Shown piece after piece: positions 1 to 64,000 of a stretch of 64,000 nt of DNA. Positions within the stretch are counted from its first letter, which is position 1. Each line of letters begins with the position of its first letter. This stretch comes from Aselliscus stoliczkanus. Taxonomy: Eukaryota > Chordata > Mammalia > Chiroptera > Hipposideridae. The notes under the pieces are model-generated. The model was not told where the DNA came from and ran no database searches. It saw only the letters and a program-made list of their open reading frames with translations. The position numbers and the translations under genes are program-made. The stretch spans positions 72,826,687-72,890,686 of the forward strand of contig CM066732.1 of the NCBI GenBank assembly GCA_033961575.1, written 5' to 3'.

Positions 1-500
1 GACCCTTGGCTGGCTCTTGGGAGGTGAGCTCTGAGCTCTTGGAATACACTGCCTGATAAAGGTGTGTTTGTATGCCTGATACATTGGGCCATCAATTTGA
101 TAAGATAGATTATGCTAGCAGTGTGATTTATGGAGAATATCTGTTTTTGCTCTGGGGGGCTGCAGTCTGAGCTGAGGTCAGTGGCACAGATGTGGCATGC
201 CAACATAGCTGACGCCTATAAAATCCCTGGACACCAAGGCTCAGGTGAGCTTCCCTGGCTGGTAACACCTTGCATGTGTTGTCACACATCATTGCTGAAA
301 GAATTATGAGTGTCCATGTGACTCCATTGGGAGAGGATGCCTGGAAGCTAATACCTGATTTTGCCTTCACCCACATGCCTATCCTTTTGCTGATTTTAAT
401 CTGTATTTTCCTGTAATAAACAGTAAGCATTTCTTAGTCCTGTGAGTCTTTCTAGTGAATAATCAAGGCTGCGAATGAGCTTGGGGATCCACAATACACA
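1..500 (+). mobile_element. LTR of an endogenous retrovirus-like element (left edge cut)
   Basis: The segment has an LTR-like 3' half: a TATA-like CTATAAAA near 217, a poly(A) signal AATAAA at 415-420, a T-rich stretch, and a final GGGGATCC...ACACA ending in CA near 500. The 5' end is not identifiable and may lie outside the window. I see no retroviral coding sequence beside it, so it is probably a solo LTR. Family not assigned. Confidence 0.5.
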
Positions 501-518
501 AATCTGTCCCATTTTTCT

Positions 519-1048
519 TTATCTCTCTCTCTCTTTTTTTTTTAACAATGAAAAAATGTTATATTAAGAATTAGCCAGCTGGACTCAGTTTAGATGATTC
601 CAGTTTTGTTGGCAACATCCAAAGCATCATAGTCAAGGGCCAGTCAAACATATACCTTCTTCTCTCCATCAGGCCTGATCAGGGTGTTGACCTTGGCCAC
701 GTCCATGTCATTGAGCTTCTTCACAGCCTGTTAGATCTGGTGCTTGTTGGCCTTGCCATCCACAATGAACACAAGTGTATTCTTGTCTTCTGTCTTTTCC
801 ATCACTGACTCTATAGTTAGGGAAACTTGCTGATGGCACAGTGGTCAAGCTTGTTCCTCTTGGGGGCGCTCTTCTGAGGCTATTTGGGCTGCCTTCAGAA
901 GGTGGGTGACGTATGGATCTTTTTGTGTGTGGCTGTGGATGCCTTTCAGTGCTGCTTTCTTTGCCTTCGCAGCCTTTGCTTTGGTTTCTGCTTTGGGAGG
1001 GGGAGGGGCTTCCTTCTTTGCTTTTGGCTTCATCTTTGTGAAAAAGCT
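519..1048 (-). pseudogene. RPL23A (pseudogene): RPL23A processed pseudogene
   Basis: The minus strand encodes a decayed copy of ribosomal protein L23a, a large-subunit protein. The N-terminus starts at the ATG at 1031-1033 and reads [16 protein letters not shown] followed by the lysine/alanine-rich leader up to about HSH. A frame change follows, and the rest continues in other frames to a TAA at 590-592. An in-frame stop replaces a lysine in the KHQIK motif near 730. The copy has no introns, keeps 3'UTR sequence after the stop, and ends in a poly(T) run at 533-542, which is the poly(A) tail of a minus-strand insertion. An 11-base near-repeat (CCC[A/G]TTTTTCT at 508-518 and 1049-1059) looks like the target-site duplication. 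L1-mediated retroposition is the likely origin. It is not functional as a ribosomal protein gene. Confidence 0.9.
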
Positions 1049-1129
1049 CCCGTTTTTCTGTTTTATTGTTCATCTTACTGTTATTTATAAGATGTTTATA
1101 AGTAATTAAGAAACTTTGCTTCTGTCTGT

Positions 1130-1290
1130 GATATAAATTATAAGTAGTTTTCCTAAAATTTTCTTGTCTTTTAACTGTGTTTATGGTGTTTTAGTCAATG
1201 CAAAAACTTTTTACTTTTGTTGAATATAATTTATCATTTATATGGCTTCTGTGTTTTGTATCATAATTAGATTTTGAGTTTGCAGGGTGC
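1130..1290 (-). mobile_element. Ancient L1 fragment
   Basis: Short match by eye to the antisense of an L1 ORF2 3' region: the order GTTTT...ATGCAAAAACTTTTTACTTTTGTTGAATATAATTTATC...GGCTTCTGTG resembles the part of L1 seen at 12960-13030. It is heavily diverged, and the boundaries are approximate. Confidence 0.35.
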
Positions 1291-1957
1291 TCTTTTTCAG
1301 ATTGTCATAGCACAAGTAGCCCTAAATCAATCACAGTGGTGTCATTTTTCTTCACATCTCTTCTGCTCTGATGTGTCCATTCTCATTGCAAAGTAAACAT
1401 GAAAGTATCTAACTTTCTAAATTGCATTGTACACAAGAGTAACACTCAGTTGGGCCAATAGATTGCTAATCTAATAATAAATGCACTTTTAAAAAGAACC
1501 ACATTAAAGGTTTTTGTGACACAGTCCACCAGAGGTCAGGCTCAAAGAAGGCCACTTTATTAGGCTAGTGACGTTATTTCCACATAAATATTTGTTTAAT
1601 TACTTGTTTAAATATTCTATGGAATAAAGCTATAAATGAGAACACTTTTGACCAGAAAATGTTCCTCAGTATGAAAGCAAATACCTCAGGTTTGTCTTTT
1701 TTATAAATACCATGCATTTTATTACAGCAAGGGAGATGGATGGCCCATTTCAAAATACTTTCCCATTGTCATTACTCCTTTAATTAGACTAGATGAAACT
1801 GGTCTTTAACAATTGGAGTGCTAGCAAGTTGTCTTGATTATTGTTGTTTGTTGCTTTTTTATCCCACCCAAGTAAACTGACTCCTCACCCACTGTCAACA
1901 CATTCTGTATTTTCCACTCAGGAGATAGAAAATTTTATTTTTTTAAATTTCTGCCTG

Positions 1958-1973
1958 TCTCCATTACATTATT
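1958..1973. repeat. Target-site duplication, left copy (L1 element 1)
   Basis: 16-base sequence TCTCCATTACATTATT that recurs at 5334-5349 with one mismatch. It flanks the deleted L1 precisely. Confidence 0.8.
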
Positions 1974-4900
1974 TATTATTATTATTATTATTTGTTTCAG
2001 GCATGCAGAACAACATAGTGATCAGACATGTATATAACTCACAAGGTAATAATCCCAACAAGTCTACTAACCACCCAACACTGTAAATAATTATTAGAGC
2101 ATTATTGACTATATTCCCCATGCTGCACTATACATCCCTGTAACTATTTTTTTAACTACAGTTGACATTCTATATTATATTGTATTAGTTTCAGGTGTAC
2201 AGCATAGCGGTTAGACATTTATGTAATTTATGAAATGATCCTTCCAATAAGTCTACTACCCATCTGACACATCCATTGTTTATGCAATACTATTGATTAT
2301 ATTCCCCATACTTATTTTACATCTCCATGACTCACCTGTAACTATGAATTTGTACTTCTTAATTACTTCACCTTCTCACCCAGCCCCCCAACTCTCCTCC
2401 CAACTAACAACCATTAGTTTGTTCTTCATATCTATGGGTCTGTTTCTGTTTCCTTTGTTCACTTATTTTGTTCTTTAGATTCCTCAAATAAGTGAGATCA
2501 TATGGTACTTGTCTTTCTCAGTCTGACTTATTTCACTAAGCATAATACCCTCTAGGTCCATCCATGTTGTTGCAAATGTTAAGATTTCATTCTTTTTATG
2601 GCAGAGTAATATTCCATTGTATGTATGTACAACATGTTCTTTATCCAGTTGTCTATTGATGGACATTTCGGTTGTTTCCATATCTTGGCTATTGTAAACA
2701 GTGCTGTAGTGAATATAAGGGTGCATGTATTTTTTCAAATCAGTGTTTTGGATCTCTTTGGTTAAGTACTCAGGAGTGAAATTGCTGTAACATGAGGTAG
2801 CTCTATTTTTAATTTTTTGAGGAAACTCCCTTCTATTTTTCATAGTAGCTGTACCAATTTGCAATCCCACCAACAGTGCACAAGGCTCTCTTGTAAGTAA
2901 CTAGTTGTCTTTCTCTTGCTGTTTTTAGGATTCTTCCTTTGTCTTTAACCTTTGCCATTTTAATTATAAATTGTCTTGGTGTGGGCCTATTTGGGTTTAT
3001 CTTGTTTGGGACTCTCTGCACATCCTGGGCTTGTATGTCTATTTTCTTCAGCAGGTTAGGGAACATTTCAGTCATTATTTCTTCAAATAGGTTCTCAATT
3101 CCTTGTTACCTCCCTTCTCCTTCTGGCACCCCTGTGATGCGAATGTTGTCACACCTAATGTTGTCCTAGAGGTCCCTTAAATTATCTTCATTTTTTAAAA
3201 TTCTGTTTTTCTTTTTGTTGTTCCGATTGGGTGTTTTCTGCTACCTTGTTTTCTAAATCACTGATTTGATTCTTTACTTTATCTAATCTGTGTTGATTCC
3301 TTCTAGTGTATTCTTTATTTTAGTTATTGTATTCTTTATTTATGACTGGTTCTTTTTTATGGTTTCTATGTCCTTTATGCTTATTATCTCTTTCTCAAAG
3401 TTCTCACTATGTTCCTTAAGCATTCTTATAACCAGTGTTTTAAAGCCTGTCTCTAGTCTGTTGGTTGCCTCCATTTTTTTGTTCTATTTCTGGAGGTTTC
3501 TCCTGTTCTTTTATTTGAGACATGTTTCTTTGTTTTCTCATTCTGATTGTGTCTCTGTATTTGTTTCTGTGTATTAGGGAGATCTCCTATGTCTCTCAGT
3601 CTTTGCTAGGTGGTCTTATGTAGTAGATGTCCTATGTGGTCCAGTGGCACAGTTTCTCTGATCTCCTGTGTATGTGTTCCAGGAGTGTCCCTTGTGTGTG
3701 TTGTATATATTCCCCTGTTATAGTTCAGCTTTAATTGCTTTTGGCATGTCAATGGGTGGAATAGACTCTCAAGCTTACTGGCTGTGAGGATTGGCTATGC
3801 CCACACTGTATGAGCTGCTGTGTGGGGTCTGACCCCTCATAGGGGGATTCACCTGAATGGGCACTTGTGCATGTTGAGACCACCCTTTGGGTGTGCCACT
3901 TGTGGGGTTAATTGGGTAGTGCTCTTGTGTGGTCTGAGGCCAGCCTCTGAGTGTCTTGTTTCTTGTGCCACTTGGGAGTGGCTCCCATGCAGGCCAATTT
4001 CAACCTTGCCTGTGACCAGCCCAGGACTACCTGGTACGAGCTACAGAGCTATATGTAATTAGTTGCTGCTTGTGTTGAACCTGGAGGCACGTAGGGACAG
4101 CCTTTTTGTGAACCGAGGTCAGCTGCCACCAGTATTGGGCCTGGGGCAGCTTAGCAGAAGGCCCAGAACCCCCTTAGGCCTCTTGCTACCTGCTGGCTGC
4201 CCATAAGGCTCAGAGTCTGAAAGAACCTCCTTAGGTGCATGGCTCAGCTGGTTGACCTGGTGTTGACAGTGACCTACTGATGCCACCTGAGTTGGGTGGG
4301 GGGGGGCGGGTCCCAGGGATTCATGGGGTGTGGCTGCTGGTTTTCACGAAGTTAATGAAGATTTAGTTCTTGCTCCAGTCCTGAGCTTGTGGCCACTCCA
4401 TAAAGTGCCTCAACAACACCGTGGCCAGCGGTTGTTCTCCTGAGGCCTGCAGAATCCCAGAAGCCACCCATAAAAGCTGCAGTGTGATCTGGGGCTGACC
4501 ATCTGCCACTAAAAGCTTCTCTGGCCACAGTAGGCCATCCACTGTTGTACAAACCTCCTGTAGCTTGGAGGGTGAGGCTGGCCGCCCAGGACCTGAGGGT
4601 GCCTTGGGTGATGCCACACTAGCTGGGCCGGGTCCCAAGGAGTCACCAAGGTGGTGCACACACACACAGATTTTACCAGACCAATGCGATCTCAGGTTTG
4701 GCCCTATGGGAGTAGTTTCAATACAGGAAAGATGGTACCCTCCTGTAGGTTACACATGAGGCTCCACACAGGGATAATGGTGGCTTTGCCTCCAGGCCCC
4801 ACCCTGAAGCCACACAACTCATACTTTCCCTGTATGTTTCTGGTGCCTCTCAAGTCATCATCCCTCTGCCAGAGCCTAGGGTGAGTACCTGCGAGTGACA

Positions 4901-5333
4901 GATTCTATGCATTGGCCCTATATGAGGACATCTGTTTTCCAACTGCCTTGTACCTCACCAGGATGCACAGACAGAATCCTATTTTATTTTCAGTGCTAGA
5001 TATGGGGACTCCTCTTCCCAGCACAGGACCCCTGGGCTGAGAAGCCCAGTATGGGGCTGGGTCCCCTCATTTTTCCAGGGGTGCTCTGTTCCCAAGGTGT
5101 CTCTCCCAGTGCTCAACCACTACTTGTGGGTTTCGGGTCAACACGTTTTACATCTCCGTTCCTCCTACCAGTATCGATGTGTCCTCTTCTCTATATACTT
5201 AGTTATAGGGGTTGTGTTCAGATAATCTTCAGATGGTTCTCGAGGTTGGTTGTTCTATAATTTAGTTGTAATTTTATGTGATCCTGGGAGGCAGCAGACA
5301 TAGTGTTTACCTATTCTGCCATCTTGGACCCTC
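1974..5333 (-). mobile_element. LINE-1 element 1, both ends present, most of ORF2 missing
   Basis: On the minus strand this 3.36 kb insertion reads 5'UTR (about 5333-3540), ORF1 (about 3540-2889), then directly the C-terminal end of ORF2 (about 2888-2480) and the 3'UTR with an (AAT)n tail (to 1974). ORF1 is recognisable by RVPNKINPNRPTPRQFIIKMAK and the coiled-coil region but is broken and cut near [10 protein letters not shown]. The next codons belong to the ORF2 tail ([13 protein letters not shown], then SEISQTEKDKYHMISLI). The endonuclease, the reverse transcriptase and the ORF1 C-terminal domain are absent. The element has the proper L1 start, with a YY1-like AAGATGGC on the minus strand at 5318-5326, and 16-bp TSDs, so it is not 5' truncated. 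Whether the deletion came before or after insertion cannot be read from one copy. Confidence 0.9.
5318..5326 (-). promoter_or_regulatory. YY1-like motif at L1 5' end
   Basis: CAAGATGGC on the minus strand, a few bases inside the 5' end of the element. L1 promoters in mammals carry a YY1 site in this position that sets the transcription start. The assignment rests on the motif and its position. Confidence 0.5.
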
Positions 5334-5349
5334 TCTCCATTGCATTATT
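5334..5349. repeat. Target-site duplication, right copy (L1 element 1)
   Basis: TCTCCATTGCATTATT, 15 of 16 bases identical to 1958-1973, immediately outside the L1 5' end. Confidence 0.8.
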
Positions 5350-6746
5350 GTTTTAACAAATCTTAACTAGATTTCAACACCATGACGATTTTAGTTAGAA
5401 AGTTTCTGTTTTATCTTCACCAGCATTAGCCCGTTTTTATAATTACATGCTTCATTACAAAGAAGACAGGCTTTGTTTGATTGCTGCACAATTTTTGTTG
5501 TTTTTACTTATTTGTTTTTATATTCAGTACATTTAAAAGGAACTTTATTATCCTGATGTTCTCAGTTACCTAGTGAATTAGCATGCAGTTTGTTTTCTAA
5601 GGATTGTTGGTTATCTTCTGTAAATGCAGTCATTAGAATGTATTCTCTGCTACTTAATTGGGTGGAAATTGTATTCCTGGTTATTTTAGTCTAAAGATTA
5701 CATTTTATTGTAACTTGCAATGTTTTTCTGTTTTGTTCTTTTTTGGGGTGGTGGTGAAATTATTAGATATAAGCTGTTTTACCATGAGGAAAAAGCTGTT
5801 GTAGAACTCTGAGATAGCTGGTAAATGAACTTGTAAAATTTTAAGGGAATCAAAAATATCATTGTCATACAACAGGGCTACGTAATAGAAATATCCTGAA
5901 GGTCTAGGCTGTGGGACAGGATTACCGAGAATACAGAAAATACCCATTTATCTGATATTTACAAAGCCAGTACAGAACTTTTGATGCTGTATTGTTTATA
6001 GGTAAGTGATGTTTGAAAGAATAACCTTGAAGCAATTTGGATGTTTCAGGAAATTGCCATGAAAGACTGAAGCATTTTTCACAAAGTTTTTAAGGATTGT
6101 GTTTTGTTACACTCAGATTCTTTAAATTGTACCTTATGTTTACATCTACACATACATTATATTTTATATACTAACTCTTAAATAATGAAATGACTATATC
6201 TCTTAGTGACTTGGAACAAATTAGTTTGCTATAATGAGTATGTCTATAATCTGAAAGAGTCTTAAATCAATCTATGTTGTGCTGAATTTTGTACTATAGC
6301 AGATGGCATCTTGAGTGAATACTAGTTTATTATACATTCATGCCATGATAACTGTAACAATCATTACTATTACTATGTATTTTAAGTTTGGATGAATATG
6401 AATTAAACTCATTAAAATAGTAGAGGACTCACTGACATTGCATTAATTTGTTCACAGATTAGAAATTTCCTGTGGCTATAATATATGTTCACATGCATTG
6501 TTTTGTCTGCACTTATCCACTCATGATTGATGTCTGGTCCTTTCTGATGGTTGACTAGTATTGTGAGCAATATTGAGAAATGAGTTAATTAACTCATACT
6601 ATGCAATGATAAGCAGTTGAAATCAGCTACCTCTATAGGAGAGTCCAGCATCTTTAGACTTCTCTGAGTGCTGTTTGCAGCATGCATGGAGGTTTCTTCT
6701 TTTGACTAGCTATCTTCCTTGAGTGACAAGATGGGATTTCAAGTTT

Positions 6747-6808
<62 letters not shown>

Positions 6809-8094
6809 TTGTATATTTTTTTTTGGTGGGGTCTCAATATGATAAGCAGCTATTTTAAAAATATTCTTTCTGGTATGTAATTAATCTTCAAACATGAGCA
6901 CATTTTCAGAAACCTAATGAATAAATGATAAATCGTGTGCTGCTTTCTTATGGGGAACTGACAGGTTAAGCAGACCCAAGCAGGGAAAAATTAATTATTC
7001 ATTTAATAGCTTTACCCTCAGTGACAAGTAAGCACTTTGTATTGATGCGATTAGATAAATACAAAAAAGAAAGATTACATATTCTTTTCTTCAAATATTA
7101 GAGATTTAGCTGTATTTGATGAAACTGAACTTGATTGATTTTTTAAAAATCTAACACACCCACTTTTACCAGAATAGAGGAATATTGTAAGTTTTCTTCA
7201 TGATGAAAATTATGAAGACTAAAAGTAGTAGGATTGTTATGTGATGGGCCTGATGAACAAGTGTTCAATAAATGCTTGTTTAATGAACTAGCATGCCTAC
7301 AACCAGCTAGCTTGCTTAGCAATTGCAACATTGTCCAGAAGGTGTCAAGCTCACATTCCCCAGACTTCATTATGTTCTTCTCTAGGAGAAGTACTCTTTA
7401 CTGTGGCTAATTTAATTAAAATATCATATTACTCCATTATAATTTTAGGATCTGCACTAGATTGGTCATGGAGTGAAGTAAATCCATTTTAGCTTGAGCC
7501 ATGAGAAAAAAAAAATGTTCTAAGTTGATTTAAAACAGAACTTTTGACCTCTGAATGGAGCTCAGGAACAGAGCCTTTCTGTATCACTTCACTCCAGCCC
7601 TTCAGCTACTCCTAAGGGGAGTCCAAGACCCCACCTGTGCTTACAGCAGGTGGAGTTTTCCAAGGTTGAGGATGGCTCCTATTCACACAACCCAAACTTA
7701 AATGCAAACTCTACTTGAGGTGGGGAGGTGATGCAGGATAAGTGACAAGTCAGCTTTGGTTAGAAGTTTGTACTAGCTTACTTGGTATGGTAAAAAGCTG
7801 TCCTCATGGCCCAGTCTAAATTATATTGGGCATTTGGGTCCAAATTCTAGTTGTAAACAACATGTTATTTTAATTTGGAGACTTCACAGCAAGGTTGCAT
7901 TATTGGACCAAGTCAAATTTTAATATTGGTGGGCCCATTGGTTAAATAGCATTCTAATTTCACGTTAAACTCACCATCATTCCCTATAATAACAAACCCA
8001 GGGAGATAGATATTTAACTACTTGAGAAATAGTATTGTAAGCACAAAATAGCACCTACTTCTATTCCATACCTAATAATAATATTGAATATTCA
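5350..8094. other. Unique AT-rich intergenic stretch
   Basis: I see no gene, RNA or clear young repeat here apart from the (TA)n tract listed separately. The open frames are short and lack any recognisable domain. A somewhat GC-richer patch at 7550-7830 could be an old unrecognised repeat. Confidence 0.5.
6747..6806. repeat. (TA)n microsatellite
   Basis: About 60 bases of nearly perfect TA dinucleotides. Confidence 0.95.
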
Positions 8095-8215
8095 TATCGT
8101 ACTTCAAGCACTATAAATGTTTTACACAGCATACTTTACCTTCAGAACAACTCTACAAAGTAAACATTATTATTCCTATTTTATAGATAAAGAAACTGAG
8201 GCTTATAGAAGTACC
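8095..8215 (-). mobile_element. MIR SINE relic
   Basis: Antisense MIR: the region around 8160-8205 (TATTTTATAGATAAAGAAAC, then TGAGGCTTA) matches the characteristic MIR reverse-strand core. An old mammalian tRNA-derived SINE. Confidence 0.75.
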
Positions 8216-8239
8216 TGCCAAGATTTCTCCATCTCAGTA

Positions 8240-9097
8240 AATGATATCACCATTTATCCAGTTACTGAAGCCAGAAATCTGAGGTCTAACCTTGAATACT
8301 CACTTTTCCTCAACCTGCATCCCATTCATCACCAAGTCTTGGTGATTTTATCACCAGTAGATTTATTGGTTCTGGCCTCTTTGCTTACTTTTGTTAGACC
8401 ATCCTGATCTTATATCCACATTATTAGAACAAGCTTCTCATTGGGCCTCCTCACTTCAGTGCTTGCTCTTCTCCAATCCATTTTCCACCAGCAGCAAAAG
8501 TGGTCTTAAGATGCAAATGAAATCATGTCAATACTTGGCTTAAAATCCTCCTGTGGCTTCTTATAACAATGAAATAAAACCCACACTCTGTACCAGAGCC
8601 TACAGTTCCCATCATTTGGCCCTTATTTATGTCTCCACTGACACTTTGTTCCCATCTCACCATCTTCTAGTCACACAGGTCATCTTCCAGTTCTTCGAAT
8701 ATGCCAAGCACATTCCCACCTCAGGGTCTCAGTGTAAGAGCTCTTCTCTGAATGGAATGTTCTTCTCCTCACTTGCCACATTGCTAATTCCTTGTATCCT
8801 TTTAGGTTTCAGTCTTAAATATTACCCCACCACAAAGACCTGCTCTGACCTAACTGCCTAGTTCCTCCATTCTCATTCTTGACCTTAGTCCCTTCTTTGT
8901 TCCTTTTGTAACAAATTAACATGTCAAGTCACATTATTCATTTATTTGTCTCTTTTTGGGAGTAGTCTGAGTCTCCCCCTAAAATATGCACCAAAGAGAG
9001 CAGGTACTGTCACTGTCTTCTTCCCCATTGTTCCCTCAGCAAAATCTAGTATAGAATAAAAGACACTCAATAAATAATGTTTGAATGAATGAAGGTG
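8240..9097 (+). mobile_element. L2 LINE 3' fragment
   Basis: The order of motifs is that of an L2 3' end: TCTTAAGATGCAAATGAAATC, then CCTCCTGTGGCTTCTTATAA, then a pyrimidine-rich segment, then GACACTCAATAAATAATGTTTGAATGAATGAA at the end. The open frames here belong to this decayed LINE and are not host genes. Confidence 0.75.
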
Positions 9098-9227
9098 AGT
9101 TTTTCCCAGACCTTGACATTTTTATCAATGTGATATTTAAAACAGGAATTTGTGAGAATGAACATTATGTTATTGAGTTTACTTTTTACCAAATAGTAAC
9201 TAATGTTAAAAACTATGTATATATGTA

Positions 9228-9254
9228 TGTACGTGTGTGTGTGTGTGTGCATGC

Positions 9255-9292
<38 letters not shown>

Positions 9293-9318
9293 TATATATA
9301 TATAATATATATATATAA
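9228..9318. repeat. Compound (TG)n(TA)n microsatellite
   Basis: GT-rich repeats run into (TA)n with a few interruptions. Confidence 0.9.
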
Positions 9319-9321
9319 CTA

Positions 9322-9883
9322 TATTCTTGTTATTCATGATATTTATTTTCTATAAATTGCTTGGAAAACTGAATGAGCAAATATTGAACCACTGCTCTTA
9401 GCAAAATTACAAGGTTAGGTTCCTGAGAGCCCTCTGGTCACAATACTTTTATCAGTTAATCACACATAATCTTGTTTCATGTGTTTCTGTTAAGGACACC
9501 TTATTTAATGTATATTGTTAATTTACTAACATTGAGCTCACAGCCAACAGCACTATATCTCATGCCCAAAGAAGGCATATCTAACACGTGTATTTTCTGC
9601 ATAAGGCACATCACAGCCTTCCTGTGCTTAGGAACAGTAGCTGAAGTGCTTGGAGGCAATTTTAAACAGCGAAATTATGAACAAAAAACACAAGAATACG
9701 AAAAGGACATATTTATAGTATGAGAGCTGAAACAGGACGGCAAAACAGGACCTTGTTTGACATCAGTGAGAATGTGCCCATTGAGTGATTTGAATTTTTC
9801 TTAGCTCCACGCACGTCTGTGCATTTTGGCATGGAGAACAATTTATAAAAATGGAATCCATGAACAATGAGGATAGACTGTGT
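9322..9883. mobile_element. Small non-autonomous DNA transposon (family not named)
   Basis: The ends form imperfect terminal inverted repeats: TATTCTTGTTATTCATG at 9322-9338 against CATGAACAATGAGGATA at 9867-9883 (about 13 of 17 bases pair). The 560-bp interior is non-coding and resembles a widespread old mammalian MER-type repeat. Target duplication not resolved because the left end abuts a (TA)n tract. Confidence 0.5.
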
Positions 9884-11665
9884 GTGATGGGGAAGGGAGA
9901 TACTGTCACTGTCATTCTTAAAAACAAAGTTTGAAAAATTAAATGAATTCATGTTCACATAAAGCTCATCACATTTTCCTTATTTTTCTCATTTGACGAT
10001 GAATCCATAACAACTTCATCCTGTAAGGATGGGGGAAGCACTGCTCTGGGTGAGGATAACTAGCAATTCATTCTCCTACCAGATTTATTCAAATGTAACA
10101 AAAACTTATGTTAGCGATGTTCGTGGTAAGCATTGATAAACTTAGAGTGATTTTAAGAGATTATCATATTCTAAAGGATAAAACAATACTCACCTGAAGT
10201 TCTAACATCCAGCATCTTTATCATATCTGGTCCTTGCATTTGACAAAAAAAAAGAGACCACATCACTTGACTGCATGAATATACATAAAACAGATACCTT
10301 TATTGGAATATCATAACCAGAAGGCAGGCTTTTCTTTTTACATTTTTCTAATTACATAAGTAATACATGTTCACTATAGAGAATCTTGAGGCCATAAGTA
10401 AGCAAAAAAAATGTTTAAATAATAAATCAGTCAGCTTACCGTTCTAGCATGGAAGAATCACCAGTCACTTAATTTTTCAGTGCATGTCTTTCAGTGCAAA
10501 GCTAGCCTACACATGCTAGCTTTCCCTCTTTAACCATCACTAAAGGCTGTCTATGTTGGACTGGAATTTTGAATTTTGTAATATTTCCCTTTGTTCTAGG
10601 TAATTCTTTGAGGATATCACATTATCTTCTCTTTTCCATGTGTGGTCATTGGCAGGGACACTTCCTTGTCTTCAATTTTCCACCGGAGAACTCACTGTAG
10701 TTCTCTGGTCTGATCTGACTGCCAACTTTGCCAGGGTGGGGTGTTGGGGCACCAACAGAGATGAATCAGTCTGGACCAGCATTTTCAGATGGATTCCTGA
10801 AAAAAATCAGTGTCATGTTGAAGAGGAAAATGATATATAGTTTTCCCTTAGAGCTAGGGCTCTGATAGTCAACTTGTTTCTTCGACTTGTATTTATTGTC
10901 ATTATGCTTCTTCCTGGTGATGGATCTGGAGATACAGCTTGTGTGCACACCTCTGAATTATAGCTGAGGAAAAAAGACTAGCACTAGACAGTTTACACAA
11001 GTAATCTGGTCTCAGAAACCAGGGCCAAACACCAACATACAACCAGTAGAAGATATCAAGAAAAGTGCCTGAAAATAGCAATGCAATTCCTGATCCAGGT
11101 AACGGAACACTTTCTGATCTCAGAATATGAAATTCACTTAGAGGAGGCATGGAATACTCATATGAGTTAAGGTATTTTTCAAATGTCGAACTAGATCAGC
11201 TCTAATACATTTTCAGAAAGTACGAGGAAGACAAGCCTGCAATTTTATATTCTATTAGGCTGTCTCTTCAGCCTCCCCAGTGATAATTTTATAGAAGTCA
11301 ATTACTGAGCCAGAATTAAGTTCCTGAGTGACTTGATGATATTAGCTTCAGGTAAGTCTCATTTTGAAATATATCTAATAAGGATATACACGCTAAAATG
11401 CATTCTTGAAGACTGCTGGAGAAATCAATTCGACATCAGGAATGCATTTAAACTAATTCATGAAATTCTTATCAAATCAGTGGTCTGACAGTTTACGTGA
11501 TAAAAAATAAATAAATAAATGATGATTGATTAGCAAGCGTCACATTTAAATCGAAAGAATCTCCCCAAAAGCCCTTCTGTTACATTAAATGGACATGCTG
11601 CCTTGGTGAAATACATCGATTTGCCCCTAATCATGATGTTTCACTAATATGTAACATAGACAGGA
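9884..11665. other. Mostly unique intergenic DNA
   Basis: No gene recognised. At 10310-10400 there is a short L1M-like 3' fragment (TAATACATGTTCACTATAGA followed by an A-rich run). The rest shows nothing I can identify. Confidence 0.45.
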
Positions 11666-11848
11666 TTGGTTATTTATTTATTTATTTATTTATTTATTTG
11701 TTTCAAGTGTACAAAACAATGCAATAGTTATGCTTTTCACCCCTCACAAAGTGACAGCCACTTTCCTTCAATATACCCCACCATTCCCGATACATATCTA
11801 TTACAATCCATTGACCTCACTTCCGACACTGTACTCCACATCCTGTGA

Positions 11849-11852
<4 letters not shown>

Positions 11853-11907
<55 letters not shown>
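11853..11907. repeat. (TA)n microsatellite inside the L1 3'UTR
   Basis: About 55 bases of TA repeats, located where the homologous 3'UTR of the half-L1 copies has only a short CCATCCATATC stretch. Confidence 0.9.
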
Positions 11908-11917
<10 letters not shown>

Positions 11918-12239
11918 GTTGACATATAATATTATTCAATGGCAGCTTCAGATGTACAGTGCAGTGGTCAGGTTTCTACACTGTCCATGAAGTGTTCTCC
12001 TTAACAAGACATGAGTCCATCTGGCCCTCTAAAATATATTTACAACATTATTGATTATATTGCCCAAACTGTCTCTTATATCCCTGTGGCATTATTGAAG
12101 TTACCAATTTATGTTGTCTTGTCCCTTTCCCTTCTCCCTCATCCCCTCCCCCTCGCATCTAACAATCATCCGTTTTTCCTCTGTGTCTCTGAAACTATTT
12201 CTGTTTACATTGCTCGTTTATTCAGTTCTTTAGATTCCA

Positions 12240-15200
12240 CATATAAGTGAGATCATATGGTATTTGTCTTTCTCTGACTGACTTATTTCACTTAGCATAA
12301 TGTTCTCTAGATCCATCCATATTGTTGCAAATGGTATGATTTCATTCTTCTTTATAGCTGAGTAATACTCCATTGTGTAAATATACCACAGTTTCTTAAT
12401 ATATCTACCGATGGGTATTTCAATTGTTTTAAGTCTTGGCTGTTGTAAATAGCACTGCAGTGAACATAGGGGTGCATATATTTTTTTGAATTAGTGTCAT
12501 GGGTTTCTCTGGATAGACACCCAAGAGTGGAATTGCTGGGTCATATGGTAGTTCCATTTCAGGCTTTTTGAGATACCTCCATACTGATTTCCATAGTGGT
12601 TGCACCAATTTGCAATCCCACCAACAGTGCACCAGGGTTCCCTTTTCCCCACAATCTCGTCAGCACTTATTGTTTGTTGATTTATTGATGATAGCCATTC
12701 TGACTGGAGTGAGGTGGTATCTCATTGTGTTTTTTATTTGCATTTCTCTAATGATTAGTGAGGTTGAACACTTTTTTCATATGCCTGTTGGCCATCTGTT
12801 TGTCCTCTTTAGAGAAATGTCTCTTCATATCCTCTGCCCATTTTTTAATTGGGTTGTGTGTTTTTTTAGTGTTGAGTTGAATGAGTGTTTTATAAATTTT
12901 GGATATTAACCCCTTATCAGATATATCGTTGACCAATATCTTCTCCCATTCAGTAGGCTTCCTTTTTATTTTATTGATGGTTTCCTTTGCTGTGAAAAAA
13001 CTTTTAAGTTTGATATAATCCCATATGTTCATTTTTTCTTTTACTTCCCTTGCCTGTGGGGATATATCAGTAAAAATATTGCTTAGGGTAGTGTCTGCAA
13101 ATTTACTCCCTACCCTATATATTTTTTAGGAGTTTTATGGTTTCAGGCCTTACAGTTAAGTCTTTAATCCATTTTGAATTTTTTCTTGTATATGGTATAA
13201 ATAGGTGGTCCAATTTCATTTTTTTTGCATGTGTCAGTCCAATTTTCCCAGCACCATTTATTAAATAGACTATCTCTATCCCAATATAAATTCTTGCTTC
13301 TGTTGTTATAGATTAACTGACCATGTGTGAATGGATTTATTTCTTGGCTCTCTATTCTATTCCATTGATCTATGTGGCTGTTTTTATGCCAGTACCATAC
13401 TGTTTTGATTACTGTACCCTTGTAATATGATTTGATGTTGGGTAGTGTGATACCCCAACTTTGTTCATATTTCTCAGGATTGCCATGGGTATTCTGGGTC
13501 TTTTATGGTTCCATGTAAATTTTAGGATTATATTTTCTATTTCTGTGAAAAATGCCTTTGGTAGTTTGATAGGAATTGCATTGAATCTCTATATTGCTTT
13601 AGGCAGTATGGACATTTTAATTATATTAATTCTTCCTATCCATGAGCATGGTAGGTATTTCCAATTATTTGTATCTTCTTTAATTTCTCTCTTCAGTGTC
13701 TTATAATTTTCTGAGTACAGGTTTTTACTTCTTTGGTTAAATTTATTCCTAAGTATTTTGTAGTTCTTCAAGGAACTGTAACTGAGACTGTTTTCTTAAT
13801 TTCTCTTTCTGATAGTTGGTTATTGGTGTATACAAATGAAACTGATTTCTGAAAATTGATTTTGTATCCTGCTACCTTACTGAATTCATTTATCAGTTCC
13901 AATAGTTTTTTTATGGAGTCTTTGGTGTTCTCTATGTATAGTATCATGTCATCTGCATATAATGACAATTTTACTTCCTCCTGACCAAGTTGGATGCCTT
14001 TTATTTCTTTTTCATGTCTGATTGATGTGGCTAGAACTTCCAGAACTATATTGAATAAAAGTGGAGAAAGTAGACAGGCTTGTCTTGTTCCTGATCTTAA
14101 GGGGAATGGTTTTAGCTTTTCCCCATTGAGTATGATGTTAGCTGTGGGTTTATCATATATAGGCTTTATTATGTTGAGATATGATCCCTCTATGCCCACT
14201 TTGCTAAGAGTTTTTATCTTAAATTGCTGCTGGATTTTTTCAAATGCTTTTTCTGCATCTGTTGATATGACCATATGATTTTTATTTTTCATATTTTTGG
14301 TGTGGTGTATCACACTAATTGATTTGTGGATGTTGAACCAACCTTGCATACTGGGAATGAATCCCACTTGATCATGGTGCACAATCTTCTTAATATATTG
14401 CTGAATTCTGTTTGCTAACATTTTGTTGAGGATTTTTGCATCTATGTTCATCAGGGATATTGGTCTGTCATTTTCCTTTTTTGTACTGTCTTGGTCTGGT
14501 TTTGGAATCAGGGTGATAGTGGCCTCATAGAAAGAGTTTGGGAGTATTTCCTCCTTCTGGGTTTTTTGAAATAGTTTGAGAATAGGTGATAATTCTTTTT
14601 TGAATGTTTGGTGAAATTCACTTGTGAAGCCATCTGGTTCAGGGCTTTTGTTTGTTGGGAGCTTGTTGACTACTGATTCAATTTCATTGGTAGTAATCAG
14701 TCTGTTCAGATTTTCTGTTTCTTTTTGCTTTAGCCTTGGAAGGTTGTATGCTTCTAGAAAATTATCCATTTCTTCCAGATTGTCAAATTTGTTGGCATAT
14801 AGTTACTCATGGTAATTTGTTAAAAATTTTTTTGTGTTTCTGTGGTGTCTGTTGTTACTTCTCCTCTTTCATTTCTGATTTTACTAATTTGTGTCCTCTC
14901 TTTTTTCTTTTTGATGAGTCTGGCTAGAGGTTTGTCAATTTTGTTTACCGTCTCAAAAAGCCAGCTCTTGGTTTATTAATCTTTTGTATTGTTTTTCTGG
15001 TCTCTATTTCGTTTATTTCTGCTCTGGTCTTTATTATCTCCTTTCTTGTACTCTCTTTGGCCTTATTTTGCTTTTCTTTTTCCAGTTCCCTAAGGTGTAA
15101 GGATAAGCTGTTGATTTGAGATTTGTCTTCCTTCTTTAGGTAGGCCTGCACTGCTATGAACTTCCCTCTTAGGATTGCTTTGGCTGCATCCCAAAGATTT

Positions 15201-16085
15201 CAGGTCATGGTGTTTTCATTTTCGTTTGTCTTGTTGTATCTTTTGATTTCTTCCTTGATCTCATTTTTGACCCATTCACTATTTAGTAACATGTTATTCT
15301 CCTCCATGTGTTTAGCCTATTTAGCCTCCATGTGTTTCTGTGTTTTCCAGTTTTTTGCTTGTAGTTGATTTCTAATTTCATAGCACTCTGGTCAAAGAAG
15401 ATACTTGATATGATTTCGATTTTCCTAAATTTATTGAAACTTGTTTTGTGGCCTAAAATGTGATCTATCTTGGAAAATGTTCCATGTGCACTTGAGAAGA
15501 ATGTACATTCTGTAGCTTTGGGGTGAAATACTCTGAAAATATCAATTAAATCCAACTGATCTAATGTGTCATTTAAGGCCGCTGTTTCCACACTGATTTT
15601 CTATCTGGAGGATCTTTCCATTTGTGACAGTGGGATGTTGAAGTCCCCTACTATGATAGTGTTACTGTTGATCTCCATCTTTATGTCTGTCAATATCTGT
15701 TTTATATATTTAGGAGTTCTTATTTTAGGTGCTTAGATGTTTACTAGGGTTATTTCCTCCTGTTGGATCGATCCCTTTATTTTGAAGTGCCCTTCTTTGT
15801 CCTTTATTATATTCTTCATTTTAAAGTCTATTTTATCTGATATAAGTATCACTACTCCAGCTTTTTTCTCAGCTCTGTTTGCATAAAATATTTTACCCCG
15901 TCTCTTTATTTTCAGCCTGTATGTGTCTTTTGATCTGAGGTGAATCTCCTATATACAGCATATACAAGGGTCTTGCTTTCTTATCCATTCAGCCACGCTA
16001 TGTCTTTTGATTGGAGCATTTAATCCATTTACATTTAATGTGATTATTGATAGGTGTGTAGTCATTGCCATTTAGTTATTTGTGT
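12240..16085 (-). pseudogene. L1 ORF2 (endonuclease-reverse transcriptase), broken
   Basis: ORF2 normally makes the L1 nuclease and polymerase. The longest open piece (13768-14769, 333 residues) holds the [22 protein letters not shown], the FEKIQQQF region, [20 protein letters not shown] and the catalytic YADD box ([11 protein letters not shown]). Upstream pieces at 15283-15591 carry the endonuclease (FSKIDHILGHKTSFNKFRKI and EINYKQKTGKHRN). Downstream pieces at 12429-13032 carry the C-terminal region ([32 protein letters not shown]). Stops and frameshifts separate these pieces, so no full polymerase can be made. It retains the only reverse transcriptase core in the window. Confidence 0.9.
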
Positions 16086-16129
16086 TTCTGGTCTTCCTCA
16101 GTTAGGTTGTTTTTTTCTTTTTTTTTTCC

Positions 16130-17000
16130 TTAAAGAAGCCCTTTTAACATTTCCTGCAATGCTGGCTTGGTGGTAATAAATTCCTTTAGCTTATTCTTTT
16201 CTGCGAAGCTCTTTATCTCTCCTTCAATTTTAAATGATAGCCTTACTGGATAAAGCAATCTAGGTTGTCAGCCTTTGTTTTTCATCACTTTGAAAATATG
16301 CTGCCACTCCCGTCTGGCCTGCAAAGTTTCTGTAGAGAAGTCAGCTGATTTTTATGGGGATGTCCATGTAAGTAACTTGCTGTCTGTCCCTTGCTGCTTT
16401 TAGGATTCTGTCTTTGACCTTAAGCTTTGCCATTTTCACTATAATGTGTCTTGGTGTGGGCCTGTTTGGGATCATCTTGGTTGGAACTCTCTGCACTTTC
16501 TGGTCTTGTATGTGGATTTCCTTTGCCAGGTTAAGAAAATTTTCAGTTACACTTCAAATATGTTCTCAATCCCTTGTTCCCTCTCTTTTCCATCTGGTAT
16601 TCTTATGATGTGCTTGTTGTTGTATTTGATGTTATCACCCAGCTCCCTTAAACTATTTTCAATGTTTTTTATTCTTTTTTCTTTTTGTTGTTCCGTTTAG
16701 ATGATCTCTGCTATCTTATCTTCTAAGTCAAGGTCTGATTCTTTCCTCTGCTTCATCCAATCTTCTGGTAATTCCTTCGAGTTTGTTATTTATTTCAGTA
16801 ATTGCATTCTTTAGTTCTAGCTGGTTGTTTTTCATGATTTGTCTATCCTTTATATTCTCACTAATTTCCTTGAGCATTCTAATCATCAGTGTTCTGAACT
16901 CTATCTCTGATAGGTTGGTTGCCTCTATTTCCTCCAGTTCCATTGATTCAGAAGGTTTCTTTTGTTCTTTTATTTGGGATGTGTTTCTTTGTTTCCCCAT
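16130..17000 (-). pseudogene. L1 ORF1 (RNA-binding chaperone), broken
   Basis: Starts at 17000 with MGKQRNTSQIKEQKKPSES and continues through the coiled-coil part to about EEAEERIRP, where the frame ends at 16728. The RRM-like part follows in other frames down to about 16130. It aligns by eye with the intact ORF1 of the half-L1 copies, at clearly lower identity. Confidence 0.85.
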
Positions 17001-17559
17001 TCTGGCTTACTCTTTGCACTTGTTTCAATGTATTAGGTAGTTCCCCTAGGTCTCTCAGTCTTTTCTGAGTGGACTAATGTGGTATTTGTCCTTTATATTT
17101 GAATTGTTCAGTCTCCCTATTCTCCTGTGCGTGTGTACCTGAGGTGTTCCTTGTGTTGTGTGTCTTCTCCTGTTGAAGTTGAGCTTTGATTGGTTTTGGC
17201 TTGTCAGTAGGTAGGATTGACTCCCAGGCTGACTAGCTGTGAGGATTTGCTGTGTCCACAGTTTATGAGCTGCTGTGTGAGGGTTGACACTTCCGGTGAG
17301 GCTTGGCCCCTATGGGCTCTTGTGCCTGTAGCAATTTCCCTTTGGGTGTGATTCTTGTAGGTCAAACCTGGTAATGCTCCGATTTGGTCTAAAGTTGGAC
17401 TCTGCGTGTGATGATTCTTGAGCCTCTTTGACTGGGCCCTGCTGCAGAACTATTTTAGAGCAAAACAGATCAACAAGCACGGCCACAACAGCCACCAAAG
17501 GAAACCAGATGCTCTCACATGTAAAAAGCAACCAACAACCTACACTCACTTGTACAGAA

Positions 17560-17900
17560 ATATCAAACATACAAAAAAAAAATAACTGCAGAAAAATGGA
17601 AAGGAGGAAAAGTAGAGCCTTGAAAAGAAAGAAGAAAAGAAGGGGGGGAGAGAGAGGGGAGACAAGAAAGAAAGAAGGATGAGAGAGAGAGAAAGGAAGA
17701 AAGAAAGAAGAAAAAAAGAAAGAAAGAAGAAGAAATATATATATATATTTATATATATATAAATATATATATATATATAAAACTGAAAATTGTAATAATG
17801 AAATGAAATAGAAAATAGAGAAACACCCAAAATAAGCAAACAAACAAAAAAAACCCCTAAACACCCAAAAAAGCCAAACAAAAAGAAAAAGAAAAAAAAT
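17560..17900. repeat. Purine-rich low-complexity tract with (TA)n in L1 5'UTR
   Basis: The plus strand is almost all A and G (GAAA, GAGA and GGAAA units) with a (TA)n block at 17735-17780, followed by A-rich units with interspersed C. It sits in the L1 5'UTR and explains the long pyrimidine-coded open frames on the minus strand. Confidence 0.8.
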
Positions 17901-18900
17901 ATGCCCCAAAAAACTCAAACCAATGCCAGTTTTGGCTGAAGTTCACCAAGCTATCTCCAGGTTGTCCTCTGCTGTACAAAAGCTCCTCTGCATCTTGTGG
18001 GGCAGAGGCAGCCACCTGGCACCTAGAGTGACCTTGGCGATGCAGGTCTAGATGAATGTGGCTGTGAGGTGTGACTGGTAGTTTTTACAAAGTCACTGAT
18101 GTTTCTGCTCTCACCTGCCCAGAGGCACACAGAACTGCGCAGCCAGAAGGCTCGATGTGCTCTTCAGGCACTCTTTCCGCTGGAGGTTGTGGGGGGTGTG
18201 AGATTTCTGAGCCGCTAAAAGCCACCTGTCAGGGATCCTGCAAGTGACTCAGCAATTGAAGTTGCCCTGCCTCCCAAGCTGCGCAGGAGAGGTGGGGGTG
18301 GGGTAGGTAGGCCCCCACCCCAACCCCACTCTGCAGCCTCTTCCTGGAGGAGTTCCTCAACTCCCTGGGAGTAGGAGCACCTCTGTAATCCGACACTACT
18401 CCTCCATTCAGAGGTCAGTTTAAGACTCTGGGATGGCCAGGGCCAGGTTTTCCCAGGGAGGGTGGGTGTGGGTTCTTATCTATGCAGTTGTTTGCTTTCT
18501 GTCCAAGCAAAAGAAAAAAAGAAAGAGAAAAAAAAAACCCAGAAACGTCCCACCTCCATTTCGAGCTGAGGTTTCTGCCTCAGAAGCTCCAGACATGCTA
18601 CTGGCACAGGAGCCAGGGCGGGCAGGGACTGAGCCTGCCCTGGCACTGCAACACTTTCCATCTTCCTCCTGGGGTCCCACGTTTCTACAACCTTGGGTGC
18701 GGACCGTGCCTCCGAAGGCACATCTCCCTTCTCTCTTCCCCCACTCGCCCCGTCCGAGGCCTCTGCCTTAAAGTCTGCAAACCAACGCGCTCCCACTGTG
18801 GGACCGCAAGGTGCAGGAAGGGAGCCACCGGAACACTCTCTGATCTGTCTCCTGGGGTCCCGTGAAAACTGGTTATTCTTATACTGTTCACCAATTTGAG

Positions 18901-20930
18901 CCCAGGTGACATGGTTGATTTATATTTCATCTACTTTTACTTCTGGCAATGGCTATTTACCATCGTGCAAAATATGGAAGTGTATAAACTGTCGCTGATA
19001 CTATCATATGATGCTGCACCTTGTTGCATTTTATAGATTTTATTTTCATAAGCATTATTTAATTCGATAAATTTAATTATCACATGGAATAGAGATTCAG
19101 ATACCATTTTGGTCACTTTATATAATGAAAATTGAAGTTCAGAAGGATTTATGACCTGTCCAAGCTATCATAGCTAGAAAATTTTAAATCCAGATCATAT
19201 CATGTTTACATTAGGGTATTCTTTCTGTATTCTATTTCATAGTTTTGTGCTTAAGGGACCAATTTAAAAGAAAATTAAATACATTTTGAAAAACAAGGTA
19301 ATTTTACCAAGTGACCAAATCTCTTATGTTGTCGAGGGTAAAATCATTTTTAATGTTAGATATAAAAAATGTCATGGAAACTATTATTTTGAGCCAAATC
19401 CTAAAATAAACAAAATCTGTATTATAATAAAGGGAAAAAAGAAACAAGAATATCCATTACTGAAATGGCTTTCACACAAAAATAATTGTAAATATGCTAT
19501 AAAATGATGAATTCCATCCAATTAAAAAATAGAAACATTCAGTTTATTATCAAGGTGATCCACAAATAATGGAGCTTGGAATTGGGTAAGGTAGTCATTA
19601 GGAGTTCTGAATAACACAGACAAGGTCTGCATGAAATAGAATCATTGTAACAGGAGCTAGAGACACTGATAAATTTCTCTGGTTAAATTAGCAGTTTTCA
19701 ATCCTGATTCTGACACTTTAGTTATCTGAAGCGATGCTGCTAGAATCTCGGGAAAAAAACTTTTACAACCTATTTTATTTCAGTTTACTGTAATTATTCA
19801 AAGTATACCCATACACATGTCTTATTGCATATTTGTAGTAAGTGTTGAAAACTCAAAACAGTGATATATTTTTCTCATTCCAGATTGGATAGGAAGCACA
19901 ACTTGATATCTTGAGATGATGCATGGATACTCGCCCTGCCCCACTTCAGCAGAGTCCCATGGACGGAGCTCTTATATTATAAAGAAATCCATTCCCTCCT
20001 AAAGAGGAATGCTGGAAGACCTCTTTGCTGTTTATCTAAAGATGCAAACTATAGCTTCCCAGTCATGCTCCTTCCTAGAGAACCAGCCCCTAAGCCCTAT
20101 CGGCTCTGTACCCTGTGACTTTAACTCCTACCTAGGGCTATTATTAATTAAACCTGAGCCGATGGAGTCCAAGTCAGTCTGGCATATTCCTTTGAAAAGA
20201 AGATTATGCAAAGCAGGGAAAGCCATTTTTATTTTTCCACCATGTAAGCACTACAGCAGAGAAAGTGGACACCAGTGAGAAGCAGGAGATGAAAGCAAAG
20301 ATTACATATCATTTTGACCAGAGACACGAAGAGGGAGTTTTCAGCATTCCAGTTCCCAGTTTCCCTGTTGGGAATTCCTGCCCAGGTGTTCCCTTTGATT
20401 CATTAAGATGTTTTTGTATTACTTGGATAAGGAATGCTTAAGCTGGCTTAAATGAACCTCTATTACTGCCAGTCAAATGGTCCCCAATTACAGCAACCAT
20501 GACACGATCCAAAACCAATAACAACTCTGTGCCAAGGGAAATGGCTAATGGCCATGCTGCCTCAGACAGGGTTTCAATGGAATTGAATGCTGAGTCACCC
20601 CTCTATACAGTTCACTCAGATTGATAACCTTTCAGCAGGACTTGAAAAACAGCACCACTGTGTGGCTTACTCTCTTACTTATAAAACTGTAGCATTTTCA
20701 ACCTGGAAAAAAAGCCTTAGGGATCAAATCCAGCATCCTTGTTTGATAAATGGGAGAAACTGGGAAGCAGAGGGGTTAATTCCCTCATTCAGGGTTTGGG
20801 AAATTCCTTGTCCAGATTTCTTCACCTGGCCTCACTATAGGGCCAGTCTGTTGACAGAGAGGTCTTTTAAGTTTTTTTCCATTGTAAAAAATTGAAAGGT
20901 CCTGCTGATACCCATAAAACCTCCAGTCAA
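18901..20930. other. Unique intergenic DNA with a MIR relic
   Basis: A MIR-like antisense remnant lies at about 19080-19205 (TATAATGAAAATTGAAGTTC followed by AGAAGGATTTATGACCTGTCC). Otherwise I recognise nothing, and the open frames are short with no domain. Confidence 0.45.
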
Positions 20931-20934
20931 CTTT

Positions 20935-21385
20935 ATGTATCCAGTTAGAATCATGTTCAGCTGTATAAAACAATGATAACAATGGCTTAAACATATGAAG
21001 ATGTATTGCACTTTTATCCTACATAAAATCAGTTTGGAGATGGGCCATCTGGGGCAAATGTGGGGTAGCTCCATGGTTGTCAGAGACCCACCTTCCATTT
21101 CTATTTCTGTTTTTCGATTCTTAGTACCTGGCTTCTATCCTCAAGGGTTCCTCAGTGGTCCAATATGATGTTTGGAGCGCCAACCATCAAATCAGCATTC
21201 CAGGAAGCTGGGTTTAACAAAGGGAAAGAGGCACACCGTAGCTATCTGTCTTCACCTAATAGCTTTTGGTCATAGCTCAGTTAAATGGCTCCTTTAGTAC
21301 CAAGGGAAACTGAGAAATGCACTACATTAGCTGGGCACATTGCCACCTGAGTAAAATTCGAGGTTTCTTACAAAGTGGATGTCGG
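20935..21385. mobile_element. Old mammalian interspersed repeat (family not named)
   Basis: The motif order ATAACAATGGCTTAAACA, TCAGTTTGGAGATGGGCCAT, GCATTCCAGGAAGCTGG, GGTCATAGCTC matches a widespread old medium-reiteration repeat pattern that I recognise but cannot name. No coding capacity. Confidence 0.45.
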
Positions 21386-21769
21386 GACAGTAACTAGAAA
21401 TCTATGCCATACTTTCCTAGAATTTTTGTCACCAATTCTTCCTCCAAGGATATCTTTACTGAGTATCTCAGAATATTCCCATAATGAGCGGGCATCCTAA
21501 AACTGTAAAGTTCAAATAAGCCCTTCCTGAGTTCCCTCCTTTTGCTATAAGAATCCATTAGTATTGTCTGAAGTTCTTCCTAGTTCTGGTCTCCAGCCAT
21601 CATCAGCTGACTCTTTTTATCCTCCCATCAGGAATTTTGCTGCAGTGCATATTGACTAAATTGCATACCTCAAATATGTTGTGTCTGCTGCCCAAAAGAT
21701 TTTGCATGTCATTGTAGAATCCTAGCTAAGAAAAAGAGATTCCTAAGTCAGTGGCAAAGCAGTCTGTAC

Positions 21770-21965
21770 CCCTCTTCAAAAGATTATCTATAAAATGGCA
21801 TACGATAATAGTTTCAAACCTCATAAGATTTTTTTTAGTTGATTAAATGAGTTAAACATGCACAAAGTGCTTAAGACACTGTTTTGGAGCAAAATATGTG
21901 CCTCATAAGTGTTGGGAATTGTTACTCAGTACTATTAATATTATTATCATTGTCATTGCTACATG
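21770..21965 (+). mobile_element. MIR SINE relic
   Basis: 3' half of a MIR in sense: TAAAATGG, the CCTCATAAGA segment, GATTAAATGAGTTAAACATG, AAGTGCTTAAGACACTG and a closing ATTATTATC. Confidence 0.75.
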
Positions 21966-21999
21966 ATTTTCTTTTTTATACTGAGGAATATTTACTGGG

Positions 22000-22575
22000 A
22001 AGCTAGAAAGATGTTTTTGTCCCCAGAACTGAAATTGCTACTAGGAGAATCACTAATGGGTCTAGATGACAAGGAAAATACATTATGTTCAGGAAGCCAC
22101 TACTCAAAAGGCTGCTCAAATACATAGTTTATCAAGTCACTCAGTTGATACAACAGCCCCTTACAGGGTGAGAGCTGGAAGATGTGCTTCCTGTAAGGGA
22201 AGATGCACATCTCTGGGAGGTGGGCCTCTGAGCCAAGGAGGGTGACGAGATAGCTAAGCGGGTGTTTTAAGGACAACAGATACACCAAGCCAAAAGGGAG
22301 ACATGCTAAACTTATCTTCTTTGCAAGTTTGTATAAACCCATTCTTGGAAATTGGGTTCCAGATGTCTCTGGATGATGCTTTTGCTGACAATTCGGTTTC
22401 TTAACTGCATTCCAATGATCCACCTATACTTTTGTGGGCTGAATGAAATTTGAACGTTGTTCTAAGTTAAGTAGAGGAGAGAATAAGAATATGTTAATTA
22501 TATGCAACAATGAACCAAGTGTAAAAGCTGAAACCTTTAAGTTTATTCTTTGAAGCATATTCCTAGTTTATTACA

Positions 22576-22610
<35 letters not shown>

Positions 22611-23345
22611 AAAAAACCAAAGTAAGGAAATAATGCAACCATTTAGTCACTGTTAGAATTGTACTTTGAACACTGTTAACTTAGTTTTTACTGAGAGGCC
22701 TATGTGCCCTCAGTAGTGATTATAATTAAAGCCTCTGATTTGGGAGTCTTTTTTATCCCTGACATAGCTCTAAGAGTGTATGAGAAAATTCTGGGGATTG
22801 ACATTTTGAAAGAAGCAGAGTGACTTTCTCTAGCCTGAATAAATTGCTTCCAATGAACAGTGAGAATTAGAGACAAGGGCAGTAACAAACGGTGTAAGGA
22901 AAAAGAGGATCCTAGGTGAAAATGAAACATATAATTCCATCAAAATCATTTACACTGACATTGTACAAAGGCCCATTCACCTGGCAATCACTTTTTGCAA
23001 CAGGTCTAGGAGAGAGAAATTGCAAAGCTTTCGTAGGCTGAAATCACTTTGGACACCTCTTTGGCTCTTCTTTATCTATAGTTCGCTTGAGGGTATGTAA
23101 AAATAGATCCTGGAGTAGGATTTTCCATTCCCCATTGTTGGTTAAACTACAGTGTCTCACATGAAGAAGACTAACGCTGAGCCCTTTTTAGTTGAGTAGA
23201 AAGAAGGCAAAGATTATCAAGGCAGATCTCCAAAGAACAGTGGAATTGGAATTCAGGAAGTTAACTTGCCCTCTCCTTAACTAACAGTCCTCCTAACTCT
23301 GTGGCGAACTCTCTCCCTTGTTTTCTCAGAGGTGATTCAGGTTCC
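22000..23345. other. Unique intergenic DNA
   Basis: Nothing recognised except a (CA)nAn tract at 22573-22617. Confidence 0.45.
22573..22617. repeat. (CA)n followed by poly(A)
   Basis: Eight CA units followed by about 29 A. Confidence 0.95.
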
Positions 23346-23349
23346 CCAA

Positions 23350-23498
23350 TGAAAAATGAGAATTATTCTTTTTTTTTTTTTTTCCCCCGAGGGCAGTGTC
23401 ATTGGACCTCATGTGTGGGATCCGAACCTGGGCCGCTGGCGTCCCAAGCCAGCTCTTAACCACCGCGCCACTTGGCCGGCCCTGAAAAATGAGAATTA
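23350..23498 (-). mobile_element. tRNA-derived SINE, short form, with TSDs
   Basis: Minus-strand copy at 23366-23482: the tRNA-like head GGGCCGGCCAAGTGGCGCGG with pol III box A and box B (GGTTCGGATCCCACACATGAG on the minus strand) ends in GACACTGCCCTC and poly(A). The exact 16-base duplication TGAAAAATGAGAATTA flanks it at 23350-23365 and 23483-23498. Confidence 0.9.
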
Positions 23499-24345
23499 AT
23501 CTTACCACCTATTTCATCTATTTGAGTCAAGTAAAGGTTCAATAGGTAGTAGGGACACCTGTCTTTTATATGTCAAAATAATGACCTATTCTGCTGATCT
23601 TGCAAATTTGCAGCACAGTTGAGAAGATAGGAATACAGATATAAATATAGATGATCTAGTATGCTTCATCATCTGTAGATTATCAAAGTCTAATATTAGT
23701 TAGTGATCATTTATTAGTTAGTAACCAAGCTTTTACCTCATCAGTAAAGATAGATTAGGGAGTAGGGTAGATAGTTACATAGCAGCTCTCTGCCTTGCAA
23801 GTGGAAAGAGAAAGACCCGAGAGATGCAGATGGTACCAAGAAGCTGCATTTGGATTCTGAGCCACAGTTGAAGATACTGAGATAAAGAGCCTTTCCAAAA
23901 GGAGGGGAGCATTCCATGAGGGCAGGAACATGCGAGCTTGGGAAGCACAAGGGTGAACACCACTCAGATGAATCTGTGAATTTATAATAGAAGCAAATAT
24001 CACATGAGAGGAAGGAGGAAGTTGTGGGGTTCTCTGATGATTCACCAGGTGAAGAACTGGCCTGAAATAACACCTAGCATATCCACTGCCTGTGTACCAG
24101 TCACGGGGCCTGGGTAATATTACAAACAAGAGTTTGTAAGATCAAAAGGCAGGACAATGTGATTTTGTAGTCATGGCTGAGAGTTCTCTGACCTTGTTGT
24201 CAACTGAGACCCTCTGAGAGGAGGCACAGGTCCTGGGACCTGGCTTTGCAAAGCACATTTTCTTGGAAACTGGATCCTGCCCAGGTTCCCCTTTGGCACA
24301 GGCTGGGGCCCATTTAAATGATTTTTTAAAAAAAAAACTGGTTCA

Positions 24346-24449
24346 GGGCCGGCCAAGTGGGGCAGTGGTTAAGCACTGGCCTGGGAAGCCAGTGGCCCCG
24401 GTTCAGGTCCCACATATGAGGGCCAGTGACACTGCCCTCAAAAAAAAAA
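24346..24449 (+). mobile_element. tRNA-derived SINE, short form
   Basis: Complete short copy: GGGCCGGCCAAGTGGGGCAG at the start, box B GGTTCAGGTCCCACATATGA, then GACACTGCCCTC and poly(A). The short repeat TGGTTCA is found on both sides (24339-24345 and 24450 onward), a probable TSD. Confidence 0.85.
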
Positions 24450-25135
24450 TGGTTCAAAAAACACCTTTGTTATTTTTATAAGCTATTACAAATGCCTATT
24501 ATGGTGGTTCAGGAGATTTGGGGGCTGATCAAAAAATGTCAAAGATATGACTATGGGAGGCAGTCACATACACCAAGCTTTATTGGGCAGCCCTTGAACA
24601 GAGTTGTGAGAGGGGAAGTCCTTCCCAGCAAGAGATGTCCAAAGGCTTAAGGTGAGGGGGCACCATCCAGAGGAAGGAGGGCAAAGGGACTCCTGGGGTG
24701 AGATGAGGATCAGAGAGGGAGATTACATGTCTATGTGATGTTGCTCAGTATCAGCAGGGAGCCTCAGGGTCTAAGAGCTCCTAAGAGCCATACCAGCTTG
24801 GGTGTCCTCTAAACCACAAGGCTCTATCTAATCAATGGTGACAGCTATCTAGTGAGGTCATACGGAGTATACAAAACAGGCAAGCTTTAAATGACTAAAC
24901 ATCTGCTTGCTTGGGCTATTTTAAAAACAACCGGTTGTGTCAAAATTTGAGTTTGGTGCTGGTGGGCTTTCAGCTAATGAGTCTCAGCCTGCAGTGAAGA
25001 AATAAACAGCCTGGCCTATACACAGAGGCCATCGTTAGCTCATTTATGTAACAGCTGTGATAAACGCTTAAATAAAACATTCAAACAATACAACAAATAA
25101 AAAGAAGAAAGTCAAAACTACTCCATATCCTTCAA
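24450..25135. other. Unique intergenic DNA
   Basis: No gene or clear repeat seen. Confidence 0.4.
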
Positions 25136-25139
25136 CCAA

Positions 25140-25590
25140 TAAATAAGTGCTGTTAAAATTTTTGTGTTTATTCACATTTCTCTCTCGCGCGCACACACGC
25201 ACACACACACAATTTTACATAAATGGAATCACATTCTAGTAGCAACCAAATAATAATCTCCAATATTTCTTCATTGAAGAACATTGTTATAGACATAAAT
25301 ATAGATCTATATCATACTTTTGATTTTTTTATAGAATTTTATTATGTGTTTATGTGTACTACAATTTACCTTTAACAATCCCTACTGGTGTATATTTAGG
25401 TTTCATCCATTTTTTCATTAATATAAGCAATTCTTCAATTACCAACTTTGTGTATTGTTTTCTAATTTCCATAATTCATAGAAGTGGGATTACTAAATCA
25501 AAATGTATAAACATTTAACATTTTTGATACCAATTGTCATATTGCCTTCTGAAATACTGTTAATTTGTACTCCCATGTATATTCATGAAT
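25140..25590 (-). mobile_element. Old L1 3' fragment
   Basis: Antisense signature of an old L1M-type 3' end: ACATAAATGGAATCACATTC, TTTCATCCATTTTTTCATTA, AGAAGTGGGATTACTAAATC and GTACTCCCATGTATATTCAT in the expected order. A (CA)n tract lies at 25186-25211. Confidence 0.6.
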
Positions 25591-26767
25591 ACAAAATGAA
25601 TTGAGATGTGTAAAAGTTGCTATGGGCAAAATTATGTTCTTAACATTGTATTTGGAACAAGAAGGTGATCACAGAAGGGACATATTCACTGTCTCTTCAC
25701 TCTTAGCAGATGATCCAACCTCAATGTCTCAGAGAAAGTACAAGCCTTCCAGCCTTGAGTTTCTACTCCTCAACCTTGTTTCCATTCAGCATCACCTGCT
25801 GTGTGCAAGGAAGATGTATCTGAACTTTTTCCTAAAGTCTTGGTCTCACTATTTCACAGATTTGTCACCCTCTCACTCTCTTTCCATCAAATACTTCAAA
25901 CGTAGACACCTATTCAAAACATTTGTTCTAAAAGCAATACCCTTAACTGCCTTCTCTTCAAGCCTTCACCAAGACAAAAGAAAAATGTGCCAAATGTGCA
26001 AGGGTGTATATATGAAAATATCCAACATACAGTCCTAAGCCTAACAAAGCATTTCTGGGACTCTGTAAAACCTTGTCATATTTTTGTGACGTAAAACAGG
26101 CTAATGATCAATTCCAAGTGATAATTTATAATCCTCTTCTTAACAAATTGGAATTTAATGCATAGAATCTTTTCTCACGTGGAATAAACTCATTCTTTGG
26201 CCTCGCATCTCATGCTTCCTCTGTCACCTTTCTAAGACTCACTTTACTCTTCCTGGTTCACCTGTGCTTGACCAGGAAACAAATTCAATTCTGATTTTGC
26301 TCTGGTGTTCTTTGTATTATTGGTGGACTCTACTCTCTGTTTTATTTGCAACACTCAAAACTGGTCTACAGTTCATGCTCTACTTTCTTCCTTTCCACTT
26401 ATTTTTCAACCCACTGAAATATGGTTTCTGCTTCTACCAAACTGAACTGAAGCTGTTGTGGTGGAAATAAACAAACAAAAAAAAGTACTCCTAATTTACA
26501 AAGCCAGTGTTTTATTTTTACTTTGGATTTTGGGTGATCTCCCTTGTGGAATTTGACCATTTCTGTCTTGAAATTTCTCTCCATTCTGGTTTCTTCAACA
26601 CAATTCCTTATGATTTCTGTCCTACCTCTTAGGTATTTTTCTTAGTCCTTTTTATGCCTCTGATTCCTTTACCTCAATTTATCTTTTACTCATTATTTTT
26701 CCTCAAAGCTTCTTTATTAGTCAGTTTTCTGTGTAACAAACCACTCTGAAGCTCAGTGCTATAGATA

Positions 26768-27134
26768 CAGGGGTCGGCAAACTGCAGCTCCAGAGCCACA
26801 TGCGGCTCTGGGTACATTCTGTCTCAAAAGTTTGCAGACCTGGTTCGGGTCCCACATGTAAGGGCCAGTGACACTGCCCTCAAAAAAAAAAAAAAATAAT
26901 AGAGAAAAGTTTGCGGACCCCTGGAAGAGCCAATCCTGTCCCTCACAATAATTTAAAAATTATTTGACAGTCATAAATATATTTTTTTAAATAATTGCAA
27001 TTATTTAAGATTTTTATAAATGAAACTATGATAGTTTTATTTTCATTTTCAATTTTACTTCAGAGCCACAGCTCGTGAGCTGCAGTTTGCTAAACCCTGG
27101 CGGCTCTCCCTTCTCAACAGTTTGCTGACCCCTG
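26768..27134. mobile_element. hAT-like non-autonomous DNA transposon, compound
   Basis: The left end CAGGGGTCGGCAAACT (26768) and the right end AGTTTGCTGACCCCTG (27134) are inverted repeats of the hAT type. A third end-like motif, GTTTGCGGACCCCTG, lies at 26909-26923, so a small palindromic unit and a second arm appear to be joined. The interior has no transposase. An 8-bp TSD is not convincing. A 5'-truncated SINE sits within it. Confidence 0.6.
26841..26904 (+). mobile_element. 5'-truncated copy of the tRNA SINE inside the hAT
   Basis: Contains only box B onward: TGGTTCGGGTCCCACATGTA, then GACACTGCCCTC and poly(A). Flanked by AAAAGTTTGC[A/G]GACC at 26826-26840 and 26905-26919 (14 of 15 bases), so it was inserted already truncated. 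Confidence 0.8.
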
Positions 27135-27520
27135 GAGAACAACAATGATTTATTCTACTATCATGTCTGCACATTGGCTGAAGTTCAGGTGATCTGGAAA
27201 AAGTTCAACTGGGCTTAGTTCCAAGGACAGTTTGGCTCCAGGTCGGCTCCATAAGTCTCTCACCTTTTGACTGGTAAATAGCATGGCTGAGGCATAGTCT
27301 TTTCATGCTGGTGGCAAACACACAAGAGGGCAAGCCCAACTATGCACGCACATTTCAAACTTCTGCTTACATTAAATCTGCTGACATCTCACTGCCCAGA
27401 TCAAATCACATGGTCAAACCCCAAATCAAGGGATGGAGATGTATACATGCTTATCATGAAGCCATGACAAGGGGCAGCTGCATAATGCTATTATAGGCGA
27501 GTGAATCATTGTTATCAGGA
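27135..27520. mobile_element. Old interspersed repeat interrupted by the hAT
   Basis: The sequence on both sides of the hAT (26725-26767 and 27135-27520) reads as one old mammalian repeat: TGTGTAACAAACCACTCTGA and AGCTCAGTGCTATAGATA, then AACAACAATGATTTATTCTA, later AATCACATGGTCAAACC. Family not named. Confidence 0.45.
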
Positions 27521-28184
27521 ATTTAATCTATTAAATACTTCTTATTGCTTAGAAGGCTGTGCATGATCTGACTTTATTTATCTCTTTAGTCTTGTTTCTA
27601 TTTTTCTTTTCTTTTTTTTTTGACACTTTTCCTCTTCATAGCAAAATTCCAGACACAAAGTTGCATTTAAGCTCCTCTAACACCATGCTTCTTTTGCTTA
27701 GTCTACAGAATCTTTAGGTCTTAGTATGAATGTCATTTTTCCAACAACTCCAGATTAAGTCAGATTCTCCTGTTTTATCTTTTTATTCATTACTGCAATT
27801 TTTCTTTGTAGCACTTACTATGCTTTTCATGGAATAACTTATTTGTGTATTTATTGATATCTTTTTCCCTCCCTAGAATTTAAGTTTCATTGTAGTGGGA
27901 ATTGTCTTTATTTTGTTAACTGTTATATTCCGTATACTTCCCATTTACCCCTCATATAATAGATGCTTAGTGAATGAGGAAGTTAATGAATCTATGTGTT
28001 CTTCCTAGGCAATTCATTTATTTTTGTGACTTAAACTTTCACCAAAGCTGTCTAGAGTCTCAAAATCTTTCCTGGGCTCCAAACAATATTTCCAATGATA
28101 GTTCATGCAACTTCATACCATGCATATCTAGAAGTCAAATCTTTCTTCTGATACTGTAACAAACTCACAATTCACCTGACCACA

Positions 28185-28655
28185 TGGAATGGCTAATTTT
28201 TTTTTTTTTTTTTTTTTTAAGATTTTATTGGGGAATTGGGGTAGGGGAACAGCACTGGGGAATCGGGGAAGGGGAACAGACACGTTGCTGTCTTTTTGTT
28301 CTTCAGTCTAGTTGTGGAGGATGTTGCTTCACTGGCCCATGTTGGTATAATCATTGCGCTCTTCCCAGATGAGGCAGATCGGTCGTTGGCCTCTGGATGG
28401 TCGCTCACCGTGGCTATTGGCAGCTCACGCTGGCTGCTAGCCATTCACTGTAGCCTATGGCAGCCCACTGCAGCAGGGGCTGCAGCCCACACCATTGCCG
28501 GGGCTCGCATAGCCCAGCTCCAGGTGGGGCTGTTGTTAGCTGTAGAGGGCAGTGTCACTGGCCCTCATATGTGGGATCCGAACCGGGGCCGTTGGCATCC
28601 CAAAACCAGCTCTTAACCAATGCTCCACTCGGCCGGCCCTGGAATGGCTAATTTT
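28185..28655 (-). mobile_element. tRNA-derived SINE, long form, with TSDs
   Basis: Minus-strand copy at 28201-28639, about 440 bp. After the same tRNA-like head that ends GACACTGCCCTC, this copy continues with about 300 nt of extra body (CTACAGCTAACAACAGCCCC onward, then CACATCCTCC-like, ACTAGACTGAAGAACAAA) and finishes CCCCAATAAAATCTT plus poly(A). The exact 16-base TSD TGGAATGGCTAATTTT occurs at 28185-28200 and 28640-28655. The AATAAA just before the tail is unusual for a pol III SINE. Confidence 0.9.
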
Positions 28656-29093
28656 ATGTGTCAACTTGGCTTCCGGGTGCCCAGATATTTGGTGAAACAT
28701 TATTCTGGTGTGCCTGTGAGGGTGTTTCGGATGAGATTGACATGTGAATAGGCAGACTGTGTAAAGAAGATTGCCCCTCCCCTCTATGTGTGTGGGATTT
28801 ATCCAGCCTATTGAAGGCCTGAATAGACAAAAAAGTCAAGCAAGGGAAAATTTGTTCTCTCTGCCTGTCTTTGAGCAGGATTGTTGGTCTTCTGCCTTTG
28901 AGTTTAGACTAGGACTGGGACTTGCACTAGCTGCTCTTCTGGTTCTCAGCCCTTCAGAATCAGGCTGGAACTATCAGTGGACACTATTGACTATCTGGGT
29001 CTTCAGCTTATTGACTGCAGATCTTGGAAATCTTCAGCGCCCATAATTATGTGAGCCAATTCCTTATAATAAATCTCTCTCTCTCTGTCTCTC

Positions 29094-29127
<34 letters not shown>

Positions 29128-29432
29128 AATATATAAATATATCTATATGTATATATAGAAATATAGATGATATAGATATATACACACATATATAACACAA
29201 ACATATATGTTTTAATATATATGTTCATATGTTTATATATTTATATATTTATAAGTTTATGTATATTTATATATATTTGTGTGTTTATATATTTGTATAT
29301 GTTTATATATTTATGTATGTTTATATATTTATGTGTATGTTCATATATATTATATATTTATATATATAAATAAATATCTCTATACATATATCCTTTTGGT
29401 TCTGTTTCTCTGGAGAACTGACTAAGACACCA
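28656..29432 (+). mobile_element. ERVL-type LTR (MLT2-like) with microsatellite expansion
   Basis: Motifs in order: TTTATGTGTCAACTTGGCTT, TGCCCAGATATTTGGTGAAAC, GTGAGGGTGTTTCGGATGAG, GCCAATTCCTTATAATAAAT (poly(A) signal AATAAA at 29068-29073) and, after a long repeat tract, TTGGTTCTGTTTCTCTGGAG followed by AACTGACTAAGACAC. No internal retroviral genes lie next to it, so it is a solo LTR. The family name is by resemblance only. Confidence 0.65.
29074..29392. repeat. (TC)n then TA-rich microsatellite within the LTR
   Basis: About 55 bases of TC/TCTG repeats, then roughly 260 bases of TATATA/TTTATA variants between the LTR poly(A) signal and its 3' end. Confidence 0.9.
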
Positions 29433-30841
29433 CCCAAAGTCCTGGAAATTGTCCCCAGCTCCATACTTCCTTGAACCTTCACATGTAATTTGTCTCTAAA
29501 ACCTACACATTTTACTTCTAAAATGCCTTTTTCATTAGCTCTCTGATTTTTCTTGTCTATCACTAATAATATTGGCACCAAAAAGTGTAGAAAAATATTG
29601 TTGAGAAGGACAGGAAAAACATCTGGCTGTTTTAAACGTGTTCCAAGTTTTGAGTCACATCCTGAAGAGTGAAGAACACATATAAATGATCCTTCCATGA
29701 GCAATTGTTGAGGAATTGTCAAAACAACAAAAAACGAGCGATAAAGCAGAAAGGTGGGGGCAGGGTTTTCAAAGGTGATTAAAAGTATCAGTCGATATTG
29801 TGCTGTTGCAGGGACTTAAGCCATGATGTTCCACTATCTACCTTGGGGCCAGGATTTCCAAAGTATCTCTTTGCAGAGATAGTACACGTGAAAAGGTCAC
29901 ATCACAATTTTTGAGCTTTCACAAATAAGTAGTGATAATACCTAGGGATAATGATAATGAAGGAAATAAAAGAAATATATATAAATATATCATATGTATA
30001 TATGGTATAGAGTTTGTAGTATGAATACTGGAACATTTGCATTTGGACATTTACTCATTGATTCTTTTGTGGGTAGAGGATGACAGTATCCCCTCCTGTA
30101 GTCTGACAAAGTGTTACCCACCATCAGCGTTATGACACACTTATAATGTTTGCTTATATTGGATCTGGATAAAATTTATGAGCATGTAGCTTTATTTATA
30201 AACATTATCTTTCCTTAAACAATAACTGTCCTTCTGATGTCAAAATACATTAAAACCAGAGTTTTTGTATTAAAAACAATAACCTTGGAAATATAGAAAT
30301 TAAGGATGTCAGTGTGCTTAGGTCTACATAATCTGTGTATGTGTGTGTGTGTGTTGTAGTGTAAATATACACTTAGTGCTCTTAGTGATTTCTGGGATCT
30401 CATTGTTCAGTCTACATTGAAATGTTTGTCTGAACTGGAAATAAACTTTTGGTTGTCAAATCATATCACAACAAACAGAAGCAATGAATAATGATAGACA
30501 TAGTAGGGAACAAAGAGAGGGAACACTTATAAATATGACAAGAACAAGTGAAAGTTTAGAATAAAAGTCATGAGTGTATGCCTCTAATATACTGGTGGGG
30601 GTGAAATACAGTGTCTTTGAAAAATAATTAGTACGAGGATCTCAAAGTAAATTATTTCACAAGAAACTCTGTTTCAGATGTAGAAATCAAGCCTCTGATT
30701 CCATATAACCTCTGCTTACATTTTTATTAGCAGTAACAGTAAATACAAATCATTGTAAAAATAGCATGGAACAATGGGTGATGGAACGATGAAAAGAGAA
30801 ATTCTTATTTAAAAATTATATGATTTCATGGTATTAATGAT
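29433..30841. other. Unique intergenic DNA
   Basis: Nothing recognised beyond a short (GT)n at 30338-30356. Confidence 0.4.
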
Positions 30842-30856
30842 TATAAATGTATTTTA
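30842..30856. repeat. TSD half 1: flank of the 3' end of half-L1 copy A
   Basis: TATAAATGTATTTTA. Its exact reverse complement lies at 37131-37145, at the 5' end of copy B and not at the 5' end of copy A. Confidence 0.9.
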
Positions 30857-31595
30857 TTTATTTATTTTTTAAATTTTCTTTTATTTTATTATTTCAGGTG
30901 TACAACACAATGCAATAGTCATACTCTTTACCCCCCAAAGTGAAAACCCCCCACCCCCAGTTCGCCACCCCACTCCCCCGCCAATATCATACATATCCAT
31001 CACAACTCCCCTGACTCCCCTCCACAGTATACTCCACATCCCGTGACCATCCATATCTTCAGTTGCAGTTGGCATACAATACTATACAACATCAGCTTCA
31101 GGTGTACAGTGCAGTGATCAAACCTCTACTCCATCCATGAAGTGGTCTCCCTAACAAGACATGTGACTATCTGACACGCCACAAAATTTTTACAAGATTA
31201 TTATATTCCCCGAACTGTGTTTCATATCCCTGTGGCAATATTGTAGTTGTCTATTTATGCTGTCTAATCCCTTCCCCTTCCCGCCCATTCCCACCCCCCT
31301 CCCAACTAGCCACCCTCAGTTTTTCCTCTACATCTACGAGTCTGTTTACTTTGATCGTTCACTCGGCTCTTCAGACTCCACACACAAGTGAGATCACATG
31401 GTACTTGTCCTTCTCCGACTGACTTATTTCTCGCAACATAATAGCCTCTTCACAACATTATCAATTACATTCCCAGAACTGCCCCCATATCCCTGCGGCA
31501 ACATTGTAGTCCCACATACACTGTCCAAAACCTTCCCCCTCTCCCTCTTCCCCACTCCCTCCCAGCCAGCAACCATCAGTTTTTCCTTTATATCT

Positions 31596-31625
31596 GCTTG
31601 ATATGACTTCAATCTTCTTAAATTG
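31596..31625 (-). pseudogene. Relict ORF2 endonuclease codons in copy A
   Basis: Reads QFKKIEVISS on the minus strand, matching the endonuclease stretch NKFRKIEIISS in the ORF2 of L1 element 2. Only about ten codons survive. Confidence 0.7.
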
Positions 31626-31661
31626 TCTCTCTGGGTTAGCTTGTTTACCCCTTTCTTTTGT

Positions 31662-32534
31662 TTAAAAAAGCCCTTTTAACATTTCTTGCAATGCTGGCTT
31701 GGTGGTAATGAATTCCTCAAGCTTATTCTTTTCTGAGAAGCTCTTTATTTCTCCTTCAATTTTAAGTGATAGCCGTGCTGGGTAGAGCAATCTTGGTTGT
31801 AGGCCTTTATTTTGTGTCACTTTGAGTATCTCCTGCCACTCCCTTCTGGCCTGCAGAGTTTCTGTAGACAAGTCAGCTGTTAGTCTAACAGGAGTTTCTT
31901 TGTATGTAACCTGCTGTCTTTCTCTTGCAGCCTCTAGGATTCTGTCTCTGTCTTTAACCTTTGCCATTTTCACTATGATGTGTCTTGGTGTGGACCTGTT
32001 TGGGTTCAGCTTGTTTGGAACCCTCTGCACTTCCTGGGCATGTATGTTGACTTCCTTCACCAGGGTAGGGAAGTTTTCAGTCATTATTTTTTCAAATACA
32101 TTCTCGACCCCTTGCTTCTTCTCTTCTCCTTCTGGTATCCCTATGATTCGAAGGTGGTTGCGCATCACCTTGTCCCATAGGGCTCTTAAACTATTTTCAT
32201 TGTTTTTTATTCTTTGGTCTTTTTGCTGTGCCAACTGGGTGAGTTCTGCTGTTTTATCTTCCAAATCGCTGATCCGCTCCTCTGCTTCATCTACTCTACT
32301 GGTGATTCCTTCGAGTGTGTTCTTCATTTCAGTTATTGTGTTCTTTAGTTCTAACAGGTTGTTTTTCATGGTTTCCCTATCCTTCTTTATGTCCTCGCTA
32401 AGTTCCTTAAACATTTTTATCATCAGTGTTCTAAACTGTGTCTCTGAAAGGTTGGATCCCTCTGTTTCATTTGGTTCCATTTCTGGAGGTTTCTTCTGAT
32501 CTTTTACTTGTGACATGTTTCTTTGTTTCCCCAT
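31662..32534 (-). CDS. L1-type ORF1 protein, intact, copy A
   Basis: 290 residues from ATG (MGKQRNMSQ) to a stop at 31662-31664. ORF1p is a trimeric RNA-binding chaperone that coats L1 RNA in cytoplasmic particles. Visible parts: a short polar N-terminus (1-30), a coiled coil (about 35-118; EDIKKDRETMKNNLLELKNT, VDEAEERISDLEDK), an RRM-like domain (about 124-218; HLRIIGIPE, RVPNKLNPNR, STPRHIIVKMAK) and a C-terminal domain (about 219-285; VRLTADLSTETLQARREW, LQPRLLYPARLSL). It ends LKGLF, without the longer tail of some ORF1 proteins. The frame stays open 26 codons upstream, but only to a GTG, so I choose the ATG at 32534. No ORF2 follows. It could act on its own RNA or on that of full L1s. 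Compared with copy B it keeps residues DEA (82-84) and has K40, T79 and M151. Confidence 0.9.
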   Translation of the reverse strand: MGKQRNMSQVKDQKKPPEMEPNETEGSNLSETQFRTLMIKMFKELSEDIKKDRETMKNNLLELKNTITEMKNTLEGITSRVDEAEERISDLEDKTAELTQLAQQKDQRIKNNENSLRALWDKVMRNHLRIIGIPEGEEKKQGVENVFEKIMTENFPTLVKEVNIHAQEVQRVPNKLNPNRSTPRHIIVKMAKVKDRDRILEAARERQQVTYKETPVRLTADLSTETLQARREWQEILKVTQNKGLQPRLLYPARLSLKIEGEIKSFSEKNKLEEFITTKPALQEMLKGLF

Positions 32535-32721
32535 TCTGGCTGTTGCTCTGGGATTGCTTTGATGTATTAGATAGATCACCAGGAGAGCCCTGGCTGGATC
32601 ACGCAGGCACACAGCTCACGGCCCAACACTCCCAGGAAAACTCCCAGTCTCAGCCTGTCCCAATCAGCCACTCGCAGACCAGGCCGAGCAGCCCGACAAC
32701 CAATCAGCAGCCTGGCAACTC

Positions 32722-32944
32722 TGCAAGCGGAGTGCGGAGAGCAGAGACCCGAGGCAGCTTGCGTGCTCCCGCGTCTCAGTGAGCAGCCTCTTGGAGCCGG
32801 ATCACTCCCCACTAGGCGTTTCCCTGGCAACGAAGCACCAGCTGTGCAGAGGGTGGGGATCCCAGGCGGCTTGCGCACTCCCGGGTCTCAGTGAGCAGCC
32901 TGTTTTAGCCGGAGGGCACCCACCCAGCATTTCCCTGGCAACGC
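32722..32944 (-). repeat. Tandem monomers in the 5'UTR of copy A
   Basis: Two successive units of about 110 bp, each starting at GTTGCCAGGGAAA and containing GGCTGCTCACTGAGAC, as read on the minus strand. They match the units in copy B at 37853-38073. Confidence 0.75.
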
Positions 32945-33623
32945 AGTATAAGCCGGGCAGAGGGTGGGATCCAAGGCTGCAGGCGCACGCACACACGCAC
33001 TTCTGCACCAATTCCACCAGACCAATTAGGTCTCGGACCTGATCCTCTGTGGGAGGGCCCAAGCCCGACAAAATGGCGTCCTCCCCACACCACTCGCGTG
33101 CAGGTTCCACACCACGGGAACAGCAGTTCAAAAACATCCAGGCTTTGCACCAAAGGTGCTCAGCTCAGTCCGTCCGCGCAGGCTCCTGGCTCACACAGCC
33201 ACTCCCTCCACCAGGAACCAGGTAAGTGCTCACCGGCGAGCAAGCCCGGGCTCCGGCCCCACTGATTCCCCAGCCGCTCTTAGCCTCACCGAGCTGAGCA
33301 GAGAGTCCTCACTAATTTACTGCCGGCTATCTTAGAACTTCTCTTCTTGGCAAAGGAGCTCTGGGCTGGTGAGCTTGGTGTGCGGCCAGAGGGTCTCTCC
33401 CCCAACTGGAGAAGCCTCTCCACAGCTGGGACCTCCCTCACGGGGCTCGCCCTCTCTCGTCTCTGCCCATCCTACCAGACCTGACGCGGCTTCCTCTTTA
33501 AGTTTTTCGTTTAGTGGTTCTGTTCCTCCAGTGTTCCGGGGACCTCCAGGTTTGAATGCTGTATAATTTGCTTGTAATTTTGGTGTGATCCTGGGAGGCA
33601 GTTAGCACAGCGTCTGTCTATTG

Positions 33624-33632
33624 CGCCATTTT
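33624..33632 (-). promoter_or_regulatory. YY1-like motif at the 5' end of copy A
   Basis: AAAATGGCG on the minus strand, about 13 bases from the element start, the position where L1 promoters place YY1. Suggests an internal pol II promoter. Confidence 0.55.
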
Positions 33633-33644
33633 ACCGGAAGCCTC

Positions 33645-33656
33645 TCAATTCCTACT
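33645..33656. repeat. TSD half 2: flank of the 5' end of half-L1 copy A
   Basis: TCAATTCCTACT. Its exact reverse complement AGTAGGAATTGA is at 39920-39931, next to the 3' end of copy B. Confidence 0.9.
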
Positions 33657-35619
33657 AATAGTAAATAATACCAACTTCATAAATGAAGGGTCATACACAA
33701 TTATAATAAATGGTTACAACTTTATAGCATATGATGGATGTTAGCAGCCAAATACACATGTTCATTCCAAAAACTTGATCCATTTTTGGATTTGTGGGAG
33801 ATGGTCCTATTGGATAATGCTATCTTGAAGTGACATATTCTATGGATAGTTTTCTTGAGGAGATATTTACAGTAACAGAGAGAAAAAAATTTTATTCTGT
33901 TTGCTATTTGCAGATATCCTAGTAGAGGTGCCCAGTATTGATCAAGGATGGTGGTACTCTCAGTGCAAATCAAACGATTTTCAATATGCATTTTTACTGC
34001 AGAAGTTATGGTGATTTCAGTTATATGTATAATTTTAAATGTTAAAATCTTATAAGACATCTAAGCTTCAATTAGTTTAAACTCTATTAGAGAATTAATC
34101 AGAGTATGTATCCATTCAGAAAAAGAAGTAAGCACAATACCATGGCATAAAGATAATCTGTCAGGGCAGATAACAACTCACAGCATCCTTTCACAAGAGT
34201 GAATGTAGAACAAAGAGAAAGGAAGATTTCAGGTTGATAGATTTATGCAAATCAAAAGTTGAAAAAGCCTTCTAACTAAGCACTGTGAAATATCAGCTTG
34301 TAACATTCACCCCAAAAAGGACATCATTCAAATTTCAATGTGCCAACAATTGTCAAAAGAACCATGGCCTCCATAGTCAACCTTGAGTAACATCAGATTT
34401 TATTGTAAATCCCTATAAAATTTGCATAAAACACATTGCTTGTTTCAATTACCTCCTTTCCATCATTTCTCAGTCTGTTTATACAGTGATACTAACTTCC
34501 AAAGAAATGCTTAGCTAATTTTACTAAAATTAGGAAGTGGTAAGAAGTTTTTGATATTTCTTATACAAATCCATATTCCATTCCTTTCTTTAGGAGATTC
34601 ATCTTAGATGAATCTCAGAATGGTAAATTCACCATTACAATAATATTTAAGGGGGAGGAAACATACTTGATAGATTAGTTTTCAAAAGAGAAGAAACCTG
34701 TGAGATTTCCATACTAAAAAGAGAAAAATATGTCACCATGTTAAGATATAAGTAAATAACCTAATAAAAAGGAAAATACTTTATTTTCAGGAGAATTCTC
34801 GTTAAATAATATTAAAAATATATCATCTAAAATTGGTAGTAAAATTGCACAAGTGCCAACAGTATAAAAAGCAAATAATATTAATTAAACACATTTAATA
34901 CGATACTATGTGTCACTTTAGTAGGTAGCTCTTTATTTACCCCATCATTAAATATCTTCCTGAACAGTTGATAGAATCCATTAAAAGACTAATAAATCTC
35001 AGTATGAAATGTTAAGGAAAAATGGGAGCTATAATTTGGACAACTATGTAGTCTCTAAGTAAATTTACCAGAAAAATGGAACGGCCCATTAATAGTAATG
35101 GAAATGATAACAAGGTAGCTGTGAAATAGTGAAATTTAATTAATCAGTACCCACATTTAAAGATAATTACTGAAAACATGTGATTGGATCACATGATGCT
35201 TTAAATTGTGTGATTCAGGTGTTTTGTTGATCAGGGCACCCTGATTTTCTGTTCCTGCACAGATAAGTCTGCAAAACAAATTTTTTTCTAGATTATGCCT
35301 GATGTAGTATATTTTGTATTTTATTGGTTATGCAAATACTTGTGAAAACAGTCTGCCACTATATAATACTGTGAAGTACTATTTAATTGGATCCCAAATA
35401 AGCTGACCCAATTATAACCTGTAACATGAACATAAAAGAAAAATACAAAGATAAACTCTTCTCTTTGATGGACCATGTTTGGGTAACTGATTTAATTGAG
35501 CTCCTGAACAATAATCCTATTTCTGAGCTGTTGTTTCTTCTGTTGAACATATAAAGACTTCTTTAAGTATGTCCTCAGTTGCATGGCTGATTTACCTTAA
35601 TACCTGTGTGGAGCTGGGG

Positions 35620-36075
35620 AAAAAAAGATTCATTTGATATTAACCCCAAGAAGAAATTTATCTGCTGAGATGGGCTCCCCATGGTCAACCAAGGGCCCAA
35701 GTTTTATGAATAATAAATCTAGTGGCCATTTGCTGACAGGGATCCCTCACATACTTTGTATATGGAAAGAACCTCAGACCGAACACTCTGCCTCCCACAC
35801 CAACCACTGCAGGGAAACCCTGGTTTCTTCTTTCTACTAATGGACTGACACCTGCCCTGTCCAATCAGAACTGCACAATTTGGATACCTCATTTACATAA
35901 AATGGACCTAATTGCGAACTGGGTGGGAACTTTCCCTATAAGAGATGATCTCCCATTTGGGTGAAATACAATTTAGGACGCTACCTGAACCTGTGTCTCC
36001 CAAGCTGTAGCTCCTTTTGTTCAAATAAATGCTTATTGTTCTTTATTATAGTCTAAAATTAATTTTGGTTTACAC
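35620..36075 (+). mobile_element. ERV LTR (ERV1-like), probably solo
   Basis: LTR layout: CCAATCAGAACTGCACAATT, a TATA-like CTATAAG at 35937-35943, then GAACCTGTGTCTCCCAAGCT and a poly(A) signal AATAAA at 36024-36029 about 85 bp downstream, ending near TTTACA. No gag, pol or env beside it. Boundaries approximate. Confidence 0.6.
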
Positions 36076-36261
36076 CTGCTGGGAACAAATGGGTTGCATC
36101 TACTTAATGTCAAGTTGAATGGAAAGCATCTATCACTGGATAAGGCACTGGAATAGTATCTCTAGTGCTAGATAATAATTGTATTATGGGTATTCATTAC
36201 TTCAGTTAAGTGAAACAGGAATACTGTACATAGCAAATGAGTTCTGAGTACAGAGAGAGCA

Positions 36262-37065
36262 GCCAGAGTAACACTGCAAAATGAAAGTCAGGTCATGCAG
36301 TCCTTTACTCAAAACCTTCCATTTCTAAATGCAATGTGATATCCTCAATTAGATCAGAATCTAGGGAACAGAAAAAGGAAATATAGTGGAAACACTGATT
36401 ATTCCAAATGGAGTTTGGTTTAGTTAGTTAAAAAAATTTTTTTTTTTTTACCAGTGTCAATTTCTTAATTTTAAAAAATGCATTACAATCATATAAGATA
36501 TTGACATTAGGGGAAGCCAGGTTAAGGGTATACAGAATCTCTATATTATGTTGGCAATTTTAATATATATTTAGAATTATTTGAAAATAAAAAAATTATT
36601 TAAAAAATAAAACCTCCATTTGTTTCTTGTATCACTCCCCGCAAAAAAACCAAAGTCCTTACAATGATCCATGAGCCCTATGTGTTCTGACACACCAGTA
36701 CTTCTCTGATCTTAACTCCTATTACTCTTCCATGCTCACTCCTCCCCACTGGCCTCCTCACTATTTCTCCAGCACCCCTGGAGTGTTCTTATCCCAGGGC
36801 CTTTGCAATTATTTCTCTCTTTGAAACATTTTCCCTCCAGATTCCAGGGGCTTGCTCTCTTACATCCTTCCAGGCTTTACATAAAGACCTTCTCAATGAG
36901 ACCATCCCTGGCCTTGTCTATTTTCCCTATTAGACAGTAATCTCCAAGAAAGCAGGGATTTTTGTATGTTTTTTGTTTATTACTTTATCCTCTGTGTGTA
37001 AAACAGTGCTTGATAAGGAGGGAACACCTGATGAATACTTGTTTAATGAATGAATGAATGAACAA
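36262..37065 (+). mobile_element. L2 LINE 3' fragment, interrupted
   Basis: L2 3' end in sense: AGCCAGAGTAACACTGCAAA and AACCTTCCATTTCTAAATG before the interruption at about 36360-36610, then CCCAGGGCCTTTGCAATTAT, AGACAGTAATCTCCAAGAAAG and TTTAATGAATGAATGAATGA at the end. Confidence 0.7.
36420..36605 (+). mobile_element. Old L1 3'UTR fragment inside the L2
   Basis: The segment GACATTAGGGGAAGCCAGGT, GGGTATACAGAATCTCTATA and the closing TTGAAAATAAAAAAATTATT is the 3' end of an old L1M/L1ME-type element. It splits the L2. Confidence 0.6.
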
Positions 37066-37130
37066 ATGAAATAAGATAAAGAAAAATCATGGAAGATTTT
37101 TCCAAATAGTGGCTGGAGAACACTGGTCTT

Positions 37131-37145
37131 TAAAATACATTTATA
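37131..37145. repeat. TSD half 1 partner: flank of the 5' end of half-L1 copy B
   Basis: TAAAATACATTTATA, the exact reverse complement of 30842-30856 over all 15 bases, with mismatches on both sides. It abuts the element start. Confidence 0.9.
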
Positions 37146-37156
37146 GGACTTCCGGT

Positions 37157-37165
37157 AAAATGGCG
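37157..37165 (+). promoter_or_regulatory. YY1-like motif at the 5' end of copy B
   Basis: AAAATGGCG about 12 bases after the element start, as in copy A. Likely part of the internal L1-type promoter. Confidence 0.55.
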
Positions 37166-37852
37166 CAATAGACAGATGCTGTGCTAACTGCCTCCCAGGA
37201 TCACACCAAAATTACAAGCAAATTATACAGCATTCAACCCCGGAGGTCCCTGGAACACTGGAGGAACAGAACCACTAAATGAAGAACTTAAAGAGGAAGC
37301 CGCATTGGGTCTGGTAGGACAGGTGGAGACGAGAGAGGGCAAACCCCGTGAGGGAGGTCCCAGCTGTGGAGAGGCTTCTCCGGTTGGGGGAGAGACCCTC
37401 TGGCCGCACCCCAAGCTCACCAGCCAGAGCTCCTTTGCCGGGAAGAGAAGTTCTAAGATAGCTGGCAGTAAATTAGTAAGGACTCTCTTTGCTCAGCTCG
37501 GTGAGGCTAAGAGCGGCTGGAGAATCAGTGGGGCCGGTGCCTGGGCTTGCTCGCTGGTGAGCACTTACCTGGTTCCTGGTGGAGGGAGTGGCTGTGTGAG
37601 CCGGCAGCCTGCGGGGACGGACTGAACTGAGCACCTTTGGTGCAACGGCTGGAGGTTTTTAGACTATTGTTCCCGTGGTGCGGAGCTTGCACGCAAGTGG
37701 TGTAGGGAGGACGCCATTTTGTCAGGCTTGAGCCCTCCCACGAAGGATCAGGTCCGAGACCTAATTGGTCTGGTGAAATTGGTGCAGAAGTGCGTGTGTG
37801 CGTGCATGTGCACCTGCGGCCTTGGATCCCCACCCTCCGCCCAGCTTATATT

Positions 37853-38073
37853 GAGTTGCCAGGGAAACGCAGGGTGGGTGCCCTCCGGCTCCAACGGCTG
37901 CTCACTGAGACCCGGGAGTGCACGAGCCGCCTCGGGTCTCTGCTCTCCACACTCCGCTTGCAGAGTTGCCAGGGAAACGCCTAGTGGGAGTGCTCCAGCT
38001 CCAACAGGCTGCTCACTGAGACACGGGAGCACGCAAGCCACCTCGGGTCTCTGCTCTCCGCACTCCGCTTGCA
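37853..38073 (+). repeat. Two 110-bp tandem monomers in the 5'UTR of copy B
   Basis: Unit 1 (37853-37962) and unit 2 (37963-38073) both begin GAGTTGCCAGGGAAACGC and share GGCTGCTCACTGAGAC and CTCGGGTCTCTGCTCTCC. A third unit starts at 38074 but diverges after GAGTTGCCAGG. The sequence before 37853 resembles the end of another unit. The units are GC-rich. Confidence 0.8.
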
Positions 38074-38260
38074 GAGTTGCCAGGCTGCTGATTGGTTGTC
38101 GGGCTGCTCGGCCTGGTCTGCGAGTGGCTGATTGGGACAGGCTGAGACTGGGAGTTTTCCTGGGAGTGTTGGGCCGTGAGCTGTGTGCCTGCGTGATCCA
38201 GCCAGGGCTCTCCTGGTGATCTATCTAATACATCAAAGCAATCCCAGAGCAACAGCCAGA

Positions 38261-39124
38261 ATGGGGAAACAAAGAAACATGTCACAAGTAAAAGATCAGA
38301 AGAAACCTCCAGAAATGGAACCAAATGAAACAGAGGGATCCAACCTTTCAGAGACACAGTTTAGAACACTGATGATAAGAATGTTTAAGGAACTTAGCGA
38401 GGACATAAAGAAGGATAGGGAAACCATGAAAAACAACCTGTTAGAACTAAAGAACACAATAACTGAAATGAAGAACACACTCGAAGGAATTGCCAGTAGA
38501 GTAGAGGAGCGGATCAGCGATTTGGAAGATAAAACAGCAGAACTCACCCAGTTGGCACAGCAAAAAGACCAAAGAATAAAAAACAATGAAAATAGTTTAA
38601 GAGCCCTATGGGACAAGGTGATGCGCAACCACCTTCGAATCATAGGGATACCAGAAGGAGAAGAGAAGAAGCAAGGGGTCGAGAATGTATTTGAAAAAAT
38701 AATAACTGAAAACTTCCCTACCCTGGTGAAGGAAGTCAACATACATGCCCAGGAAGTGCAGAGGGTTCCAAACAAGCTGAACCCAAACAGGTCCACACCA
38801 AGACACATCATAGTGAAAATGGCAAAGGTTAAAGACAGAGACAGAATCCTAGAGGCTGCAAGAGAAAGACAGCAGGTTACATACAAAGAAACTCCTGTTA
38901 GACTAACAGCTGACTTGTCTACAGAAACTCTGCAGGCCAGAAGGGAGTGGCAGGAGATACTCAAAGTGACACAAAATAAAGGCCTACAACCAAGATTGCT
39001 CTACCCAGCACGGCTATCACTTAAAATTGAAGGAGAAATAAAGAGCTTCTCAGAAAAGAATAAGCTTGAGGAATTCATTACCACCAAGCCAGCATTGCAA
39101 GAAATGTTAAAAGGGCTTTTTTAA
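38261..39124 (+). CDS. L1-type ORF1 protein, intact, copy B
   Basis: 287 residues from the ATG at 38261 (MGKQRNMSQ) to TAA at 39122-39124. Same family and domain order as copy A: coiled coil, RRM-like domain (HLRIIGIPE, STPRHIIVKMAK) and C-terminal domain (LTADLSTETLQARREW). It differs by a 9-nt in-frame deletion that removes residues DEA of the coiled coil (82-84 in copy A) and by about three substitutions (R for K40, A for T79, I for M151). The upstream open frame (to 38183) begins with GTG and is not counted. The near absence of changes and of stops points to recent insertion. Whether it is translated is unknown, but an ORF1 kept open in both copies suggests use until recently. Confidence 0.9.
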   Translation: MGKQRNMSQVKDQKKPPEMEPNETEGSNLSETQFRTLMIRMFKELSEDIKKDRETMKNNLLELKNTITEMKNTLEGIASRVEERISDLEDKTAELTQLAQQKDQRIKNNENSLRALWDKVMRNHLRIIGIPEGEEKKQGVENVFEKIITENFPTLVKEVNIHAQEVQRVPNKLNPNRSTPRHIIVKMAKVKDRDRILEAARERQQVTYKETPVRLTADLSTETLQARREWQEILKVTQNKGLQPRLLYPARLSLKIEGEIKSFSEKNKLEEFITTKPALQEMLKGLF

Positions 39125-39160
39125 ACAAAAGAAAGGGGTAAACAAGCTAACCCAGAGAGA

Positions 39161-39190
39161 CAATTTAAGAAGATTGAAGTCATATCAAGC
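39161..39190 (+). pseudogene. Relict ORF2 endonuclease codons in copy B
   Basis: Encodes QFKKIEVISS, homologous to part of the ORF2 endonuclease of L1 element 2 (antisense near 15400-15435). Same scrap as in copy A. Confidence 0.7.
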
Positions 39191-39199
39191 AGATATAAA

Positions 39200-39605
39200 G
39201 GAAAAACTGATGGTTGCTGGCTGGGAGGGAGTGGGGAAGAGGGAGAGGGGGAAGGTTTTGGACAGTGTATGTGGGACTACAATGTTGCCGCAGGGATATG
39301 GGGGCAGTTCTGGGAATGTAATTGATAATGTTGTGAAGAGGCTATTATGTTGCGAGAAATAAGTCAGTCGGAGAAGGACAAGTACCATGTGATCTCACTT
39401 GTGTGTGGAGTCTGAAGAGCCGAGTGAACGATCAAAGTAAACAGACTCGTAGATGTAGAGGAAAAACTGAGGGTGGCTAGTTGGGAGGCGGATGGGAATG
39501 GGCGGGAAGGGGAAGGGATTAGACAGCATAAATAGACAACTACAATATTGCCACAGGGATATGAAACACAGTTCGGGGAATATAATAATCTTGTAAAAAT
39601 TTTGT
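39200..39605 (+). repeat. Duplicated 3' module in copy B
   Basis: Two diverged direct copies, about 39200-39340 and 39457-39605. Each has GGAAAAACTGA, a G-rich block (GCTGGGAGG / AGTTGGGAGG), GACAGYRTA, ACTACAATRTTGCC and RCAGGGATATG, and ends in ..GGGAATRTAAT. The last ORF2 codons lie between them. Copy A has the same structure at about 31595-31441 and 31340-31195. Confidence 0.75.
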
Positions 39606-39919
39606 GGCGTGTCAGATAGTCACATGTCTTGTTAGGGAGACCACTTCATGGATGGAGTAGAGGTTTGATCACTGCACTGTACACCTGAAGCTGATGTTGT
39701 ATAGTATTGTATGCCAACTGCAACTGAAGATGTGGATGGTCACGGGATGCGGAGTATACTGTGGAGGGGAGTCAGGGGAGTTGTGATGGATATGTATGAT
39801 ATTGGGGGGGAGTGGGGTGGCGAACTGGGGGTGGGGGGTTTTTTACTTTGGGGGGTAAAGAGTATAACTATTGCATTGTGTTGTACACCTGAAACTAATA
39901 AAAAATAAATAAATAAATA

Positions 39920-39931
39920 AGTAGGAATTGA
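39920..39931. repeat. TSD half 2 partner: flank of the 3' end of half-L1 copy B
   Basis: AGTAGGAATTGA, exact reverse complement of 33645-33656. Confidence 0.9.
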
Positions 39932-41387
39932 TCTTCTGTTTATCTTTAAAGTAATCTATTGTATAATAATAGTGATAATAATAGCTAATATTTATGTAAC
40001 ACTGTGTGCTAGGTAACATGCTGATTACTTGTATTTACATGGCTGAAATTGTTGACACTTTTTTATGTCATTCTTTGTGATCAGCAAGATATCTTAGAAA
40101 TAATCAGCCAAGCTAAAACATACACAAGGTGTAACATATAGAAAAAATATATATAACTCAATGGGAATTATACCTCGTAAGGTTTCTACCCACGATATTG
40201 AACTCATTAGCATCATGTTTTAATTTTAACCAATGATGCTAACTGATCCATAGGTCATTAAGATCCTCAGATTTAAATACACAGAATCATAGACATACCA
40301 TGAAATATATATGCAAACTAGGATCTCAATATCTCACTGTGTTTTATGCTCTATGAAAGCACCTTTTCAGATAGAGTTTTAATATCTGAAACAAACCAAG
40401 ACGTAACAATTTTTTATGTGCATCTAGCTGTATAACCAATGATTTGAAAATCCATGGCAAGTGATTAACTTCTTATACAAATCAGAAACCTTACTTAGGT
40501 CAGCACAGTTCTGAGAGTTTTCCACTTCACTTGCCTTGCACCTCAGCACTTTATTAAAATTTATGGGCTTATTTGCCCTAGAAGTTTAGGTTCAGTACTT
40601 GCAATAAACTTTTAGGGTAATGCCCTTTTTGTAAGTCTCACATATTCCACACTCTAACCACACATTTGAACCACAGAGCAGTTGCTTCTTGATTGCAACC
40701 AGGAACTAATACTAACAAAAATGAGAAAATGTTTACACACAAGTAGGTTTAAAGGCAAATGGACCACAAGTCTCTGGGTATTATATTTAGTTCACATTTA
40801 CATACATTTGCAATACAAATAAGTACATTGTTTTTTGTTTAAAACAAGTAATGTAAAAACTGAAAATGAACAAGAAAATCCAAATGTTGAGAAATTATAA
40901 CTGCACCATTTATTTTCAAATATAAATTGTCATGGTGAAAAGTTCCAGTATCAGCCCTCCTTCACCACCTCCACTGAGATCAAATTTGGACCAAGTCATC
41001 TCTTTCAATGCTGCAGAGAAGGACTCAATTATATGATCAGTATTATGCAAGGAACTAATATGTGAGAGAATTTGTATAGTTTATCATCTTCAGCAATAAT
41101 TCAGATTTCTCAAGAGTTCTTGCTTCAGGACTGGTTTCAATATACCCATTTAACCTTTTATCACTTTTGAGCAATTAATCATAATTATTTCTTTTCATTT
41201 TACATCTTTTCCCTATTTTTTCTTTTTCTAAGATAGGGGTGCAAATAAGTAAAGAAGTGGTCAAACGTAAATAACAGTGAAAGGAGGATAAAAAAAATGC
41301 TTTTCTAACTTGAAAACAATTATGTCTGAATTATTGTTGTTATACTGTATTCCTTTTGATATTTAGGGCAAAATATATATATAATCA
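39932..41387. other. Unique intergenic DNA
   Basis: No gene or repeat recognised. Confidence 0.4.
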
Positions 41388-41770
41388 GTCCAGCCGAGTG
41401 CACACTGGTTAGGAGTTGGCTTGGGATGCCAGCTCTGAGCAGCAGGGCCCCGGTTCAGATCCCACATATGAGGGCCAGTGACACTGCCCTCTACAGCTAA
41501 AATGGTGAAAAACGGCTTGACCTGGAGCTGGGTTGCTGTGAATCACCTGCAACGGCGTAGGCCACAGTAGGGCTGGCTGGCAGCTGGCGTATGATTTCGT
41601 GAGCTGCTGTGAGTCACCGTGAGCAGCCGTCCAATGGCTGGTGAGTGACTGCCTCACCCGGGAAACACACAATGATAATACCAACATGGGCCAGTGAAGC
41701 GACATCCTCCACAACTAGACTGAAGAACACCAGGACAGCAACTTGTCTGTTCCCCTCCCACAAATCCCCA
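41388..41770 (+). mobile_element. tRNA-derived SINE, long form, diverged
   Basis: Sense copy with a decayed head (CCAGCCGAGTGCACACTGGTT), box B GGTTCAGATCCCACATATGA, GACACTGCCCTCTACAGCTAA and then the same extra body as the copy at 28.2-28.6 kb, ending GACTGAAGAACACCAGGACAG, CTTGTCTGTTCCCCTCC and CCCCAATA. It runs into a (TA)n tract at 41776-41806. No clear TSD. Confidence 0.85.
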
Positions 41771-41809
41771 ATATATATTTATTTTATATATATATATATA
41801 TATATCTCA

Positions 41810-42565
41810 CATATACTAAAATATAAAGAATGTTGCCTAAGGATCGGAATGTGCTCAAATCCCATTCTTACATATTAGTGATCAAAAAAAGCCATTGAAA
41901 TAGATTAGGTAGCAGGATGTCATATAAAAATTTTACTTAGAGGTTACTTTGACATTGGGATCAATATGATCTTCAATCCATTACTTGCCTCAGGCTTTTG
42001 TTATTACTTACAAAGCAGTAAATGTCACTGTCAGACATTTAACAGCTTTCCTTAGTGGACATCTTGGATTTGAAAACTTGTATTTTAGTTTTTAACCCGT
42101 ATTTAGACTTTCTATTCACTTCTACTTGTAAAAATTTCAGATAAAGCTTCTAGTTTTAAGGAATACTATGCCATCTTTGAGACCGTAATTAATGGCTTGC
42201 TTATGTATAGTTATATTACTGCAATGTTTTAGGAGTATATAAAGGAATTATAATAGTTTTTCTGGAACACCCTACTGCTCCATGTGATAGGGATGAAAGG
42301 TAAGTGTTTTGTCTGACAAGAATACTAATTTTCACTTAATATACATAACATTTTCCCCATTAGTAAAATTCATTCAATCATACAAATATTTACTGAGCCC
42401 CTATGATGTGTCACAGCAGTTGTAGGCTCTATAAAACTACAATGTACTTTAAATATGTTACTTATAAAAACCTATTTTCATTTGAAAGCCCTATTTAATA
42501 GTAACTGTTCTTCAGCTATTAGTGCCATCTGTAGATGTTCACAACTTATAAGTGTTACAATCATC
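41810..42565. other. Unique intergenic DNA
   Basis: A short stretch at 42368-42420 (ATTCAATCATACAAATATTT, ACTGAGCCCCTATGATGTG) is an old dispersed-repeat motif. Nothing else seen. Confidence 0.4.
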
Positions 42566-42568
42566 TAC

Positions 42569-43200
42569 TGTGTCGCATTCCTGCACGACAGAGCAGATGG
42601 GAGTGGAGAAGGGATGGCGAAGAGTTAAGAAAGAAAGAGACAAGATATAAAAGAGAAAAACGTAGCTGAGCCAGGGGACTTCAGCCTCATGGACTGGAGC
42701 CCCGATTGGGCCTGATTAGGCCTGACCGTTCCCTTTATTATCTTACGCATAAGCAAGGGTCAATGTAGCTTCGGTGGTCTGTGAGTCTCACACCCAAGAA
42801 TTAACCTCCAGGCCTAATTTCCCAAGCCTGCAAACTGACATTACTGGAGATCCCCTGAGGTTATTGTCATGCACCTCTTAAGAGACAGAAGCTTCTTCTG
42901 CCAAGGCTTACTGGTAAGAATGCAGGGAGGACAGGTATTATCATATCAATAGGTCATTTCACAGGCAGGCTGCCAGAACCTGAAGCAAGGGGTTTATGCC
43001 CCTTTTTTCCTCTCCCTGATTTCTCCCATGGCACTCACTGGCACCCACGGGCACCCACTGGCACCCACTGGCACCCACGGGCACCCACTGGCACCCACGT
43101 GACCGTGTCTGGCTTGGGTTGTTCCTCTGGTGGGATCTTACCTGTCATTGACTAACCGGCCATCCTTTGGTGCCAAACAGCGATATATACAGTAAGCATA
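42569..43200 (-). mobile_element. Probable ERV LTR with internal remnant (class II-like)
   Basis: On the minus strand a poly(A) signal AATAAA (42739-42734) is followed by a pyrimidine-rich U5-like end finishing AGGAATGCGACA near 42569. On the far side, reading toward the LTR, a purine tract GAGAGGAAAAAAGGGG (about 43013-42998) looks like a polypurine tract, and TTTGGCACCAAAGGATGG near 43180 could be a leader. No gag, pol or env frame is seen. Short, degenerate and inactive. Class assignment is tentative. Confidence 0.45.
43026..43098. repeat. 10-bp tandem minisatellite, unit GGCACCCAC[T/G]
   Basis: About seven units (GGCACTCACT, GGCACCCACG, GGCACCCACT and so on) in perfect phase. Confidence 0.9.
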
Positions 43201-46080
43201 ATATTAAAGTTATGATCTGTCTTTATGGAGAGGTGCATGGGGGCAGACAGGCAGGTTATAATGTGACACTACTGGATGTGGAAATGACTTTTCACTTTCA
43301 AAAGTCAGAGAGAACTCTACTATTTTAAAGAAAATTCTTGCTTTGCTTTTCCTATTTCATGTAATGAACCCAATATGATTCAGAACAATGTTTGCAGTAA
43401 TTATATGGAAATTCCCCAGAAACTTCTCCAACTTTCTGTCGTTTTAATAGCAGTTTAGCAACTCTGTAGGAAGCCCCTATAAGGGAAATAAAAGATGGTA
43501 CCTAGAAAGCCCATTTACAAATGAGGAAGTGGTGGTTACTTATCCTGGACTCAGGTTCAAATCGGAAAGACAGGACAGGCTTCTGAGTCAAAGCCTATTG
43601 TTAAAGCTGTAAAAAGGTAATGACTTCTTTTCCAGAATGTTTTTCAGATTATTGATTGATCCCAAGGTCATGTAATAATTTTTTGGAATTTCCCTTTATC
43701 TTTGTGCCAACAGCAATTGTTATTTGTCACCAGCCTTGGGAAGGCATTAAGAGGTTAGAAAGGGGATATGCGGATGTTGTAAGTGAACTGCAAGAATACT
43801 AATTATATAATTGTGTGTGTGTGTATTAACTAATCAAGTATCAACATTCTAACAAAAAGCTAAAGAGTTTATAATAAATCATATTATATCATATTAAATA
43901 TAAATCATACAAGAATAAATTTAGAGAGCTGCTTGATTTTTTTTATCCAAGACCATTCAAAATTATTTTCAAAAGTCATTATTAAGATTTGATGCTTTCT
44001 GCCTTTCTCTTTCAGTCACCCAAGGGAAGATGACACAATATTTTATTATTAATATTAAATACTACCTTTAGGGACACAGAGGTGGAAGGTAAGAAAGAAT
44101 CTAGCTGAAGAGGAATATGACTTATCAGTTCATGTATGTAACACTTGCCTCATTGTGTAAAATTCACTCAATTCAACAAATATTTCTTGAACCCCTACTA
44201 TGTGGCAGATACAGCTCTAAATAGTAGATGTTATCAGTGAACAAAACTGACAAACTACTTACCCTCATCCTGCTTATAGTTCCTTCACAGGGTTGTGTAG
44301 TAACTGAGATGTGAGTATATTTGACATAGTGCTTGGCATATAAAAACTATATAAAATGAAGATTATTTTTAATAGAAAATAGGACAAATGGCAACATTCC
44401 AGGTAGAACTAAATTTAATCATCGTTTGTCATTATTATGATGAATATTGTAAAAATGAAGGATTTAGATTGATACATTCTAAGTCACAACATGACTAAGT
44501 ATATCCTTAGAGTCAGTTGTAAAATGACATTAATCTAACAGTTGATATTCTGATTTTCACAGCAATATTCTACAGTGAATATTAACTTAATCTTAGCATA
44601 ATTTACAAAATTTAAGTATTAGCTCTGTTACAGCTGGCTTTTTTCCAATTTTAAATAATGCTGAGATCTCATCCCAAGAGTATGCACTCTTTCCTGAGAG
44701 AAGACACACATTTGATGAAAACATTCTATGAAATATTTTTAAATGCTTAAAAAAAGAAAAGTTTAGCAATACAATTTTCCATTATTAAAAAATGCCTCCA
44801 ACTTTTAAGTAATGCTTTCATTTTTGCTGAAAATGAGACTCAGCTGAAAATCAGGTATTCAATTGCCATTTGATCTTTAGAAATGGAAGATATCCAACAA
44901 CTTGTAGGATTGTAAAGTGTTCCTTTTTTTTAAAAGTTTAATACTTTAAATAATAACCACTTTACTTTGTATTAAAATCCTTAGCAATGTAACAAAATAT
45001 TATTCTTTATTGTTAAGTAAGCACTTACTGGGAATACAAAGATCAGAAAGTGAATCATAGTTGAGAGAGTCATGAGATTAGTAACATTACCAAACAAAAA
45101 GAAAAGGAGCCTGATAGAATTTAAACACTTTTTTTTCTAATGCTTGGAATAGTACAACTGTAATGTAGTCAGAATACAGGCAATAAACACATACAGAGAA
45201 AATCCGCATTAAAATTTTAAATGCCTTATAATATTAAGTATCAAGGAAAGGCGTTCTTCATCAAATGTATGGTGGTGACCTTATGAAATTAGCACTGGTA
45301 CTGTTAGTGGTGGGAAATTTCCTTCAAATGTTCTTTTGAATGGATATTCCTCTCCATTATGAGGCAATCTAATATGACAAAACTGATCATAAGAATTGAG
45401 ATCTTCTATTTGTGTGTACTGTTCTTTTTGACTTCCAAATGATACTTTTCTCAAAGACCTCTTCATCTTTCTCTAAGTGAGTTTAAGTTTGTCTTAAAAT
45501 ATCTCAACTCATTATAAAAAATCCAGGATGACTCTGAGCTTTGTGTTAAGGGCAGTGTCTTGGATTGTGGTGCCCAGGTTTCTAGACTTAGCCAATGGTA
45601 GGTGCTTTTGTTTATTTGTCAGAATCATTGCAAACCTACAGAACATTACCAGACAATCAGTGAGCCCTATGATGATTCAAAATGCATAAATGTGACACAT
45701 TTAAGACAAAACAGTTGCATTCTTTTTTTTCATACCCAAACCCATTTTACAAAGACCATTTTGTAGTAAGTTGCAATGTCTCATTAATCTCATTCTATAG
45801 ATGGAAAAAAGGAGGAGAGAATTGTCTGTTTGCCTTTTTACTGTCTTCGGGTTGATCTAATGCTTTGCGATTTGTCTAACAGAATCACTTTAGCCATTTC
45901 AAATGGAGTGTAATCTCTCAGACTCCTGTGAACAAGTACAGGCTGTGGTTAATGAAACGTTCTTCAAGGTAATTAGAGGGATCTTGCAAACTTCTTCAGG
46001 GGAAGCTAAAACAAAGTGTCGTTTTGGAAAGATATGGTATTATATCCAAGACTCTGAGGTGTTTTCTCTATGATACCACA
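43201..46080. other. Unique intergenic DNA
   Basis: AT-rich with no gene. At 44165-44330 there is an old repeat motif (ATTCAACAAATATTTCTTGA, CCCCTACTATGTGGCAG, AGTGAACAAAACTGACAA). Family not named. Confidence 0.4.
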
Positions 46081-46090
46081 GTGAGGGATA

Positions 46091-46619
46091 AAATAACCCT
46101 GAGGGTGTTGAAGCAGGGCCCCACTGACACCCCCATAGTAGAGGCCTCTCCTCTCTGTGTCCCTGACCTCACCTTTCCTTGACCTACCTATACCTTATCA
46201 ATAGATCAACCCCCTGCACTAGAGCCACCCAGTTCCCTGTTTTAGAAAATTACCCGGAAATTTATGATTAATACCTTTAGGCTTATTGATCACAATCCCA
46301 GTGGTCTACCAGGCAAATTCCATCCTTGTTCCTGGGTTGCTGACTCCACCATAGAATCACGTGGCCACAGGGAAGGCTCTATGCAGACCCCCTGGAACCA
46401 TCACGTGGCCTCTGGAGGAATGCCCAGATTTTCCCTTAAAAACCCCAAGCTGGTCTGAGAATGGTAAGGCAGTTTTTGGAGGTGTTAACCTGCTGCCTTC
46501 TCAGACCACCGGTGCTCTAATAATAAACGCTTGTTCTATGACCCAACTCCTATGTCGGTCTATTGGCTGAACTGCACAGGCAGCACGAGCCCCGGACTCC
46601 TTTGGCCTCTAGTTTCAGT
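46091..46619 (+). mobile_element. ERV LTR (gammaretrovirus-like), probably solo
   Basis: LTR-like order: a C-rich U3, a TATA-like TTAAAAACCCC near 46436-46446, poly(A) signal AATAAA at 46522-46527, TTGGCTGAACTGCACAGGCA and a short U5 ending TTTCA. The 10-base GTGAGGGATA occurs on both sides (46081-46090 and 46620-46629), longer than the 4-6 bp expected for a retroviral TSD. No retroviral genes adjacent. Confidence 0.6.
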
Positions 46620-46629
46620 GTGAGGGATA

Positions 46630-47320
46630 ATTTAGCAGGTCTTTCGAAAGGCCTTCCCAGTCACACTATCACATCATGCTACTTCAATTCTGTACACAGC
46701 ACTTATTAATGATGATATTTTTGTTTATTTATTGCCTGACTTCCTTTGTTACAATGAAAAAGATGGCTCCTTTCTGAGCAGGTGACATTTAAACAGAGGT
46801 TTATATGATAAGAAAGAGTCCAAGAAACAGCAGGGAAAAACATTCCAGCCAAAGTAAGAATAGCTCATTTCACAGCCTTATATTGAGAATGACTTTGGCA
46901 TATTTGAAGAAAGGGAAGGACAAGGTGTCCAGAGCATAGCCGGATAGAATAGTATAGAATTATTTGGGGGAAGTGGACAAAGGCCAGGTAACATGGAACT
47001 TGATAAGTCAGAATTAGAAGGTTGTATTATACTCTGATGGCAGCCCGGGGAGGGGAGGGGGGGCAGTGTCAGCTGGAGCGACGAGATCTGTTCTAGAAGA
47101 TCTAACTTTGGCTTCTGTACAAGAACCAACTGAAGGAAATGGGGCAAGACTGGAAGCAGAAAGGTAGTTAGGAAGCCTGGAATATTCCAGTTGAGATATC
47201 ATGAGCTTGAACTAGGAAGGAGGTAGTGGAAGATGGAGAGAGGTGGTTGGATTCACAATATGTTTTGGAGATAGAATCTCTTAGATTTACAAATGGATTG
47301 GATGTGAGAGATGAGGGAAA
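46630..47320. other. Unique intergenic DNA
   Basis: Nothing recognised. Confidence 0.4.
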
Positions 47321-47324
47321 GAGA

Positions 47325-47640
47325 TCACTCAGTCTCCATTCTACCCACTCTCCATAGGCACTGTTTTTCTTGTACTAGTTCTTTTGTATTGAAGTAAATT
47401 TTATATTCACTACAGTAAGCAAATATTAAATGACCAGCTTGTTGACATTTTGTATATGTACTCACGTAGATTGTATAACCAACCACCAAGTCAAGACATG
47501 GATACTGCCCCACATCGCAAAATACTCCCCTGAACCCCTCCTAGTCAATATCCTCAACTGTTATCCACTCTTGGTACTCTTCCCCAAACCTTTTACTATG
47601 ACCTGTTTTGCATACCATAACCAGATTAAGTTTCTTTGAC
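47325..47640 (-). mobile_element. Possible old L1 fragment
   Basis: The segment AGTCAAGACATGGATACTGC, CACATCGCAAAATACTCCCC and CTCCTAGTCAATATCC resembles the antisense of an old L1M 3' region. Low certainty. Confidence 0.35.
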
Positions 47641-47969
47641 TGCTGCTTAGTTCATTCCATTCTTCTCTTTGGCAACTTTAATGGTGCCCTGCTATAATAA
47701 GATATCTAAACTTATTAACTTGTATTTCAAACCTTGCCATCAACTCATCTCAATCCCTTTCTGCCACCTCGTCCCTTGTTATAGATGGAGTGCATTACTC
47801 ATTATTCTTTTCCAGGTAAGTCTTGCTCATTTTCATCTCCTATGACTTTGCATATATCAATCTCCAAATCTAAAATACTTTCTCTTCTTGGTTTTACCTA
47901 TTCGTTAGGGCCTCAGTTGGTCTTCCATGAAAATACCAGGGTAATCCTCTATTTGTTTAAGGTGTATGG

Positions 47970-48113
47970 CATCTAGGTTGCTTTATTTTATTTTTTTTAT
48001 TTTTGAGGGCAGTGTCACTGGCCCTCATATGTGGGACCCGAACCGGGGCTGCTGGCCTCCCAAGCCAGCGCTCAACCACAGCGCCATTTGGCCGGCCCAT
48101 CTAAGTTGCTTTA
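47970..48113 (-). mobile_element. tRNA-derived SINE, short form, with TSDs
   Basis: Minus-strand copy at 47986-48097. Head GGGCCGGCCAAATGGCGCTG, box B GGTTCGGGTCCCACATATGA, GACACTGCCCTC and poly(A). TSD CATCTA[G/A]GTTGCTTTA at 47970-47985 and 48098-48113 (15 of 16). Confidence 0.9.
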
Positions 48114-48869
48114 ATGTCTTCACTGAAGTCTCATATTTTGTTCTTTGAGAATATGTAGCATCCATATTACTTCAATATTTACACTGCTGCCTCCTCTATT
48201 TTGTTGCTTTATGTTTCTATCACCGCTAGCATAACACAAGTGTAGTGTTCAGTACATATTTGTTGAATATATAATGGAAGAATTAATTTTGTTGTGAGTT
48301 ATCTTTGAAGTCTTTGTCCTATCTCCCCATCTAGGTTCTATGTTCTCTACAGCAAAGACCAGGTCTTATATTTCTTATGCTATCATTCGTAACATCTAGC
48401 AAGGTCACCTAGAGAAAGTAATAGACAAAAAAAAGTAAGTAACTCCTGTCTTTCCTAAACACATCTGTTTGCCTATCCTAATTGACTTTGCACTGATTCA
48501 GGTAACTTTGAGAGATATTGGGGAAGTGACAACAGGTACATCACCTGTACGCAAATTTGGTGTCTCAGTTGTGGGGTATGTGACTCAGCTACCTGGTAAA
48601 ACCTTCTGGCAAATTCAAACCTAAAGATGCATGTAGGAAACACTTTCTGTAACTCTGGAAATGTACCAAGCCTGCTCTGGTAAGCAGATTTTATGCCTAC
48701 CAGCAAGATAGGACTGTTTTTAAACACTTCCAATAAACGGGTAAGTAATAGACATACAAATCATTTCTATGTAGTAAAAAACATAAGATTAAGAATAATC
48801 TATTCCGTGCTCTCAGAAATTTTAATGAGGGTACTGAACTGACTATTATTATTATTATTTTTAATCTGT

Positions 48870-49090
48870 AGTAGATAGCCATGGTTTAGTGTAAAGGGCA
48901 TCAGAATATGAAATGGAGGACCAGGTTCCAATTCATTCATTAACTAGATGTGTGACCTTAGAAGAAGTTGCTTAAATTCTCTGAAATGTAATTTCCTTAT
49001 CGTCAAACTGGATATGACCAGAAAAATTGAAGAGGAGAGAATGAGATAGTGCATTGGAAGATCTTTGAAGTTATACATTCCATTTATTAA
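48870..49090 (+). mobile_element. MIR SINE relic
   Basis: Sense MIR: ATGGTTTAGTGTAAAGGGCA, CAGGTTCCAATTC, TAACTAGATGTGTGACCTTA, AAGTTGCTTAAATTCTCTGA and TTTCCTTATCGTCAAACTGG. Confidence 0.8.
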
Positions 49091-50560
49091 ATAATAAGGT
49101 GGTAAAAACATGCTTTAAGAGAAAAGGAAAATGTACATATAGGTCCAATAAATTACAGCTATGTTGCATTATGTTTTCTGTTGTTTATTGGCCATGCACC
49201 CCTCTGAGAAATGACCCATTTCTGACTGACTCTTTTCATACTGGCAATTGTTTCTCATGGTTCTTATCTCAGACCCCAGAGAGCTATTGTGAATTGTCAC
49301 TTGGATTCATCCAGGCACCCCTCCATTAGTGTTGGATTACATTGGTCATGGAAATTACAAGTTGTCCTGTTTAGTGTGGCTGCTGATAAGCAATTAGCAC
49401 CTTCAATTTTATGTCAATAGCTCTTGATACTTGGGAATTGCCAGATTAACAACTTCAATTTCAATTATTGAAAAAAGTCAATCATTCTCTACATTGTCTT
49501 AACAGCAAGCTACCAGTGAAATATCCAGAAGAGATTTGGTGTAAAAGTACTTATAGTCCTGATATCTCAACTGCTGCCTATCGTAAAAGAGCAATTAGAA
49601 TTTCTGCCTTGTAGAACAAAAAAATTAAGTAAGTAAACATTTTTTAAGTGTATGTAGAAAATGGTTTAGTAGAAAACTGTGCCAGAAGAGTAAAATGTGT
49701 TATTCCGACTGTTAATTGTAGATATTAATTAGTCCATAAGATAATTTTAAGTTTAGAAATGAGATCAAGATTAATTTTATTACCAGGTGCCCTTGTCCCT
49801 ATTTATTTAGTAGTAAAGGATACATAATCTATCAAAGTAAAAAAGAAATTTTAAGGCAATTTAAAATTGCTATAACAAGGTCAAAAATGAAGTTTTCAGA
49901 TAATCTTTCCAGAGTAAGTACAATGCTATGACTTTAATAACAACTAAAAATAAATTTATACATTTGAGCAATTTTTTTTTTCTGAAGGAAAGAACCTTGA
50001 AAATACCTTGGGAGAAAATTAGTAACCTTTCTGAAAATTAATGAGTGCTTACAATATCCTTAAAGGTTATAGGATGTTTTTTTAATTCTGCACTGCAGAT
50101 GGGAAACCAAAGAGCTTGCTTGGCCAATATTATAGTTTCCATTTTCAGGGGTGGACTGACCAGAGCTCTTGCAATACTCTTCCTTTTCCATTTTGCTCAT
50201 CATTTGGCCTTGCCTTTTTTTCTTATATAGAGTGGGTAGATAATACATAAATATTTGTTCTTTGTTTTAGAGTCTTATATCGATCACTGAGATTCCTGGG
50301 CACACTCTCTGGACTATTTAGAGCTAAATGAAAAGCTTAGTTTCTATTGTGTAATATTGTATTCTTATTTCCAGTTATTTAATGCCCAGCCTGTAGGTTT
50401 ATATATCCCCACATGTGGTCATATTACACACTAACATCAGTTTGGGCCACGTGACTATCTACCCAATGGGATATAAGCAGAAATGGCATACATTATGTCT
50501 AAGTAGGAGCTTTAAGAGCTATAGAGTGCTTCAGCCATTTCTTCTTCTCTCTGCAATGAC
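49091..50560. other. Unique intergenic DNA
   Basis: No gene or repeat recognised. Confidence 0.4.
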
Positions 50561-50565
50561 AATGG

Positions 50566-51070
50566 TGTGCTGAAAATGAAAGACTTAGGAAAGATCACTA
50601 AGAGTAAAGATGTCTTATTAGAGACCAAGGCTAAGATCCTTCACACACTCATATTCCCAATTACTATGTATGGATGCTAAAGTTGGACAGTGAAGAAGGC
50701 CGATAGAAAAAAAATAGATTTGTTTTAAATATGGTATTGGAAGACAGCTCTATGGATACCCCAGACTGCCAGGAAGACAAACAAGTGGGTCCTAGAGCAA
50801 ATTAAGCCTGAAACATCCTGGAAGGCAAAAATGACAAAACTGAAGCTGTCCTACTTTGGACACATTGTGAAAAGGCAGGAAAGACAATAATGCTGGGGAA
50901 AATAGAAAATAGAAGAGGAAGACCAAATATGGGAGCAGTTGACTCCATTTTAAAAAGCCATAGGCATGAATCTCCAGGAGCTGAGCAGGGCTGTTGAGGA
51001 CAGGACACTGTGGACATCACTCATTCAGGGTCTCCAGAGTTGGAGCTGATTCAGTGGCATGGAACACATA
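50566..51070 (+). mobile_element. RTE-clade LINE 3' relic
   Basis: The plus strand translates to the C-terminal end of an RTE-type reverse transcriptase: LKMKDLGKITKSKDVLLETK, then MYGC, a stop, SWTVKKADRKKIDLF. After frameshifts come the LKLSYFGHIVKRQ and MLGKIENRRGRPNMG blocks, and the ending GACAGGACACTGTGGACATC and TCGGCAT-like 3' tail. The YGCESWT, FGH and GRRRGR-type motifs in this order are characteristic of RTE/BovB-like LINEs. Several stops and frameshifts: dead. Which RTE lineage (old mammalian RTE1 or BovB) I cannot decide. Confidence 0.75.
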
Positions 51071-51624
51071 CCCAGAATGATGAGATAGGTAGAGGGGAGC
51101 TACAGCTGATCCACAGATGAATCATAACATGAATAAGAAATAAGTTTTTATTATTATAAGTCATTGAGATTTTGCAGTTGTAAACATTCTAGCAAATGTT
51201 GCTAATACACAGTTCTTGCCACACTGGGATAGATTTAAAATTAATGACTATTTGAGTTCTAATTCTTAGAAGCAGGCATTGAGTTGGAAATTTACATAAA
51301 AGCTTGATATTTGCCTTTGGTTCATTGTCATTAGATTTTTCATCTTAATTATGGTATTGTACAGGCTTTGAATAAAAGAGTATATGTGTCCCTTATAAAA
51401 GAGACAAAGGTTAAGCTTCAGTTTAACACTCAACTGTAAAAAGGCAGATAAAGTTCAGTAAGCTCTTGGCATTTATGGATTTAAAATTGACCACTTACAA
51501 GTGATTGTTAAGTCTGTGATATGCAGTGATTTGTAATTTTGCTGAGGCATCTCTTTGAATGATGAGTCTGTGGTGGGAGTCTGCCACTGTGCATATCACT
51601 GAGTTTGTGGAAGGCTTTGTTCCC

Positions 51625-51807
51625 TGCTCCTCAGAGCGTTCCCTGGACCACCAGCATCAGAATCACTTGGGAGCTTGTCAGAAATGCAAGTCCTCAGGCT
51701 TCACCCTAACAGACTGAATCAGGAATTCTTGGGTACAGTCTGAACAATCTATTTTAACCAGCTCTCCAGGTGATCCTGGTGCTTGCTAAAAATTGAGAAC
51801 CACTGGC
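51625..51807 (-). mobile_element. MER5A/B hAT-Charlie element
   Basis: Almost complete antisense MER5: GGACCACCAGCATCAGAATC, CTTGTCAGAAATGCAAGTCC, CAGACTGAATCAGGAATTCT, AGCTCTCCAGGTGATCCTGG and AAAAATTGAGAACCACTGG. Confidence 0.85.
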
Positions 51808-52456
51808 CTTTGTCCTTTTCCATGGAGGCCTTTGCTAGTCTCTCTTCCACATAGTGGGATAGGACCCAGGAACTGGCATTGGAAAAAGCTTCCTCATTAT
51901 TTCTGATACAGGTGGCTCATTTTCACTGACTTATATGTTAAGAGATGATAGAGCCTTTTACAGAATAAAAGTGGAAATTCAGAAAGAGCAAATGTCAAGG
52001 GTCTCAGGAACATGGAATTTAAGGTAATAAATTGATGGTCAACTACTCATTAACATAATGAATATTGGCTTTCATAAAACAGCAAAAACAAAATACGGTC
52101 CTGCAGTGTCTCCTAATGTCCACAACCAGGAGTTAGGCTGCTGTGAAGAGCACGGAACAAGCCACTCCAGCCCCTGCTTTTCTCCACCTCACATTGTCCC
52201 TGCCTGCTCCTCCTGTGGTGCTGACAGCCCTGAGGGGCTAGGAAGACAGGAGACTAAGAATGAGAAGTTTGGGAAATAGCTTTCTGGGGGCGGAGGCCTT
52301 CGATGAAAACATTAAGGCAGAAATGAAGGTCAAGTTGGGGAAGGTAGCTCTGGTTGGGGTGTGGGTTAGGATGAAGAAGGATCCTAATAGGAGTCCTCCC
52401 CACCCAAAAAAAAAGACTGCAAGAAAGGAAAAGGTAAGGCAAGGAAAAAGGAAAGA

Positions 52457-52580
52457 AGGGAGGGAGGGAGGGAGGGAGGGAGGGAGGGAGGGAGGAAGAA
52501 AGGAAAGAAGGAAGGAAGGAAGGAAGGAAGGAAGGAAGGAAGGAAGGAAGGAAGGGAGGAAGGAAGGAAGGAAGGAAGAA
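52457..52580. repeat. (GGGA)n(GGAA)n polypurine microsatellite
   Basis: About 125 bases with only G and A on the plus strand: GGGA units, then GGAA units. The long open frames on both strands here are repeat artefacts. Confidence 0.95.
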
Positions 52581-55430
52581 AATGAGTTGTCAATCAGTCT
52601 TTTAAGGGCTAAGGCTAACTTCCCATCTTTTGTGCCAATATTATGCACATATTAAATCAGCACCCAAAGACCATAACCTGCTGCTGGTCTTAATGCAGCA
52701 GAATTATTAATATTTCCTGTGGTTAGAATGGAAGTTCCCTGGGAGCATGGACCTTGTCAGTCGTGTTACCACACTACTCCAAACCCCTGACCAATCAGTG
52801 AGGTACAGAGGCAACTTTACTATGAAGATAAACCTGAAACGTCCTCCCTTACATGGGTCACTTACAATATACAATTTATTTTTATAAATTTGTATTATTT
52901 TTCTTAAAGAGGACTCCACAAATTGTATTAGCTTCATACCTCCTCAAACATGGATCCACTTCTGGTTAGAGGGCAATAAATTGATGTGAAAAATGCTTGG
53001 ATAAATGTGCTAGTGGGAGCATTAACTCAATGTATTTAAAAGAAAGTCAGTTATACTTGTTGATTTGCTGGATTGTGAAAAGAATGGGAAAAAGAAATAC
53101 AAAGTGAACAATCCTATTTCTTTTTTTGATGGCATTATTAAGTTCAAAGATAAGTCATTTGTATCAGAAAGGATAACTGGATATCAATTAATATAAAAAG
53201 GCATCTCAATGATACATTTCTAGCTCAAATGGAGAAACAGTTAAATTCTACTATGATTAGGTAAATGACAAGCTAGTTAAGTGGCTGTACCAAATGACTC
53301 TGATTGAAAGGTTAACATAAATATGGAAGGAAGTTTCTAGGGTGTGTCAAATGCCTAGATCTTTATACCTCTTCTTTTCAATATGTTTGTCAATGATTAG
53401 AACCAAATTATAAGCATATGCTCCACTCATTTACCTATGTAATTTGATTTTGAGAGGAACAAAAGGTAAACTGAAAAGGTGGCAGAATTAGATTCTAAAT
53501 CATTTTAATTGGGATACCTGACTTATCAGTAACATTGTTAAAACTAACTCTGAGGTTACAGTATAATGTTTACCACAAAGGCTACTGTCATTCTAGGTCA
53601 CATTAATAGAAATGGTTTCTGGACTCTCGCAGGAAGAGGGCGTGGTAGCCTCATTTGGTTCCACAATGTTCATTGCTGCCTTCAAAGAGTGGATTGTTGA
53701 CATCTTCCATCTGATAAGACTGGTTCTATATATTTAACTCTCTAATGATAACACTAGGATGAATGTCAGTAGGTTTGATTTTATTACAGTAATTTTAATA
53801 GAAATATAAAAGATAGATGCATTTGTAGTGATTTGCTTGTTGTATGTGTTAAATTATAAGCTGGAAGACAACCATTTAGTAAGCATTTTAGGGGAGATAA
53901 GTATTAGGCAATTGTTATTTCATGTACTCTAACGTTCTTTTGAAACTCAGAGTTTTCAAGATTCTATTACTCTCTGACTCCTTGATTATTTATTTTTATT
54001 TAAATTTCAGGTTGTTGGCCCAACTTCCTTCTGAGTTGTCCTTTTAACTGCTAATTGAACTGGCAGCAATCCATAGCATATTCCTTTCCATGTTTTCATA
54101 GTTTCATTTCATGGACCCAAAAGATAAATTCTTATTGAAAACTCCTTTACTGTTTATTCTTCTGTTTAAGCAGAATTCAGTTTAATCTATCTATAGTAAA
54201 GCTTAATAAAATATAGTCTCTAGCATAATTAAAAGAGTTAAATAAGTTATCTTCACAAAATAAAGACAATTTATGATGAAAGTCCCATTCAGTTTATAAA
54301 CTGTAACCTGATCATTCTAGATTTTCAGTTCAACTTTTCTTGAAAAAGATTCATAGTCATACTCACCAAAGTTTTCAGCCACATAACTATTCAATTAGCA
54401 TTAACAAATTATAAGATTAACTTTTGTCCAAAGAGTTATGCTAGAAAATATTCTTTTAAGTATTATTTTTCTATTAGTGTATAAGCCAAATTTTCACAGT
54501 AAATATATCTAAGGTCTTATATTACTTGGACCCATAGAACTTAATTAATTCTCTTAAAGGTCAGTAAACAAAAAGGACATTTAATAACAGAAGAGATAGC
54601 AAAATTAACTTTAATGAGCAGTTTGTATTACCCAAGCATTTTTTTTTATAAAATAACAAATAGTAGCTGACCAAATTTAGATTTAATTTTGTTTCTATGA
54701 AAGAGACAAATTAATTCTTCAATATAATCACCATAATTAAAAGGGAAAAAACTCCTATTGATTAGTTGAAGTTATTTAAATAGCATGAAAAATCATGGGG
54801 AAAGGTAAAACAAAAAGTCAAGATGAAGAATCAATAATCATGTTCAGAAAAGAACCCAATCAAATGATAAATCTTATGGAATACAACCATTATAAAGAGG
54901 GACAAGAGGTAAAATATAAAAGCATTATTATGGCATTTAGACTAAATTTATCTTTTGTCCCCCAACATCTTTGTAAATTAGGATTTGCCTTATTATTTCA
55001 CCAAAGTCTTCACAGGAAACTTGGAAATGCACAGGTGCAGTTGGCGTCTCTATTCCATCTGGCAGTTTATTCTTCGCAACTGAAACTGTCATTACACTAT
55101 CCAGGAACACGTGCAATCTAAGTGCAGCTTTCCAAGTAACCAGTAGAAAAAGATATATGAGCATTCTTTAAAAAGCAATAAGGTTAAATGACTCATCCTT
55201 AAAAATTATCCATCCTGTGCGTCAAAGGCTGTTACTGAGGTCTACCCTATTCTATTATCATCAACATGTACAAATACTGAAGAAATTATTAATATTTACT
55301 TCTCTAGAAAAAGTAATAGGAAAATATATGGAAGTTTGGAGCTTAGTGAAGTATCTAAAACAAGAACAAATTGCATACTTATAATAGGTTTTACAAATTT
55401 ATCTTAAGAGTGCCTGTTATTTTACTCATA

Positions 55431-55459
55431 TATCATCATCATCATCACAATCATCATAT
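55431..55459. repeat. (ATC)n microsatellite
   Basis: ATCATC repeats with one CACA interruption. Confidence 0.9.
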
Positions 55460-55679
55460 ACTATGATATTTAATCATGTTGATCTTATATGTCACCTTTA
55501 GTGCTACAAATCCAGTAGGGTCTCAGTAATAGAAAGTCTTACTAAGTTGTCTCATAGACCCTTATTCAGATATAGGGCTTAAGTTCATTATAATGTCATC
55601 AGCAGGGCTCAAGAATATCAGCTACCTAGACAAATAAGAGCTGTAAAAGTGAGTGGGTTTTTCCAATAGGAGCAATAAG

Positions 55680-55977
55680 TCATTCGAAGCTCAAACCTTC
55701 TTTGAGAAGGCTTTCCTGATCACCCACCTAAAATAGCCGTTTCATACTCACTGATAGTGAGTATGAAAACATGCTTACCATCATGTTTTTCATAGCATTC
55801 ATCGTTACCTGATACTGTGTAGCATGTTGATGTGTTTTGTCTATTGCCTCTCTCCCCTCCTAGGATGTAAGCTCCATGAGGACTGACATGTTATTTCATT
55901 TGTTCATAGTCCTGCAAGCTGAAACAATGCCTAAAACATTAGTGACTTTTAATAAAAATTTGTTAAAATGAATGAAA
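55680..55977 (+). mobile_element. L2 LINE 3' fragment
   Basis: GAAGGCTTTCCTGATCACCC, AGGATGTAAGCTCCATGAGG and the ending TTTTAATAAAAATTTGTTAA then AATGAATGAA follow the L2 3' end. Confidence 0.7.
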
Positions 55978-58565
55978 CCCAGGGGAGGTAGAATATATGC
56001 CAGTGGATAAAAAGTGAAATACTTCAGCGAAATCCTGTGTTATAGACATTTGGGATACTGAACATTGTTTACTCGGACATTGCTAAAAGCATGTGAAAAA
56101 TAATGTAAATTTACCTGAACCCAATTTTCTCAGTGTGATAGTAAGAAGCATAAAAAGTCCAAAACACCTATAAAGCTTCCTTATGAAAAATAATTATACT
56201 CCAAATTCTGTATATAAACAGAGTCCAGATTTTTTTGCAGCTTCCTTCTTCTATTTGAATAGATTATAAGAACACAATCGCTAATGTTAAAAGAATTGGA
56301 TACACAACTATCAGAGATATATAAGTAGAATATTCTAAGCAATTAGAATGCACTTATAGTCCATTGCTCTCAAGAGTGAATTAAAAAAAAACAAATTCAG
56401 AAATATTCTGGGGATAATTAGCACCAGAGAAGTTGAACTGAATGTAGAAAGAAAGCATTTATAATACATGAGATACTTTGACTATGTTTATGAAATTTTC
56501 AGCATTTATGAATATATTGGGGATTTTTATTTTGGCAAAGGAAAGGATGTGAGTACTGTAACAGCAGTAAAATTAATAAGCCACAGGAAGCTGTTTACAC
56601 CTTTACTTAGGGTTTTCAGTGAGTTTACAAAATGCTTGGAGGACAAGCAAGCTTCAGAAATTCATCTCTTGGGGTCCAGAACTGCTGGGAGGACCCACTA
56701 AGGAGAAGAATGATTGATTCTCACGTTCTGTATAGAAGGGGGGAAAGAAAACATTACTGTCTAAAAGTAGACATGTTACCAAACATTGAAAGATTATCTG
56801 GTAGTAACAGGCAAAACCAGGAAGATCTTTTCACTGAAGCAGTCAGATTTGTAGTAACAGCCAATCTGAATTAAGAAATGGAAGTATTCCTACTTTCTTT
56901 CTGTGAAGCTAATGGTAACTGTTTTTGTTTTTCTTCCCTATTAGTCATGCAGTCATAAAGCACTAGTTGTTGGAGAAAACTTAGTAATAATCCTATCCTC
57001 TTAATTTTTATTCATAAAGACAAATCACAAGTAACATGTCATTAAAAACATGATGATGAACTATTTTTGAAGTATAGGTGATGGCAGTTCCCTGAAGTAA
57101 GGGATGTTTTCTCATAAGCAGTCAAATATCCTTAATGACACCACTGCAGGACTCTGACACAATGACCTATTTTGAAATTCAATGAAAATGGCAAGTGTGG
57201 TGTAGAAAGTGTAAATTCCACTCTCATCAGCATTACTCTGTTTGTTTGGTTCTGTTTGCTTATGCCTTTTAGCTTTCTGCTTTTAAAGTACTGGTATCTT
57301 CATCTTTTCTTAGTTCCATTTAATTTATTCAGTAGCGTGCCCTTTTGTTATATGAAAGAAATGCTCATTTCCTCTCTGTATGCTATTTACTTTTCTGTCT
57401 TATTCAGCGTCAACAAAACAGCCTTGTTCATAAAAAAGGTAACTCAAATCAGCGTTGGACGTGCAGTAGGCAGTTTCTGATTTCTGATGCGCAACACTTG
57501 CCGCTAACACTCTTTCTTAATAACATTCCCTATTTTATATAAAAATAAGCTTCATATTTAATGTCAAATGGGAAATAGAAAACCATACTATGGTATAGCC
57601 AGGCATTATTATAAATTTAAAACCAGGCATTATTATAAAAAGACATTATTCTTAGAGTTTTAACTAGAAAGCACTAATGCTTGCCCATTTTTATACCCAA
57701 AGCCTAAGAAACATTTTGCATATTTAAAAACGTACTAATGAAATTCTTGCTTTAATTTTTCAACTTGTCTAATTTTTTTAGCACATTCTAGCTGGCTTTT
57801 GCATAGTTTGTTTTCATTTTAGGAGAGTTATTTTAGTAGTCTTTTATTTGACTTCATACTTCATTCTTTTCCTCCCTTTTCATTTTCCTGATTGAAACTT
57901 GATATATGCAAAGCAGGAAATGAATAAGAATAGCTTTCCAGGTTATTTCCTGAAGATAAAATTCAGCTTCAAATCCAAGGAAAATAAAACTGAATTTCAA
58001 TACCCAATTAAGAATTTGGAACAACAGAGCAATCTGAGAAGTTTCTCTTTTGTTTTTCTTTTATCAAACCATTTTACATTGTTAACAATTTTTTTAAAAT
58101 TTGTTATCTGGCTACGCACAAATTCCCTGTATTTTTCAGATCACTGAGTCACTTTTGAATTTTATCAACTGAGGATTGACAAAGATTGTGAACATTGTAA
58201 TTTTTCTACAACACTAACACTTTAGATTACAGGAACAGCACTATTTGTTTTGTCATGGGTTTCAAAACTTATCTTTCTTGTATTTGAATCAGGCTACACA
58301 CATCTTCATGATGTCATGCTGCTAAGCCTAAGGTCAGCCATCATGGCTGTCTATCTTCCCTTCCCCCCTATCCTCACTCGACTCCTCCTCATTCCCCACT
58401 CTCCCTCTCAGTTCCTCAGCAAACTCTTCCACATACTCACAAGGCAGAAATTAGATGTGGAGTCATTTGATACTGGTTAAAGACAATAATGTCTTGTTAC
58501 TGCTGACCATAATATATAGCCTGCTCACACAGTGACACCCAGGTTTCCTAATGTCTTGCAGATTC

Positions 58566-58568
<3 letters not shown>

Positions 58569-58623
<55 letters not shown>
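58569..58623. repeat. (GA)n microsatellite
   Basis: About 27 perfect GA units. Confidence 0.95.
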
Positions 58624-58626
<3 letters not shown>

Positions 58627-59424
58627 CAGAGGCAAGGAACATTAAGCACTCTTCACAGCCGCTCCATGAAAAGGGTAAATACTTAAGAAAAAATATTTCC
58701 TCTCCAAGAAGGGTAGAAAGTAATTTAATAAGAGGAGTGGTATGAAGAACTATAGGGCAACAGATAAAACACAGACTTACGGGCTAGAAGGATGGGGAAT
58801 GGCAGAACAGAAAGGAACTAATGCTGGAAAGTCAATCGATCTGACATGGTTCAGGAACTACTCTGTCTACATTCCTTTTCTGAACTCTGTGCTTCGTGGC
58901 CAAGGAGCATTATATATCAATTTAAGATAATTATTTTTAATTAAAACTTCCTTTCCTGGCCTTGGAAATTATTGTCAACGTAATTTCAAGGTCAAAATAC
59001 TAAAATAATTTTAAAAATGTAAACATCTAGTTTGTTTTTGTTTTATTCTAAAAAGTATTGGGCTAAGACAAATTAGAAATGTCTGAACATTGCCAAGGCG
59101 AGATAGTGTCTTCTGTAAGTCTTAAGACATATCAAAACTGGTACTTGTGAAATTATCTAAAGATTGGGTGACAATTAGGCAAGATAAAAAGTCCAATTGT
59201 TGCACAACAGAAAAAGTAATCAGGTGTGCTTTGTGTACTTAATAGGTAAGGCACAAATGAAATCACTTTATCAGATCTTGGAAAGTAGGTATTGTTTTGT
59301 TTTTCTCCCTCCCTGGAGCCTGGGAAAAATGGGTTCTGATTCATTGACTTATTCATTAATTTATTCAACAAATCTTGCCCAAATGCTTGCTGCCCAGTAA
59401 TGATTGTTGAGTAAATGACTAATA

Positions 59425-59560
59425 AAGAATATTTTAGGGCCGGCCGAGTGGCGCAGTGGTTAAGCACTGGCTTCGGAAGCCAGCAGCCCCGGTTTGGGTC
59501 CCACATATGAGGGCCAGTGACACTGCCCTCAAAAAAAAAAAAAAAAAGAATTATTTTATC
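59425..59560 (+). mobile_element. tRNA-derived SINE, short form
   Basis: Well-preserved copy at 59437-59547: GGGCCGGCCGAGTGGCGCAG, then TGGTTAAGC, box B GGTTTGGGTCCCACATATGA, GACACTGCCCTC and poly(A). AAAGAATATTTTA on the left and AAAGAATTATTTTA on the right form a TSD with one indel. Confidence 0.9.
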
Positions 59561-59562
59561 AT

Positions 59563-59574
59563 CTGAAAAATTCT
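59563..59574. repeat. Target-site duplication, left copy (L1 element 3)
   Basis: CTGAAAAATTCT, identical to 63580-63591. Confidence 0.7.
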
Positions 59575-60270
59575 GTTTTAAAATTTTTATTAAAATATAG
59601 CTAACATACAATATTATATTAGTTTCAGGTGTACACCATAGTGATTCAACATTTATGTCCCTAAAGAAATAAGTCCAACAACCATCTGACACTGTACCAT
59701 GCTATCACAATATTATTGATTATATTCCCTATGCTGTACATTACATCCCCATGACTTACATATTTTATACCTGGAAATTTGAATCTCTCATTCCCCTTCT
59801 TCACTATTTTGCCCCTTTTTAAAATTTTCAATCACAGTTGACATTCAATATTATTTTACATTAATTCAGGTGTACAACATTGAAGTGATCCCCCTGACAA
59901 GTCCAGTATCCACCTGGCACTGTACATAGTTATTACCATATTATTGATTATATTCCCTATGCTTTACTTTATAAACCCATGACAATTTTGTAACAACCAA
60001 CTTGTCCTTCTTCATCCCTTCACTTTTTTCACCCAGCCCTCAACCCCTCTCCCATCTGGCAACTATCAAAATGTTCTCTGTGTCTGAGTGTCTTTCTGTA
60101 TTGTTTGTTTGCTTATTTTGTTCTTTAGATTTCACATACAAGTGAAATCACATTGCACCTTTCTCTATCTGACATACTCCACTTGGCACAATACCTTCCA
60201 GGTCCATCCATGCTGCTGCAGATGGGAAGAACTCATTCCCTTTTACAGCCAAGCAATATTCCATTGTATA

Positions 60271-60842
60271 CACAAGGTCTGACAATGAAGTTTGTGAACT
60301 CATTCTAGGAAAAAATTCTACATACCTCATTGCTGAATATCACTCTGGTCACCTTTGAAGTACTCCCCTTAAGATGCTATGCACTGATGCCAGCACCTAG
60401 TCCACCCTTCAAAGCAATTTTGGAACTTTTTTTCTGGAACGGCCTTCAGAGCTGTCATCATATTACCCTTGATGTCCTGAATGTCATCAAAATGTCTTCC
60501 TTTCAATATTTTCTTTCTCTTTGGGTCAAGAAAAAAGTCATTGGGGGCCAGATCAGGTGAGTATGGAGGGAGTTCCAATACAGTTATTTATTTACTGGCT
60601 AAAAACTCCCTCCCAGACAGTGCAATGTGAGCGGGTGTGTTGTCGTGATACAAGAGCCATGAACTGTTGGTGAAAAGTTTAGGTCATCTAACTTTTTCAT
60701 GCAGGCTTTTCAGCACTTCCAAATGGTAAACTTGGTTAACTGTTTGTCCAGTTGGTACAAATTCATAATGCATAACTCCTCTGACATCAACAAAGGTTAG
60801 CAACATCGTGCAACAGTTCATGAACTTAATTGTTGCACCTTG
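60271..60842 (-). mobile_element. Mariner DNA transposon, internally deleted
   Basis: Terminal inverted repeats CAAGGTCTGACAATGAAGTT (left, from 60273) and CAAGGTGCAACAATTAAGTT (right, read from 60842), followed by further matching bases, and flanked by TA where the L1 context would read continuously. The minus strand encodes the C-terminal half of a mariner transposase: EFVPTGQTVNQVYHLEVLKS, the HDNTPAH box with the second catalytic Asp, and PPYSPDLAPNDFF with the third Asp, ending RCWHQCIAS. The N-terminal DNA-binding half is gone and stops occur. Non-functional. Confidence 0.85.
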
Positions 60843-61324
60843 TATATACCACTTCCTCTTTATCCATTAATCTATTGATGGACACCCAGGCTGCCTCCAC
60901 ACCTTGACCAATGTAAACAATGCTACAATGAACATGTGGATGCACACGTCTGATCAAAGTAGAGTTTTGGGTTTCTTCGGATAAATAGCCAGGAGTGGGA
61001 TTACTAGGTCCTTCTTTGTCTTTTGTTATAGCCTTTGTTTTAAACTCTATTTTGTCTGGCGTAAGTATTGCTACTTCAGTTTTGTTTTTTTTTTCCATTT
61101 TCATGAAATATCTTCTTCCCTTGCTTTACTTTCAGTCTGTGTATGTCTTTCGATGTGAAGTGAGTCTCTTATAGGCAGCATATGTAAAGGTTTTGTTCTC
61201 TTATCCACTCAACCACACTATCTTTTGATTGGAGTATTTAATCCATTTACATTGAAAATATTTATTGATAGATATATAATTATTGCTGTTTTATTATTCA
61301 TATTTTTGATTTATTATTTTTTTC

Positions 61325-62290
61325 ATCTTAAAGAAGCCCCTCTAAGATTTCATGTAATTCTGGTTTGGTAAGCTCCTTTAGCTTTTTCTTATCTGAGAAG
61401 TTCTTTATCTGTCCTTTAATTCTAAATGATAGCTTTGCTGGGTAGAGTAATCTTGGTTGTAGATCCTTCCTTTTCATCACTTCGCATAGTTCCTTCCAAT
61501 CCTTTCTGGCCTGCAAAGTGTCTGTTGAAAAATCAGCTTATAGACTTATGGGAGCTCCCTTGTAGGTAACTGACTGCATCTCTCCTGCTGTTTTTAAGAT
61601 TCTTTGTCTTTAACCTTTGGCATTTTAATTATGGTGTGTCTTCATGTGGGCCTCTTTTGGTTCGTCTTGTTTGGGACCCTCTGCACTTTCTGGGCTTGTA
61701 TGTCTATTTCCTTCACCAGGTTACAGAAGTTTTCAGATGTTATTTGTTCAAATAGGTTTTCAATTCCTTGCTCTCTCTCTGGTACTCCTATGATTTGAAT
61801 GTTGGTATGCATGATGTTGTCCCAAAGGCCCATTAAACTGTCCTCATTTTTTGGGTTCTTTTTTTTCTTTTTGTTGTTCTTGTTTGGGTGTTTTCTGCTA
61901 CCTTATCTTCTAAATCATTGATTCAATCCTCAGCTTCATCTAACCTACTGTTGATTCCCTCTAATGTATTCTTTATTTCTAACTGTTTCTTTTTTATGTT
62001 TTCTGTATCCATTTTTTTTTTTTTTTGAGGGCAGTGTCACTGGCCCTCATATGTGGGACCCGAACCGGGGCCGCTGGCTTCCTAAGCCAGTGCTTTACCA
62101 CCGTGCCACTCAACTGGCCCTTCTGTATCCATTTTTATATTTCCTATCTGTTGTTGAAATTCTCCCTGAGATCATTGAGAGTTCCTATAACCAGTGTTTG
62201 GAACTCTGCATCTGGTAGATTAGTTGTTTCCATTTTGTTTAGTTCTTTTTCTGGGGTTTTGTTCTGTTCTTTCATTTGCGTATGTTTGTC
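61325..62290 (-). pseudogene. L1 ORF1, broken (element 3)
   Basis: Pieces in several frames: LWDNIMHTNIQIIGVPEREQ and VQRVPNKTNQKRP at 61642-61833, and LQARKDWKE...LLYPAKLSF at 61328-61516. The N-terminal part is split by the SINE. Same protein family as the intact ORF1s at 31.7 and 38.3 kb. Confidence 0.8.
62001..62136 (-). mobile_element. tRNA-derived SINE, short form, inside L1 element 3
   Basis: Minus-strand copy at 62017-62120 with box B GGTTCGGGTCCCACATATGA and poly(A). Exact 16-base TSD TTCTGTATCCATTTTT at 62001-62016 and 62121-62136. Younger than the L1. Confidence 0.9.
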
Positions 62291-63579
62291 TTCCCATTTT
62301 GGCTGCCTCCCTGTATTTGTTTCTATATATTAAGTAGGGCTGCTATGCCTCCCAGTCTCGGTAGAGCAACCTTATGTAGTATATGTCTTATGGGGCCCAG
62401 TGGTGCAGTCTTTCTGGTCACCTGAGCCAGGAGCTCTGGGTGTGTCCCTTATTTGGGTTGTGTGTGCCCTCCTGTTGTTGTTGAGTCTTGGTTTCTGTTT
62501 GCATGTCAATGAGAGGGATTGATCCTTGTGCTGATTGGTTGTAAGGACTTGCCATGACTATAGTGGAGGAACTATTGTGCAGGGTCTGACCTTATGGGGC
62601 AGGATTCACTTTAATAGGGCTCTGGTGCCTGCCTGGTCTGCCCTTTGGGTGTGTTGTTCTTGGAGGCAGCCAGGTGATGCCCCCTATGTGTTTGAAGCTG
62701 GCCACTGGGCATGCAAGCCCTGGGGCTTCCTAGGTGGGACCCTATTGTTGGCTAAGTTCAGCTGCAACCTGTTCCTTGCCCAGGGCCACCTGGCATGAGC
62801 CACAGAGCAATCCACAGATGACTACCACTTGTGCTAGACTTGGAGGTGTCTTAAGAGGCCAAGCCATGAATAAGGGCTGGCTGTTGCTAGTGTCTGGCCT
62901 GGGACTGCTCAGCCAGAGGTATGGGGCATACTGAGGCCAGATGGTGCTTGTTTGTGTTTTGTGAGCCTTTAAGAGATTTTAGGAAAATCTGCAGCATGAG
63001 TCACGACTGGCCGTTTGTATGGAAAAGACACTGGAAGTGGTTTGGGTGTGCCTGCAAGGTGGGTGGGGCGGGGTCTCAGGGAATCACCAGGGCAGGGCAA
63101 ACAAATGGTGTCAACCAGGTTGATGGAGACTTAGATATGGCAGATACCTTCGTCTGAACACCAGTAGGGGGCAAGTTTCAACAAATAAACAATGGCTTCT
63201 GTCAGTTCCTTCATCTGGGAGATAGCTGCCCCTCCAGTCCTCTTCCTGAAGTCAGACAATACAATTCTTCCCTGTATGACATTGGCACCTTTCAAGCTGC
63301 TCCTTAGGCCTGGAGCTCGGAGCCAGTGAGTCCATCCGTGAGTAAGTCCATGAGTGAACCCTTTAGAAGGACCACCAGGGACTGCAGCCACCCTCCATCT
63401 CACTCAGCCACAGCCTCCACTGGTTTTCACAGCCAAAAGTTATGGGGATTCCTTTCCTCAGCACTGGATCCCTGGGCTGGGGAGCCTGGTCTGGGGCTGA
63501 GAACCCTCACTCCTCAGGGGGCACCTCCGCAGCTGAGAGATCCCTCTCAATTTTTAATGGTCACACGTGTGTGTGTGGG

Positions 63580-63591
63580 CTGAAAAATTCT
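63580..63591. repeat. Target-site duplication, right copy (L1 element 3)
   Basis: CTGAAAAATTCT, identical to 59563-59574. Confidence 0.7.
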
Positions 63592-64000
63592 TGATAAATT
63601 TGGTAAAGGGCTTAATAAAGCACATTCATTGTTCAGCCCTACCCTTCAGTACATTTGGGGTGGGCCAAGAATTTGCAATTCTAATAAGTTACCAGTGTAC
63701 TTAAGTTGCTGGTCTAGGGATCATACTTTGATAACACTTGTCTAAGTTATCAATGGCTGTTATGTAGATTGTATTTTATTTGGTTGAGGCATTTACTTGT
63801 TCTGTCTATGTATAAATACATTGGTTAGTTTGACCAAACTGAATGAAAAGAAAAAAAAAAGTGGATTTCTCCTAAATGAGAAATGTCCAGCCTTCTCCAG
63901 ATAAAACTGGGGAGTAGTCAGCCAAGTGGCCCAAATCTTGTTAGTCTGTTACATTACCTGTTGCAGTAATTTGCACTGCAAGGCCTGCCCCAAATTCAGC
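63592..64000. other. Unique intergenic DNA to the window end
   Basis: Nothing recognised. Confidence 0.4.

Follow-up and report, generated by a model that had tools for sequence, protein, structure and literature searches.

Two retrotransposon copies lie in opposite orientation in the central part of the window (the whole 64-kb stretch of DNA that was analysed). Copies A and B are full-length HAL1 (half-L1) elements of about 2.8 kb, containing an L1 ORF1 without ORF2. The sequence-only reading had described them as half-L1 copies, which holds for their ORF1-only structure, with the refinement that they are full length and not truncated L1.

30857..33644, minus strand: full-length HAL1 copy A, with its 3′ end on the left (end-to-end alignment with B and other full-length genome copies)
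31665..32534, minus strand: open L1 ORF1 in copy A, 290 aa (Pfam Transposase_22, Tnp_22_dsRBD and Tnp_22_trimer)
37146..39919, plus strand: HAL1 copy B, full length (end-to-end alignment with A)
38261..39121, plus strand: open L1 ORF1 in copy B, 287 aa (9 nt shorter than in A through an in-frame deletion; Pfam)

Both ORF1 products matched PF02994, PF17490 and PF17489, all above cut-off. Nothing lies between ORF1 and the 3′UTR in either copy, where an older L1 in the window, used for comparison, carries 3.8 kb with an RVT_1 domain. No match was obtained with Rfam at gathering thresholds; among viral contigs, two stretches fitted a pattern and neither encodes a relative. A and B were 95.8% identical over 2.78 kb, with a longest perfect run of 784 nt (31298-32081 and 38705-39488), which provides the similarity required for homologous recombination.

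Contiguous full-length copies were recovered at 32 of the 39 loci fetched by 5′UTR match. HAL1 elements are described as ORF1-only, non-autonomous and of several origins in mammals (PMC5753468); A and B share the ORF1-only structure given in that source but, unlike it, ORF1 was still open over at least 280 aa in 20/34 copies; A and B are among these 20, of which one lacks the start codon.

Crossed target-site duplications

The flanks of the two elements were compared within and between copies, giving the following arrangement of target-site duplications (TSDs).

30842..30856, minus strand: outer copy of TSD1, adjoining the 3′ end of copy A (15/15 bases identical to the reverse complement of 37131-37145)
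33645..33656, minus strand: inner copy of TSD2, adjoining the 5′ end of copy A (12/12 bases identical to the reverse complement of 39920-39931)
33657..37130, strand not applicable: spacer, inferred from the TSD arrangement to be inverted (piece 33700-34700 has a single place in the genome)
37131..37145, plus strand: inner copy of TSD1, adjoining the 5′ end of copy B (crosswise match to 30842-30856)
39920..39931, plus strand: outer copy of TSD2, adjoining the 3′ end of copy B (crosswise match to 33645-33656)

Both crosswise matches abut the element ends exactly. When the two flanks of the same element were compared, only three anchored bases matched for A and two for B, so that neither has a TSD of its own; within 60 nt of these flanks the longest common words were 7 bases (A) and 8 bases (B), not at the element ends. 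The sequence-only reading had reported exactly this, two copies lacking direct TSDs of their own and matching crosswise over 15 and 12 bases, and the comparison bears it out.

Chance was controlled for by randomly pairing 60-mers from the window (200,000 draws), and an anchored match of at least 12 bases occurred in 47 pairs, a tail presumably fed by microsatellites and self-overlaps. Other full-length copies carried their own exact direct TSD of at least 9 bases in 28/49 cases, in keeping with spread of the family by L1-type retrotransposition, and a direct TSD with at most one mismatch in 34/49; when 5′ and 3′ flanks were taken from different copies, an exact match of at least 9 bases was found once in 150. 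The reciprocal 15- and 12-base matches are far beyond chance, as had been argued earlier from the four junctions, and these two controls rule out chance matching of flanks.

On the sense strand, the site ahead of TSD1 reads TTT/AAAA and resembles an L1 endonuclease site, for which the described motif is TT/AAAA; the site at TSD2, ATT/AGTA, differs from the canonical one. The T with which TSD1 begins in sense orientation could belong either to the tail or to the TSD.

Crossed TSDs are expected when a segment is inverted between two elements that inserted independently and in opposite orientation, and the arrangement thus supports inversion; elements of the same family in opposite orientation lie at both breakpoints. 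A larger inverted duplication was rejected, the match between A and B ending at the elements and both outer and inner flanks differing past the TSDs. Twin-priming (5′ inversion within one L1 insertion) was rejected as well, given that each element runs through completely in a single direction and that the TSDs cross between them. A further inverted pair in the window (28256-28636 and 41390-41770) is part of a dispersed repeat.

Mosaic divergence of the two copies

The A/B pair is a mosaic of a divergent 5′ third and a near-identical remainder, a result that goes beyond the sequence-only reading. Divergence was 7.1% (46/647) in the 5′ part (positions 13-660) and about 0.5-0.65% (10/1845) in the 3′ part (~1.86 kb).

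30893..32754, minus strand: tract of homogenised sequence in A, from 891 to 2752 in sense numbering (0.59-0.65% divergence from B; maximum chi-square placing the cut at 891)
38041..39893, plus strand: homogenised tract in B (near-identity to the A tract)

In the 3′ part A and B were the closest of 2556 pairs (0.65%; next 0.92%, median 3.6%), and in the 5′ part they were ordinary, 979 of 1274 other pairs being as close or closer. Their 5′/3′ divergence ratio of 13.1 was the highest among 2775 pairs (next 4.7, median 2.05). For the 3′UTR alone, another pair equalled A-B at 1.04%. The 3′-part tree grouped A and B with an SH-aLRT of 100; in the 5′-part tree an A+B clade was not rejected (p-AU 0.299 and 0.437 in two runs). 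In genome searches, B was not among the 40 matches listed for the 5′ piece of A, nor A among those for the 5′ piece of B.

States private to A and B numbered six in the 3′ part and none in the 5′ part. The count by itself is not special, because it fell as copies were added (nine with 32 others, seven with 49, six with 70) and because two pairs sitting on different contigs also had six in the 3′ part. Faster CpG decay of the 5′UTR was rejected as a full explanation of the mosaic, since non-CpG sites still differed at 51/774 versus 8/1793 (Fisher p 1.3e-19) and the median pair ratio was only 2.05.

The mosaic points to local sequence exchange between A and B, which would be a second recombination trace beside the swapped TSDs. 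The family shows no 5′-3′ linkage (median rank correlation −0.07, 73 copies) by which the original 5′/3′ partners of A and B, or a chimeric make-up joining the 5′ part of one to the 3′ end of the other, could be recognised. For the same reason no direction of conversion is read from the distance to the common 3′ sequence, which was 0.0321 for copies with a B-like 5′ part and 0.0370 for those with an A-like one (n=9 and 29, p 0.008; the nine measured out of 39 non-self matches listed).

Probable course of events and rival explanations

The arrangement is very probably explained by retrotransposon recombination-mediated inversion (RRMI) of the ~3.5 kb spacer, with ~1.86 kb of conversion between the copies. 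Two full-length HAL1 elements would have landed independently in opposite orientation, separated by about 3.5 kb, and L1-type target-primed reverse transcription would have given each its own direct TSD (TSD1 of 15 bp, TSD2 of 12 bp). Homologous recombination between the inverted copies, with the crossover inside the elements, would then have flipped the spacer and left each element with one TSD from each pair. In this recombination event or a neighbouring one, ~1.86 kb of one copy (the 5′UTR end, ORF1 and the 3′UTR) would have been turned into the sequence of the other, although the conversion could also be an event separate from the inversion. The crossed TSDs, the element structures and the mosaic divergence are direct observations; independent insertion, the order of events, crossover and conversion as one event, and any direction of conversion are inferred. 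The claim of the sequence-only reading that recombination between the opposite elements inverted the spacer is supported by the crossed TSDs together with the localised 3′ near-identity.

The mosaic might instead descend from two HAL1 masters with different 5′UTRs and a recently common ORF1/3′UTR, in which case the inversion would stand, with the swapped TSDs as its single trace. L1 UTRs are replaced in evolution, in the cases described by unrelated sequences (PMC5753468), and other 3′-close pairs also show raised 5′/3′ ratios, up to 4.7. Such an origin is nevertheless unlikely: a genome search with the ORF1/3′UTR piece of A returned B as the best non-self match and the next at 98% (40 of 4739 first-look candidates scored), and over the whole 3′ part the nearest copy to A apart from B was 2.54% away (70 loci measured). 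A flip made by the assembler, crossing over in the near-identical arms of a real chromosome in ancestral order with direct TSDs, would give the same picture as a true inversion from sequence alone, and the 784-nt run with ~1.86 kb at 99.4% could lead a short-read or gap-filling assembler to misjoin there. This caveat, raised in the sequence-only reading, stands but is weakened, and the flip is judged quite improbable: the assembly is contiguous (2.19 Gb in 146 contigs, the locus on a 162 Mb contig), the window contains no N, and in a structure of 9.1 kb with arms of 2.8 kb that are 7-15% divergent in their inner parts, a read length of about 4 kb should be enough to place the arms. A flip alone would also leave the 3′ homogenisation unexplained, except if the assembly had collapsed the arms.

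Synchronous insertion, in which two HAL1 cDNAs primed simultaneously at two nicks are joined crosswise at their 5′ ends and the inversion arises in the absence of homologous recombination, predicts both 3′ tails on outer flanks and both 5′ ends on swapped inner flanks, as found. Synchronous L1 events promoting chromosomal crossover in tumours are the subject of a 2024 preprint (cited in PMC12350158), and PMC7058536 models how L1 cDNA is joined to a distant break. Under this model, however, the localised 3′ near-identity would have to come from a further, independent conversion, and two insertions would have to occur simultaneously in the germline at a distance of 3.5 kb, so that the model is regarded as very unlikely; a one-step germline inversion of this kind, later homogenised, is accordingly given hardly any weight. 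The 5′-part tip lengths of A (0.050) and B (0.027) are too noisy for dating. If true, such a one-step inversion would mean that a process reported for L1 in tumours also operates in the germline and with a non-autonomous element.

Under the preferred recombination-mediated inversion, the mechanism is already well described and the locus is a further case. Its single-locus record is unusually complete, with both TSD pairs intact and the exchange tract still readable, and the order from insertion through recombination to the present state can be read from one genome. It suggests that non-autonomous elements of the half-L1 type can act as substrates for inversion. Because the 784-nt perfect run persists in the arms, a renewed inversion of the segment would be possible, and its orientation may be polymorphic.

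Comparison with known systems

RRMI has been described in human and chimpanzee, with unmatched TSDs used as evidence in primates; 21 of 49 inversions were L1-mediated, with sizes from 166 to 81,189 bp (Lee 2008, PMC2603318). The present locus is alike in its opposite elements of the same type, the mismatch of their own TSDs and an inversion size within that range, and differs from what is reported there in being HAL1 rather than L1 or Alu, in a bat rather than a primate, and in its putative ancestral orientation, which is drawn from this genome and not from an outgroup. Inversion 2z3 of Drosophila buzzatii, mediated by Galileo (PMC2775673), likewise combines exchanged TSDs, opposite orientation and ectopic recombination, but there the element is a DNA transposon with 7-bp TSDs, the copies were proven chimeric and the non-inverted chromosome was sequenced. 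In three human genomes, eight LINE-1 inversions had a median size of 5,487 bp and a median LINE-1 similarity of 97.1% (PMC9675761), to which the 3.5 kb and 95.8% found here are comparable, those being variants across three individuals and the present case coming from one genome.

Elements A and B and their flanking duplications

Inverted repeats in the window were found with arms at 30863-33640 and 37149-39923, broken into pieces 76–99% complementary, in agreement with the two opposite-facing elements approximately 3.5 kb apart described in the sequence-only reading. The repeats considered were as follows.

Repeats of the window
30857-33644, minus: copy A, half-L1 (HAL1) element
37146-39919, plus: copy B, HAL1 element
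11670-17428, minus: older full L1 with relics of ORF1 and of a reverse-transcriptase-bearing ORF2; its 3′UTR is related to the 3′UTRs of A and B
1968-5325 and 59606-63546, minus: two old L1-type elements with 5′UTR, ORF1 and 3′UTR matches to A and B
23361-23490, 24342-24459, 26834-26908, 28545-28640, 41390-41491, 47978-48102, 59429-59547 and 61999-62124: SINE-like repeat of approximately 100 nt, pairs approximately 75–96% alike

L1 ORF1 protein is encoded by both A and B in open frames of 290 aa and 287 aa, respectively, with Pfam RBD-like, dsRBD-like and trimerisation domains above cut-off in each. In the older full L1, which like A lies on the minus strand, ORF1 and the 3′UTR are separated by 3.8 kb containing an RVT_1 domain (E 1.3e-37), and nothing is found at this place in A or B. 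Judged by their sequence, A and B are HAL1 elements, a known non-autonomous L1 derivative (PMC5753468), because L1 ORF1 is present and ORF2 is missing by comparison with the older L1. The two old L1-type elements lack the space for a whole ORF2 and are possibly older half-L1 copies. Among the best 120 of 1293 proteins related to ORF1, the top five were from bats, four from Cnephaeus nilssonii (50–57% identity) and one from Rhinolophus ferrumequinum (72% over 77% of the query), which makes a bat host probable. ORF1 of B carries a 9-nt in-frame deletion at 38502-38503, missing from A and from the 32 other copies compared. The 3′UTR contains an internal duplication of approximately 150 nt (31189-31335 and 31449-31595 in A, likewise in B; 73–74% alike) and the 5′UTR a 111-112-base tandem repeat of approximately 2.1 units per copy (32752-32988 in A, 37853-38084 in B). 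Two longer SINE-like copies (28256-28636 and 41390-41770, 72% alike) flank the A/B structure in opposite orientations, and a minus-strand stretch at approximately 600-1030 resembles, by eye, a processed ribosomal-protein pseudogene, possibly of RPL23A.

The crosswise matches reported earlier between the flanks of A and B, of 15 bases (target-site duplication TSD1) and 12 bases (TSD2), were confirmed as exact and flush with the elements; A's own two flanks are without a match at the element ends, as are those of B. The site of TSD1 (TTT/AAAA) is L1-like, and that of TSD2 (ATT/AGTA) less typical. As a family control, 49 other full-length HAL1 copies from the same genome were scanned for direct duplications. 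An exact duplication of at least 9 bases was found in 28 of these (34 with one mismatch allowed), and pairs of 5′ and 3′ flanks taken from different copies gave 1/150 exact and 6/150 with one mismatch allowed. In a first exact scan with different margins, 19 of 32 copies had a direct duplication. Because 21 of the 49 copies have no exact duplication of their own, this lack in A and B is unremarkable by itself; the two exact reciprocal matches are remarkable.

Divergence along A and B

Non-CpG differences between A and B in the sense alignment numbered 51/774 in columns 16-913 and 8/1793 in columns 914-2776; the maximum chi-square cut, at A position 891, was reached by 0/2000 shuffles. The homogenised tract starts at or inside the 5′UTR tandem repeat.

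Comparison copies were gathered to judge whether this contrast is ordinary for HAL1 copies. For the 5′ piece of A, the best 40 of 8108 first-look candidates were scored, giving A and 39 loci, all fetched, of which 32 had a contiguous full-length match to A and 7 were set aside. For the ORF1/3′UTR piece of A, the best 40 of 4739 candidates comprised A, B (top non-self match at 2337 bits, next copy 2280) and 38 fetched loci, 17 of which passed the same filter. For the 5′ piece of B, the best 40 of 8587 comprised B and 39 others, with 10 in the comparison set (5 newly fetched). The 3′ part was measured in 70 of 77 loci, 7 broken loci being dropped. At 0.65%, A-B was the closest of 2556 pairs in the 3′ part (next 0.92%, median 3.6%), and after B the copy nearest A differed by 2.54%. 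The 5′ part was ordinary at 9.4% (median 8.3%), with 979/1274 other pairs as close or closer. The 5′/3′ divergence ratio of 13.1 was by far the highest of 2775 pairs from 75 copies (next 4.7, median 2.05). Six states in the 3′ part, and none in the 5′ part, were shared by A and B and absent from all other copies. The pair with the second-highest ratio, L053 and L068, lies on two separate contigs, diverges by 4.3% in the 5′ part against 0.92% in the 3′ part, and may reflect wider 5′-3′ exchange among HAL1 copies of this genome.

Alternative explanations and age

An artefactual spacer orientation introduced by assembly appears unlikely because the genome is contiguous (2,187,126,926 bases in 146 contigs), the window, on contig C6, is N-free, and a 1-kb spacer piece (33700-34700) has a single place in the genome. 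Two HAL1 elements inserted together and joined crosswise would match the observed arrangement no less well than recombination, but the homogenised tract would be left unexplained. The mosaic might also derive from chimeric source elements. The 3′-part states private to A and B became fewer with sampling, from 9/1856 sites against 32 copies to 7 against 49 and 6 against 70, and in the last comparison six private shared states also occur in two other copy pairs on different contigs. For the 3′UTR alone, A-B (1.04%) is tied with another pair. Since copies were sampled by similarity to A or B, with the best 40 candidates scored per search, unlinked copies with the A/B 3′ sequence could be missed, although the search suited to finding them, with the ORF1/3′UTR piece of A, placed B ahead of all other copies. 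In 5′-part trees an A+B clade was not rejected (p-AU 0.299 and 0.437) and most inner branches were poorly supported, so the case for the mosaic is one of divergence, not topology. Inversion by recombination between A and B, as proposed earlier, is supported, and the homogenised tract adds a second trace of recombination between them.

In the 3′-part tree the A+B stem was 0.014 and the tips 0.0022 and 0.0040, against a family median tip of 0.020. From these lengths the donor copy appears similar in age to other members of the family, and homogenisation would fall within roughly the last fifth of that age. With a bat neutral rate of approximately 2.2-2.7e-9 per site and year, the exchange would be placed, very roughly, 0.8-1.8 million years ago and insertion 6-8. 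The spacer-flipping crossover and the conversion may have been one event.

Mechanism and known parallels

Two HAL1 copies would have been inserted by L1-type target-primed reverse transcription, and homologous recombination with crossover between the inverted copies would then have flipped the spacer and swapped the inner duplications. The phenomenon is already known, and the A/B locus is a well-preserved instance. The mechanism was named retrotransposon recombination-mediated inversion by Lee et al. 2008 (PMC2603318), where the derived state is told from unmatched duplications, and exchanged duplications are described as demonstrated for Galileo in Drosophila (PMC2775673). For three human genomes, 8 LINE-1 inversions are described with a median length of 5,487 bp and a median element similarity of 97.1% (PMC9675761); A and B, 95.8% alike over 2.78 kb with 3.5 kb between them, represent a case of the same kind.
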